Source of the DNA: a virus
Direction: 5' to 3' (one strand)
DNA: 45,176 nt
IMG/VR virus record: IMGVR_UViG_3300036820_000030
Span: 1-45,176 of that record
Below the pieces are notes generated by a model, which did no database searches, had not been told where the DNA came from, and saw only the letters and a program-made list of their open reading frames with translations. The stretch's first letter is position 1. Each line of letters starts with the position of its first letter. Shown here piece by piece: positions 1 to 45,176 of this stretch. A program made the translations under genes and the position numbers.

Positions 1-1
1 C

Positions 2-610
2 GAGTACGTCGTCATCCTCAACACGAGCGGGACCTACTCCATCTCCACCACGGCCGATATGCGGACGCCCGTCGCGCACAACGTCCGCGGCCAGTCGTAC
101 GTGACGACGACGTCATCCTCGATGACGAACGTGAACGCCTCGACGATCCAGACCGCGGCCGGAGAGCCGTGCCAGGTCTCGTTCGTGATGGCCGAGAGCG
201 GGTTCGTCCTGGTCACCGGAGTCTGCGTCGTGGCGGCCACGGCAGGTTTTGGGGCGCCGCACGCCGCGATCATGCTCGACGGAGCTGAGGCCCCCACCAC
301 GACCGGGGACGGGACCAACACGGGTTACGGGAATGGGATGCAGGACACCGGCGACGGTTATCCCGGATCCGGTGCCGCCCAGTACACGGTATTCAACACG
401 AGCACCCGTGACGACACCGGCGTCGACGCCCAGGTGACCCAGCAGGGGTCTCTGGTCGGGTTCAGCGGCACCGGCTGGGTCGGTGACCCGGTGGGCGTCT
501 ACGTCCCCGCCGGCGCGCACACCATCGCCTGGGGCTTCTTCACCTACGGGACCGGGACCTTCGAGGTCATCACCCAGTTCCTACGCGTGGACCAACAGAG
601 CCACCGCTAG
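2..610 (+). CDS. Beta-rich virion-like protein, 5' end outside the window edge
   Basis: The frame is open from base 2 and ends in TAG at 608-610, so the visible part (203 residues) lacks its start unless translation begins at the internal ATG at 59, which has no ribosome binding site. The protein is rich in Thr, Ser, Gly and Val. It ends in a pattern (PAGAHTIAW, then GTGTFEV) resembling the last strands of jelly-roll domains in tail or capsid decoration proteins. I cannot name a family. No transmembrane segment or catalytic motif is obvious. If the genome is circular, the last 26 bases of the window supply an ATG start (45151) and the full protein would be 211 residues. Its stop overlaps the stop of the convergent DNA ligase by a few bases. 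A structural role is inference from composition only. Confidence 0.6.
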   Translation, partial: EYVVILNTSGTYSISTTADMRTPVAHNVRGQSYVTTTSSSMTNVNASTIQTAAGEPCQVSFVMAESGFVLVTGVCVVAATAGFGAPHAAIMLDGAEAPTTTGDGTNTGYGNGMQDTGDGYPGSGAAQYTVFNTSTRDDTGVDAQVTQQGSLVGFSGTGWVGDPVGVYVPAGAHTIAWGFFTYGTGTFEVITQFLRVDQQSHR

Positions 611-1572
611 CGGATCCGCCAGTCACAGTCCGTGGCCTGCTTGTCGGGGCGCGTCCTGTAGAAGCGCGGGTGCCGGACCTTCCCGCTGGTGCCGATGGCG
701 CCGTTGTGCCCGATCTCGACCACGGTCCCCAGCCACTGCTCGGGGTGGTCGGTCATGGCTTCCATGATCGCGTTGCTGAACCCGCGCGCGTTCCCGCGCT
801 CGACCAGCCGCCCGTCCAGGTACTGGCCGAAGCTGAACGCCCCGACCTTGCCCGTGTGCTGGCCCTTGCCGGGCTTGAAGCCGGTAATCACCACGTCCAT
901 GGTCCACTGCGCCTTGATCTTCCACCAGCCGCGCCCGCGCTGCGCGAAGGCGTACGGGGCGGACAGCGCCTTCACGACCGTCCCCTCGAATCCCGCGCGC
1001 ACGAAGCCGTCGTGGTTCTCCTGGGTCGCGTCGACGTAGGGCGCCAGCTGGAAGTTGATGTCCCCGGGCTGCCGGTCGGCCAGGTGGTCGTTCAGCCGTG
1101 TGAGTCGTGACGCGAGGGGCAGGTCCGTCAGGTCCTCGCCGTCCAGCATCAGCAGGTCGAAGCACCAGTAGGTCAGGGCGCCGCCGGTGCGCTGGCGCAT
1201 CACGGCCTTGTCGGCGTTCGACTGCATGACCGAGGCGACGCGCTCGAAGTCGTTGATGACCCGGCGCCCGTCGCCGGCCGCCATCTCGTCGATGGTCACC
1301 TCGCGGATCGCCGTGATTTCACCGTCGAGTACCGTGCCCGCCGGGAAGCGCGCCAGCAGCGCGCACTCGAGGTCCGGGAGCTTCCCGTCCTGCCACTTCA
1401 GCCCACGGCTCATCATGTCGACGTGGTCGTCCTCGACCACGCAGATGAGCCGGTAGCCATCCAGCTTCGGGTTCATGGTCAGCGGCTCGCGTGCCTGCCC
1501 GACCGCGTCCGCGACGTCGTCAGCGTCCTCGCAGGCCTGCGGGTCCAGCTGCTCCGGCAGGAAGCGCCTCAT
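607..1572 (-). CDS. ATP-dependent DNA ligase
   Basis: Seals nicks in duplex DNA through a covalent lysine-AMP intermediate. The nucleotidyltransferase motifs are all visible: motif I PKLDGYR with the adenylated lysine at about residue 36, motif III CFDLLMLDG, motif IV FEGTVVK, and motif V WWKIKAQWTMD. An OB-fold-like C-terminal part follows (VVITGFKPG to the end). At 321 residues it is a compact phage-type ligase without an N-terminal DNA-binding domain. The ATG overlaps the stop of the upstream small gene (ATGA), so the two are translationally coupled. It runs against the flanking virion genes and has its own promoter at 1780-1808, which suggests an inserted module expressed separately from the late genes. 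Likely roles are DNA replication or repair. The family call is confident; the exact substrate preference is not visible. Confidence 0.93.
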   Translation of the reverse strand: MRRFLPEQLDPQACEDADDVADAVGQAREPLTMNPKLDGYRLICVVEDDHVDMMSRGLKWQDGKLPDLECALLARFPAGTVLDGEITAIREVTIDEMAAGDGRRVINDFERVASVMQSNADKAVMRQRTGGALTYWCFDLLMLDGEDLTDLPLASRLTRLNDHLADRQPGDINFQLAPYVDATQENHDGFVRAGFEGTVVKALSAPYAFAQRGRGWWKIKAQWTMDVVITGFKPGKGQHTGKVGAFSFGQYLDGRLVERGNARGFSNAIMEAMTDHPEQWLGTVVEIGHNGAIGTSGKVRHPRFYRTRPDKQATDCDWRIR

Positions 1573-1745
1573 GAACTGCTCCGGCGCGCCTCGCTGCGCG
1601 CCATCTCTCGCGCCCGACGCTGCGCGCGGTACGGGTTGCCCTGGCGGCGGACGGAGGCGGAGCGCTCGAAGCGCTCATCTTCACGGGCCATCGCGACGAG
1701 GCCGAAGCGCTCGGCGCGGGTGTGGTTGTCAGACTTCTGCTTCAT
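1569..1745 (-). CDS. Small basic protein upstream of ligase
   Basis: This 58-residue protein is very rich in Arg and Lys, with the C-terminal half resembling a charged helix (RAQRRAREMARSEARR). The ATG at 1745 was chosen because AGGAG lies seven bases upstream; longer in-frame starts would run through the promoter. Its stop overlaps the ligase ATG (ATGA), so it is the first gene of a two-gene unit. I recognise no family. A nucleic-acid-binding or ligase-accessory role would fit the charge and coupling but is inference. Confidence 0.7.
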   Translation of the reverse strand: MKQKSDNHTRAERFGLVAMAREDERFERSASVRRQGNPYRAQRRAREMARSEARRSSS

Positions 1746-1779
1746 TTCTTCTCCTGTGGGTGGGGTAACCTTCCGTAGG

Positions 1780-1808
1780 AGTTTAGCACGATCCACGGAG
1801 GAAAGCAA
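1780..1808 (-). promoter_or_regulatory. Promoter P1 for the ligase unit
   Basis: Read on the reverse strand: -35 TTGCTT (1803-1808), a 17-base spacer, an extended -10 TGC then TAAACT (1780-1785). Transcription would begin near 1773, giving a leader of about 28 bases before the ATG at 1745. The -35 overlaps the start codon of the divergent gene at 1808. The same architecture recurs at 3055-3083, which strengthens the call. Confidence 0.7.
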
Positions 1809-2317
1809 TGTCACTGGTCGATCAGGTCGAGGAGTTCCTGTCACGCGAAGAGGCCCGGGCCGAGGCGCTCGTGGATGCAGGCGAGGCAGACCTCGCGGCG
1901 ATCGCCAAGGATGCGGAGAAGGACGTCGAGGCGCTGATCGCGAAGGTCAAGGCCGCGGCCGAGACCGTCCACGCAGCCGACCCGTTCGATCCCCAGCCGG
2001 GAATCCGGGCGCAGCAGGCCGCCATGCTGGCGCGCACCAAGCACACGGTCGCCGCCGAGCCCGTCGTGGCGCTCGAGGGCTCCAGCACCGACACCGCCAC
2101 CAAGGCGCTCGAGGATGGCGCGGAGTTCCAGGAGCACCTGAAGGAAGACGAGAACCCGAACCCGCCGAAGCTCGACGGCGAGGCTGACGGCTCTGAGGAG
2201 CACGTCGAGGACATGAGCGAGCACGTCGACCCCGGCGAGGCCACGCACCTCGAGGGCGCCGGCGCAGACGTCGTCGAGAGCGCGCCGGACATCCCGGTAG
2301 GCGAGGACGTCAAGTAG
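1808..2317 (+). CDS. Acidic hypothetical protein
   Basis: A 169-residue, strongly acidic protein rich in Glu, Asp and Ala. The N-terminal 60 residues look like a helix with heptad-type spacing (VEEFLSREEARAEALVDAG), and the C-terminal half is low-complexity and acidic. It starts at ATG 1808 with GGAGG ten bases upstream. No catalytic or metal-binding motif is visible. It is the first forward gene after the reverse ligase unit and precedes the tRNA. Its composition resembles scaffold-like or DNA-mimic proteins, but neither can be claimed. Function unknown. Confidence 0.75.
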   Translation: MSLVDQVEEFLSREEARAEALVDAGEADLAAIAKDAEKDVEALIAKVKAAAETVHAADPFDPQPGIRAQQAAMLARTKHTVAAEPVVALEGSSTDTATKALEDGAEFQEHLKEDENPNPPKLDGEADGSEEHVEDMSEHVDPGEATHLEGAGADVVESAPDIPVGEDVK

Positions 2318-2351
2318 CACCGGACTACGCGCCCGTTGGGCGCTCACAGCT

Positions 2352-2422
2352 GCGGGCAGGTCAAACGGCTAAGACGCCTGGCTCATAACCAGGAGGACGG
2401 GGTTCGACTCCCCGGCACCGCC
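2352..2422 (+). tRNA. tRNA with CAU anticodon (Met/Ile2 type), atypical acceptor stem
   Basis: A cloverleaf can be drawn. D arm: GTC 2360-2362 with GAC 2373-2375 and a loop containing GG. Anticodon stem: CCTGG 2377-2381 with CCAGG 2389-2393, loop CTCATAA, anticodon CAT at 2384-2386. T arm: CGGGG 2398-2402 with CCCCG 2410-2414, loop TTCGACT. The acceptor is unusual: 5' GCGG-GC (2352-2357) pairs with 3' GCACCGC (2415-2421), leaving A2417 bulged, as if one U were missing on the 5' side. No CCA is clearly encoded in register. It may be an elongator Met tRNA, a lysidine-modified Ile tRNA, or a decaying copy. Confidence 0.75.
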
Positions 2423-2469
2423 ATCCCTTAGGCAAAGGGTCAACCCCGACCGGACAGGAGCGCGCCCAC

Positions 2470-2745
2470 ATGGCCGCGACGCGGAACATCAACATCGCCA
2501 ATTGCGCGCTGAACGACCTGAACTGTCTCATCGAGAACGAGACGGGCCTGGACGGCGCGCTCGATTCCTCGGAGGACATCGTCAACCTGCGCGCCGCGCA
2601 GGTGCTCGTGACGAGCTACATCGCCGCGACGGCGACCGAGGTCGGGACCGACGAGGACATCGCGGCCCAGGAGCAGCAGGAAGAGGACGACCTCGCCAAC
2701 AGCCTCATGAACGCCGCGATCCGGATGGCGGCCGGTTACTGCTGA
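2470..2745 (+). CDS. Small hypothetical protein
   Basis: A 91-residue, acidic, mostly helical-looking protein (NLRAAQVLVTSYIAATATEVG; a Gln/Glu cluster near residue 70). The start ATG at 2470 is preceded by ACAGGAG about ten bases upstream. It sits right after the tRNA, and its last ten bases overlap the 3' end of the convergent winged-helix gene. I do not recognise a family and see no motif that gives a function. Confidence 0.7.
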   Translation: MAATRNINIANCALNDLNCLIENETGLDGALDSSEDIVNLRAAQVLVTSYIAATATEVGTDEDIAAQEQQEEDDLANSLMNAAIRMAAGYC

Positions 2746-3020
2746 CCGCCTCCCGGGATGACGTGGTAGAGGACCTCCTTCTGGTCCGTGCCGCGTCCGC
2801 CTGACCGCCCCAGGAGTCCGTCGAGGACCATGGCGTTCAGGTAAGAGTTGCAGGTGCTCACGTTCGACTTGAAGCTGCCGGTCGAACTAACCCGCGCCGA
2901 CGACGCCACGTCACGGGACGTGAACGTGCGCGGGCCGAACAGGCCCGGCCTCGCGAATGAGCGCATCACGCGCTGGACGAATTCGGGCGGGGCGGGCATT
3001 CCGTGGGGCTGCTGATCCAT
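2736..3020 (-). CDS. Winged-helix-like DNA-binding protein, putative
   Basis: A 94-residue protein with a pattern typical of small winged helix-turn-helix domains: a first helix FTSRDVA (about residues 33-39), a longer helix NSYLNAMVLDGLLGR, then a glycine-rich turn (SGGRGT) and a final strand EVLYHVI. The start ATG at 3020 has AAGGAG seven bases upstream, and promoter P2 lies just upstream of that. It points against the virion genes, between the tRNA region and the terminase genes. A regulatory role, even a repressor role, is possible since no other CI-like gene is seen in the window, but this is inference from the fold pattern only. Confidence 0.6.
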   Translation of the reverse strand: MDQQPHGMPAPPEFVQRVMRSFARPGLFGPRTFTSRDVASSARVSSTGSFKSNVSTCNSYLNAMVLDGLLGRSGGRGTDQKEVLYHVIPGGGQQ

Positions 3021-3054
3021 CGTCTTCTCCTTCGGGAGCTGGTCGTTTGCCCGC

Positions 3055-3083
3055 AGCTTAGCACGAGTAACGAGCAGGAGCAA
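3055..3083 (-). promoter_or_regulatory. Promoter P2 for the winged-helix gene
   Basis: On the reverse strand: -35 TTGCTC (3078-3083), a 17-base spacer, extended -10 TGC then TAAGCT (3055-3060). It matches P1 in the -35 core, the spacer length and the nine bases TCGTGCTAA ending in the -10. The leader to the ATG at 3020 is about 28 bases, the same as for P1. Confidence 0.68.
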
Positions 3084-3087
3084 AGTG

Positions 3088-3312
3088 ATGAGCACACCCA
3101 CGCAAGACGAGGTCGTCGAGCTCCTGTACGGGCTCGCGACAGACCCGGACACTCCGGCAGGCGCGAGGGTCACCGCCGCCAGCGCGATCGCCCGCCTGTT
3201 GTGGCGGAACGAGCGAGACGCCGGCGCCGCCGCGAAGCGCGACAAGGGCAAGACGTCCCGCGCGACCACCATCCTGGAGGAGCTCCAGGAGTCGGACGAA
3301 GACCAGGACTGA
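3088..3312 (+). CDS. Candidate small terminase subunit
   Basis: A 74-residue protein immediately before the large terminase. The N-terminal part is helical (DEVVELLYGLATDP; TAASAIARLLWRNE) and the C-terminus is Lys-rich, then acidic. ATG 3088 is preferred over GTG 3085 because AGGAG ends at 3080, giving better spacing. Position is the main argument for a small terminase (DNA recognition, delivery to the large subunit); the protein is shorter than usual for that family and I see no certain helix-turn-helix. It could instead be an unrelated small protein. Confidence 0.5.
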   Translation: MSTPTQDEVVELLYGLATDPDTPAGARVTAASAIARLLWRNERDAGAAAKRDKGKTSRATTILEELQESDEDQD

Positions 3313-3354
3313 CGCCGCCGACATGGCGGGTAGTACAGCTCTCCGGAGGTAGGG

Positions 3355-4818
3355 ATGGACCGCAGTCGCTTCACGATGGACCGGTTCGAGAAGTTCGCGT
3401 CGATCCTGGTCTTGGACAACCGCCGCATCTTCGCGCCGAACGGTCGGCTCGAGGAGCACGAGCGGATGATCTTCGGGCCCATCTTCGATGGCGTCACGGA
3501 GAACACGGTCCTCATCCCGAAGAAGAACGGCAAGACCACGATGATCGGGGCGCTCGCCCTGTTCGCCCTGTTCTCCGTCCCCGACTGCGAGATCGTCTGC
3601 GCCGCCGCGTCGCGCGACCAGGCCACCCTCCTCTTCAACGCCGCGCGCGGGTTCGTCGCCCGCACGCCGGGGCTGAAGGACCACTTCGACGTCCTGAAGG
3701 GCTTCCGCGAGATCCGTCCCGTGAGCGGGATCGGCCGACTGCGCGTCATCGCCGCGGACAGCGCCACGGCCGACGGCTGGCTCGGGGACATCGCGATCGC
3801 GGACGAACTCGGCCGCTGGAAGAGCCAGGAGCTCTGGAGCATCCTCCGCGCCGGCGTCGGCCCGCGCGACGGGCAGATCCTCACGATCAGCACCGCGGCC
3901 GATGACCAGCTCTCGCCCCTCGGAATCCTGCGCACGCGCGCCTACGAGCTCCCGGTCCGCATCGACGACCACGAGCACCGCTACACCTTCCGCAGCTCGG
4001 GCGACGGGGCCGTCGCCTACCACGAGTGGGCGCTCACGGACGAGGACGACCGCGACGACATGAGGATCGTGAAGCTGGCGAACCCGGCCAGCTGGCACAC
4101 GATCGAGGAGCTCCAGAAGCTGCACGACAGCCCCGGCACCCCGCCGTGGTTCTGGGCCCGGCTCCACTGCGGCGTCTGGCTCCAGGGGGAGGACACGGCC
4201 ATCGAGCCGCACGAGTGGGACTGCCTAGGGCCGCCGAAGCGCGACTACCCCGGCATCCCAGACGGTGCGCCGATCTGGCTCGGGATCGACCTCGCGTGGA
4301 AACAGGACGCGACCGCGATCGTGCCGCTGTGGATGAAGTCGCAGACCGAGCGCGTCTTCGGCAAGCCCGTGATCCTGACGCCTCCCGGCGACGGCTCGAT
4401 GCTGGACGACCGCCTGATCACGGAGGCCATCCTCGGCTTCAACGTCCGCTTCAAGCTCAAGGGCGTGGTGTTCGACCCGAACGCCGGCGGCCAGCAGCTC
4501 GCGCAGCAGCTCGAACGGCATCCCTTCAACATCCCGTTCATCGAGCACTCGCAGAAGCCCGCGGCGCGCGCCGTGTCCGACATCCGCTTCATGGAGGCGC
4601 TGCGCCGCAAGGAGCTGATCCATGACGGTGACAAGGTCTTCCGCCAGCACGTCCTGAACGTGATCGCCCGGCCGACGAGCGGCGGCGGGTTCTTCTTCGA
4701 CCGTCCCAACCACGGTCCGCGCAAGGCGACAGACGCGATCGTCGCCGCCTCGATGGTCCATCACGTCGCGCTCGAGGACTTCGAGGCCCAGCCATCCACG
4801 CTCTACGGGTTCTCGTGA
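3355..4818 (+). CDS. terL: Terminase large subunit
   Basis: The ATP-driven packaging motor and nuclease, 487 residues. The ATPase part shows a deviant Walker A (IPKKNGKTT, about residues 57-65), Walker B ending in the catalytic pair (DIAIADE) and a coupling motif (ILTISTAA). The nuclease part has the expected acidic residues in GIDLAWKQD, VVFDPNAGG and ATDAIVAASM near the C-terminus. ATG 3355 is preceded by GGAGG at optimal distance. Overall it resembles the Terminase_1 group of phages with HK97-type heads. The portal follows after 34 bases, as is usual. Confidence 0.95.
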   Translation: MDRSRFTMDRFEKFASILVLDNRRIFAPNGRLEEHERMIFGPIFDGVTENTVLIPKKNGKTTMIGALALFALFSVPDCEIVCAAASRDQATLLFNAARGFVARTPGLKDHFDVLKGFREIRPVSGIGRLRVIAADSATADGWLGDIAIADELGRWKSQELWSILRAGVGPRDGQILTISTAADDQLSPLGILRTRAYELPVRIDDHEHRYTFRSSGDGAVAYHEWALTDEDDRDDMRIVKLANPASWHTIEELQKLHDSPGTPPWFWARLHCGVWLQGEDTAIEPHEWDCLGPPKRDYPGIPDGAPIWLGIDLAWKQDATAIVPLWMKSQTERVFGKPVILTPPGDGSMLDDRLITEAILGFNVRFKLKGVVFDPNAGGQQLAQQLERHPFNIPFIEHSQKPAARAVSDIRFMEALRRKELIHDGDKVFRQHVLNVIARPTSGGGFFFDRPNHGPRKATDAIVAASMVHHVALEDFEAQPSTLYGFS

Positions 4819-4852
4819 GCCCGCGCGCCACTCTCGACAGTGAGGACGTTTG

Positions 4853-6334
4853 ATGTCGACGACGTACCCTGACCTGTACGGGAGCCTGCAAGACGGCGAG
4901 GCCAACCGCGGAAACCTCCAGTACATGCTCATGCGGTCCGCGTTTCGGTTCCGGCGTCTGCAGGGGTATTACGAGGGGCAGCACGGCCACCACTTCTCGA
5001 GCGTGGGCTACAACACCCAGTTCGGCGTCCAGATGCGGGGTTACCGGGACAACTTCCTCCCGATGATCCTCCAGGAGTACGCCGCGCGCCTGAACCTGAA
5101 GGGGTTCCGCGTCGGTGAGCTCACCGAGGACAACGTCTCGGACCAGCGCTCGCAGGAGATCTGGAACTCGAACTTCATGGGCGCCGAGTGGGCCAAGGCC
5201 GAACTCGACGCGATGAAGTTCGGCATCAGCTACGTGCTGGTCGATCCCTTCCTGAAGAGCCCCGACGGGCTCGCCCCGCGCATCACCGTCGAGTCTCCGA
5301 TCCACATGTACGCGCTCCCGGATCCGACGAACCGTTACCAGTTCGTCTCCGCGATCAAGCAGTGGCAGGGCGTCGACGGGTTCATGTACGAGAACGTCTA
5401 CTACCCCGACCACGTCGACCAGTACAAGACGACCGCGCACGCCAGCATCGAGTACACGCAGCCGGGGACCGGCAGCTGGCAGATGATCGGCCAGGTCGAG
5501 AACCCGCTCAAGCAGGTGCCGATCGTGGCGCTGGAGAACGCCAGCCAGACCCACGTCTGGGGAGGCGTCAGCGACCTCGAGGTCCTGATCCCGCTGCAGG
5601 ACCAGATCAACACCCTGCAGAAGAACATGATGGTCGCGTCGGAGTACCAGGCCTTCCGCCAGCGCCTCATCCTCGGCGTCGACGTCGCGCGCGACCCGAA
5701 GACGGACCGCGTCATCGATCCGGACATCGTGTTCGCGTCAAGCCGGGTGATCATGATCCCGTCGAAGGACGCGAAGGTCGCCGAGTGGGAGCAGATGGAC
5801 CCAGGCGTCTACACGGGCCCGATCGAGGAGACCGTCCACCACCTCTCCGCGCTCTCGAAGATGCCGGCGTATCTCCTGGCGAACAAGATCGCCAACCTCT
5901 CCGCGGACGCCATGCGCGCCGCAGAGCAGGGGTTCGTCGACAGCCTCGGACTCAAGCAGCGGTGGTACAGCCCGGGCGCCTCCGGCACGATGCGCCTCGC
6001 GCTGCTCGCGGACGACAATGACGGGGCGAAGGAGCAGATCATGCCGATCTGGGCTCCCGCCGCCGCAGCGTCCGGATCGGTCCTGTCCAACGAGCTCACC
6101 CAGATGGCCGCCATCGGCGTCAACGAGGAGATCCTCTGGGAGCGCTGGGGCATGACGCCCGAGGAGATCGTCCGGAACAAGGCCCTGAACAAGGCCAACC
6201 CGAAGCCGCCGCCCACCACGACCGGTGGGCCCGCGTCCGGGACCAGCAACTTCGGCACCGTAGAGGCCGCTGACCAGCAGCAGGAGCAGACCGCGGCGCG
6301 CCAGGAGTCTGGCGTCGGCGGGATGTCCGACTGA
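4853..6334 (+). CDS. Portal protein
   Basis: The 493-residue dodecameric ring protein through which DNA enters the head. It follows the large terminase and precedes the scaffold and capsid genes. The sequence resembles SPP1 gp6-like portals: an aromatic N-terminus (RFRRLQGYYEGQH), a central region with ISYVLVDPF, a hinge region with PLQDQINTLQKNMMVASEYQ, and SKMPAYLLANKIANLSADAMRAAE typical of the wing/clip segment. The C-terminus is Gln-, Pro- and Thr-rich. ATG 4853 fits GAGGA seven bases upstream better than the adjacent TTG at 4850. Family assignment is by order and pattern, and is strong. Confidence 0.92.
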   Translation: MSTTYPDLYGSLQDGEANRGNLQYMLMRSAFRFRRLQGYYEGQHGHHFSSVGYNTQFGVQMRGYRDNFLPMILQEYAARLNLKGFRVGELTEDNVSDQRSQEIWNSNFMGAEWAKAELDAMKFGISYVLVDPFLKSPDGLAPRITVESPIHMYALPDPTNRYQFVSAIKQWQGVDGFMYENVYYPDHVDQYKTTAHASIEYTQPGTGSWQMIGQVENPLKQVPIVALENASQTHVWGGVSDLEVLIPLQDQINTLQKNMMVASEYQAFRQRLILGVDVARDPKTDRVIDPDIVFASSRVIMIPSKDAKVAEWEQMDPGVYTGPIEETVHHLSALSKMPAYLLANKIANLSADAMRAAEQGFVDSLGLKQRWYSPGASGTMRLALLADDNDGAKEQIMPIWAPAAAASGSVLSNELTQMAAIGVNEEILWERWGMTPEEIVRNKALNKANPKPPPTTTGGPASGTSNFGTVEAADQQQEQTAARQESGVGGMSD

Positions 6335-6395
6335 TCGTAAACCACTGCCTGCGCCCGCCGGTAGGTCGTAGAAGCTCCACCAGGAGGTTGCACCC

Positions 6396-7106
6396 ATGGC
6401 GCAGGACATGACCATCCCGACCATCGTCGAGACCGCCGACCCGACACCGGGGGCGGAAGTCGCTCCCGCCATCCCCGCAGCCGTCGAAGAGGCGGCGCCC
6501 GCGGCCGTCGAGCAGACGCCCGCACCGGCAGCCGTCGTGGAGCCGCCCGCTCCCGCCGCCGTGCTGACGCAGGCCGACATCGACCGCATGGTCGAGGACC
6601 GCGTCGCCGCGGCCGTCGCCGAGATCAAGGCCGAGAACGAGCCGGTCGTCGAGCCGGAGGTCGAGCTCCCGGCCGGGACCGAGACCGCCACGGGCAAGAT
6701 GTACACGCAGGAGCAGCTCGAGGAGCACGGCCGCGTCGCGGCCAACCGGATGGCCCAGCGCTTCTCCGACTACGCCGAACTGAGTCGGCGTGCGGCAGAG
6801 CTCCCAGGCCTCACCGAGCAGCTCGCCACAGAGCGCGGACAGACCGCGGCCCTCGCAGCGGAGCGCGACCAGCTGCAGACGGAGAAGATGAAGCTCGAGG
6901 TCGCGATCGATCGGAAGCTCCCACGGGAGCTCGCCCTGCGCCTCACCGGGATGACCCGGGAAGAGGTCGAGGCGGACGCCGAGTCGCTGTCGAAGCTCGC
7001 CGGAGTCAGCGGCGGGGGATTCGGTGGCGGACCGTCGACCGCCGAGGGCTCGCCGGGCAACGACTTCAACGCCTCGCTGCGCGAGGCCGCGGGGTTCGCC
7101 GCCTGA
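6396..7106 (+). CDS. Capsid scaffolding protein
   Basis: Internal scaffold that guides assembly of the procapsid. It has 236 residues. The N-terminal third is Ala/Pro/Glu/Val low complexity; residues about 105-190 form a predicted coiled coil (ELSRRAAELPGLTEQLATER; AAERDQLQTEKMKLEVAI); the C-terminus is Gly/Ser-rich. This composition and the position between portal and major capsid genes are characteristic. ATG 6396 is preceded by CAGGAGG. No protease motif is seen, so processing of the scaffold, if any, is not explained by this gene. Confidence 0.88.
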   Translation: MAQDMTIPTIVETADPTPGAEVAPAIPAAVEEAAPAAVEQTPAPAAVVEPPAPAAVLTQADIDRMVEDRVAAAVAEIKAENEPVVEPEVELPAGTETATGKMYTQEQLEEHGRVAANRMAQRFSDYAELSRRAAELPGLTEQLATERGQTAALAAERDQLQTEKMKLEVAIDRKLPRELALRLTGMTREEVEADAESLSKLAGVSGGGFGGGPSTAEGSPGNDFNASLREAAGFAA

Positions 7107-7143
7107 TCACGGTAGCACCCTGAACCAAGCTCACCGGGACGGC

Positions 7144-7164
7144 CTCTGGCAGTCCCCGCCAGAG
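7144..7164. promoter_or_regulatory. Hairpin in the capsid gene leader
   Basis: Perfect 7-bp stem CTCTGGC (7144-7150) and GCCAGAG (7158-7164), loop of seven bases. It lies about 30 bases before the capsid start and just before its strong AAGGAGG site. It may stabilise the mRNA 5' of a highly translated gene or mark a processing site. No T-run follows. Confidence 0.5.
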
Positions 7165-7193
7165 ACCAACAACCTCCAAGGAGGACGCCAGTA

Positions 7194-8369
7194 ATGGCCG
7201 CCAACAACGACATCGTCAGCCGCGCAGGACAGGGCGGGACCAACCTGGTTCCGGTCGACTACGCAGACGTCATCCTGCAGGCCGCAGTCGAGCAGTCCGC
7301 GGCCATGCAGCTCTTCCCCCACTACAACATGGGCACGTACCAGGAGCGCATCCCGGTCCTGACCGCGCTGCCCCAGGCCAGCTTCGTGAACGGTGAGGCC
7401 TCGGCCCTGTCCGGCTCCACGCTCGGCCTGAAGAGCACGACCAACGTGGCCTGGGAGGGCCGCATGCTCACGGCGGAGACCATCGCCGCGATCATCGTCG
7501 TGCCGAAGCAGCTCCTGGCAGACTCGCAGTTCGACATCTTCGCGCAGGTCCAGCCGAAGATCTCCGAGGCCATCGGCCGCGCGCTCGACGCGTCGGTCTT
7601 CTTCGGAGCCGTCAAGCAGCCGACCTCGTATCCGACGCCGCTGGTCCCGGCCAGCGTCGGCGCGGGCCTCACGGTCACGCAGGGCACGAACGACGCGGCC
7701 GACGGTGGACTGGAGCAGGACTTCGCCGACCTGATCGCGCTGGTGGAGAACCAGGGCTTCCAGAGCGGCGGGTACATCGCCAACACCACCCTGAAGGCGG
7801 CCATCCGCGGGACGCGTACCACGTACGGTCAGCCCGTCGACCCGGCCAACTTCAACCCGAACAGCATCTACGATGAGCCGGTCACGTACCCCCTCAAGGG
7901 CCTGTGGCCGACCCACATCACGGGGCTGGTCGCGTCGTTCAACGACAGCGACGAGATCACGCTGACGACCGGTAACACGTCGCAGCTGGACGTCGGTCAG
8001 GCGATCTCGGGCACGGACATCCCGGCCAACTCGGTCGTGACGGACATCGTGGACTCGACGCACTTCCACATCAACAACACGACCACGGGCGGCAGCCAGA
8101 CGGACATCTCGCTGACGCTCACGGCCCCCGTCGCCATGACCGGTGACTGGAGCCAGGGGATCCTCGGCGTCCGACAGGACCTGAGCTACCAGATCCTCAC
8201 GGAGGCCACCCTGTTCAACGACGCCGGCGCGGCCACGGTCGCCCTGGCGCAGTCGAACGCCATCGGCCTCCTGGTCGAGGCCCGATTCGGGTTCGCGGTT
8301 GCCAACTGGGCCACCTACCTGGCGCCGAACGAGGCGACTCGTTACCCGTTCGCCACGATGCTGGCCTAG
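7194..8369 (+). CDS. Major capsid protein, HK97-like, with inserted beta module
   Basis: Shell subunit, 391 residues. The N-terminal arm (GTNLVPVDYADVILQAAVEQSA), the E-loop region (NGEASALSGSTLGLKSTTN), the spine-helix region (PKISEAIGRALDASVFFG) and the C-terminal beta segment fit the HK97 fold used by many phages. Residues about 244-312 do not: this Ser/Thr/Asp-rich stretch (VGQAISGTDIPANSVV at 267) interrupts the A-domain and recurs in three other virion proteins here. It would be displayed on the capsid surface. The start ATG has AAGGAGG and the CAGTAATG context shared with the tail tube and chaperone genes. No own decoration protein gene follows, so the insert may play that role (inference). 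Confidence 0.93.
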   Translation: MAANNDIVSRAGQGGTNLVPVDYADVILQAAVEQSAAMQLFPHYNMGTYQERIPVLTALPQASFVNGEASALSGSTLGLKSTTNVAWEGRMLTAETIAAIIVVPKQLLADSQFDIFAQVQPKISEAIGRALDASVFFGAVKQPTSYPTPLVPASVGAGLTVTQGTNDAADGGLEQDFADLIALVENQGFQSGGYIANTTLKAAIRGTRTTYGQPVDPANFNPNSIYDEPVTYPLKGLWPTHITGLVASFNDSDEITLTTGNTSQLDVGQAISGTDIPANSVVTDIVDSTHFHINNTTTGGSQTDISLTLTAPVAMTGDWSQGILGVRQDLSYQILTEATLFNDAGAATVALAQSNAIGLLVEARFGFAVANWATYLAPNEATRYPFATMLA

Positions 8370-8384
8370 TCTCACCAGTCGGGA

Positions 8385-8412
8385 GCGCCCGGGCTATAGG
8401 CGGCCCGGGCGC
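8385..8412 (+). terminator. GC-rich hairpin after the capsid gene
   Basis: Perfect 10-bp stem GCGCCCGGGC (8385-8394) with GCCCGGGCGC (8403-8412), loop of eight bases. It lies 16 bases after the capsid stop in a 155-base gap. No T-run follows, so it may be a weak terminator or an mRNA-stabilising end that lets the capsid message dominate over downstream genes. Confidence 0.55.
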
Positions 8413-8524
8413 CGCAGCGCCGGCGCGGAGCGCGCTCACAGATCGGCTCCGTGTCATTTCGTAGATCGAGTCCGACCCGACCGCTGCCTGCACGTCGCCG
8501 GACCAACCACAGAACGGACGGCGC

Positions 8525-9691
8525 GTGGACGCAGACTTCGTGGCCAAGCAGGGCGACGCCGGGCCTCTCTTCACGGACGTCATCACCGACCAGAACGGGG
8601 ACGTCGTCGACCTGACGGGCCTCGAGCTGGCGTTCATCATGCAGGACCTCACGGCCACCGTGCCGATGGTCCTGACGGGCGTCGTCTCCTCGGGGGCGCC
8701 GACGCAGGGCGCCATCCAGTACCAGCCGACGCCCGCCGACACGGCGCGCGCGGGATCGTACATGGCCAACTGGCAGGTGACCACGCCGGAGACCCCGTTC
8801 ACCGCGGACACGGTCGAGGGATCAGACCTGCTCGGGAACGTCTCCAGCTACGCCAACGTCGCGATCGGCGTGCCGATCTCAGGCGACGGGATCCCGGCCG
8901 GGACCTACGTCAAGGCCACTGACGGCGTCAGCACGGTCCAGCTCACGAACCCCGCCACCGCAGACGGCACGGGCGTCACGCTGACGCCTGGCACCCAGAT
9001 CACGTACCCGATCGATGGGTACCTGTGGGTGGACATCGAGCCGAACATCGCCGGCAGCGCCAACCTCACCGACTCGACCGAGAGCGTCCTGTCGGCCGCC
9101 GAGCTGGTGCGCCCGTCCGTGGCGTCCCTCGCCAGCCTCTGCCGCGCCCGCACCGTGGCCTTCGGGTCTGGCGGCGCGGAGCTCGGGAAGTTCACCAGCG
9201 CGACGCGCCCGACCTACGACGAGGCGCAGGACCTGATCGACCAGGCCGTCACGCACGTCCTGAGCGCCATCGGCTTCGACGTGCCGGACTGGACCTACTC
9301 GCAGGTCCGCCAGCTCGTCCTCCTGTACGCCGCGCGGCTCGTCGAGCTCACCTTCTACGCGCAGACCGTCAACAAGGACGAGAGTCCGTTCGAGGCCTAC
9401 GGCGCGCTGTATGACGAGGCCTTGGAGAACCTGCAGGGAGCGATCGAGGACAACGTCGCCGGCGCTCCGCGGCAGGGGGTCTTCTCGGTCGCCGTCATGA
9501 CCCGCCGCCAGCAGCGCATCCGTGACCTGGTCGAGGCCGGACGCCTCGGGACGTTCCGAGAGCTTCCTGACGACATGCGGTACCCGATGGGCCCGAAGGG
9601 TCTGCCGTGGGACATCCCCGGCAACTCGGCCGAGTGGGACGCCTTCGACTGGTCGTACGGGTTCGACAGCTGGATGGAAGTCGACGTATGA
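8525..9691 (+). CDS. Head-tail connector fused to a BppU-like N-terminal domain
   Basis: This 388-residue protein has two parts. Residues 1-190 resemble the N-terminal beta domain of baseplate-upper-like proteins (FVAKQGDAGPLFTDVITDQ, PTPADTARAGSYMANWQV, DGYLWVDIEPNI), interrupted at about 97-158 by the recurring module (IGVPISGDGIPAGTYV at 114). Residues 200-330 are helical (YDEAQDLIDQAVTHVLSAIG; RQLVLLYAARLVELTFYAQ) and look like phage head-tail adaptor proteins; the position right after the capsid gene supports that. GTG 8525 is the only suitable start; its ribosome site is weak. The stop overlaps the next ATG (ATGA). The fusion is unusual and the exact neck role is inference. Confidence 0.75.
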   Translation: MDADFVAKQGDAGPLFTDVITDQNGDVVDLTGLELAFIMQDLTATVPMVLTGVVSSGAPTQGAIQYQPTPADTARAGSYMANWQVTTPETPFTADTVEGSDLLGNVSSYANVAIGVPISGDGIPAGTYVKATDGVSTVQLTNPATADGTGVTLTPGTQITYPIDGYLWVDIEPNIAGSANLTDSTESVLSAAELVRPSVASLASLCRARTVAFGSGGAELGKFTSATRPTYDEAQDLIDQAVTHVLSAIGFDVPDWTYSQVRQLVLLYAARLVELTFYAQTVNKDESPFEAYGALYDEALENLQGAIEDNVAGAPRQGVFSVAVMTRRQQRIRDLVEAGRLGTFRELPDDMRYPMGPKGLPWDIPGNSAEWDAFDWSYGFDSWMEVDV

Positions 9692-10185
9692 GCGAGCCGA
9701 CTCCGGCGGCGGGGATGCAGGTCTACATCTACTCGCACGGCGACTCGGACATCCAGCGCCGGCTCGGACTGCTGGCCGACAACGTGGTCGAGATGCGCGT
9801 CGTGTTCGCGGAGATCACCGAGATCCTGGCGCTCCAGGAGAAGGTCGCCTTCGGCCGGGGGAAGAAGCTCTCGCCTGAGACCCTCGCGAACAAGGCCGCG
9901 TACGGCTTTCCGAAGACCAAGCTGGTGCGGACCGGCACACTGCGCGACTCACTGACGAAGGCGGCGGGCGGCGAAGGCGCGGTCCGCGTCATCACCGACT
10001 CGGGCATGATGTTCGGCACCGACGTCTGGTACGCGATCTTCGCGAAGGCCGGGACCAAGGCCGGCGCGCAGGGGCCGGGCGAGCCGAAGCGCTACGTCCT
10101 GAGCCTGACGCCCAAGACGCGGAAGACCATCCGGCTCCTCATCATGGAGCACCTCGGCTTCGGCGACGGAGGGAGCATCCTGTGA
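9688..10185 (+). CDS. Neck / virion morphogenesis protein
   Basis: 165 residues. The pattern RLGLLADNVVEMRVVFAEITEI followed by a Lys/Arg-rich segment, LVRTGTLRDSLTK, a short beta hairpin and GTDVWYAIFAKAGTKA is that of the phage virion morphogenesis family (Mu gpG / P2 gpS type), which completes tails or the head-tail neck. The start ATG at 9688 overlaps the previous stop (ATGA), replacing a longer upstream reading. It sits between a connector and the tail terminator, consistent with a neck role. Confidence 0.78.
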   Translation: MSEPTPAAGMQVYIYSHGDSDIQRRLGLLADNVVEMRVVFAEITEILALQEKVAFGRGKKLSPETLANKAAYGFPKTKLVRTGTLRDSLTKAAGGEGAVRVITDSGMMFGTDVWYAIFAKAGTKAGAQGPGEPKRYVLSLTPKTRKTIRLLIMEHLGFGDGGSIL

Positions 10186-10820
10186 CCGAGTCCGTCTTCG
10201 GGCAGATCATCTCGACCGAGAACGTCGAGGACGCCTACGTCGCGACCATCAAGCTCTGGGCCGACACCTACCTGTCCGAGGTAGAGCGGCAGAACGACAT
10301 CAGCGTCCCGACGATCGGGCGCCCCGCGTCGTACCAGCAGACGTACGACATGGACAACTGGCCCCTCGACCAGATGCCGGGCGTGATCGTCGTGTGCCGT
10401 GGCACCACCGGCACCCTCGAGCGCCAGGGAGACCAGACCTACGGCGGCTGGTTCGAGGTCGGCGTCGGCGTGCTGGTCAGCGGCCAGAACACCCTCGACG
10501 CGCGCACCGTCGGACAGCGCTACCAGGCCGCCATGAACGCCCTGATCCTCCAGCAGGGTAGCCTCGGAAACTTCGCCACGTCCACGGTCCTCACGAGCTT
10601 CTCGGTCGACCTGCAGGACGTCGAGAACCGCTACCTGGCCCTCGCGGTCAGCGAGTTCCTCACCTTCGTCGACGGCATCGTGGCCGCCAGCGCCGGGCCG
10701 ATCCTGCCCGACCCGACCGAACTGACGCCGGATCCGGACGCGCCTCCGGGCTCGACCGAGTCGCCGTACTCCGGCTACCCGGAGTCGAGCAGCTACGACG
10801 TCACGCTCACCGCAGATTAG
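10182..10820 (+). CDS. Tail terminator-like protein
   Basis: 212 residues, GTG start overlapping the previous stop (GTGA). The alpha/beta pattern (KLWADTYLSEVERQ; PGVIVVCRGTTGT; GWFEVGVGVLVSG; ARTVGQRYQAAMNALILQ) and its place directly before the sheath gene match tail terminator or minor tail proteins that cap the tube at the head side. The last 45 residues are Pro/Asp/Ser-rich and probably disordered. Recognition is by position and general pattern rather than a diagnostic motif. Confidence 0.65.
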   Translation: MTESVFGQIISTENVEDAYVATIKLWADTYLSEVERQNDISVPTIGRPASYQQTYDMDNWPLDQMPGVIVVCRGTTGTLERQGDQTYGGWFEVGVGVLVSGQNTLDARTVGQRYQAAMNALILQQGSLGNFATSTVLTSFSVDLQDVENRYLALAVSEFLTFVDGIVAASAGPILPDPTELTPDPDAPPGSTESPYSGYPESSSYDVTLTAD

Positions 10821-10868
10821 ACCCCGGGCCAGCAGACCCGACCACCGACTCCAAGGGAGCCACCAGAA

Positions 10869-12530
10869 ATGCCCCAGCTCGGGATCGTAGTCACCACCAA
10901 CGAGGCCGCCGTGACTGGCGGAGCCTCGGTCGGGACCGGTACGGCCTTCATGGTCGGGCAGGCCGACCAGGGCCCGGTCGGCGTGGCCGTCCTGTGCCAG
11001 AGCTTCACCAAGTTCATCTCGACCTTCGGGACGCGCAGCTCGACGTCCGCGGAACTGTACGACGCCGCCGAGACCTTCTTCCAGGAGCAGGGTGGCCTGC
11101 TGTACGTCTCGCGTGAGGAGGGCTCCTCGATGCTCTCCGACCCCGCCAGCTACACGGCGAGCCTGACGCTCGATGACGCGGCCAGCTCCGCGGCCGTCGT
11201 CGTGTCCTTCCTGACGCCGGGCGCCGACGGTAACAACTACGAGGTCCAGGTCGAGACCGCGGACGCCGACACGTTCACCGCGACCCTCGCCGACAGCTCG
11301 ACCACGATGTCGGCCATCAGCGACTTCACCAACATCGGCGTCGGCACCCCGGTCAGCGGCACGGGCGTCACTTCAGGCACGACCATCTCCAGCGTCGACG
11401 TGGACGCCGGCACGGCCGTCCTGTCCACGGCGACCACGGCTGAGGCGGCCGGCACCGACATCGTCATCACGCCGACCCAGTTCACGGTCCTGATCACCGA
11501 CCCGACCGATGACCCGAGCACCACGCTCGAGGAGTGGGGCCCGTTCGCCACGACCGCCGAGCTCTTCGAGGTCGTCAGCGCCTACGTGTCCTTCGCCATC
11601 AGCGGCTCCAACCACCACCAGCCCGCCTCCCTGGAGGCCACGGCGCTGAGCGGCGGCGCCGACGACTCGGGTGACGTGAGTGACAACACGGTCGCCACGG
11701 CCCTGACCTTCTTCCTACCCAACCTCGGGCCGGGTCAGGTCAGCGCGCCGGGACAGACCGACGTCACGATCCACGCGGCGCTGGCGGAGCACGCCATCGC
11801 CAACAACCGCGTCGCCTGCCTCGACGTCGCCGACAACAGCTCGGCCGACACCGTGATCGCAGACCTCGGCGCGCTGGTGGATACGAGCTACTGCATCGTG
11901 ACCGAGGGCTCCGGCATCATCCCGGGCCTGGTCGCGGGCACCACGCGCAACGTCGCCGCCTCCGCGATCGTCTCCGCGCTCTGCGCGCAGGTCGACGCCA
12001 GCGGCAACCCGAACCAGGCCCCATGCGGCGTGGACTTCCCGCTCCAGTACGTGATCGGGTTCACCGAGAACTTCCAGCTCTCGGACATCCAGCTCATGAA
12101 CGCGGCGGGCATCAACACGTTCGACACCATCAACGGGATCCTGTGCCTGTACGGGTTCAGCACCCCGGTCAGCGACAGCGTCGATCCGATCTTCTGGCAG
12201 GCGAACCACGCCCGCCTGAGGATGGCCCTGGTGGACCTGTTCAAGCAGGTCGCCCAGCCGTACATGTTCAAGCAGATCGACGGCCAGGGAGTGCTGCTCG
12301 GCAACTTCGGCGCCGCGCTCTCCGCGCAGCTGACGGCGCTGTACGGCGAGGGGGCTCTCTACGGCGACACGGCCGCGGACGCCTTCAGCGTCGACGTCTC
12401 GTCCGCGGTGAACACCGTGGACAACCTGTCGGACGGGATCATCGGCGCCGCCGTGTCCGTCCACATGAGCCCGTTCGCGCAGCAGGTCAAGCTGGTCCTG
12501 ACCGCCGTCCCGATCACACAGAGCCTGTAG
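10869..12530 (+). CDS. Tail sheath protein with inserted beta module
   Basis: Contractile sheath subunit, 553 residues. The N-terminal signature GTAFMVGQADQGPVG, FTKFISTFG and YDAAETFFQEQGGLLYVSR is that of phage sheath proteins; the C-terminal domain ends with NTVDNLSDGIIGAAVSVHMS and KLVLTAVPI, the conserved part that grips the tube and neighbouring subunits. This gene is the key evidence for a contractile tail. Residues about 141-202 are the recurring module (VGTPVSGTGVTSGTTI at 158), placed in the middle of the protein where sheath proteins tolerate surface insertions. AAGGGAG precedes ATG 10869. The tail tube gene follows. Confidence 0.93.
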   Translation: MPQLGIVVTTNEAAVTGGASVGTGTAFMVGQADQGPVGVAVLCQSFTKFISTFGTRSSTSAELYDAAETFFQEQGGLLYVSREEGSSMLSDPASYTASLTLDDAASSAAVVVSFLTPGADGNNYEVQVETADADTFTATLADSSTTMSAISDFTNIGVGTPVSGTGVTSGTTISSVDVDAGTAVLSTATTAEAAGTDIVITPTQFTVLITDPTDDPSTTLEEWGPFATTAELFEVVSAYVSFAISGSNHHQPASLEATALSGGADDSGDVSDNTVATALTFFLPNLGPGQVSAPGQTDVTIHAALAEHAIANNRVACLDVADNSSADTVIADLGALVDTSYCIVTEGSGIIPGLVAGTTRNVAASAIVSALCAQVDASGNPNQAPCGVDFPLQYVIGFTENFQLSDIQLMNAAGINTFDTINGILCLYGFSTPVSDSVDPIFWQANHARLRMALVDLFKQVAQPYMFKQIDGQGVLLGNFGAALSAQLTALYGEGALYGDTAADAFSVDVSSAVNTVDNLSDGIIGAAVSVHMSPFAQQVKLVLTAVPITQSL

Positions 12531-12565
12531 CCCCGGCCACAGCGTAACGAAGGAGAGTCCCAGTA

Positions 12566-12997
12566 ATGCTGTATCGCGAGAGCCAGGGCAACATCACGGT
12601 CGTGGTCAACGGCGTGAGTCTGCCCACCAGTTCGTGGGCGACGCTGGCCGGTGGCGACGCCGCGGCCGGGTCCAACAAGACCCGCCCGGGCGGCATGGGC
12701 AAGGGCGTGGAGCTGGGCGGACAGGTCGTCCGCACCGACGCCACGGTCACCCGCCAGTGGTCGGACGCGCTGATCGCGGTCTACTACGACCTCGATGGAA
12801 GCGCCGGCAACACGGTCGCCAGCGTGTCGTTCACCCCGCTGAACCTGAACAAGTCGATGAGCGGCCAGCCGTCCTTCACCTGGACGGGCATCCTCCTCAC
12901 CGTCACCCCGCCGCCCGTCTCGGCAGAGTCCGACACGGCCGCGTTCCTGAGCATCGTCATCGGCCTCAACGAGGACATGGCGACTCACCAGAACTAG
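12566..12997 (+). CDS. Tail tube protein
   Basis: Inner tube subunit, 143 residues. It follows the sheath gene by 35 bases as in other contractile phages. Beta-strand pattern with ITVVVNGVSLPTSSWATLAGGDA at the N-terminus, a loop rich in Gly/Lys, and ASVSFTPLNLNKS and FLSIVIGLNEDM later fits the tube fold. Ribosome site GAAGGAG, start context CAGTAATG. A strong hairpin follows the gene, as expected for a highly expressed product. Family similarity is inferred from order and size, not from a unique motif. Confidence 0.85.
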   Translation: MLYRESQGNITVVVNGVSLPTSSWATLAGGDAAAGSNKTRPGGMGKGVELGGQVVRTDATVTRQWSDALIAVYYDLDGSAGNTVASVSFTPLNLNKSMSGQPSFTWTGILLTVTPPPVSAESDTAAFLSIVIGLNEDMATHQN

Positions 12998-13008
12998 CCA
13001 CCACACGC

Positions 13009-13039
13009 GCCCGCCCGGCGACTTCAACGCCGGGCGGGC
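13009..13039 (+). terminator. Strong hairpin after the tail tube gene
   Basis: Perfect 12-bp GC stem GCCCGCCCGGCG (13009-13020) with CGCCGGGCGGGC (13028-13039), loop ACTTCAA. It lies between the tube stop and the chaperone gene. There is no T-run, so it may attenuate transcription or protect the 3' end of the sheath-tube message. Confidence 0.65.
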
Positions 13040-13070
13040 TCCAGCATCCAGTACCGAGAAGGAGACAGTA

Positions 13071-13601
13071 ATGGACGAGCAGGCCGCAGTCACCACAGAC
13101 ATCGAGAGCATCCCTCAGCCCGGCGCGCCATCGCCCGCACCCTCCAGCCTGGAGGCCGCGGTGCAGGCCCGTCGGGCTTCGCTGCAAGCAGAGCAGAGCG
13201 TCCACCTCCCGGTACCATCCTGGAACGGACGCCTGGTCGCGGAGTACCGCGGCCTGGAGTGGAAGGAGCTCCGCGGTGAGATCCAGGATCGTAGCGAGGC
13301 CTCGATCAACGAGACCACCACCGCCGCCAACTCGCTCCTGCGGGCCAGCGTCGACGTGTACTTCATCGAGGACGACCGCACGAAGCGTTCGCTCGGTCCG
13401 TGGGACGAGGCCTACACCCAGCTCGGATTCCGCGATGGCCTGACCGCCCGCCAGGCGCTGATGGTGCCGGGCATGGTGTTCGCCCGGGACACGCAGCTGA
13501 TGGCGCACTTCGCCGCCTTCCAGGAGTGGCAGCAGGGCTCGGACGAGGAGGTCGATGAGACGATCGCGGGGGAATCCGTAGGTCCCGAGTCGGCCAGCTA
13601 G
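13071..13601 (+). CDS. Tail assembly chaperone, short form
   Basis: 176 residues between tube and tape measure genes, the usual place for the gpG-type chaperone that coats the tape measure during tail assembly. Helical middle (WKELRGEIQDRSEASINE; DGLTARQALMVPGMVFARD) and an acidic C-terminus. AAGGAG then CAGTAATG at the start. A second frame without its own start follows and can be joined by a -1 slip at 13568-13574, as in most tailed phages. Confidence 0.85.
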   Translation: MDEQAAVTTDIESIPQPGAPSPAPSSLEAAVQARRASLQAEQSVHLPVPSWNGRLVAEYRGLEWKELRGEIQDRSEASINETTTAANSLLRASVDVYFIEDDRTKRSLGPWDEAYTQLGFRDGLTARQALMVPGMVFARDTQLMAHFAAFQEWQQGSDEEVDETIAGESVGPESAS

Positions 13602-13741
13602 TAGCCGCCGGGGCCGCGCTCCGGTGTGGGCTCGACGCCCTCGAGCTCTATCGCACCAACGACCCACACGTCCTCGCGTTCGCCGAGGCCGTGGTCCTCG
13701 AGACGGCCCGTCTGATCGAGGAAGCAAACAAGAGCAGGTAG
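13071..13741 (+). CDS. Tail assembly chaperone, -1 frameshift product
   Basis: A -1 slip on the heptamer G-GGG-GAA (13568-13574, near the end of the short form) shifts reading into a frame that stays open to TAG at 13739-13741, giving about 223 residues (gpGT type). The added part contains LVAAGAALRCGLDALELYR and LAFAEAVVLETARLIEEANK, a helical tail ending 13 bases before the tape measure start. This frame has no start codon or ribosome site of its own, and the stretch would otherwise be an unexplained 150-base gap. The long form bridges the tape measure to tube subunits in known phages. Use of this slip site here is inference. Confidence 0.75.
13568..13574 (+). promoter_or_regulatory. Probable -1 frameshift site
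   Basis: Heptamer GGGGGAA, read in the zero frame as G GGG GAA; re-pairing one base back is allowed at the P and A sites (GGG to GGG, GAA to GGA). It is the only clear slippery run in the overlap of the two open frames. Confidence 0.65.
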
Positions 13742-13754
13742 GAGACAGCACGCC

Positions 13755-15578
13755 GTGAGCGGTATCACCGAGCAGCTCATTCTCGACATCAAGGTCCTCG
13801 GGGCGCGGCAAGCCGCGCTCGAGGCCAAGATGGTCAACGACGAGGTGGGCGGCGTCGGCACCACGACCGAGAAGGCGGGCAAGCAGGCGGAGAAGTCTGC
13901 CAGCAACTTCGCGGGGCTGGGGACGTCCTTCAAGTCCCTCGCGAAGCTCGGCGCGGCGGCCGGCCTGGCGTTCGGCATCAAGGACATCATCAGCGCCGGC
14001 GTCGACTGGCAGAAGCAGCAGGTCCAGCTGCAGGGCGCCCTCAAGAAGACCGGCAACTACTCCGAGGCCACGATGAACCACCTGGAGAAGGTGGCGGCGA
14101 ACCTGTCCGAGAAGGGCGGCTTCGCTGAGACGGCGAACCTCGGGGCGATCCAGCAGTTCACCCAGGAGACCGGCAAGTCGTCTCTGGCGGTCCGCGGACT
14201 CAGCGCGGCCACCGACCTGGCGCGCGGGGCCGGCCTGTCACTGACCCAGACCCAGAAGTACATCGGCATGGCCATGGCCGGCAGCACCGGCCGACTGAAC
14301 AAGTACCTCGGCGCGCTCATCCCGGTGACGACGCACGTGGACAACCTCACGTCGGCGCAGCGTAAGAACTGGGCGACCTACAAGAACGCCGAGCTCCTTG
14401 ACAAGCAGGCCACCGCGACGATGATCCTGGACAAGATCCAGAAGAAGTTCGGCGGGGACACGGCGCGGTACAACAAGACCGCCGCGGCCGCCGTCAGCAA
14501 CCTGCACAACGCCGTCGTCGAGCTGGCCGAGAAGATGGGCGCCGCCCTCCTCCCGGCGCTGACGAAGATCGTCACGACCATCAGCCACTTCATCCTCACG
14601 CACAAGAAGCTCGTCGAGATCCTGCTGGCGTCCCTCGCCGCGATCCTCGCGTTCGAGGCCGCGGTCAAGATCGCCAAGGGTGTGATGAAGGTCTGGACCG
14701 ACGTCACGAAGCTCGCCGGCGTGGTGCAGAAGGGCTACACGTTCATCATGAAGGTGGCGCAGGGAGCGCAGCTCGCCTACGCCGCGGCGCAGGGGACCGC
14801 GACGGCCGCCACCGAGGCGGAGACCGCGGCGCTGGCCGCGTTCGACGCCGTGCTGGACGCGCTGGGCATCGGGCTCATCATCGCCGCGATCGCCGCGCTC
14901 GTCATCGGCATCATCGAGCTGATCAAGCACTTCAACGCCGTGAAGAAGAACGTCATCGAGTCCTTCACGGCCGTGTGGTCCTTCTTGAAGGCGATCGGGC
15001 CCAAGATCCTGGACGTCATCACCTGGCCATGGCGGATGGAGTACGACTTCGTGGTCGGGGTCTTCAAGAAGGTCATCACGTTCTTCAAGGGGCTGCCGGC
15101 CACGATCGCGAAGCTCGCGGTCAAGATCTGGGACGCGCTCAAGCACGGCGTCAGCGCCGCCGTCAACTGGATCGTCAAGCAGATCGAGGGCATCCCAGGG
15201 AAGCTCATCGGAGGCGTGGTCGGGATCGGCAAGAAGATCATCGGCGGCATCGGCTCGATCGGGTCCAGCGTCGGCCACTTCTTTGGGCTCAACAAGGGCG
15301 GCGTCGTGCCGCGTCACTTCTCGAGCGGCGGCTACGTCATCCCGGGCTCGGGCACCTACGACAGCGTCCCGGCGATGCTGACTCCGGGCGAAGGCGTGCT
15401 CAGCGTCGCGGCCATGAAGGCCATCAACTCGCGCGGCTTCAACATCCCGACCGTGGGCACCGGCAACGCCCCTGAGGTCATCGCGACCGGACCGATGCAG
15501 AACATCATCATGATGGACACCCGGAAGGTGGCCGAGGAGATCACCCGTTACCAGCTCAAGATCGCGGCCCGCCGATGA
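13755..15578 (+). CDS. Tape measure protein
   Basis: Sets tail length and is ejected with the DNA. 607 residues, which by the usual 0.15 nm per residue would correspond to a tail near 90 nm. N-terminal long helices (TTTEKAGKQAEKSASNFAGL; a GVDWQKQQVQLQGALKKTG segment), hydrophobic segments at about 285-310 and 370-395 (AFDAVLDALGIGLIIAAIAA), and Gly-rich C-terminal repeats ending in a KGGVVPRHFSSGGYVIPG motif frequent in tape measure proteins. GTG start 13755; GGAG lies 10 bases upstream. No peptidase or muralytic domain is visible in it. Confidence 0.93.
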   Translation: MSGITEQLILDIKVLGARQAALEAKMVNDEVGGVGTTTEKAGKQAEKSASNFAGLGTSFKSLAKLGAAAGLAFGIKDIISAGVDWQKQQVQLQGALKKTGNYSEATMNHLEKVAANLSEKGGFAETANLGAIQQFTQETGKSSLAVRGLSAATDLARGAGLSLTQTQKYIGMAMAGSTGRLNKYLGALIPVTTHVDNLTSAQRKNWATYKNAELLDKQATATMILDKIQKKFGGDTARYNKTAAAAVSNLHNAVVELAEKMGAALLPALTKIVTTISHFILTHKKLVEILLASLAAILAFEAAVKIAKGVMKVWTDVTKLAGVVQKGYTFIMKVAQGAQLAYAAAQGTATAATEAETAALAAFDAVLDALGIGLIIAAIAALVIGIIELIKHFNAVKKNVIESFTAVWSFLKAIGPKILDVITWPWRMEYDFVVGVFKKVITFFKGLPATIAKLAVKIWDALKHGVSAAVNWIVKQIEGIPGKLIGGVVGIGKKIIGGIGSIGSSVGHFFGLNKGGVVPRHFSSGGYVIPGSGTYDSVPAMLTPGEGVLSVAAMKAINSRGFNIPTVGTGNAPEVIATGPMQNIIMMDTRKVAEEITRYQLKIAARR

Positions 15579-16504
15579 CCATTGCCATCTCGCTCCCAGG
15601 CGGGGCCGCCAAGAAGAAGGGCAAGTCGGCCGGTAACAAGCTGGGCCACCTGCCGCCGCCCCAGGACCTGCGGTTCATCCAGTTCACCGGGTTCTGGCAG
15701 GGGTTCTCCCACTCGTTCCAGGTCATGCCGGCGCCCGACCAGGGCCCGCTCGTGACCGGTGGCTTCCCGATCATCAACGTCGTGCAGCGCCCGCAGCGCA
15801 TCTCGCTCACGATCCCCGCCGGGTATGACCCGGTGACGCTGGACATCCCGGTCCAGTTCGAGGCCTGGAGCGCCGGGGACAACTCCCAGGCGCAGCTGAT
15901 CGAGGAGGACATCTCGATCCTGGAGTGGATGTACGGGCGCGGCGCGTTCGGAGGCCCCGGCGGAGGTCCGCACGGGGTCGGTCCGCCGCCGACCGTTCAG
16001 ATCGCGACGCTGAACAGCGCCGGCCAGACCATCCCCCTGCTGAGCTCCAACTACCAGTTCCTGGCGATCGACGGCTCGACCGTCAACGCGGGCAAGCTGG
16101 CGAACGGGGCGGCGCCGAACTACGAGATCACGAGCATCAGCTGGGACCCGACGCCGCTGCGCGTGCCGGCCGGACAGACCTACGGAGGCTGTCGCCTCCG
16201 CCAGCTCGCGACCATCAGCGTCCAGCAGATCGAGTCCGACCCGTACATCACGACGCCGGGCACCGCCGCGGCTCAGTCGGGCGCGCAGGGACAGACCGTC
16301 ACGGTCACGACGCGTGACGGAGACACGTTCCTGACGATCGCGCGCCGCGTTGTCCCAGGCCACAACGCCGCCGAGACGCACGCCATCGCGACGTCGATCA
16401 TGAACACGAACAGCTCCAACTCGAAGCTGGCACGCGGGATCGGCACGAAGCAGAAGAAGGGCATCACGGTCAAGGTCACCCCGGCCGACCGGGCGGCGAC
16501 CTGA
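15575..16504 (+). CDS. Baseplate/tail protein with C-terminal LysM-like domain
   Basis: 309 residues, ATG overlapping the tape measure stop (ATGA). The N-terminal 230 residues are beta-rich and of unknown type. The last 65 contain a LysM-like pattern (VTVTTRDGDTFLTIARRVV, then an Asn-rich helix and KGITVKV), as in gp53/XkdP-type proteins that link the tape measure to the baseplate hub. LysM would bind peptidoglycan or stabilise the hub. Position directly before the hub gene supports this. Confidence 0.8.
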   Translation: MTIAISLPGGAAKKKGKSAGNKLGHLPPPQDLRFIQFTGFWQGFSHSFQVMPAPDQGPLVTGGFPIINVVQRPQRISLTIPAGYDPVTLDIPVQFEAWSAGDNSQAQLIEEDISILEWMYGRGAFGGPGGGPHGVGPPPTVQIATLNSAGQTIPLLSSNYQFLAIDGSTVNAGKLANGAAPNYEITSISWDPTPLRVPAGQTYGGCRLRQLATISVQQIESDPYITTPGTAAAQSGAQGQTVTVTTRDGDTFLTIARRVVPGHNAAETHAIATSIMNTNSSNSKLARGIGTKQKKGITVKVTPADRAAT

Positions 16505-18957
16505 TGGCCGGTCAGTTCCCGCATGACATCGGCGGGGTCCCCACCCTGATCGCGCAGCAGATCGCCGACGGCACCAGCTCGCCGAACCCGCCCCCGGTGT
16601 TCGACCTCGCCGAGGCGGTGCAGGAGGTCACGATCCGCACGCAGATCGAGGGCTCCAGCTTCATCGACGTCACGCTGATCGACCCTCAGTACAGGTTCAT
16701 CAACCACGGGTTCCTGAACCTCGTGCAGAGTGGCAACGAGGCGGGCCTGCTCGAGGCGATCCAGGTGGAGTTCCCGGTCAACTCGGGGACGTTCTGGGTG
16801 CTGACCGCAGCAGACCTCGCCACCGACCAGTCCGACGCGAACATCACGCTGACGTTCGAGGATCGGATCATCTGGGAGCTCCGCCAGTACTGGGGCGCGA
16901 CGACGCCGCGCAAGACGAACGTCCTCCAGTTCATCCAGTCCCTGGTCAACGAGTGCAAGAAGCCACCGACCGGAGAGTCGGCCGGCTGGCAGCAGATCGA
17001 CTTCGTCTGCCCCGAGCTCAAGATCTCGGTCGACGACTCCAAGCCCGCCAAGACCCCCGCGCTGCGCAACCGGAACAAGGAGAGCGGCGTCGACGCCTCG
17101 ATGCCGACCGACACCACGCTCACCAAGGACCAGGCCGACAACATCGCCGTCGCGATCAAGATCGCCAAGCAGCTGAACGCCCCGCTGCTGGCCGTGCAGG
17201 CGCTCCTGTGCGCGGGGTTCGGCGAGTCGGGCTGGCGCAGCGGACAGTCGAACGGCACCTACGGAGGCGTCCTCGGCGGCAGCCTCTCCATATTCCCGAA
17301 CACCAGCGACCCGGGACCGGAGGTCTCCTCCTTCCTGGTCGGTGGCAATGGCTATCAGCAGGGCGGCGCGATCGCGATCGCGAACAGCGTGGCCAAGCAC
17401 GGCGGTGACTCGTCCCCAGGCTACATCGCGCTGGTCGTCGAGGGCTCGGACGTCCCTGGCACGAAGCAGGCCTGGGGTGACGGCGGCAACATCGCGGCCG
17501 GCACGGCGTACTACGGCAAGTTCCTGGACCAGGCCAACGACATCCTCCAGCACTCGGGCGCCTACGTGGCGCTCGCCGCGGCGTCCAAGGCGTCCGGCGA
17601 CCCGGCGGCCGCGAGCTGGAACCCGAACCTGACCCTCCAGCGCGGAGGCGTGGCCAACCCGGGCGAGGACTCGTGGGACTGCATCCAGCGCGTCCTGCAG
17701 GCGAACCCGCCGAGCGCCCCGGGCCTCCCGATCGGGGACGGCACCACGTGGAGCGCGTTCAGCAACGGCGACGCCTTCTACCTGATGGACGGCCACGACA
17801 TGATCGCGCAGAAGCCCGCGGCCTACGTCGACCCGGCCAACAACGTCTGGTGGGCGACCAGCTCCCTGACCAGCGGCAACCGGGACAAGTACGACACGTC
17901 CAAGCACGTCGGTGACGTCCTGTCACTCACCGGGACCTGGGACAACACGGCGTTCATCTACGCCTCGACCAAGACCCACAAGGGCAAGGTCTCCCGCAAG
18001 TCCCGCGTCTCCAAGCCGAGCACCCCGACGGAGCTCACGCTGGAGCTCGTGTGCGGTATCGACGAGTTCCGCGCCGGGCAGGTCGTGCACATCATGAACT
18101 TCGGCCCCGCCACCGGCAAGTGGATCATCACGGACGCCACCCGTAACTGCATGGGCGACACGTTCACCACCTTCACGCTCCAGCCGCCGACGGACCAGAA
18201 CGACTCGTCCACCGTCACGGCGGTCCACGCCAACAGCCCGGTCGGCTCGACGTCCACGAACGGGCTCGCCGCCGCGGCCACCGGCGACAACGCCAGCAGC
18301 CCGGCCAGCGCCGCCATGCGCGCGCTCGCCGAGAAGAGCAAGTTCACCTACCCGCTCAACGACTCCGTGAACGCGCGGCCGATGCCGTTCAGCCTCTTCG
18401 GGACGCAGCAGGTCGCCGGGTTCGGCGTGCCGTTCACCGTGGACTGCTCGGCGTTCGTGACCCTCTGTTACAAGGCCGCCGGCTGGGCGGACCCGAACGG
18501 ACCGGCCTACAACTACAACGGCCAGGGCTACACCGGAACCCTCGCCGCGAACAGCGACAAGGTCACCGAGCCGCAGATCAACGACCTGTGCCTCTACGGC
18601 GCGGCGCCGGACTATGAGCACGTCACGATCTACGTCGGCAACGGCATGGTCGTGAGCATGGGCCAGGAGGGCGATCCCGTCCTGCTCCCGTACAACTACA
18701 GGTCCGACTTCGTGGCCTACTTCCGTCCCCGGAACAGCATCTCGAGGTTCGGCGCGGTCACCGCCTCCGGTAAGCCAGCGCCGTTCAGCGTCACCCAGAG
18801 CCCGTTCCCGCAGTCAGGCAAGGACAACGTGACCCCCGCCCCAGGCTACAACAAGAAGCCGAAGCAGCCGGCGGCGTCCCCGGTCACGGTGGGCGTCAGC
18901 TCATCGTCGGCGATCGCCGCGGCCAAGGCGGCCGGACAGCCCGTGATCGGAGGCTGA
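16504..18957 (+). CDS. Baseplate hub with internal lytic domain and C-terminal NlpC/P60 peptidase
   Basis: 817 residues; start overlaps the previous stop (TGATG). Residues 1-200 look like the gpD/gp27-type hub ring ([31 protein letters not shown]). About 210-360 resemble a lysozyme or transglycosylase insert: [15 protein letters not shown] with a candidate catalytic Glu at 241. The hub fold resumes around 380-590. About 600-735 form an NlpC/P60 cysteine peptidase: FTVDCSAFV with Cys 648, and YEHVTIYVG with His 706. The C-terminal 80 residues are Ser/Ala/Pro-rich. Two wall-cutting activities in one virion protein would help the tail tube cross the cell wall at infection. The peptidase call is strong; the internal glycosidase call is moderate. 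Confidence 0.85.
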
Positions 18958-18958
18958 C

Positions 18959-20659
18959 GTGCCGAACGTCACGCAGTCCCTCCGTCAGGCGAGCCCGACC
19001 GACGTTGGGCCGAACGCGCTCATCGGGTTCATCTCCACCGACCGCGACGCACCGACCGGGTTCGGCCAGGACCTGTACGTCTGGGTCCCGGGCATCGACC
19101 CGGAGAGCGTGCTCGGTCCGTGCCACTGGGGCGCCCCGATCGGGAACACCCTCCCGGCGCAGGGGGCGGCCTGCCTGGTCGTGTTCGACGTCTACGGAGA
19201 CCCGACGGTCGTCTGGTACGACGGCTCTCCGTCATTCACCGGGCCCAGTGGTCCGAGCGGACCATCGGGACCGTCGGGCCCGCAGGGACCTTCCGGCCCG
19301 CAGGGACCGAGCGGGCCTTCAGGCCCGGCAGGTCCGAGCGGGCCGACCGGCGCCACCGGCAGCACGGGTCCGTCCGGGCCGAGTGGCCCGGCGGGGCCGA
19401 GCGGACCGAGCGGACCGACGGGCGCCACAGGAGGGACGGGACCATCGGGGCCAAGCGGACCATCTGGTCCGTTCGGCGGAGACTCGATCGCGTGGACGTT
19501 CAGCACGGCGACCACCAGCTCCCCGGCGTCGGGCGTCGCTAACTTCGATAACGCGACCTACGCCAGCGCGACCCACGTCTACCTGAACAAGCTGGCCTAC
19601 GACGGGGCAGACGTGTCGACGTGGATCACATCCACGACGGCCGGCAGCACGATCAAGATCTTCAACCAGTCCGACCCCGACCAGTACGTCATCGGCGTCG
19701 TCGGCGGCCACACCCTGTCGGGGTCCGTCTACTCGATCCCGTTCACCTACACGACAGGCAACGGGACGCTCGACACGACGGCCGGGGACCTGGTGGTCAC
19801 CCGCAGCCTGATCGGTTCGACCGGGAACACCGGCGCATCGGGTCCATCAGGGCCCTCCGGTCCGTCCGGACCGTCTGGGCCCAGCGGACCTTCCGGACCG
19901 AGCGGTCCGCTCGGCACGACGCCGGCGGCGCTGCAGGTCTACGACAGCGTCACGATGCCGTCGCTGACCGCCGGCACGAACCAGAAGATCGTGATCAACA
20001 CGGTCGTCGCGGACACGATGAGCTGGTGGGACGCCACGAACAAGCGGTACAAGCCGCAGGTCGCTGGCTGGTACCTCGTGGGGTGCTCCTACACCGACAC
20101 GGCGTCCGCGCACTCGGTCGGCTCGGTGGTCGAGCTCGGGGTCTACAAGAACGGCTCGTACATGGTCGCTGGCCACTACGTCGACCGGACGTACTCGGGC
20201 AACGCGTCGTGGGGCATGCAGGCCTCCATGAACCAGTGGCTCGTCTACATGAACGGGTCCTCGGACTACCTCGAGGTCTACGGCAACGCCAGCGGCGCCT
20301 ACGTCGGGGCCGTGTCCATGTTCGTCGTGTCGGCTGGTCTGCAGGGACCGGCTGGGGCGTCCGGTCCGTCGGGTCCATCGGGCCCATCAGGACCGAGCGG
20401 ACCATCGGGCCCGACGGGAGCCACCGGCGCGTCCGGCACCGGGTCGTCCTACGCGACGACCGTGGGAGACGGGTCCTCCACGAACATCGTCGTGACGCAC
20501 TCCCTCGGAACGCGAGACGCGCACGTCGCCGTGTACCGCAACTCGAGCCCGTATGACGTGATCGGGTGCGGGGTCGCGATGACCTCGACGAACACGGTCA
20601 CGCTGACGTTCGGCAGCGCGCCGTCAAGCAACCAGTACAGGGTGGTCGTAAAGGTATGA
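18959..20659 (+). CDS. Spike OB-fold / collagen-like / C1q-like fibre fusion
   Basis: 566 residues, GTG start one base after the hub stop. Residues 1-93 resemble the OB fold of gpV/gp45 spikes ([33 protein letters not shown]). Collagen-like Gly-Pro-Ser triplets occupy about 95-172, 286-318 and 463-493. The segment 173-285 is a beta domain; 320-460 resembles a C1q/TNF jelly roll ([16 protein letters not shown]); the last 70 residues match a common phage tail terminal domain ([19 protein letters not shown]). Collagen triplets would form a trimeric rod. The join of a spike domain to fibre material in one chain is uncommon; the alternative is a short central fibre attached by the OB domain. Confidence 0.82.
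19241..19474 (+). repeat. Collagen-like codon repeat, main block
   Basis: Tandem Gly-Pro-Ser and related triplets, seen as imperfect 9-base repeats of the type GGTCCGAGC or GGACCATCG. Two shorter blocks occur at about 19814-19914 and 20345-20440. The codons vary, so the repeats are kept at the protein level rather than by recent slippage. Confidence 0.9.
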
Positions 20660-21657
20660 CGATGAAGTTCGAAGACGTTCTCGAGCTGGACAGCGGGCTC
20701 CTCATCCCGAGTGGTGGGGCGCTCGGAAAGGTCCTCGCGTCCGACGCTTCCGGGAACGCGACGTGGGCCAACCACGGGCCTGACAACATCCAGCCTGGGG
20801 TGCTAGGACTGGTGAACCCGGGCGTCCTCTCGGCCACGCTGCCCGGCACAACGTCATTGTCGCTGACCTTCACGAACTGGCCAACTGGCGACGTGGTATG
20901 GTTCAACGTCAGTAACCAGTACATCCGAGGGGTGCTCCCGGCGGGGACAGGTCTGGTGGCCACGTCGGGAGGGGGCTATAGCCACACCGCCATCGACGCC
21001 GTTCCCCCGACTACGCCGGGCGGGACCTGCACGCTCATCGCGTCACACGGCACCTTCAACGAGGGTTCCGCCGCCCTGGCCGCAGCCAACCAGGCGGCGC
21101 TGACGGCCGGAAACGTCAGGATCTGGGACGGGATCGTGCTTGACTCGGGCGGCAACTTCACGCTGGTCACCGCCAACGGCGGATCACCGGGGATGGTGTT
21201 CAACACGACCAGCGGCCGCGACCGGCGTCCGTGGGCTCGGGGCTTCCACTTCTACGGCAACCCCGGCGGGCCCAACGCGGTGGCTGCCACTCCGGCGTGG
21301 TATCAGATCAACTCTGGCCAGCAGGTCAGGGTCGAGGTCGGACAGAGCGAGCTGCTCCATCTCCGGCTCGAAATCGGGGCGTACACCGACTACGGAAGCT
21401 CGTACGGGCACATCGGATGGCTGATCGACGGGGTTGGGTCCGAGCCCGACCAGATCATGAACTTCGTGAACGCCGGGGCCTACACGACCCAGTGCATCAC
21501 CTGCGAGGGCGATCTGGTCATCGCGTCGGGAAGCTATCTGATCGCCCCCGCGTGGTTACCGTACACCTACGGCAACTCAACCCTCCACAATGACACGACG
21601 TTCAAGTGGAACGTCGACGAGATCATCCACCCCTCAACCACCAACGGGACGTCATAA
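20656..21657 (+). CDS. Tail fibre-like protein
   Basis: 333 residues; ATG 20656 overlaps the previous stop (ATGA). The N-terminus ([20 protein letters not shown] and SGNATW) is a motif common at the base of phage fibres. The rest is beta-rich with many Gly, Thr, Asn and aromatic residues, and contains [15 protein letters not shown] near the C-terminus. No chaperone or peptidase domain is visible. Base composition is slightly less GC-rich than neighbours, as often in receptor-binding genes. A receptor-binding role is inference from position and N-terminal motif. Confidence 0.72.
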
Positions 21658-21661
21658 GAGC

Positions 21662-21982
21662 ATGGCCGAGATCACACCACACTTCGCGTGGCCGTTCCGC
21701 TTCGTCGGAGGCGTCGCCGCCGTAGATGACCAGGGCACGCTCGCCGAGGTGGAGGCGTGCGTGACGCGCGTCGTCACGTGCTTCATCGGGGACTGCCCGG
21801 ACGTGCCCGACCTCGGGATCCCGAACCCGCTCTTCGCCCAGGCCCCGATCGACCCGACCGCGATCACGGCGGCCTGCAACCTCTGGGAGCCCCGCGCCAC
21901 CGTGACGGTGGGCGAGGGAGCCGACCCGTCTGACCCGACCGGTGCGACGCGCATCGTCACCATCGAAGTGGAGCTCTCCTGA
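21662..21982 (+). CDS. Baseplate wedge protein, gp25-like
   Basis: 106 residues. Pattern HFAWPFRFVGGVAAVDDQGTL, VEACVTRVVTCFIGDCPDVPD, FGIPN-like GIPNPLF and a final VTIEVELS corresponds to gp25/gpW-like wedge proteins with a shortened EPR region. Its place directly before the J-like gene is characteristic. ATG 21662 was chosen because earlier codons overlap the fibre gene; the ribosome site (AAGAG) is weak. Stop and next start overlap (TGATG). Confidence 0.82.
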   Translation: MAEITPHFAWPFRFVGGVAAVDDQGTLAEVEACVTRVVTCFIGDCPDVPDLGIPNPLFAQAPIDPTAITAACNLWEPRATVTVGEGADPSDPTGATRIVTIEVELS

Positions 21983-23595
21983 TGCCCGCCATCACCTTCG
22001 TCGACCTGCCGCTCACCACCGACCCGACGGCGCTCGCCAACGAGGCGACCGACCTGCTGCAGGCGTGGTTCATCGGGCAGGGGCTCTCCGACTGGCAGCC
22101 AAACGCGGTCAACCTCGAGATCATGCAGATCCAGATCCTGGCCGCGATGTTCAACGAGATCGCGGTGCTGGCCGCGCAGGTCCCGGCCTCGGTCTTCCGC
22201 AACTTCGGCACGCAGCTCTTCAACGTGCCCTACCAGAACGCCGTGGCCGCCACGGCCAACGTCGTGTTCACGCTCACGGATGACGCCGGCCACACCATAC
22301 CCGGCGGCACGTTCGTCAGCATCGATGGTGAGGGCTTCTACACCACCGCTGACGTCGACGTCCCGAACGGGCAGAGCTCCGTCCAGATCACGATGCCGGC
22401 CGTCGACGTCGGTTCGGCCTACAACGGGCTCGGCGCGGCCACCGCGCTGATCGACGCCATCAGCTTCGTGTCGGCCGTCACGACCAGCGGCGTCTCGTCC
22501 GGCGGCGTGGACGCCGAGACGGACTCCGACTACCAGGACCGCCTCGCGACCGAGCTGACCCTGCAGGCTCCGCGTCCGATCACCGCCAACGACTACGCCG
22601 TGTTCGTCCTGTCGTTCAGCCCGGCCGACGGCACCGACCAGCAGCTCGTCGGGCGCGCCACCGCGATCGACGGGTTCAGCCCCGACAGCGAGACGTTCAA
22701 CCTGACGTTCACGTCCTCGAGCCCGACGATCACGATCGTCTCGGGCCCGGGTCCGTTCGCGGTCCCCGCCGTCGGCGCCACCGTCACGGGCACCGGCATC
22801 AGCGGCACCGTGCTGGCCAGCCCCGCGCCGACCAGCTCGGAGTTCACGCTCAGCGCCGACCCGTCCGGATCGCACACCAACGAGGCCTGCACCGTCAGCT
22901 CGTCCTACTACAACGAGCGCACCGTCGGGGTCTTCGTGACCGACGTGAACGGCGACGCGCTCAACGAGGATACGCTGACCGCGATCCAGGCGTGGCTGGC
23001 GGGGGGTACGGTCGAGGACGTGGTCTATCCGGGCTACCGGGAGATCAACTTCATCGTCAACGTCATGTCCCCGACCTACGTCCAGATGTCGATCGCGTAC
23101 GAGATCCACGCGCTGCCGGGCTTCGGCTCCGCGAACGTGATCGCGAACGTGAACGCGGCGCTCGCGGCGTACCTCGATCCCGCGTCGTGGGGCTCGCAGC
23201 TCCCTGGCGCGCTCGACCCGACGTGGTACTCCAGCGCGCTCGGGTTCGGCACGGTCCGGATCAACAAGCTGATCGGGATCGTGGAGGCCGTGCCGGGCGT
23301 CGACTACGTCCTGACCGGGACGATGACCCTCGGAACCGCCCCGGGTTCGCCGGTCGGCACGACCGACGTCGCGATGGTCGGGCCGGCCCCGCTGCCGCTC
23401 GTCGAGTACCCGGACTTCGATCCGGTGGCCACGTACGTGACCGATGACCAGGTCCAGTACCTCGGAGAGACCTACTACAGCACGGCCGGGAGCAGCCCCG
23501 GCGCCTGGGACGGGTCTGACTGGACGCTGATCGAGGCCAACCCGGCCACGGTCAACGGCAACGCGGTCTCGATCTGGGGCTCGGCGGACAACTGA
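21982..23595 (+). CDS. Baseplate J-like wedge protein with inserted beta module
   Basis: 537 residues. N-terminal DLLQAWFIGQGLSDWQPN, beta strands with TIPGGTFVSIDGEGFYTT, and the middle TDSDYQDRLATELTLQAPR are diagnostic of Baseplate_J (P2 gpJ, T4 gp6). Residues about 236-305 are a copy of the recurring module (VGATVTGTGISGTVLA at 264), inserted before YYNERTVGVFVTDVNGD. The C-terminal 100 residues contain a small carbohydrate-module-like stretch (YVTDDQVQYLGETYYSTAGSS) similar to chitin-binding type 5/12 repeats. Stop overlaps the next start (TGATG). Confidence 0.9.
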   Translation: MPAITFVDLPLTTDPTALANEATDLLQAWFIGQGLSDWQPNAVNLEIMQIQILAAMFNEIAVLAAQVPASVFRNFGTQLFNVPYQNAVAATANVVFTLTDDAGHTIPGGTFVSIDGEGFYTTADVDVPNGQSSVQITMPAVDVGSAYNGLGAATALIDAISFVSAVTTSGVSSGGVDAETDSDYQDRLATELTLQAPRPITANDYAVFVLSFSPADGTDQQLVGRATAIDGFSPDSETFNLTFTSSSPTITIVSGPGPFAVPAVGATVTGTGISGTVLASPAPTSSEFTLSADPSGSHTNEACTVSSSYYNERTVGVFVTDVNGDALNEDTLTAIQAWLAGGTVEDVVYPGYREINFIVNVMSPTYVQMSIAYEIHALPGFGSANVIANVNAALAAYLDPASWGSQLPGALDPTWYSSALGFGTVRINKLIGIVEAVPGVDYVLTGTMTLGTAPGSPVGTTDVAMVGPAPLPLVEYPDFDPVATYVTDDQVQYLGETYYSTAGSSPGAWDGSDWTLIEANPATVNGNAVSIWGSADN

Positions 23596-24803
23596 TGAGC
23601 TACGATTTCCAGACGACGTTCGGGAGGGACAGCTTCGCCCGGTACCCCGAGCGCTGGCAGACGGACGACTGGGCCCTGTACTGTGACGCGATCGGCGCGT
23701 TCGCGGAGTACCTGTACGTCCTCGTGAACGACTCGGGGCCGGACGACGGGACCGCCGACTTCCTGCCGGGGTGGGGCGCGCTGTACGACCCGACCAACGA
23801 AGACTGCGACCTGTTCTACCTGGCGCAGTTCGTCGGCGTCCAGCTCACCGGGCTCGAGAGCCGCGACCAGGCACAGGCGCTCGTGCTCGCGGAGGCGGGG
23901 CAGAGCCGCGGGACGCTGACGGCCATCAGGTCGGCCGTGCAGCGGAACCTGACCGCGCCGACCAACCTGGTGGGCAACGGCGGGTTCGAGCACGACGCGA
24001 CGTCGTCCACGCCCGCGTGGTGGGCGGGACTGTGGTACGGGTCCGGGACGTCGATCACCACCGAGACCACCTACGCCGTGGAGACCGGGTGGGCCGACAC
24101 GGGCTCGCAGTCGCTGCGGCTCACCGGCACGGTCGGATCCGGCGCCGGTGATCCCGACCTCGGGATCATCTCCCCGGAGATCCCGGCCACGCCCGGACAG
24201 GCGTACTCGATGACCGCCGAGGTGGACTCGCTGACGTCCGGGACGGTCGCCAGCTGCATCATCTACTTCTACGACGCCGCGGGCGACCTGCTGGCCAGCC
24301 ATGACTCGAACCACAAGACCGGCACCGGCACGGACAGCCTCCAGGTCACGGACGTCATCGCCCCGGCGGCGACCTCGTACGCGAAGGTCATCTGTCGGAT
24401 CTACGCCACGTCCCCCGGGAGCATCGACGCCTACTTCGACTCGATCATCTTCGCGCCATCGTCCAGCTCGCCGAGCTACTTCGACGGCGATACGACCAAC
24501 TACGCCTGGACCGGGACGCCCGGAGACAGCACGTCCGTCGGGGACGTCGCGTCCATGTACAACGTCATCGAGCGCTCGTCCGCGACCTCGGTCGGGACGG
24601 ACGCCTACCAGTTCGTCGTCATCGTGAACCCCGCCGCCATCGCGGCCGGGACTGACCAGCTGGCCGTCGACGTCAACGCGGTGAAGCCCGCGGGCGTCTT
24701 CTGGACCCTCGTGCAGTCCGCCGCCTACGTCTGGGCGGAGGCCGAGAACACCTGGACCGAAGACACGCAGACGTGGGCCCAGGCCTCGGTGGTCCAGCCA
24801 TGA
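23595..24803 (+). CDS. Baseplate protein I-like with carbohydrate-binding-like insert
   Basis: 402 residues following J, the place of gpI-type proteins that attach fibres. Residues 1-130 (DDWALYCDAIGAFAEYLYV; FLPGWGALYDPTNED; TLTAIRSAVQRNL) fit the phage tail protein I group. Residues about 133-300 (LVGNGGFEHD, SLRLTGTV, PGQAYSMTAEVDSL) look like a CBM_4_9-type jelly roll that binds polysaccharide. The C-terminal 100 residues return to the gpI-like pattern and end in WTEDTQTWAQASVVQP. The insert may give contact with host surface glycans (inference). Confidence 0.78.
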   Translation: MSYDFQTTFGRDSFARYPERWQTDDWALYCDAIGAFAEYLYVLVNDSGPDDGTADFLPGWGALYDPTNEDCDLFYLAQFVGVQLTGLESRDQAQALVLAEAGQSRGTLTAIRSAVQRNLTAPTNLVGNGGFEHDATSSTPAWWAGLWYGSGTSITTETTYAVETGWADTGSQSLRLTGTVGSGAGDPDLGIISPEIPATPGQAYSMTAEVDSLTSGTVASCIIYFYDAAGDLLASHDSNHKTGTGTDSLQVTDVIAPAATSYAKVICRIYATSPGSIDAYFDSIIFAPSSSSPSYFDGDTTNYAWTGTPGDSTSVGDVASMYNVIERSSATSVGTDAYQFVVIVNPAAIAAGTDQLAVDVNAVKPAGVFWTLVQSAAYVWAEAENTWTEDTQTWAQASVVQP

Positions 24804-24946
24804 GAGAGGCCGTGCTACACGTCTGCCCTGACTGCGGTCGAGTCTTCTCGTCTCCGTCCGTCTGTAGCAGCGGCGTCGAGACCGAGGCGCGGACCATGAC
24901 CGTGACCAACGTCCAGGCAGAGGAGCTCGCTCGTGACACCGAATGA
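24800..24946 (+). CDS. Tiny Cys-rich protein
   Basis: 48 residues, ATG overlapping the stop of the I-like gene (ATGA). The N-terminus has CPDCGRVF and a further Cys at about residue 22, which could bind zinc as half a ribbon. Too short for most gene finders. The overlap on both sides (the next gene starts 14 bases before its stop) supports it as real. Function unknown. Confidence 0.6.
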   Translation: MREAVLHVCPDCGRVFSSPSVCSSGVETEARTMTVTNVQAEELARDTE

Positions 24947-25145
24947 AGAGCTGGCGCTCCAGGTCTCGCGTCAGGAGGCGAAGCGGCTCATCGCCCAGCT
25001 GCTCACGACGATCGAGTCCTTCGGGCTCCCCGAGCCTCAGGAGACCGCCTGTAAGCGGGTCGTCCGGGACCGCGTCTGGGACGGAGCCGGTCGGGTCGAG
25101 GCGGCGCTGCGCGGGGCGTACCCGGGGACGGGCGAGCGCGTGTAG
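24933..25145 (+). CDS. Small hypothetical protein, last forward gene
   Basis: 70 residues, GTG start at 24933 with AGGAG five bases upstream. Helical (ELALQVSRQEAKRLIAQLL; TACKRVVRDRVWDGAGRVE). It is the last gene before the bidirectional terminator. No family recognised. Confidence 0.68.
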   Translation: MTPNEELALQVSRQEAKRLIAQLLTTIESFGLPEPQETACKRVVRDRVWDGAGRVEAALRGAYPGTGERV

Positions 25146-25170
25146 CTTGCGGAGGTAGGTGCAGACACAG

Positions 25171-25197
25171 AACGGGCCCGCGAAAGCGGGCCCGTTT
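25171..25197. terminator. Bidirectional terminator between the convergent operons
   Basis: Perfect 11-bp stem AACGGGCCCGC (25171-25181), GAAA tetraloop, GCGGGCCCGTT (25186-25196), with TTT at the 3' side. On the other strand the stem is preceded and followed symmetrically, so it can stop both the virion operon (stop at 25145) and the long reverse operon (last stop at 25226). Confidence 0.88.
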
Positions 25198-25225
25198 CGA
25201 CGTTCTATGGCCGGCTTGAGGCCGT

Positions 25226-25699
25226 CTAGGACCGAGAGATGTCCCCGTACCAATGGATTCCACCATCACCCGCCGGATCTCTCGATGGCCAGCTCTCAGA
25301 CCCCAATAGATCCGGCAGATCTAACGGCGCAGATCCGCGGATCTCGCGGGTCTGGACCCGCTCTCGCCGGCGTTCCAGGAACGGGGCGGTCTCGGGCTCC
25401 CAGAGCGCCCAGAGCATCAGGTCCTCCCACGCGCGCTGGGCCATCCGCCAGCGCTCTTCCGGCGACTCCGTGCCGAACCAGGCCAGCAGCTTCGGCTCCG
25501 GCGTACCGAACAGCGGCTCGAGGACGTAGACGTGGTCCCGGAACGGAACGAGTTGCGGAAGCGCGACCTCGCTGTAGTCGTGGATGCGGATGAGCCCGGT
25601 CCGCACCGGGAAGACCACGTACGGAGAGTCCGTGCCGTGGGCGATGAGTGGCTTGCCGTGCATCGGCCCGCCCAGGTACTTCTGGTAGACAAGCTCCAT
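25226..25699 (-). CDS. Hypothetical protein, last gene of the reverse operon
   Basis: 157 residues. N-terminus VYQKYLGGPMHGKPLI, then short strands and an Arg/Trp-rich helix (ERWRMAQRAWEDLMLWALWE). The GGPxHG opening is seen in several small phage proteins of unknown role. The start ATG overlaps the previous stop (TGATG). No catalytic motif recognised. Confidence 0.7.
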   Translation of the reverse strand: MELVYQKYLGGPMHGKPLIAHGTDSPYVVFPVRTGLIRIHDYSEVALPQLVPFRDHVYVLEPLFGTPEPKLLAWFGTESPEERWRMAQRAWEDLMLWALWEPETAPFLERRRERVQTREIRGSAPLDLPDLLGSESWPSRDPAGDGGIHWYGDISRS

Positions 25700-25887
25700 C
25701 ACGGGTTGTAGACCCTCCCGTTCCGGCAGACGACGTAGGTGTCACCACCGACCAGCCTGACGGACTGGACGCCCCGCGGACCACAGATCGAGACCGGCGA
25801 AGACGGGCCCGACGCGAAGGCCAGGATCATGCCCAAGAAGATGAGCACGAAGAACGTCGCGACCATCCCGATGACGGGACCGCTCAT
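25699..25887 (-). CDS. Small one-helix membrane protein
   Basis: 62 residues with one strong transmembrane segment at about residues 5-26 (VIGMVATFFVLIFLGMILAF) and a short C-terminal domain with two Cys (SICGPRG; YVVCRNGR). ATG overlaps the upstream stop (ATGA). It could be a spanin- or holin-like lysis helper, or a signal-anchored protein; nothing decides between these. Confidence 0.68.
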   Translation of the reverse strand: MSGPVIGMVATFFVLIFLGMILAFASGPSSPVSICGPRGVQSVRLVGGDTYVVCRNGRVYNP

Positions 25888-26297
25888 GGGGTCTGCACCT
25901 CCAGGTCTCGGATGCGGCGGCGCACCACCGCCGCGGTCACGCCGACGATGTCCGCGATCGTCTGCGCGTCGTGCCCCTGGTCGTGCCAGAGGTAGGTGCG
26001 GTCCAGCTCCGGCGGGATCTTGAACCGACGGTCGATCGCGCGCAGTCCCTTCGCGAGAGTGGCGAGGGTCTTCACGCGCGCCGTCGGCGTGCGCCCGAGC
26101 TTCGAGAGGTCCACGCAGGCCGCCTCCATGACGCCCTCGACGCCATACCGGTAGGCGTGCGCGAGGTAGGGACCGGCTGGCCCGCGCCGCGACGGGCGCG
26201 GGCCGTGGTGCTGCTCACGGACGTGAGCGTTCAGCGCCGATTCGGAGGCGGCCGACTGGTCGCAGAACGGGCAGCTGACGCGCCGGGCCGACGGCAC
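25884..26297 (-). CDS. Zinc-finger / helix-turn-helix protein
   Basis: 137 residues. The N-terminus carries a C2H2-type finger (CPFCDQSAASESALNAHVREQ, then H) at about residues 9-31. The C-terminus has a helix-turn-helix pattern (DAQTIADIVGVTAAVVRRRI). Both suggest DNA binding, perhaps regulation of the operon it belongs to. GTG start immediately follows the upstream stop. The single C2H2 finger is rare in bacterial proteins outside the Ros/MucR group, but is frequent in actinobacterial phages. Confidence 0.72.
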   Translation of the reverse strand: MPSARRVSCPFCDQSAASESALNAHVREQHHGPRPSRRGPAGPYLAHAYRYGVEGVMEAACVDLSKLGRTPTARVKTLATLAKGLRAIDRRFKIPPELDRTYLWHDQGHDAQTIADIVGVTAAVVRRRIRDLEVQTP

Positions 26298-26504
26298 CTA
26301 GCGCCGTCGCGGGGTCTTCGGGAAGGCGTCATCTCCCGCCACGGCGATGAGCGCCACGACGATGATGACGAGTGCGACCAGCAGGACGAGCGTGATCAGG
26401 ATCCCTCCGACCCAGATCAGCACGTCGCCCGTGGTGTGGTACTGGGTCGCCGTGCGCAGGATGAGCCCCGCGATCAGCGCCAGGATTGGCACTCCTCGGA
26501 TCAT
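26298..26504 (-). CDS. Small membrane protein with two transmembrane segments
   Basis: 68 residues: hydrophobic segments at about 4-17 (GVPILALIAGLIL) and 28-57 (VLIWVGGILITLVLLVALVI), then a basic tail (KTPRRR). Good ribosome site (GGAGG) before ATG 26504, which overlaps the ligase-family stop (ATGA). The arrangement with a basic C-terminus is compatible with a holin, but there is no endolysin next to it. Confidence 0.7.
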   Translation of the reverse strand: MIRGVPILALIAGLILRTATQYHTTGDVLIWVGGILITLVLLVALVIIVVALIAVAGDDAFPKTPRRR

Positions 26505-27178
26505 GCAGCCTCCTTCTGCGCCGACTTGGGCTCGGCGTCTTTCTCGATCGTGAACTTGAAGCAGCGGTTCGCCGCCACGTGGAATATTACCACACCTTCG
26601 GCGGGCTTGAATCCCGGCGCGGCCCGAGAGCCGAACTGGTCCAGGATCCCGGTGACGCCTCGCACGCGCTCAAGGTCGAACGCCCCCTCGTACAGCACCG
26701 GGACGACGTCGCAGCAGAGCGGGCGGCCATCGAAGTCGGGAGACTCCTCGTGCCAGCGGTTCGTGTTGAAGAGGCTGAACCGCTTCTCTCCCTGCGGCAG
26801 ACCGTAGCCGCGCTGGATGCCCGAGCCCCACCACTCCCCGAAGTGCAATCCCTCGCCGAGGCCGATCAGCTCGCGGGCGTTCTCGGCGACCCACGCGGCG
26901 AAGCCGAAGTTGTCATCGCCCGGGACGATGATGCGCTTCCGGCTCTGGGCGTAGACGCCGTACTCGACGGAGTCCTCGGGCTCCGGCCCGTGGTGGACAG
27001 TCTGGAGCGCGCAGAGCTCCGGGGCGAACGCCATCGACCGCGGCAGGCTCCCCTGCCGCAGTGACGGCAGCGCGACGATCCCGACCGCGGCGTTCGTGCC
27101 GTCGATCTTCTCCGTCACGACCATCTCGCGGAACAGCCGCGGGACCTTCGGGAAGCCCTGGAAGGCGATCTCGGTCAA
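26501..27178 (-). CDS. RNA ligase family protein (nucleotidyltransferase)
   Basis: 225 residues if translation starts at TTG 27178, which overlaps the upstream stop (TTGA) in the style of this operon; a longer GTG start at 27229 is possible. Motif I TEKIDGTN has the candidate adenylated lysine at about residue 24. HFGEWWGSGIQRGYG fits motif III/IIIa, and EGVVIFH with CFKFTIEKD fit motifs IV and V. The pattern matches the RNA_ligase (PF09414-type) group rather than DNA ligases. It seals 3'-OH/5'-phosphate RNA ends in characterised members. It sits two genes after RtcB in the same operon, so the phage carries both major RNA-sealing chemistries. Exact substrate unknown. Confidence 0.85.
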   Translation of the reverse strand: MTEIAFQGFPKVPRLFREMVVTEKIDGTNAAVGIVALPSLRQGSLPRSMAFAPELCALQTVHHGPEPEDSVEYGVYAQSRKRIIVPGDDNFGFAAWVAENARELIGLGEGLHFGEWWGSGIQRGYGLPQGEKRFSLFNTNRWHEESPDFDGRPLCCDVVPVLYEGAFDLERVRGVTGILDQFGSRAAPGFKPAEGVVIFHVAANRCFKFTIEKDAEPKSAQKEAA

Positions 27179-27339
27179 GCGATCACGATCCGCTTCACGG
27201 CGAAGCTGCGCCCGAGCCACATCCACCACGTGCAGAACGTGGGCTCGTTGCGCCCGTCCGGGTCGGCGACGTAGGCCGTCGCGAACTTGGTCGGCACGAG
27301 CTGGCGGATCCGGCGGGCCCTGCGGACGATGTAATCCAT
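27175..27339 (-). CDS. 54-residue Trp-rich protein between the RNA ligases
   Basis: A short gene with an excellent ribosome site (GGAGG seven bases before ATG 27339). It is basic at the N-terminus (VRRARRIRQLV) and has TFCTWWMWLGRSF near the C-terminus. Its stop overlaps the TTG start of the RNA ligase family gene. No family recognised; co-location with RtcB and the second ligase suggests a partner or RNA-binding role, by inference only. Confidence 0.65.
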   Translation of the reverse strand: MDYIVRRARRIRQLVPTKFATAYVADPDGRNEPTFCTWWMWLGRSFAVKRIVIA

Positions 27340-27351
27340 GGTGCCTCCTGG

Positions 27352-28704
27352 TCAGTCCTTGAACGGGTCGTAGATGTCGGGTCCCGCCATCGCGACGCCC
27401 ACGGGGCGCAGGCGATGGAGGACGTTGATGGTCGGGCCCATGGCCGCGAGCACCTCGTCGAGCCGCTTGTAGGCTCCGGGCGCCTCGTCGGCCGCGGCCC
27501 CGCGCAGCTCGATCCCGAGCTCCGTCCGCATCTGGTACCGGACGGCGTCGAAGTTGATGGCCCCCTCCTTGACGCGCTTGCGGAGCTTCCGCATCCCAAC
27601 CCCGGGACCGGCGTAGCCCTCACGGTCGCCGTGCGTCGGGCAGACCGAGAAGTAGCGGCTCCCCTCCTTGCCGGCCTTGCGGGCGAGGTCGCGGTACTGG
27701 CCGGCGCTGAGGCTGAACGTGCAGTCGCGCACGTTGCACTCGTAGACGTTCGCCATCTTGCCGGCGGCCTGCGTGCGGCTCATGACGCGACCGGCGCCGT
27801 GGACCGTCGACCAGAACAGGTCGGCGCCCGCGAGCGTGACGTCATCGGCTCCCTCGAGGATGACCGAGGTCTCTCCCATGGTCGCTCCGACGAAACCGCG
27901 CTGACCCGGGAACGCGGGCGTCGCGCCCTTACGCACGACCCAGACCTGCTCGCCGACGTGCTCTTCCAGCCAGGCGAAGTTGTGGTGGTTGTGGACGCTC
28001 TCGACCTCGCGCGCGCCCAACACGTCGAGCACGGTCCGGCAGACCGCGTCACGCCCGGCGTAGGCGTAGTCGCCGGCCAGTTGCATCGCCGCGATGTAGG
28101 CCTGCCCGATCCAGTCGTTCGTGCTGAACAGGATGGGCGGGCCGAACATCTCCTCGCCGCGGGGCTGCTGGTCAAACAGCTTGCCCTGTGACAGCGCGAT
28201 GAAGCCGGTGCAGGTCTTGTGGCCGAAGCCACGTGAGCCGAAATGGACGCCGACCCACAGGCGCCCCTGTTCGTCGTCGAACAGGTCGACGTAGTGGTTC
28301 CCGGCCCCGACCGTCCCGAGCTGGCGCGCGGCCAGGTCGTACATCTTCCGCTGCGGCTCGAAGTCAGCCGTGCGGATGCGGTCCAGCACGGCGTCGTCCA
28401 CCGGCTCATCGTTGCTCCGGCCCATGCCGAAGCTCACGCGCCGGACGATCTCGTCCATGGCCTTGCCGACGTCAACATCCTCTGTGCGAAGGTCCGTCAG
28501 CACGGCCTTGTTTCCGCAGCCGATGTCATACCCCACGCCGGACGGGCTGATCTGCTCCCGGTACGCCACGACGCCGCCGATCGGCATCGAGTATCCGACG
28601 TGACCGTCGGCGCAGAGCGCGCCGCCGATCGAGTCACCGGCCTCGACGCACGTCACCAGTTGCTCCACGGCGCGGGGATCCACGTCGCCTCTGATCTCGA
28701 TCAC
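27352..28704 (-). CDS. rtcB: RtcB-type RNA 3'-phosphate ligase
   Basis: 450 residues. RtcB joins 2',3'-cyclic or 3'-phosphate ends to 5'-OH ends using GTP and manganese. Visible signatures: SGVGYDIGCGNKA with metal-binding Cys/Asp, GAGNHYVDL, WVGVHFGSRGFGH, HNHHNFAW, RKGATPAFPG, GATMGETSVI and STVHGAGRVMSR, the last holding the His that is guanylylated. The region FSVCPTHGDREGYAGPGVG appears as a small insert compared with bacterial RtcB. In phages RtcB is thought to repair tRNAs or other RNAs cut by host defence nucleases. It is followed after 12 bases by a small gene and the second ligase. Confidence 0.95.
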   Translation of the reverse strand: MIEIRGDVDPRAVEQLVTCVEAGDSIGGALCADGHVGYSMPIGGVVAYREQISPSGVGYDIGCGNKAVLTDLRTEDVDVGKAMDEIVRRVSFGMGRSNDEPVDDAVLDRIRTADFEPQRKMYDLAARQLGTVGAGNHYVDLFDDEQGRLWVGVHFGSRGFGHKTCTGFIALSQGKLFDQQPRGEEMFGPPILFSTNDWIGQAYIAAMQLAGDYAYAGRDAVCRTVLDVLGAREVESVHNHHNFAWLEEHVGEQVWVVRKGATPAFPGQRGFVGATMGETSVILEGADDVTLAGADLFWSTVHGAGRVMSRTQAAGKMANVYECNVRDCTFSLSAGQYRDLARKAGKEGSRYFSVCPTHGDREGYAGPGVGMRKLRKRVKEGAINFDAVRYQMRTELGIELRGAAADEAPGAYKRLDEVLAAMGPTINVLHRLRPVGVAMAGPDIYDPFKD

Positions 28705-28886
28705 GATCCGACCTCCTCGATGCGGCGGTTGACCAACTGGATCATACCACCTTCCGCCTCGCGCATGGCGTCTCGCGCGTCGAACTCCCGACGCTGCGCC
28801 TCTGCGGACGCCTGCTGCGCGTCACCGTACTCGCGACGCAGCCGGGCGACCAGCTCGAAGTGGTCGGTGAGTTCCTGGTCGGTCAT
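28701..28886 (-). CDS. Small coiled-coil protein
   Basis: 61 residues, almost entirely charged helix (HFELVARLRREYGDAQQASA; REFDARDAMREAEGG). ATG at 28886 overlaps the previous stop (ATGA) and its stop overlaps the RtcB start. No family recognised. Confidence 0.68.
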   Translation of the reverse strand: MTDQELTDHFELVARLRREYGDAQQASAEAQRREFDARDAMREAEGGMIQLVNRRIEEVGS

Positions 28887-29353
28887 CGACGCCGCGCGGC
28901 GTTCCGGCGCGCCTCGAAGATCCGCTTGACCTCGCCCAGGTCGGACGCGGGAGCGACCGCGATCCTCGACGGCGCGGCCGACAGCTCCTTGCCGATGCGC
29001 TCGCACTCCTCGCGGGACCACGGGAAGATGTGGACGCCGTTCGGGGTGTGGACCGCGAGGACGGATCCCTGCGGGCCCTTGATGACCTGTCCCCGCGACG
29101 ACGGGTAGGTCGTCTGCGGCGGCAGGTTCAGCTCGGCCAGGTCCGGCGCCGTCTGCGGCTCGGGTTCGGGTTCGGGTTCTGGTTCGGGTTCGGGTTCGGG
29201 ATCATCTGCCTCAGGCAGGAGCCCCTCCGACTCGGCGCGCGCGAGGACCTCTTCGTCGGCCAGCCGACGGAGCTCCTCCTGCGCGTCGTCCTCGAGCGCC
29301 GCCTCGTAGTCGGCGGACTCGTCACGCTCTTCGGGTAGGTTCTCGGCGTTCAC
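28883..29353 (-). CDS. Acidic protein with Pro-Glu repeat
   Basis: 156 residues. Residues 1-50 are acidic and helical; about 51-67 are a run of Pro-Glu pairs; the remaining 90 residues have a small beta pattern (GQVIKGPQGSVLAVHTPNGV, HIFPWSREE) and an Arg-rich end. GTG 29353 with AGGAGG seven bases upstream. The Pro-Glu run is a rigid spacer like those in TonB-type or surface proteins, but there is no signal peptide. Function unknown. Confidence 0.7.
   Translation of the reverse strand: MNAENLPEERDESADYEAALEDDAQEELRRLADEEVLARAESEGLLPEADDPEPEPEPEPEPEPEPQTAPDLAELNLPPQTTYPSSRGQVIKGPQGSVLAVHTPNGVHIFPWSREECERIGKELSAAPSRIAVAPASDLGEVKRIFEARRNAARRR
29158..29204. repeat. Hexanucleotide repeat coding for Pro-Glu
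   Basis: About seven near-perfect copies of GGTTCG on the forward strand, in frame with the reverse-strand gene as Pro-Glu. Such a run can change copy number by slippage, which would alter only spacer length. Confidence 0.85.
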
Positions 29354-29363
29354 GTTCCGCCTC

Positions 29364-30605
29364 CTAACGCGGGGTGATGAAGCTGACGTCGGTCATCCGC
29401 GACTTGCGCGGGTTCCAGGTCGCCAGCAGCTGGGTCGGCGGCGCTCCGCCACCGAAGTTCTTGAGGCCGAACTCGTTGGTGCCCACGAGCGCCCCGTTCA
29501 TGAGGACGCCCGGCACCACGTTCGGCGAGTGGAAGTGGCCGAGCTGGTACTGGTCGATGCGGATCCCCTGCGCCGCGAACTGGCGCGCGATCTCGTTGAC
29601 GCGGCGCATCACGCCGCCCCACGGGACGCCCGGCATCGACGAGCGGATCCCGTCGCCGTGGAAGAGGTAGATGAACCTCCCCGGCACGATCTCGTGGATG
29701 ACGATCCCGGACTTCGGGAAGTTGCAGGTGACCGACCCGGCCTCGATGTAGTTCTTGAGGTAGGTCTCCGCGACGCGGTACGCGATCCAGTCCAGCGAGT
29801 TGAAGACGTTCTTGCTCGCGTGCGGCTTCGCCATGCGCGGGTGGTTGCCCGCCACGCCGAGGACCTCGACCAGGGGGTAGATCGGGACCAGCTGCTCGAT
29901 GAAGCGACCGAACTCGAGACCGAACCACACGGCCTGTTCGGCCCCGGTGATCTCGTTGGACTCACGGATCTCGTCGTGGATGCCCGGGTCGCCGGAGACC
30001 ATGTCCCCGAGCGCCGAGATCGTCAGCTTCTGGAAGTCGTAGTCGCGGTGCTTGACGAAGCTCTCCAGCGCCTTGTGGACGTGCGCCATCCGGTCGAGGC
30101 AGATCGCCGTGTCGTACTCGTTGACGCCTCCGACCTGCACCGGGTCCACCTTCTCCCCGAAATGCGTGTCCGAGAACAGCAGGTTGTGGACGTGCGCGCC
30201 TGGCACGCGGTCTGGCGCGATGTGGGCCGGCTCGTAGACGACGTCAGCGGACTTGACCCCCGCCCGGATCTCGTCGAGCACGCGCTCGAACTGGACGTCA
30301 TCCGTCCGCCCGCGCCTCGCCCGGCGGCGCAGCTCGGCGTTCTCGAGGCGCAGCTTCTCCTCGGCCGAGACCTCGTCCTCCGGTCCCGGCGGTAGCGCGT
30401 TGGCGCGGGGGGCCGTAGTGCGGGTGTTCCTCCACGCCTGCACCGCCTGGTGTAGCTCGGGGTGGTCCCCGACGTAGCCGTGGAAGGTGTTCGGACGGAC
30501 GCCGATGTGGCGCGCCACGCCTGAGAGCGAGCCGTGCTCGTCCAGGAGCGCCGTCAGCGCCGTACCCGTCTTCGGGTAGAGGTGGTCATACTTCGATTCG
30601 GGCAT
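29364..30605 (-). CDS. Calcineurin-like phosphoesterase with N-terminal helix-turn-helix
   Basis: 413 residues. The N-terminal 50 residues (LTALLDEHGSLSGVARHIGV, then RPNTFHGYVG) look like a helix-turn-helix as found in phage DNA-binding proteins. About 70-100 is a charged helix. From about 140, metallophosphoesterase motifs occur in order: LLFSDTHFGEKV, ALGDMVSGDPG, VLGVAGNHPR, LFHGDGI, QLGHFHSP. These bind two metals. Substrates in the family include DNA ends, cyclic nucleotides and phosphoproteins. Placement after the SSB-like gene suggests a DNA-processing role (inference). ATG 30605 with GGAGA. Confidence 0.85.
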   Translation of the reverse strand: MPESKYDHLYPKTGTALTALLDEHGSLSGVARHIGVRPNTFHGYVGDHPELHQAVQAWRNTRTTAPRANALPPGPEDEVSAEEKLRLENAELRRRARRGRTDDVQFERVLDEIRAGVKSADVVYEPAHIAPDRVPGAHVHNLLFSDTHFGEKVDPVQVGGVNEYDTAICLDRMAHVHKALESFVKHRDYDFQKLTISALGDMVSGDPGIHDEIRESNEITGAEQAVWFGLEFGRFIEQLVPIYPLVEVLGVAGNHPRMAKPHASKNVFNSLDWIAYRVAETYLKNYIEAGSVTCNFPKSGIVIHEIVPGRFIYLFHGDGIRSSMPGVPWGGVMRRVNEIARQFAAQGIRIDQYQLGHFHSPNVVPGVLMNGALVGTNEFGLKNFGGGAPPTQLLATWNPRKSRMTDVSFITPR

Positions 30606-30624
30606 CAGGTCTCCAGGTCGTTCG

Positions 30625-30648
30625 AGCGCCCGCCGGTCGGCGGGCGCT
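30625..30648. terminator. GC-rich hairpin after the SSB-like gene
   Basis: Stem of ten pairs, A-GCGCCCGCC with GGCGGGCGC-T, GGTC tetraloop, in the 62-base gap between the SSB-like stop and the phosphoesterase start. No T-run in the reverse direction; likely an attenuator or RNA 3'-end stabiliser. Confidence 0.6.
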
Positions 30649-30667
30649 GGCGGTCAGGGAGCGGCTC

Positions 30668-31378
30668 CTAGAAGGGAGCGCCGCTGGCCGCGGGAGCGAC
30701 GGCCGCCGCGGGTGCCGCGGGCTGCGGCATCGCGTTGGCGGGGTGGTCGGCCGGGAGGTCCGGGTATGGCAGCGCCGAGGCGGCCGGTGCGGTCTCCTGC
30801 GGGAGCGGCAGCGGAGCCTCCGGCGCCGGCTCCGCGATCTGCACGGCGGCCGGAGGAGCGGCCGGGACGGCGGCCGCGGCCTGCGGCTGGGGCAGCGGGG
30901 TCGCGGTGGCGACCGGAGCCGCCGCGGTCACGCCACCGGCGACCGGATCGGCCTGTCCGATGAGCGTGATGCCGTTGATGGGGATGTCGTTGCGCGGCTC
31001 ACCGTTGTACGGGCGGATGGCGACGTTGGCTCGGATGACCTTCCCGACCATCGCCGCGGCGGCGGCGTCGAGCGCGGCCTCGGTGTTGCCGCTGAACGAC
31101 TTCCAGAAGTCCTCGCCGAAGCCGTAGCTCTTCATCTGCTGGAAGAAGATCCCGGCCGAGGCCTCGGTCAGGGAGTACCCGCCCGCGAGCACACGCTTGC
31201 CGGCCAGAGGACCGCTGTGGACCCGGAACGTCGGGTTGATGCGGGGGCCCTTCCCGCCTTCCTTGTTGGCGACCTTCGCGCTGATGACCTCGAGGTCATA
31301 CGTCGCCGGGTCGAGCACGGTGATCTCGGAGTTCTTCTGGTAGTCGGCGAAGAGCTCCTCGAGATTGACTGAGGTCAT
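30668..31378 (-). CDS. SSB-like / recombination-associated protein
   Basis: 236 residues. The N-terminal 140 (VLDPATYDLEVISAKVANKE, FRVHSGPLAGKRVLAGGYSL, NDIPINGITLIG) fit the DUF669-type phage proteins thought to act as single-strand DNA binding proteins. The C-terminal 95 residues are Ala/Pro-rich and disordered, as in SSBs, and contain YPDLPADHPAN, which recurs at the end of the ParB-domain protein with the same DNA sequence for 24 bases. It is next to a Sak4-like ATPase, as expected for a recombination unit. ATG 31378 with AAAGGAA. Confidence 0.75.
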   Translation of the reverse strand: MTSVNLEELFADYQKNSEITVLDPATYDLEVISAKVANKEGGKGPRINPTFRVHSGPLAGKRVLAGGYSLTEASAGIFFQQMKSYGFGEDFWKSFSGNTEAALDAAAAAMVGKVIRANVAIRPYNGEPRNDIPINGITLIGQADPVAGGVTAAAPVATATPLPQPQAAAAVPAAPPAAVQIAEPAPEAPLPLPQETAPAASALPYPDLPADHPANAMPQPAAPAAAVAPAASGAPF

Positions 31379-31396
31379 CTGTTCCTTTCGTCACGT

Positions 31397-31416
31397 GTGA
31401 TGGTGTTCGCCATCAC
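31397..31416. promoter_or_regulatory. Inverted repeat before the SSB-like gene
   Basis: GTGATGG (31397-31403) and CCATCAC (31410-31416), six-base loop, exactly filling the gap between the ATPase stop and the ribosome site of the SSB-like gene. Without a T-run it may be an operator or an RNA structure controlling the more abundant SSB-like product. Confidence 0.6.
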
Positions 31417-32142
31417 CTAGTTTACAACCCCGCTCAGGAGCCCCTCGAACATGGACCGCAGGTCCGGGTTCGTGAGCACGGGTCCGCCCAGACGGTTCGT
31501 CCCGTCCTTGGCGATCACGTTCGGGCGCGGTTCGACCAACAGGTTGCGCTGCAGACGCCCCTCGGCGTCCATCACGTTGTACAGGTAGCCGCAGGCGTCC
31601 AGGAAGTAGGGCAGCGTGTCCTTCAGGGCGCCCTGGAGCAGCGGCGCGATCTTGCCGCCGGAGTTGAGGCGCGACCCCACGCTGAACGCCACGCACTCGA
31701 CCGAATTGCCGTTGCTCAGCGTCAGGTCACGGAAGTCTCGGACGATGTGCTCCAGCTCGCGCAGCACGGCGCCCCAGTCCTGGGTCTCCAATTGCTTGGA
31801 GCCAAAGGCGTCGTCCATGAATCGCTTCTGGATCTCGGTCAGCGAGTCGACGCCAACGCTCTTGAACGGGTGCTGACCGCTCTGGAGCCACTGGCGCACC
31901 TGCTCCAGCTGGGCGAACTTGGTCACCGTCACGATGCACATGGTCCACGTCCCGTCGTCGACGGGAGGGCTCTGCGTGGCGGGGTCCCAGAACACCTTCG
32001 GACCGCCCGGCAGGTAGCGCGCGCGTCCCTCGGCGTCGAGGATCAGCAGCGGCGTCGGCGCGCTGCCGAGGAGCCACGACTTGCCGACGCCGGCGTCACC
32101 GTGGATCAGCATCGTCAGCGTGGCGGGCTTGTCGTAGGGCAT
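31417..32142 (-). CDS. Sak4-like RecA-fold ATPase
   Basis: 241 residues. Walker A GDAGVGKSW with Lys at about residue 21, then PLLILDAEGRARYL and a Walker B-like KSVGVDSLTEIQKRF. This is the pattern of phage Sak4-type single-strand annealing ATPases, small relatives of RecA. Neighbours are the PD-(D/E)XK nuclease upstream and the SSB-like gene downstream, the normal recombination trio. The start shares a base with the upstream stop (TGATG). Confidence 0.85.
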   Translation of the reverse strand: MPYDKPATLTMLIHGDAGVGKSWLLGSAPTPLLILDAEGRARYLPGGPKVFWDPATQSPPVDDGTWTMCIVTVTKFAQLEQVRQWLQSGQHPFKSVGVDSLTEIQKRFMDDAFGSKQLETQDWGAVLRELEHIVRDFRDLTLSNGNSVECVAFSVGSRLNSGGKIAPLLQGALKDTLPYFLDACGYLYNVMDAEGRLQRNLLVEPRPNVIAKDGTNRLGGPVLTNPDLRSMFEGLLSGVVN

Positions 32143-33092
32143 CAGTCCTCCGGATCGTTCAGCAGGTCCGCGTACCGTTCCAGCGGGTCGCGGACGACGT
32201 ACAGCTCTTCGATGGCCGACTCGACGTCCGACCCGTCATCGAACAGCGGGAAGATGTTGAAGAAGGGGTTCTGCCACGAGTCGTCCTTCGTCGGGTTCGG
32301 TGGGCAGACCGTGTGGTGGGACTCACCGGCGGCCAGGCGGTTCTCGGCGTCGGCGATCTCGGCCGCGATCGCCGTCACGTGGAACCAGTGGTTGCGCAGC
32401 TCGGAGACGTTGTGGCGCACCGGCTTGCGATCGTAGAACGGCGGCTTGGCGGCGGCCGTCCGCTTCACCTTGCGGAGCATGTTGTAGAGCACGCCGTCGG
32501 CGCGCTCGTCCTCGCGCCCCTCGGCGTTCAGCTTGAGGTGGATGACCAGGTGCTCGGTGAGGCATTGCGTATCCATCTGCAGGGTCGGCAATGCGATCGT
32601 GAGGCTCCCGACCGTCTTGTGCTCGAGGGCGAGGCGTAGCTCGTCCGGCGTGCGGACCTGCGCGTCGATCTTGGTCAGCAGTCGGAGGTCCGCCCAGGGG
32701 GCTCCGTCCGGGAGCGGCAGCGGATACTCGTCGGCGCCCTCGGCGCTGATCAGCTCCATGCCGACGTCGGCCCCGGTCTCCTCGCACCACTGCAGGTAGC
32801 CCTCGAGCATGATCTCGCAGAGCTTGGCCTCCTTGCGGATGTCGGCCTCGTAGGCGGGGTACGTCGCGACGTCGAGCGAGACCGTGTCGGCCATGTGCTG
32901 GAGCGGGTCGATGCGCGCGAACGGGTCGTAGTAGGCCGCCAGCGCGTCGTGGACGCGCGTGCCGATCGACAGCGGCCTGTTGAACTCGACGCGGCGCGAG
33001 ACGAGACCCCGGTGGTGTGACAGCCACCACTGGCGCTTGCAGCGCCGCCAGAGCTTCATCTCGGAGTTGGTCAGGCGGCGGATCTCACCCAC
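32142..33092 (-). CDS. PD-(D/E)XK nuclease (RecB/Cas4-like)
   Basis: 316 residues. N-terminal LTNSEMKLWRRCKRQWWL with a Cys, IGTRVHDALAAYY with the motif-I His at about 48, Asp 143 in LTKIDAQV, Glu 157 and Lys 159 in LALEHKT, and a following Gln-rich motif (LQMDTQC). These are the active-site residues of RecB-family exonucleases. Only one of the four Cas4 iron-sulphur cysteines is obvious, so the cluster is probably absent. It would resect DNA ends to feed annealing by the neighbouring Sak4-like ATPase. GTG start, overlapping the membrane-protein stop. Confidence 0.87.
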   Translation of the reverse strand: MGEIRRLTNSEMKLWRRCKRQWWLSHHRGLVSRRVEFNRPLSIGTRVHDALAAYYDPFARIDPLQHMADTVSLDVATYPAYEADIRKEAKLCEIMLEGYLQWCEETGADVGMELISAEGADEYPLPLPDGAPWADLRLLTKIDAQVRTPDELRLALEHKTVGSLTIALPTLQMDTQCLTEHLVIHLKLNAEGREDERADGVLYNMLRKVKRTAAAKPPFYDRKPVRHNVSELRNHWFHVTAIAAEIADAENRLAAGESHHTVCPPNPTKDDSWQNPFFNIFPLFDDGSDVESAIEELYVVRDPLERYADLLNDPED

Positions 33093-33426
33093 GGCAGTCG
33101 CACCCCGGATCGCAGGAACAGATGCGCGCCCCCGCCGGGATCCCGGTGCCGGTGATGCTCATGCCGGCCAGGCGGTTGGTGGGCTCCGGGGCGCGTCTCA
33201 GCCGCCACGCCTGGAAGCCCAAGATCGTCCACATCACGGCCGTGCAGGCCCCGGTGATCGCGCTGAACGCGAACCCGAGGCCGACGTAGCAGGCGCAGAA
33301 GACCCAGAGCCAGAACCCGGTCAGCGCGCAGCTGAACAGCGGTGGCGGCTGGCGCTTCAGGACGGCCGGGACCAGCGCCAGCGTGAAGCAGATCGACCCG
33401 ATGCCGAAGGCGAGGTTCTCGATCAA
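33085..33426 (-). CDS. Membrane protein with Cys-rich tail
   Basis: 113 residues, TTG start at 33426 overlapping the upstream stop (TTGA). Three hydrophobic segments: about 4-21 (NLAFGIGSICFTLALVPA), 29-48 (LFSCALTGFWLWVFCACYVG) and 50-72 (GFAFSAITGACTAVMWTILG). The C-terminus ends CSCDPGCDCRG, an unusual cluster of four Cys that could bind metal. It lies within a DNA metabolism operon, so membrane anchoring or lysis are both possible. No family recognised. Confidence 0.68.
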   Translation of the reverse strand: MIENLAFGIGSICFTLALVPAVLKRQPPPLFSCALTGFWLWVFCACYVGLGFAFSAITGACTAVMWTILGFQAWRLRRAPEPTNRLAGMSITGTGIPAGARICSCDPGCDCRG

Positions 33427-33884
33427 AGCCCGCCGCCGTGCCCCGGGATGCCGTCGGAGTCCGGATCTCGTCTCGTCGGCGGCTCGCCGGCGCTCGACCG
33501 GTACTGAATCTCTGGCAAGACCTCGTCCGGGACCGCGACGTGGACGCCGGTCGGCTCCTCGGAGAGCGCTCCTCGGATCCACGCGTCGGCGCTCTCACCG
33601 TGCGTCGCGGCGTGCAGGATCTCCTGGAGCGCGGCGTAGCCGGCCGTGTCAACGGCCGAGTCGCGGTGGTAGCCGCCACCGGTCTTGATCCGGGCCTGCT
33701 TGACGAAGATCATCATCGCGCAGACGTCCTGCTCGTTGAGCGGGGCGTTGAGCGACGGCCCGAGGTAGGCCGTCCAGAGGTCTGCGATGCGCCGGAAGTT
33801 CTCCGTCGGCGGGCCGTAGTGCTCGAGGCGTTCGCCTCGGACCAGCCCGTGCGCCTCGGTCAGGATGTCGCCTGTCGTACCCAC
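33423..33884 (-). CDS. DUF6378-like phage protein
   Basis: 153 residues from GTG 33884 (AAGGTGG upstream). The first 95 residues, LVRGERLEHYGPPTENFRRI, LNEQDVCAMMIFVKQARIK and HRDSAVDTAGYAALQE, match a domain widespread in actinobacterial and other phages (DUF6378), possibly MazG-related. The C-terminal 55 residues are Pro/Asp-rich and variable. Its position beside a nucleotidase fits nucleotide metabolism, but biochemical function is unknown. Confidence 0.8.
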   Translation of the reverse strand: MGTTGDILTEAHGLVRGERLEHYGPPTENFRRIADLWTAYLGPSLNAPLNEQDVCAMMIFVKQARIKTGGGYHRDSAVDTAGYAALQEILHAATHGESADAWIRGALSEEPTGVHVAVPDEVLPEIQYRSSAGEPPTRRDPDSDGIPGHGGGL

Positions 33885-34435
33885 GTTTCCACCACCTTCC
33901 AGTCCGTGAAGAGCTCTGCCAGTTCGAGGTCGACGTCCGTGTTCCACGGACGCGCGGGCACGAAGACCTTGGGCGCGTGAGGCGCCGTCGCGATCTGGTG
34001 CGCGTTGTCGGTGCGATCGTCGACGTATCCGATGCACGCCGCGACGGCTCCCTTGTCCATCCCGCTCGCGAAGTGCAGCGCGCGCGGGTGAAGCTTCTGC
34101 TCGGCCAGCCACGCCATCGTGACGTCGGCGCAGTCGAGCGGGCGGTGGGTGATGAAGCACAGGTCCACGACCTGCTCGAGACGCCGGACCGCCTTGACGG
34201 CGTCGAGGTGCGCAGGCCCGCCCCGGAACAGCTCGCGGCGCAGGGCCTTCGTGGACCAGAGGCGGTCCATGGCGCGGTCGCCTACCAGCTCGTTGAGCGC
34301 GTGCCAGTGGGTCACGTCTTCATAGTGGACGGTGTGGCCCATCTGCCGGAGCACCGAACAGGCCGCCCCGATGAAGTCGTAGATGACTCCGTCGATGTCC
34401 ACCCCGAAGAGGGGCTTCGTCACTTCCGTCATCAT
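33860..34435 (-). CDS. HAD-family 5'(3')-deoxyribonucleotidase-like phosphatase
   Basis: 191 residues. Motif I FGVDIDGVIYDF carries the nucleophile Asp 13 and acid Asp 15; LCFITHRP is motif II; the final acidic motif is GYVDDRTDN. The small helical cap resembles 5'-nucleotidase, deoxy (NT5C) proteins, which dephosphorylate dNMPs. Two adjacent ATG codons can start it (34435 or 34432), with AGGTGG upstream. With the MazG-like and DUF5664-type genes it suggests tight control of the nucleotide pool. Confidence 0.82.
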   Translation of the reverse strand: MMTEVTKPLFGVDIDGVIYDFIGAACSVLRQMGHTVHYEDVTHWHALNELVGDRAMDRLWSTKALRRELFRGGPAHLDAVKAVRRLEQVVDLCFITHRPLDCADVTMAWLAEQKLHPRALHFASGMDKGAVAACIGYVDDRTDNAHQIATAPHAPKVFVPARPWNTDVDLELAELFTDWKVVETWVRQATS

Positions 34436-34713
34436 ACACCACCTGTCTTGATGGTCACGGGGTACAGCTCCCGCAGGACGTCCGGCGGCTCCTCGGCGGC
34501 GACCAGCAGCGCGTCGACGAACCTGATGCTGACCCGGCCGACGTCGCACGCGCGATCCAGATCTCGGATGTGATGCCCCGCGCGCGCGCAGAGCGCCCGC
34601 ACGGAGTCACCCGGGTGGCGGTTCTGCCAGTAGCCGAGGAACGCCATCAGCGGCTCGACCGGAAGCCGCTCGTCGTCCGTGACCTCAGGCGTGTAGGCGG
34701 CCTCGAGGATCAC
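34432..34713 (-). CDS. Hypothetical helical protein
   Basis: 93 residues from GTG 34713, which overlaps the upstream stop (GTGA). Acidic N-terminus, then PLMAFLGYWQNRHPGDSVR, RAGHHIRDLDRACDVG and VDALLVAAEEPPDVLRELYP. The middle resembles a helix-turn-helix of lambda-repressor type (RALCARAGHHIRDLDRA), but weakly. Function unknown. Confidence 0.65.
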   Translation of the reverse strand: MILEAAYTPEVTDDERLPVEPLMAFLGYWQNRHPGDSVRALCARAGHHIRDLDRACDVGRVSIRFVDALLVAAEEPPDVLRELYPVTIKTGGV

Positions 34714-34874
34714 TTCGGAATCCTGACCTGCTCGACCACGTTGAACGTCAGGTAGACGTCCCAGACCTCCTGATCTCCGTCGTCGCGCACGTAGTCCACC
34801 TCGAGCTCGTCGGCTCCGGGCCAACGCAGCGCGGCCTCGCGGATCGCCGCCTCGGTCAGATCTTCATCAGCCAT
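34710..34874 (-). CDS. 54-residue acidic protein
   Basis: ATG 34874 overlaps the end of the helicase gene and its stop overlaps the next GTG (GTGA), so it fills what would be a 140-base gap in the operon. Pattern: helix (DLTEAAIREAALRWPG) then beta (ELEVDYVRDD, EVWDVYLTFNVVEQV). Too short for many gene finders. No family recognised. Confidence 0.65.
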   Translation of the reverse strand: MADEDLTEAAIREAALRWPGADELEVDYVRDDGDQEVWDVYLTFNVVEQVRIPK

Positions 34875-36583
34875 TTCCGGATCGTCTCCTGGTCGCGGGC
34901 CACCTCTTCGAGGATGTCTCCCTTGGTTGACAGCGTCGTGCGGACGTTCGACTCGATCGTGTCACGGGCCTCGATGTCGATGCGCTGGACCGGCCTGTCC
35001 TGCCCCCTGCGCCACACGCGCGCCTCCGCCTGCCGGTCCCTGATGAGGCTGAACGACCGCTGTAGGAACACCACGTGGCGGGCGGCCGTCAGCGTGAGGC
35101 CCTCACCGCCGGCGGACGTCGTCGCCATGATGAGCGGGATCTCTCCGGCCTGGAACGCGGCGACGTTGCGGTCACGCTGCGCCGTGTCGACGCTGCCGGT
35201 GATGAGACCGTGCGAGACCTCGCGCGCGCTCAGGCGCGCGGAGGCGAGATTGATCAGCTGCCGGCTCTCGGCGAACACGACGGCCTGCTCCCCAGATGCG
35301 AACAGCTCGTCGAGCACCTCGTCGAGGGCGTCGAGCTTGCTCGAGGGCTCGGCCAGCGTCATGTTCCCCTCGGCGTCCACCTCGCCGTAGGCGGAGCAGA
35401 GCTGGAGCAGTCGGACCATCCGCGTGAGCGGGTTCGTCGCCATGAGGACGCCACCGTCCAGCTCAGCCAGCAGCTCCTTGCGCATCTGTTCGTAGGCCTT
35501 CGCCTGCTTCGGCAGCAGGTCGATCTCGCGGAGCTGCGGCGGGAGCTTCCCGAGCAGGTCGGGGATGACAATCTGGGTAGGGCGGCGGATGAAGCGCGGG
35601 TCCAGGATCTTGAACAGCTCGTCCCGGGTCTCGCCCTTGATTCCGACGACGTTCATGCCCCCGAAGTAGTTGTAGCCGAGGAGCCCGTACCGGTCGACGA
35701 ACTGGGTCTTGCCGGGCCACTCGCGCGGATCGACGAAGTGCATCACTGACCAGAGGTCCTCCGGCGTGTTGGCGAGGGGCGTCCCGGTCGCGGCGAAGCG
35801 GTGGGTGGCCTGGCGGCCGACCGCCCAGAGCGCGCGCGTCTGTTGGGTCTTCGGGCTCTTGGCCCGGTGCGCCTCGTCGGCGATCACGGTCCCGAACGGG
35901 ATGGCGTTGAGCTCCTTCGGGGCCTTCTCCTTGTCGGTCAGCTTGATGAACCCGTAGCCGGCCAGCCGCGAGTGCGCGCGGAGCGCCTCGTAGTTGATGA
36001 CGTAGACAGCGGCGCCCGTGTCCGCCCCGACGGTGATGAGGCCGGCGCGCTTCTTGGCGCTGCCGCGGACCACGACGACCTCGCGCGCGGGAGCCCACCG
36101 TCCGAACTCGGCCGCCCAGGTCCCGACCATCGAGTTCGGGCAGACGACCAGCGCCGGGTAGGCGGCCTCTCCGATCTGCTCGAGGGCGCAGATCAGCTGC
36201 ACGGTCTTTCCGGCGCCCATCTCGTCCCCGAGCAGCGCGCTCCCGGCCGTGGCCATGAACGCCACGCCGGCCCGCTGGCGAGGCTCGAGGCCAAGTCCCT
36301 CAGGCAGCGTGATCGAGAGCTCGGCGTCCTCGGCGTCACGCAAGTCGATGCACGGCCCGATGCGGGTCGCGATCTCGGTCTCGGCCCAGGCGATCAGCTC
36401 GGGTCCGATCTCCAGTTGGTCACCGAAGACGCCGCGAGACTGGACGCACGCGGCCCACGAGAGCGGGACGTGCCACTGCTCACGGTCGCGATCCCACTTG
36501 ACGCCCGGGATCCGCTTCACGACCTCGCGTTGGTGGTAACCGGACGTGATCCAGATCTCGTCCGCCTCCCGTTCGATGAGCAC
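34856..36583 (-). CDS. SNF2-family DNA translocase/helicase with HARP-like N-terminus
   Basis: 575 residues, GTG start. Residues 10-45 (ITSGYHQREVVKRIPGVKW, REQWHVPLS) resemble the HARP motif of SMARCAL1-type annealing helicases. Helicase motifs: GDEMGAGKT with Lys at about 126, VICPN-like VVCPNSM, VIADEAHRAK (DEAH-like box), ATGTPLANTPEDLW, then in the second lobe VVFAESRQL, TTSAGGEGLTLTAA and VWRRGQDRPVQ. These are the SNF2/Swi2 family. It would remodel forks or drive annealing rather than classical unwinding. It directly follows the RuvC-like resolvase. Confidence 0.92.
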   Translation of the reverse strand: MLIEREADEIWITSGYHQREVVKRIPGVKWDRDREQWHVPLSWAACVQSRGVFGDQLEIGPELIAWAETEIATRIGPCIDLRDAEDAELSITLPEGLGLEPRQRAGVAFMATAGSALLGDEMGAGKTVQLICALEQIGEAAYPALVVCPNSMVGTWAAEFGRWAPAREVVVVRGSAKKRAGLITVGADTGAAVYVINYEALRAHSRLAGYGFIKLTDKEKAPKELNAIPFGTVIADEAHRAKSPKTQQTRALWAVGRQATHRFAATGTPLANTPEDLWSVMHFVDPREWPGKTQFVDRYGLLGYNYFGGMNVVGIKGETRDELFKILDPRFIRRPTQIVIPDLLGKLPPQLREIDLLPKQAKAYEQMRKELLAELDGGVLMATNPLTRMVRLLQLCSAYGEVDAEGNMTLAEPSSKLDALDEVLDELFASGEQAVVFAESRQLINLASARLSAREVSHGLITGSVDTAQRDRNVAAFQAGEIPLIMATTSAGGEGLTLTAARHVVFLQRSFSLIRDRQAEARVWRRGQDRPVQRIDIEARDTIESNVRTTLSTKGDILEEVARDQETIRKWLMKI

Positions 36584-36588
36584 AACGT

Positions 36589-37029
36589 CTATTCTACATC
36601 ACCCGCCCTGGCCAGCAGCGACAGGTCGAGCAGGCGTCGCTTCGCGAGGGCCAGGACGAGGTGGCGCGTCGCGTCACGCGGGTGGTCCAGCCCCTTCGTC
36701 CACCAGCCGAGCGCCTTGAGCTTCGCGTCGGTTGTGAAGGCCTTGGCCTCGGACGGGCTCTGGGTCTCGAAGGCGACGTGGTACTCGCCTGCCAGGAACC
36801 GGCCGACGCCGATGAACTCGATCACGTCGAGGGCGTCCCGCTCAGACTTCTTGAGCGTCTGCTGGCTGAGATGGAACGACTCGAAGACCATGAGGTCGAG
36901 CCGACCGCCACAGAGGATGTCGACGGTGCGCATGGCGTCGAGACGCGGCTCATGCCACGCCCGGAAGGTTCCGTCCTCCCACATGGCGAGCCCGGTCGTG
37001 CCCCCCGGATCCACCGCGAGCACCCTCAC
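36589..37029 (-). CDS. RuvC-like Holliday junction resolvase
   Basis: 146 residues from GTG 37029, overlapping the upstream stop (GTGA), with GGAGAG upstream. RNase H-like fold: VLAVDPGGTTGLAMW with Asp 7, LMVFESFHL with the second acidic residue, and a C-terminal helix HPRDATRHLVLALA with Asp. These are the catalytic residues of RuvC-type resolvases in phages. It would resolve recombination or replication junctions before packaging. Confidence 0.85.
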   Translation of the reverse strand: MRVLAVDPGGTTGLAMWEDGTFRAWHEPRLDAMRTVDILCGGRLDLMVFESFHLSQQTLKKSERDALDVIEFIGVGRFLAGEYHVAFETQSPSEAKAFTTDAKLKALGWWTKGLDHPRDATRHLVLALAKRRLLDLSLLARAGDVE

Positions 37030-37277
37030 GGTAGCTCTCCGAACAGCAGGTACGAGTCGATCGCGCGCTCGACATCCCTGAACAGGACGCGCATCGCGGC
37101 GCGCAGCTGGCGCCGACGGCGCACGCGCCAGGGACGCGGCTCGATCGCCCACGACCGACGCCAGAAGTAGAGCTGGTCGCGGTAGTAGCCGCCTCGCAGC
37201 CGGGCGCGCACGCGCCAGGGCCAGCGCATCGGGACCGTCTGGATGGTGTAGACGATCTCCGTCTCAGGCTCGGTCAT
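37026..37277 (-). CDS. Small basic hypothetical protein
   Basis: 83 residues, rich in Arg and Trp/Tyr (PWRVRARLRGGYYRDQLYFW; RPWRVRRRRQLRAAMRVL). Overlaps the MazG-like stop and the resolvase start. A nucleic-acid-binding role is suggested only by charge. Confidence 0.6.
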   Translation of the reverse strand: MTEPETEIVYTIQTVPMRWPWRVRARLRGGYYRDQLYFWRRSWAIEPRPWRVRRRRQLRAAMRVLFRDVERAIDSYLLFGELP

Positions 37278-37524
37278 AAGCCTCGACGGCCGCGACCGCG
37301 ACGGCCGCGACCTGGATCAGCTCGGTCCGGTAACGGTCTCCGTCGAACGGGTCGAGGCGGCCCTCGGCGATCTCCTTGCCAACCTCGCCGAACTCCTCTC
37401 CGAGGATGGCGTACCACATCGACGGCTCGTGGTCCTGCTCACCCCAGAGCGCGACCTGTCGATAGCGCTCGTTGAACACCTCATCCAGCACCGCCTGGGT
37501 CGTCGTGGTCATCGATGGGGGCAT
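37264..37524 (-). CDS. MazG-like nucleotide pyrophosphohydrolase
   Basis: 86 residues. QVALWGEQDHEPSMWYAILG, EEFGEVGKEIAEG and YRTELIQVAAVAVAAVEA follow the four-helix pattern of MazG-like NTP pyrophosphatases, with EEFGE as the metal-binding pair and ELIQ in place of the usual ExxD. ATG 37524 has GAGGAGG five bases upstream and overlaps the previous stop. Likely trims non-canonical or excess (d)NTPs; in a phage with modified DNA it could also remove an unmodified precursor. Confidence 0.8.
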   Translation of the reverse strand: MPPSMTTTTQAVLDEVFNERYRQVALWGEQDHEPSMWYAILGEEFGEVGKEIAEGRLDPFDGDRYRTELIQVAAVAVAAVEAYDRA

Positions 37525-38435
37525 CAGGCCTCCTCGGTCTGCGGCGGCAATCCGCCGTCCGCGAGGTACTGCTTGAGCACGGGGCTCTTGACCTCGCGCA
37601 CGGACGTCAGCTTCATGCCGCGCTCATCCACGGCCGGCATGTTGTCCCAATCGATGTCCGTGCGCCGCACCAGCGGCGTCTCGAACTTCTTCCAGTTGAC
37701 GACGTGCTGCGGTCGGCCATAGCGCCGACTTACTGTAACGACGCCGGGCCACGTCCGCTCGAGGATGCGCGCCATCTTGAGGCGCCCGTCCGCGGCGTAC
37801 AGGTCGTCCGTGTTACCGCCCTTCATGGTCATGGTCCGAATCTTGTTGACCATGAAGGCGTTGAACAGGATCGTCACCCACTCTCCCGACGCGAGCGCCT
37901 GCAGACACAGATCCGTGTCTTCGTTGTACGGCAGCCGCCAGCGGAACGGCATCGCGTTGTTGAGCAGCATACAGGAATAGACGTGAGAGTTGAGGAAGTA
38001 GGGCGGCTTGACGCCCGGGAAGACGAGGCTCATGTAACTCGGTCCGCTGATCGCCACATTTGTGTAACGATCCGAGAAGTCCTCGCAGACGCTGAGCGCG
38101 ATCCCGGCCTCGCACGGGATGCGGTCCGTGTTGACGCGGCGCCGGAACTCGTTCATGTTGTCGTCGAGGCACCAGTGGCGCTCGTGCCCCTCCGCGATCG
38201 AGTGTTCCATGATGAAGTTGCGCGCGGGGGTCGAGGAGCCGTTGTCGTCCTTCGGCAGCACCAGCACGCGCTCGTCCCCGACCAGGCGGGCGTAGTCCTC
38301 CGCCTCCTTCGGCTCGACGACGACCCTGAACGGGACGCCGTCGCGGTTGAGCGTGCGCACGGTCAGCGCGCGCTCGGGCAGGAAGCGTCCCTTCGACGGG
38401 AGGTAGACCGGGTAACGCGGGAGGGTCTTGCTCAT
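37524..38435 (-). CDS. TET-associated-type glycosyltransferase (TAGT-like)
   Basis: 303 residues from ATG 38435, which overlaps the ParB stop (ATGA). The start PVYLPSKGRF, FRVVVEPKE, VLVLPKDDNGSSTPARNF and the metal/sugar-site triad in HWCLDDN (Asp 91-Asp 92-Asn 93) are the hallmarks I associate with the TAGT group of GT-A glycosyltransferases, found in phages near TET/JBP oxygenases and ParB-domain genes. RLPYNEDTDLCLQALA would hold the catalytic acid. Members are predicted to glycosylate oxidised bases in phage DNA. No TET/JBP or base hydroxymethylase is visible in this window, so the acceptor is open; a protein or another base is possible. Confidence 0.78.
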   Translation of the reverse strand: MSKTLPRYPVYLPSKGRFLPERALTVRTLNRDGVPFRVVVEPKEAEDYARLVGDERVLVLPKDDNGSSTPARNFIMEHSIAEGHERHWCLDDNMNEFRRRVNTDRIPCEAGIALSVCEDFSDRYTNVAISGPSYMSLVFPGVKPPYFLNSHVYSCMLLNNAMPFRWRLPYNEDTDLCLQALASGEWVTILFNAFMVNKIRTMTMKGGNTDDLYAADGRLKMARILERTWPGVVTVSRRYGRPQHVVNWKKFETPLVRRTDIDWDNMPAVDERGMKLTSVREVKSPVLKQYLADGGLPPQTEEA

Positions 38436-39646
38436 GCGCGCGCGTCCAGGTTCGCCGGGTGGTCGGCCGGGAGGTCCGGGAACGCGAGCCCGTCCGCCTC
38501 GGCCTCCGCGATGCACTCCTCGACGTCCATCTGGCCGGGATCCTGCTCGTCCGCGAACAGCAGGCTCTTGAGGTCCTGCCGCTCACCGCGGTCGGGCCAC
38601 CAGGCCGTCATCGTCCAACGCTGGTTGGAGACGTGCTCGATCTCCAGCAGGTCGAGGATGCGCTGGCGCTCCTCGAGACTCTGGAAGGTGAGGATGAGCT
38701 TGATGCGGTTCTCCGGCTCCTGGTAGGCCGGCATCCCGATCCACTCCGACGCGGCGTCGTGATGCTCGATCTCGGCCTCGGGCCGGGTCGTCATCACGAG
38801 CGCGGCCAGGGTCTGCGGGTCGAAGCCCGTCCCGAGCAGCGCCTCGGCCCCGCCGTCCCCTCTGACCTCACGGAGCATGTCGGTCAGCAGGCGATCGTCC
38901 ACCGCGCCGAGCTTCGCCAGCTCGTTGTCACCGGCCATGACGCGCAGCGCCTCCGGGTCGTTCGGACCGCACTTGAGCCTGGTGACCGGGACCACCTTGA
39001 CGCCCATCTCGCGCGCCGCCTCGACCAGCCCGTGGCCGGCGAGGATCGTGCCGTCATTGGCGACCACGACGTTGCGGTAGATGCCGTGCTCCTTCAGGCT
39101 CGCCGTCAGGTGCTCCAGCTGCTCTCGCGGGTGCTGACGGTAGTTCTCGGGGTGGGCCTGGAGCTCGTCGATCGGCGCCTGCTCGGTGTTCTGCGTGCCG
39201 AGCGCCTTCATCGCCTCGACCTCGTCGAGGCTGAGGCCGGTGCCCTCGAAGCTGCTGATCCCCTCGAACAGCGTCACCTGGTCCGTCGCGCTCTCCCAGC
39301 CGCGGGTGGCCAGGACGTTGTCCGCGATGTTGTAGTCGTGCCGGTCCTCCTCGGTGGCGAACTCGGCGATGATCGCTGCGACGTGGGTCCAGCCGATCAG
39401 GCGGGCGGCCTCCGTGACGTGGTGCCCGGCGACCAGCACGTCGTCGGCGTCCGTGAGCACGGCGCGCACCTGGCCCCAGCGCAGGAGCGACTCCTGCAGG
39501 CGCTTGAGGTGCTTGGTCTTGGCGCCCCGGCCCTGGGGCGTGGCGAGGTTGAAGCGGTGGTTCTCGGGGTCCGGCTTGAGCGAATCGATCGGGACCAGAT
39601 GCTGGCGCAGCGCCTCGGCGCCCTCCCAGCGGATCGCTTCCGTCAC
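38432..39646 (-). CDS. Tandem ParB-domain protein
   Basis: 404 residues from GTG 39646 (GTGA overlap). Two ParB/Srx-like domains: about 17-130 (LVPIDSLKPDPENHRFN, LVAGHHVTEAARLIGW) and about 170-280 (APIDELQAHPENYRQHP, TILAGHGLVEAAREMG). Each has the GH-containing nucleotide-binding motif. A 70-residue mixed segment follows (IKLILTFQSLEERQRILDLL) and an acidic end with AFPDLPADHPAN, shared with the SSB-like protein. ParB-like domains occur in DNA modification and DNA-processing phage proteins, where they bind or hydrolyse nucleotides. Coupling to the glycosyltransferase suggests a joint pathway. Confidence 0.82.
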   Translation of the reverse strand: MTEAIRWEGAEALRQHLVPIDSLKPDPENHRFNLATPQGRGAKTKHLKRLQESLLRWGQVRAVLTDADDVLVAGHHVTEAARLIGWTHVAAIIAEFATEEDRHDYNIADNVLATRGWESATDQVTLFEGISSFEGTGLSLDEVEAMKALGTQNTEQAPIDELQAHPENYRQHPREQLEHLTASLKEHGIYRNVVVANDGTILAGHGLVEAAREMGVKVVPVTRLKCGPNDPEALRVMAGDNELAKLGAVDDRLLTDMLREVRGDGGAEALLGTGFDPQTLAALVMTTRPEAEIEHHDAASEWIGMPAYQEPENRIKLILTFQSLEERQRILDLLEIEHVSNQRWTMTAWWPDRGERQDLKSLLFADEQDPGQMDVEECIAEAEADGLAFPDLPADHPANLDARA

Positions 39647-39939
39647 AGGCGTTCCTCTCGGTTCAGGATGTTGGCCACGGAGGCCGCATACCACAGTCTA
39701 CCACGTGGCGTCGGGACGCCATCCTCGTTGAGCCCGTCGGCGATGGCTTTCAGGCTGAGGTCGTGCGCGCGCTCGCGGCGGATGCGGCGCTCGATCGCGG
39801 CGCGGTCCCACTCCGGCGAGGGGGCGGCCGGCGCCGGACGCCTGCGGGAACGCCCGCCGAGCCGTCGGAACTCTCGCTGGGCCGCGGTGAGCTCTCGCTT
39901 CGCATCCCGCACGCGCTCGCGCGCCTCGTCGAGGGTCAC
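39643..39939 (-). CDS. Small protein with recombinase-like helix-turn-helix
   Basis: 98 residues, GTG start overlapping the integrase stop. The N-terminal half is a charged helix (EARERVRDAKRELTAAQREF); the C-terminal half, SLKAIADGLNEDGVPTPRG, then LWYAASVANILN, closely follows the DNA-binding Recombinase domain of large serine recombinases. There is no catalytic serine domain. It may help the adjacent tyrosine recombinase choose its site, or regulate the operon. Confidence 0.72.
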   Translation of the reverse strand: MTLDEARERVRDAKRELTAAQREFRRLGGRSRRRPAPAAPSPEWDRAAIERRIRRERAHDLSLKAIADGLNEDGVPTPRGRLWYAASVANILNREERL

Positions 39940-40604
39940 GCCAGCTCACCGCCACGGCCAGCCAGCGCGTTCGCCTGATCCTGGCCCGTCAGGTGGGAGA
40001 TGTAGCGCGACGTGGTCGCGATGTTCGAGTGGCCGAGCTGGGCCTGGATGACCGGCAGCGGTACGCCCTCGACCGCCCACTCGGCCGCGGCCGTGTGGCG
40101 CAGGCCGTGCGGGTGGACCCGCTTCGTGATCCCCGCGCGCTCAGCACGCCGCTTGAGCATCCGACCGACCGCGTTCCGGTCCATCCGCCCGCCCTTGAGC
40201 GTGCAGAACAGCGGGCTCCCGGGTCGCGCGTAGTCGGGCCTGACGCGCAGCCAGGCGTCGAGCAGCGCGAGGGAGTCGTCGGTCGTCACGACGACGCGGG
40301 CTTTGTCGCCCTTTCCGTGCATCACGCGGATCAGCTTCCGGTCGTGGTCGACGTCTCCCGGTGCGAGGTCGAGCGCCTCGGAGACGCGCAGCGCCGCCCG
40401 GTACATCAGGCCGAGCAGCGCCCGATCTCGGACGCCAGTCGGGTACCTGAGATTGCAGGTCTTGAGGACGGCCTGGACCTCCTCCACCGTCAGCACGTCG
40501 ACGCGTCTAGACGGCGCCTTGGAGCGCTTACCCGGGCGTTTCCCACCCGTATAGATGGCAGGATCCGCCACGGGCGGTCCACCGTGGGAGCGTGCATCGT
40601 ACAT
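39936..40604 (-). CDS. Tyrosine recombinase, catalytic domain with very short N-terminus
   Basis: 222 residues if translation starts at ATG 40604. Catalytic residues: Arg 73 in AALRVSEAL, Lys in HGKGDKAR, His 166 and Arg 169 in HPHGLRHTAA, His 192 in LGHSNIATTS, nucleophile Tyr 201. Only about 35 residues precede the catalytic domain, so the usual core-binding domain (about 90 residues) and arm-binding domain are absent; a longer reading into the polymerase gene would not supply one. An inverted repeat covers the start. It could be an integrase or a Cre/Xer-like resolvase of genome multimers; its place inside the replication operon favours the latter slightly. Confidence 0.85.
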   Translation of the reverse strand: MYDARSHGGPPVADPAIYTGGKRPGKRSKAPSRRVDVLTVEEVQAVLKTCNLRYPTGVRDRALLGLMYRAALRVSEALDLAPGDVDHDRKLIRVMHGKGDKARVVVTTDDSLALLDAWLRVRPDYARPGSPLFCTLKGGRMDRNAVGRMLKRRAERAGITKRVHPHGLRHTAAAEWAVEGVPLPVIQAQLGHSNIATTSRYISHLTGQDQANALAGRGGELA

Positions 40605-40621
40605 CAAAAGCTCACTTTTGA
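40604..40621. promoter_or_regulatory. Inverted repeat at the recombinase start
   Basis: TCAAAAG (40604-40610), CTCA, CTTTTGA (40615-40621). On the reverse strand it ends at the first base of the ATG, so in mRNA it can hide the start codon; as DNA it is an operator-like or recombinase-core-like palindrome. It is AT-rich against a GC-rich background. Confidence 0.6.
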
Positions 40622-40662
40622 CGTCCGCATAGCGCGATCTAGGGGTGCCTGGGTGGTAACTC

Positions 40663-42612
40663 TCACGATCCAGATCCAGGTTGCGATTCTTGGGAAGATC
40701 TGGACCCGAGACTGGCCAGGTTGAGCTCGGTCTCACCGGCCCCGACCCACCCGAATCCGGCGGCCCAGTGGCCGCGCTGCGCAGGATCATCCGGCGCGTA
40801 GTGCTCGCCCCAGAGCGCCACGATGTCCTGCTCCACGTTCAGCGGGCAGTCGAACAGCGTGAGCTCCGTCATGGTCTCCTCGATGATCTTGGCCGCGAAC
40901 TCCACGACCTCGTCGCGCGCCTCGCAGATGATCTCGTCGTGGACGGGCAGCAGGACCTGGGCGTCGGCGTGCGTGAGCCCGGCCGCCTCCAGCGCGTCTG
41001 CGACCTGTACGATCTTGAGCTTCAGGACGTCGGCCGTGGCGCTCGAGGAGCACAGGTAGTTGACCGACGTCGTGGCGACCTTGTCCTTGTCGACCGGCAG
41101 CCGCCGGCCGAGGACCGTGTAGATGTAGCCGACGTCCTCATTGCGCTGGCGCTCACGGACGGTGTTGATGCAGGCGGCCTGGAACGTGCTGATCTCCGGG
41201 AACATCGCGTGGTACTTCTCGAGGAAGGCGTCGACGACGTGGACCGGCACCCCAGCGTGGGTGGCCATCTTGTCCGGGCCAGCGCCGTACAGGTTGGCGT
41301 AGGCGACGTTCTTGGCGATCGCTCGCTGCTTCGGAGTCACCTGCTCCATCGGCACGTCGTAGGCCAGCGACGCCGTCCAGCGATGCAGGTCCTCCCCCCG
41401 CGCGAACGCGGCGACCATCGGCCAGCACTTCGCGTATGACGCCAGGACGCGCTGCTCCATGGTCATGTAGTCCGTGAGGATCAGCTTGTGGCCCTCGCGC
41501 GCACGGAAGGCGTCCCGGATCTCCCGACCGCGCGGGAGCGTCTGGAGCGCGGGCTCGGTGATCGACATGCGGCCGTGGCGCGCGCCGACCGGCTTGATGT
41601 TGCAGCGGACGATCCCGTCCACGTTCTCCCGGAGCAGCGGCCGCAGGTAGTGCGTGCAGAGCCGCGTCAGCTTCCGCCAGTCTCGCAGGGGCTTGATGAT
41701 CGTCGAGTCGTCCGGGTAGGTCCTGGCGTACCAGTCTAGCGCCTTGTCGTCGAACGTCAGCGTCCCCTCGGTGCCGTCCGGGTTCTTGCGCCGCGGCCAG
41801 CCCGAGTCGAACGATCCGCGTCCGCCGGCGCGGTCCCAGAGGACGCGCAGGTAGGCCTGGAGCTGGGCGTCCTTGCCGGGGTCGATGTCGGCCCCGTCCC
41901 GGATCACGGCCTTCAGGTGTTCCAACTCGACCTCGTACTCGGCCAGCTTGCGGTCGCAGTACGGGACGTCGATCTCCATCCCGCGCAGCCGCGAGTCCGT
42001 CAGCACGTGGATGCAGGCCATCTCCACGTCGTAGACGCGCCGGTACGGCTGGACCTCGTCCCAGATCGTCTCGGCCAGCGCGGCCGTGATGCAGGTGTCC
42101 ATGGCGCTGTACGACCAGTAGGCCGGGTGCTCGATCGGGATCGTCTTCCAGTCCCAGCCGTTGTCGGCGTAGACCTGCTTGAGCGCCTCCTCACCGGCCG
42201 ACGCGCGCGTGTCGACGCGCCGGCGCGCCATCGCCTTCAGCCCGATCCCGTAGCGGGGTTCCAGCAGGTGCGCCATGATCATCGTGTCGTGCGTCTGCTC
42301 CCGGCGTGGGCGTATGCCCTCGCGCGCCAGCATACCGAGGTCGAACGGTGAGTTGTGGAAGACCACGCGGCCGTCATACGCGGGGAGCAGGTCGCGCAGC
42401 GCGCCGCTCCACCCGTCCCACGACGCCGCCCAGCCGTGGCGGAGGTCACCGAACTGCCAGAGCCGGATTCGGTCCCGCCCCAGGTTCAGGCCCTCGGTCT
42501 CCACGTCACAGCCCAGCCACTCGCGTCGTTCGCCCAGCCACGACCGCATGTCGAGGAGGTCGTCGATGCTCTCGATCAGGTGGAGTTGGCAGTCGTCCGC
42601 GAGTTGGGTCAC
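40663..42612 (-). CDS. Family A DNA polymerase with 3'-5' exonuclease
   Basis: 649 residues from GTG 42612 (GTGA overlap). Exonuclease: GCDVETEGLN with Asp 36 and Glu 38, FHNSPFDLGML, and YSAMDTCI. Polymerase: motif A LTDYMTMEQRVLA, motif B RAIAKNVAYANLYGAG, motif C LPVHDEII. The motif A residue after Asp-Tyr is Met rather than Ser and the O-helix has Tyr in YANLYG, as in several phage PolA proteins. It lacks a 5' nuclease domain. It is the main replicative polymerase candidate; no primase-helicase is obvious in the window, so initiation must rely on the host or on an unrecognised gene. Confidence 0.95.
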   Translation of the reverse strand: MTQLADDCQLHLIESIDDLLDMRSWLGERREWLGCDVETEGLNLGRDRIRLWQFGDLRHGWAASWDGWSGALRDLLPAYDGRVVFHNSPFDLGMLAREGIRPRREQTHDTMIMAHLLEPRYGIGLKAMARRRVDTRASAGEEALKQVYADNGWDWKTIPIEHPAYWSYSAMDTCITAALAETIWDEVQPYRRVYDVEMACIHVLTDSRLRGMEIDVPYCDRKLAEYEVELEHLKAVIRDGADIDPGKDAQLQAYLRVLWDRAGGRGSFDSGWPRRKNPDGTEGTLTFDDKALDWYARTYPDDSTIIKPLRDWRKLTRLCTHYLRPLLRENVDGIVRCNIKPVGARHGRMSITEPALQTLPRGREIRDAFRAREGHKLILTDYMTMEQRVLASYAKCWPMVAAFARGEDLHRWTASLAYDVPMEQVTPKQRAIAKNVAYANLYGAGPDKMATHAGVPVHVVDAFLEKYHAMFPEISTFQAACINTVRERQRNEDVGYIYTVLGRRLPVDKDKVATTSVNYLCSSSATADVLKLKIVQVADALEAAGLTHADAQVLLPVHDEIICEARDEVVEFAAKIIEETMTELTLFDCPLNVEQDIVALWGEHYAPDDPAQRGHWAAGFGWVGAGETELNLASLGSRSSQESQPGSGS

Positions 42613-42806
42613 AGTCCGGCGGTTCTCCGTGAGCCGACGTAGCAGAGCTCGGTGCGCTGGGCGTAGCACTCGATCGCGCAGCCGATCTCGGCGTCGTTGT
42701 CGAGGCTCACGCGGTAGCCGAAGTCGTCGTAGCCAACGATCGCCCCGACCTTGCGGCGCCAGGGGTGGTCGCGCCCGATGATGCGGACGCGGTCTCCGAT
42801 CTCCAC
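42609..42806 (-). CDS. Small SH3-like protein
   Basis: 65 residues, GTG start. IGDRVRIIGRDHP, VGAIVGYDDFGYRVSLD and ELCYVGS form a short all-beta pattern of the KOW/SH3-like type seen in tiny phage proteins. Overlaps the polymerase start. Role unknown. Confidence 0.65.
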   Translation of the reverse strand: MEIGDRVRIIGRDHPWRRKVGAIVGYDDFGYRVSLDNDAEIGCAIECYAQRTELCYVGSRRTAGL

Positions 42807-42807
42807 G

Positions 42808-43254
42808 TCAGTCGCCGACGTACGGCTCGTCCGCGCCCAGGTCGGCGGCCGGAGCGGCCAGCACGGCCACGCGGCGCAGCGCCGAGTCGGTCTCCTCCCG
42901 CTCGGCGTCCTGGGCCTTGGTCGGCTCGATCACGGTCGGCGTCAGATCGTCGATGAAGGTCCCGGCGTCGATCGCCGCGAGCAGCACGTGGACGTTGGCG
43001 CCGATGTGGGCGAGGTGGTTCAGCCCGGTGTCGGGCGCGCACTCCTCGCCCTTGAGCCAGGCGCCGATGTGGCGCCTGATCGCCGCGCCGTACACGGACG
43101 CGCGCACGGGAGCGACGACGAAGTTCCGGCGACCGTACTTATCACGTCCCGTGGCGAGGGCCCGGGAGATCTGCTCATCTGCTGCGAGCTCCAGCAGGTC
43201 GAGAGGCGCGCGCCCCTCGGTCAGGGCTGCGGCGTCTTTCGGGTTCAGATCCAA
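42808..43254 (-). CDS. DUF5664-type (dATP/dGTP diphosphohydrolase-like) protein
   Basis: 148 residues if TTG 43254 is used, preferred because GGAGG lies five bases upstream; a GTG at 43296 has no such site. LNPKDAA, ISRALATGRDKYGRRNF and RRHIGAWLKGEE, then GLNHLAHIGANVHVLLAAID, fit a family common in phages (DUF5664) related to MazG-type diphosphohydrolases. The C-terminal 45 residues are Glu/Ala-rich. First gene of the long reverse operon, hence probably early. Likely adjusts the dNTP pool. Confidence 0.82.
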   Translation of the reverse strand: MDLNPKDAAALTEGRAPLDLLELAADEQISRALATGRDKYGRRNFVVAPVRASVYGAAIRRHIGAWLKGEECAPDTGLNHLAHIGANVHVLLAAIDAGTFIDDLTPTVIEPTKAQDAEREETDSALRRVAVLAAPAADLGADEPYVGD

Positions 43255-43340
43255 CGGTCCCTCCAGGTCGAAGTTGGAGCGCGAGCAACCGGCCACAGGA
43301 GGAGAAGAGGGACCGTGGCCGCGAGGCTCGCGCTTCAGTC

Positions 43341-43370
43341 AGTATACACCACGGCTTTAGGCCGGGCCTA
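43341..43370 (-). promoter_or_regulatory. Candidate promoter and operator of the long reverse operon
   Basis: Reverse-strand TATACT (43341-43346) preceded by TG is a good -10. The -35 position has no consensus; instead a 13-base palindrome TAGGCC-G-GGCCTA (43358-43370) lies there, overlapping the stop of the GH16 gene. This suggests activator or repressor control. The leader to TTG 43254 is about 80 bases. The promoter would read all genes to 25226. Confidence 0.5.
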
Positions 43371-44384
43371 CGAGGCGCCGTAGACGCGCACCCAGTCGAC
43401 CAGCATCGTGGCGGGGAACTGGGTCTGTGGCGTCGGGTTGCCGGCCCAGCCTCCGACCGTGAGGTCGAGGAGGATCTCGTACGATCCGAGCGAGGGGTTC
43501 CACGTGTCACCGGCCGGGATCATGCTCGACGTCACCTCTCCGACGTCGTTCCCGTCGACGGTCCACGTGATCGAGGTCGGCGTCCAGATCACGCCGTAGG
43601 TGTGGAAGCCCGTGGTGATCCCCGGCACGGCCGACTCGCTCTCCCACTCCTGGGAGTCGTTCGGATCCTGGGTCGTCCCGTGCAGCGTGTAGTAGGCATC
43701 GGTCGGCAGCGGCCCGAACGCGGGCGTCTCGACGACGTCGATCTCGCCGCACTCGACGCACTGGCCGGCGTTCTGCTCGGCCTCCTGGTAGAGCCAGAAC
43801 CCGCCCCAGAGCCCCTGACCGGGCGGCATCTGGATCGAGGCCTCGATCTCGCCGTACTGGTACTGCGCCACGGTCGAGAGCTGGGCGGACGAGTATCCGC
43901 CGGCGCCGGACGTGGCGACGATCGCCAGGTGCCCCTCGCCGTCGAGGTGGGCGTTCGCCGTGTCCGACGTGGACTGCGAGCAGCCGGGATCGTTGCACGA
44001 CGGGCCGACGTCGTAGGTCCAGGCGGAGTCGGCGCGCGACCCGGCCGGCCCGGTGAAGTCGTCGCTCCACTCCAGCGTGTACGTGGGCGTGGGAGCCGCG
44101 GGCGGCACGACCGGCGCAGGCGCAGGCGTCGGGGAGGGCGCAGGCGCGGGTGCAGGCGCGGGCGCCGTGACCTTCTTGGCTGGCTTCGGCTTCGGCTTCG
44201 GCTTCGGCTTCGGCTTCTTGATGCAGACCCACACCTTGCGTCCGTGGCGCTTCTCGTGGCGCAGAACGTGTCCGCGCCTACAGTGGGGCTTCCGTGGCGC
44301 GGCGTGCGCGGCGGCCACGACGTCGGCGCTGAGCACGATGACGAGCAGCACGAGCAGGATCCTGATGACGTGCGAGCGGCTCAC
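43368..44384 (-). CDS. Secreted GH16 glycoside hydrolase
   Basis: 338 residues from GTG 44384 (GTGA overlap). Signal peptide: Arg-containing start, hydrophobic core IRILLVLLVIVLSADVVAAA, likely cleavage after AHA (residue 28). Residues 35-57 have two Cys in a basic stretch (HCRRGHVLRHEKRHG, VCIKK), followed by Lys-Pro and Ala-Pro repeats to about 100. The rest is a GH16 jelly roll with the catalytic motif GEIDVVE: nucleophile Glu 214, Asp 216, acid/base Glu 219. Family members cut beta-1,3 or beta-1,3-1,4 glucans, agarose and similar polymers. A Sec-exported enzyme made during infection is unusual for a phage; it may degrade host extracellular polysaccharide at release or during lysogeny. Confidence 0.9.
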   Translation of the reverse strand: MSRSHVIRILLVLLVIVLSADVVAAAHAAPRKPHCRRGHVLRHEKRHGRKVWVCIKKPKPKPKPKPKPAKKVTAPAPAPAPAPSPTPAPAPVVPPAAPTPTYTLEWSDDFTGPAGSRADSAWTYDVGPSCNDPGCSQSTSDTANAHLDGEGHLAIVATSGAGGYSSAQLSTVAQYQYGEIEASIQMPPGQGLWGGFWLYQEAEQNAGQCVECGEIDVVETPAFGPLPTDAYYTLHGTTQDPNDSQEWESESAVPGITTGFHTYGVIWTPTSITWTVDGNDVGEVTSSMIPAGDTWNPSLGSYEILLDLTVGGWAGNPTPQTQFPATMLVDWVRVYGAS

Positions 44385-44653
44385 AGCGCCTCGATCTCCT
44401 GCGACCCGCACTCCGGGCAGTAGTCGCGGCTGGCGTAGCCGGGCTCGCCGCCCGACGAGTAGGTCGGTCCGAGCGGACCGACGTACCCGCAGTCGAAGCC
44501 GATGCGGATGACGGCCAGCGGCGTGCCGCCCTCGTCGCGCTCGGAGACCTCGAGTCCCGTGCAGCGGTCGTCCGCGCAGTAGGTGTCGCACGTCTCGTCG
44601 AGACAGGTGAGGTGGGTCTCGACGAGACGTGCGTCGTAGGTCGTGTCCCTCAT
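44381..44653 (-). CDS. Cys-rich small protein
   Basis: 90 residues, ATG overlapping the upstream stop (ATGA). Cys pattern: TCLDETCDTYCADDRCTG in the N-terminal part and DYCPECGSQE near the C-terminus, compatible with one or two zinc sites. Co-operonic with the GH16 gene. Function unknown. Confidence 0.68.
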   Translation of the reverse strand: MRDTTYDARLVETHLTCLDETCDTYCADDRCTGLEVSERDEGGTPLAVIRIGFDCGYVGPLGPTYSSGGEPGYASRDYCPECGSQEIEAL

Positions 44654-44847
44654 GACGCGGCTCCCCACGGTCCGCAGTGGAAGCAGCGGACCTGCTCACC
44701 GATGCGGGGAGCCGTGAAGTGGCGCGTCAGGCACGCGACGTGGTCGCACTCCTTTGCCTCCGGGGTCGACTCGACCGCGATGACGGTGCGGTAGGGCCCG
44801 CGCGGGTCTTGGGTTGGCGTCGGGTGCGGGGTTTCGGTGTTTTCCAT
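44650..44847 (-). CDS. Small zinc-ribbon-like protein, leaderless
   Basis: 65 residues from ATG 44847. ECDHVACLTRHF and VRCFHCG could bind one zinc. No ribosome site precedes the ATG; a promoter -10 lies seven bases upstream, so transcription probably starts at or next to the ATG. First gene of the GH16 unit. Function unknown. Confidence 0.65.
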   Translation of the reverse strand: MENTETPHPTPTQDPRGPYRTVIAVESTPEAKECDHVACLTRHFTAPRIGEQVRCFHCGPWGAAS

Positions 44848-44853
44848 GTGACC

Positions 44854-44881
44854 ACTGTAGCAGGATGGACGATGCACGCAA
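44854..44881 (-). promoter_or_regulatory. Promoter P3 giving a leaderless transcript
   Basis: Reverse strand: -35 TTGCGT (44876-44881), a 16-base spacer, extended -10 TGC then TACAGT (44854-44859). The expected start of transcription coincides with the ATG at 44847. The layout resembles P1 and P2 (TTGC at -35; TGC-TA at -10). Confidence 0.65.
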
Positions 44882-44916
44882 GCCGACTAAACGGACGTTC
44901 GCCCGCAGACATCAAT

Positions 44917-44949
44917 GAGGCCCGGATCCTCGTCCTGGATCCGGGCCTC
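44917..44949. terminator. Perfect 13-bp hairpin
   Basis: GAGGCCCGGATCC (44917-44929), loop of seven, GGATCCGGGCCTC (44937-44949). Could act as a terminator for forward transcripts entering from the right or as a structured RNA or DNA site. No T-run on the forward side. Confidence 0.65.
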
Positions 44950-45150
44950 CACACCGGCGGAAGTTGGGCTGGGACGCTTCCGCTGGCCCCCGCTATTCAC
45001 CCGTCGCGGGGTCTGGGATGGCGCCTTCCGGTTTCGCGTGCCTCCGTCCGCGTTACCGACGGAGGGGGCGAGTAGCAACGCCTGTCAAGCTATGGTGCCG
45101 GACGGGCCTCTGGAGATCTGGTTCCGAGGTCCTTCCGTCGACGATACTAG

Positions 45151-45176
45151 ATGGCCCTGGCCGGGGCGATCCTCCT
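45151..45176 (+). CDS. Possible 5' end of the gene that ends at 610 (if circular)
   Basis: ATG at 45151, directly preceded by an in-frame TAG, reads MALAGAIL and continues without a stop across the window end into base 1 in the frame that ends at 610. The joined protein would be 211 residues. No good ribosome site is visible, which tempers the call. Confidence 0.45.

Follow-up and report, generated by a model that had tools for sequence, protein, structure and literature searches.

The DNA analysed here, referred to as the window, is a complete IMG/VR virus record of 45,176 bases that represents an uncultured contractile-tailed phage (myovirus). Genes for terminase, portal, scaffold, capsid, adaptor, sheath, tube, tape measure, baseplate and fibre proteins follow one another in this order on the + strand (gene names outside the tested families were assigned from gene order and from similarity to relatives), and the replication genes are encoded on the strand opposite to the virion genes. 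The tail fibre protein (18959-20659) contains long collagen-like Gly-Pro-Ser repeats (Collagen PF01391, E 1.8e-18). The nearest named relatives, all of them distant, are phages of Arthrobacter, Microbacterium, Mycobacterium and Brevibacterium, which makes an actinobacterial host likely. When 84,980 genomes of bacteria and archaea were scanned for sheath carriers, no relatives turned up, no close relatives of the window sheath or capsid were found in single-protein scans of IMG/VR, and the window adaptor and J proteins had no tblastn match among named phages.

Four virion proteins encoded in the window, namely the capsid, the head-tail adaptor, the sheath and the baseplate J protein (Table 1), are each interrupted in otherwise conserved sequence by a segment of 65 to 75 residues, here called the module. 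The original prediction had placed a small beta module in these four proteins, and all four segments were found at the positions claimed, on virion proteins of outward type as it had supposed. The N-terminal domain of the adaptor bears a weak resemblance to the BppU_N-type domain PF10651 (E 0.005, under the curated cut-off), and the module is a separate insertion within this domain.

Table 1. Module-bearing virion genes of the window and the module copies within them
Feature	Position	Strand	Remarks
HK97-fold major capsid protein, 391 aa	7194..8369	+	Phage_capsid PF05065 E 1.5e-15; PHROG 10 major head protein; Foldseek top match 8eci_A (Bridgette)
Module copy 1, capsid residues 245-312	7926..8129	+	between two conserved capsid segments
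Head-tail adaptor ('connector'), 388 aa	8525..9691	+	N-terminal BppU_N-like domain; relatives L090, L119, L098, L010
Module copy 2, adaptor residues 92-158	8798..8998	+	within BppU_N-like domain; outside-only profile E 1e-15
Contractile tail sheath protein, 553 aa	10869..12530	+	PHROG 23 tail sheath E 5.7e-36
Module copy 3, sheath residues 136-204	11274..11480	+	outside-only profile E 1.1e-9
Baseplate J-like wedge protein, 537 aa	21982..23595	+	Baseplate_J PF04865 E 5.2e-23
Module copy 4, baseplate J residues 235-306	22684..22899	+	outside-only profile E 2.2e-6

Each of the four insertion sites was found empty in relatives of the protein concerned. Between the YPMRGLWP and GVRQDI anchors of the capsid there are 99 residues in the window versus 30 to 41 in 88 relatives. 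The sheath site spans 145 residues in the window versus typically 73 to 79 in relatives, a few of which have loops that reach 103 residues; none of these longer loops scores as a module. The corresponding distance in baseplate J is 126 residues versus 48 to 50 in relatives, and the site is empty in eight relatives with alignment across it. The BppU_N-like domain of the adaptor is complete and uninterrupted, without the module, in L090, L119 and L098. As judged from these alignments, the four segments are clean insertions in known folds and not parts of the core, and the earlier claim that they are absent from the core folds is borne out by empty-site relatives for all four proteins.

The four segments belong to one module type. 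A profile made from 27 copies on other contigs, with no window sequences in it, was searched against the 407 ORFs of the window and recovered all four copies, with scores of 57 bits for the adaptor, 39 bits for the sheath, 31 bits for the capsid (E 3.3e-7) and 28 bits for baseplate J, whereas the best scores among shuffled controls (2000 per copy) were 13, 6, 8 and 9 bits, respectively. When the window copies alone were used in a leave-one-out analysis, the adaptor and sheath copies were recovered and the capsid and J copies were missed; the membership of the latter two therefore rests on the outside profile. Pairwise identity among the window copies is 24-35%. The best cross matches between them at the DNA level are a 15-base exact match and a match of 35 bases at 77%. 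Because these DNA matches are only short, recent duplication of the module within the window was ruled out, as had been proposed from the divergence of the copies. No fifth full copy was found in the window. A stretch of 20 residues, GMSITGTGIPAGARICSCD, which resembles the central hairpin of the module, lies at the end of an ORF at 33085-33582 (window 33109-33171, - strand); it scores 24 bits with the outside-only profile as a partial module only, and forms the C-terminus of a small membrane-like protein encoded away from the virion genes.

Structures were predicted separately for two of the copies, one within the whole capsid protein and the other as the sheath module alone. The AlphaFold model of the capsid has a pLDDT of 83 overall, with lower values in the insert (65-87), which consists of six strands (residues 242-249, 254-257, 270-272, 280-285, 290-293 and 305-309). 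The AlphaFold model of the sheath module, based on 31 aligned copies, has a pLDDT of 87 and likewise has six strands, with a spacing close to that of the capsid copy. Of the four predicted structures that the original prediction had proposed to superpose, these two share the six-strand layout. When the profile of 31 copies was compared with the PDB, it matched residues 12-74 of 8ECI chain 1 (E 1.5e-10), and no other entry had E < 0.3. The top Foldseek match of the sheath module was also 8eci_1 (probability 1.00, TM 0.68 on the query, with an E of only 0.068 for this very short model), followed by the phage phi92 endosialidase and ATP synthase subunits; most of the solved structures listed as matches were phage proteins or subunits of ATP synthase, and none was named as an Ig domain. 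No Pfam family was found on the module in the 31 copies, and no NCBIfam family spans it in the window proteins. The module is thus predicted to be a small six-stranded beta-barrel that is not Ig-like. An Ig-like fold (I-set, FN3 or BIG_2), which the original prediction had named among those of related modules, was ruled out by the six-stranded barrel, the Foldseek matches and the Pfam blank, and the nearest solved structure is instead a decoration protein of phage Bridgette.

This decoration protein (gp7, 126 aa; PDB 8ECI chain 1) has the homologous module at residues 12-74, and of the capsids with solved structures that of Bridgette is most closely related to the window capsid (33% identity). 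In Bridgette the module is encoded by a separate small gene (gp7, whose length fits the solved chain) directly after the capsid gene and has its own C-terminal part, whereas in the window it is part of four larger genes (capsid, adaptor, sheath and J) and the capsid gene has no small decoration ORF after it. By sequence and predicted fold, the module belongs to the Bridgette decoration-module family, and its gene arrangement in the window is a different state.

The module is common in viral contigs and not limited to the phage of the window. Since the module alignment (A5) was too diverse to scan directly, a degenerate DNA pattern was used on IMG/VR, and this one pattern matched at least 120 stretches. 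A profile search of those loci gave at least 132 ORFs in at least 53 host-protein clusters, among which are tail fibre, collar, head-closure, minor head and capsid proteins. The neighbours among BFVD predicted structures (tail collar, fibre, capsid and decoration proteins) are consistent with the profile matches. The search of other proteins and viral contigs suggested in the original prediction has in this way placed the module in many virion proteins. A tblastn search of named phages with the module of a relative gave no match, possibly owing to a low-complexity filter. The module is present in a stand-alone decoration gene in Bridgette, ChuckDuck, L062, L064, L077, L079, L080 and L165, and within a capsid protein in the window, L010, G003 and the more distant L164. 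In L164 (792-2039, - strand), the module occupies the corresponding part of a distant HK97-type capsid protein, possibly as an independent capsid insertion.

Copies at the same sites as in the window were found in six other contigs. In contig G003 (58.9 kb), the module occupies the window sites of capsid, sheath and J and occurs in no other protein. Contig G002 (59.5 kb), on which no capsid was found, has it in sheath and J, and G001, a fragment of 12.9 kb, has it in the capsid. The capsids, sheaths and J proteins of these contigs are approximately 40-45% identical to those of the window, and the fold motif is intact in their copies. Three further contigs (G026, G027 and G028) have it in J with the sheath sites empty, and no capsid of the window family was detected in them. 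The capsid site is occupied in L010 and G003; the sheath site is occupied in L248 and L183 and empty in the remaining sheath relatives; the J site is occupied in G002, G003, G026, G027 and G028. Altogether, the module is present at the J site in six phages, at the sheath site in three, at the capsid site in three, and at the adaptor site only in the window. In G027, the module is also found in a 763-residue tailspike-looking protein encoded upstream of the sheath gene (L340:2818-5106).

In the core-protein trees, the module-bearing capsids form one group (support 0.45), and the module-bearing sheaths and J proteins each fall in a four-member clade with one other, fragmentary relative (support 0.62 and 0.99, respectively). 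The tree of the modules themselves is mostly poorly resolved; it has one J clade with 91% support, comprising five of the six J copies, and the window J copy, which lies outside this clade, and the window capsid copy are placed without reliable support. The possibility that the capsid, sheath and J copies are either all present together or all absent was dropped on account of the J copies and empty sheaths of G026, G027 and G028. The order of gain was inferred from the distribution of the module over relatives. Because three phages have a J copy without a sheath copy, this distribution suggests stepwise acquisition followed by retention, with J the earliest site, then sheath and capsid, and then the adaptor.

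The baseplate J protein of one relative (L159:11485-12996) has an FN3-looking domain where the window has the module; the J site therefore accepts differing decorations. Other N-terminal domains are found on the adaptors of relatives. Sites with alternative beta domains are what exposed decoration ports would look like.

Two other stretches of the J region of the window were noted. The protein encoded after baseplate J (23595-24803) contains approximately 125 extra residues, which makes it a fifth virion protein with an insertion; the extra stretch is absent from the G003 homolog and partly absent from the G002 homolog, and it has no Pfam or PDB match. The C-terminus of J (about 23410-23540) contains PVATYVTDDQVQYLGETYYSTAGSSPGAWDGSDWTLI, which by eye resembles a family 5/12 carbohydrate-binding repeat, a resemblance that Pfam did not confirm; it is missing from the J proteins of G002 and G003, in both of which the next protein after J has a similar-looking W..NTAY..G.IVSY stretch.

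Two published systems bear on what the module may do, and the first is an experimental precedent for a glycan-binding coat over capsid and tail of the sort that the original prediction had suggested. In the mycobacteriophage Douge, Ig-like domains of the capsid and tail-tube proteins number 919 over the virion; the isolated domains bind Mycobacterium smegmatis and LAM/AM and alpha-glucan fragments, and adsorption is slower on a mutant without surface arabinomannan (PMC13033339). The likeness to the window is that capsid and tail proteins of a single particle both bear small beta domains; head and tail copies coexist in the window (capsid, adaptor, sheath and baseplate) and in G003 (capsid, sheath and J). 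In contrast to the window, the Douge domains have an Ig-like fold, are C-terminal, occur in two proteins (capsid and tail tube) and belong to a siphovirus, and no sequence link between them and the window module was found; by the likeness, the module may work like the Douge coat. Sheath add-on domains of other phages, which lie away from the tube and for which an adhesion role has been proposed (PMC9230969), resemble the window in being extra beta domains on a conserved sheath core, but are mostly Ig-like or beta-sandwich domains, in descriptions that concern the sheath alone and draw no link to copies elsewhere in the same particle.

By analogy with Douge, the most likely role of the module would be weak, repeated binding of host or environmental glycans across the whole particle. 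We infer that all four copies face outward because relatives have alternative domains at these sites, published sheath add-ons are placed away from the tube, and the Bridgette homolog decorates the capsid. In the proposed mechanism, four virion proteins would each have separately acquired, within a loop, a barrel of the Bridgette decoration family; the loops, if exposed as supposed, would display hundreds of copies per particle (about 400 on the shell if it is T=7, and six per sheath ring, plus those of the neck and baseplate); each copy would bind weakly to a glycan of the host envelope or matrix; and the many copies would, by avidity, keep the particle attached to the cell surface until its tail tip binds the true receptor. 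Retention of the module at the same sites in phages whose proteins are only about 40-45% identical was counted in favour of such a coat. Counted against glycan binding were the absence of any match to a carbohydrate-binding family (Pfam for the 31 copies, NCBIfam for the window proteins) and the conserved residues of the module (VG, GTGIPAG), which look structural; no candidate binding site conserved among the copies was identified. The explanation as a whole, from separate insertion to avidity, is considered to have about an even chance of being correct.

The main rival to a glycan coat is reinforcement, since the Bridgette accessory protein is described in the Douge paper as bridging capsomeres, being dimeric and joining two P-hexons around the penton (PMC13033339). 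The module would then be a built-in cement that touches neighbouring subunits, stiffens the particle and replaces a separate decoration protein of the Bridgette type. The solved homolog is indeed a capsid decoration protein, neither the window nor L010 has a small decoration gene behind its capsid gene, G003 confines the module to capsid, sheath and J, and sheath add-on domains have been proposed as sheath stabilisers (PMC9230969). However, one module would have to fit four geometries, including that of a sheath that rearranges on contraction, which is less economical; moreover, numerous capsid relatives do without any inserted module, and the module is common on fibre and collar proteins too. 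Reinforcement is accordingly regarded as unlikely.

It is also conceivable, if rather improbable, that the module is a tolerated passenger, a self-folding domain that phages readily accept and shuffle between exposed loops, in each of which it would do little or nothing. Its promiscuity (at least 53 host-protein clusters), the tolerance of the sites for other domains or for none, and the domain mosaicism that is common in phage structural proteins (PMC10684548) all fit such a history, but same-site retention with an intact motif at about 40-45% protein identity would not be expected of a domain that is costly and repeated hundreds of times, and five of the six baseplate copies cluster in a single clade (91% support). 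That the segments are four unrelated Ser/Thr/Gly low-complexity linkers, alike by chance, is extremely improbable: the pairwise identity of merely 24-35% and the failure of tblastn to match the module of a relative in named phages, with the low-complexity filter as a possible cause, would be in keeping with such linkers, but a profile free of window sequences finds all four copies with shuffled sequences far below, the strand layout matches in two copies modelled separately, and unmistakable copies occupy the same sites in relatives.

Domains that decorate phages have usually been described protein by protein, and most of them are Ig-like. In the window, one unnamed, widespread barrel instead recurs within a single virion, in its capsid, neck, sheath and baseplate, and no non-Ig module spread over these four structures, with stepwise relatives, is described in the open-licence literature searched. 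A broader proposal, put forward tentatively as possible rather than probable, is that a non-Ig barrel was recruited stepwise, with the baseplate first and the neck last, into every major class of surface protein in one lineage of myoviruses and may have produced a whole-virion ligand-binding coat, of which the separate decoration gene and the capsid insert would be two states of one device. The findings link a solved decoration protein to inserted domains and provide a family profile for annotation. The nested relatives, with the module in J, in J and sheath, in J, sheath and capsid, or in all four proteins, make both the order of insertion and its benefit testable, and whether phages coat themselves for avidity becomes a concrete experimental question.
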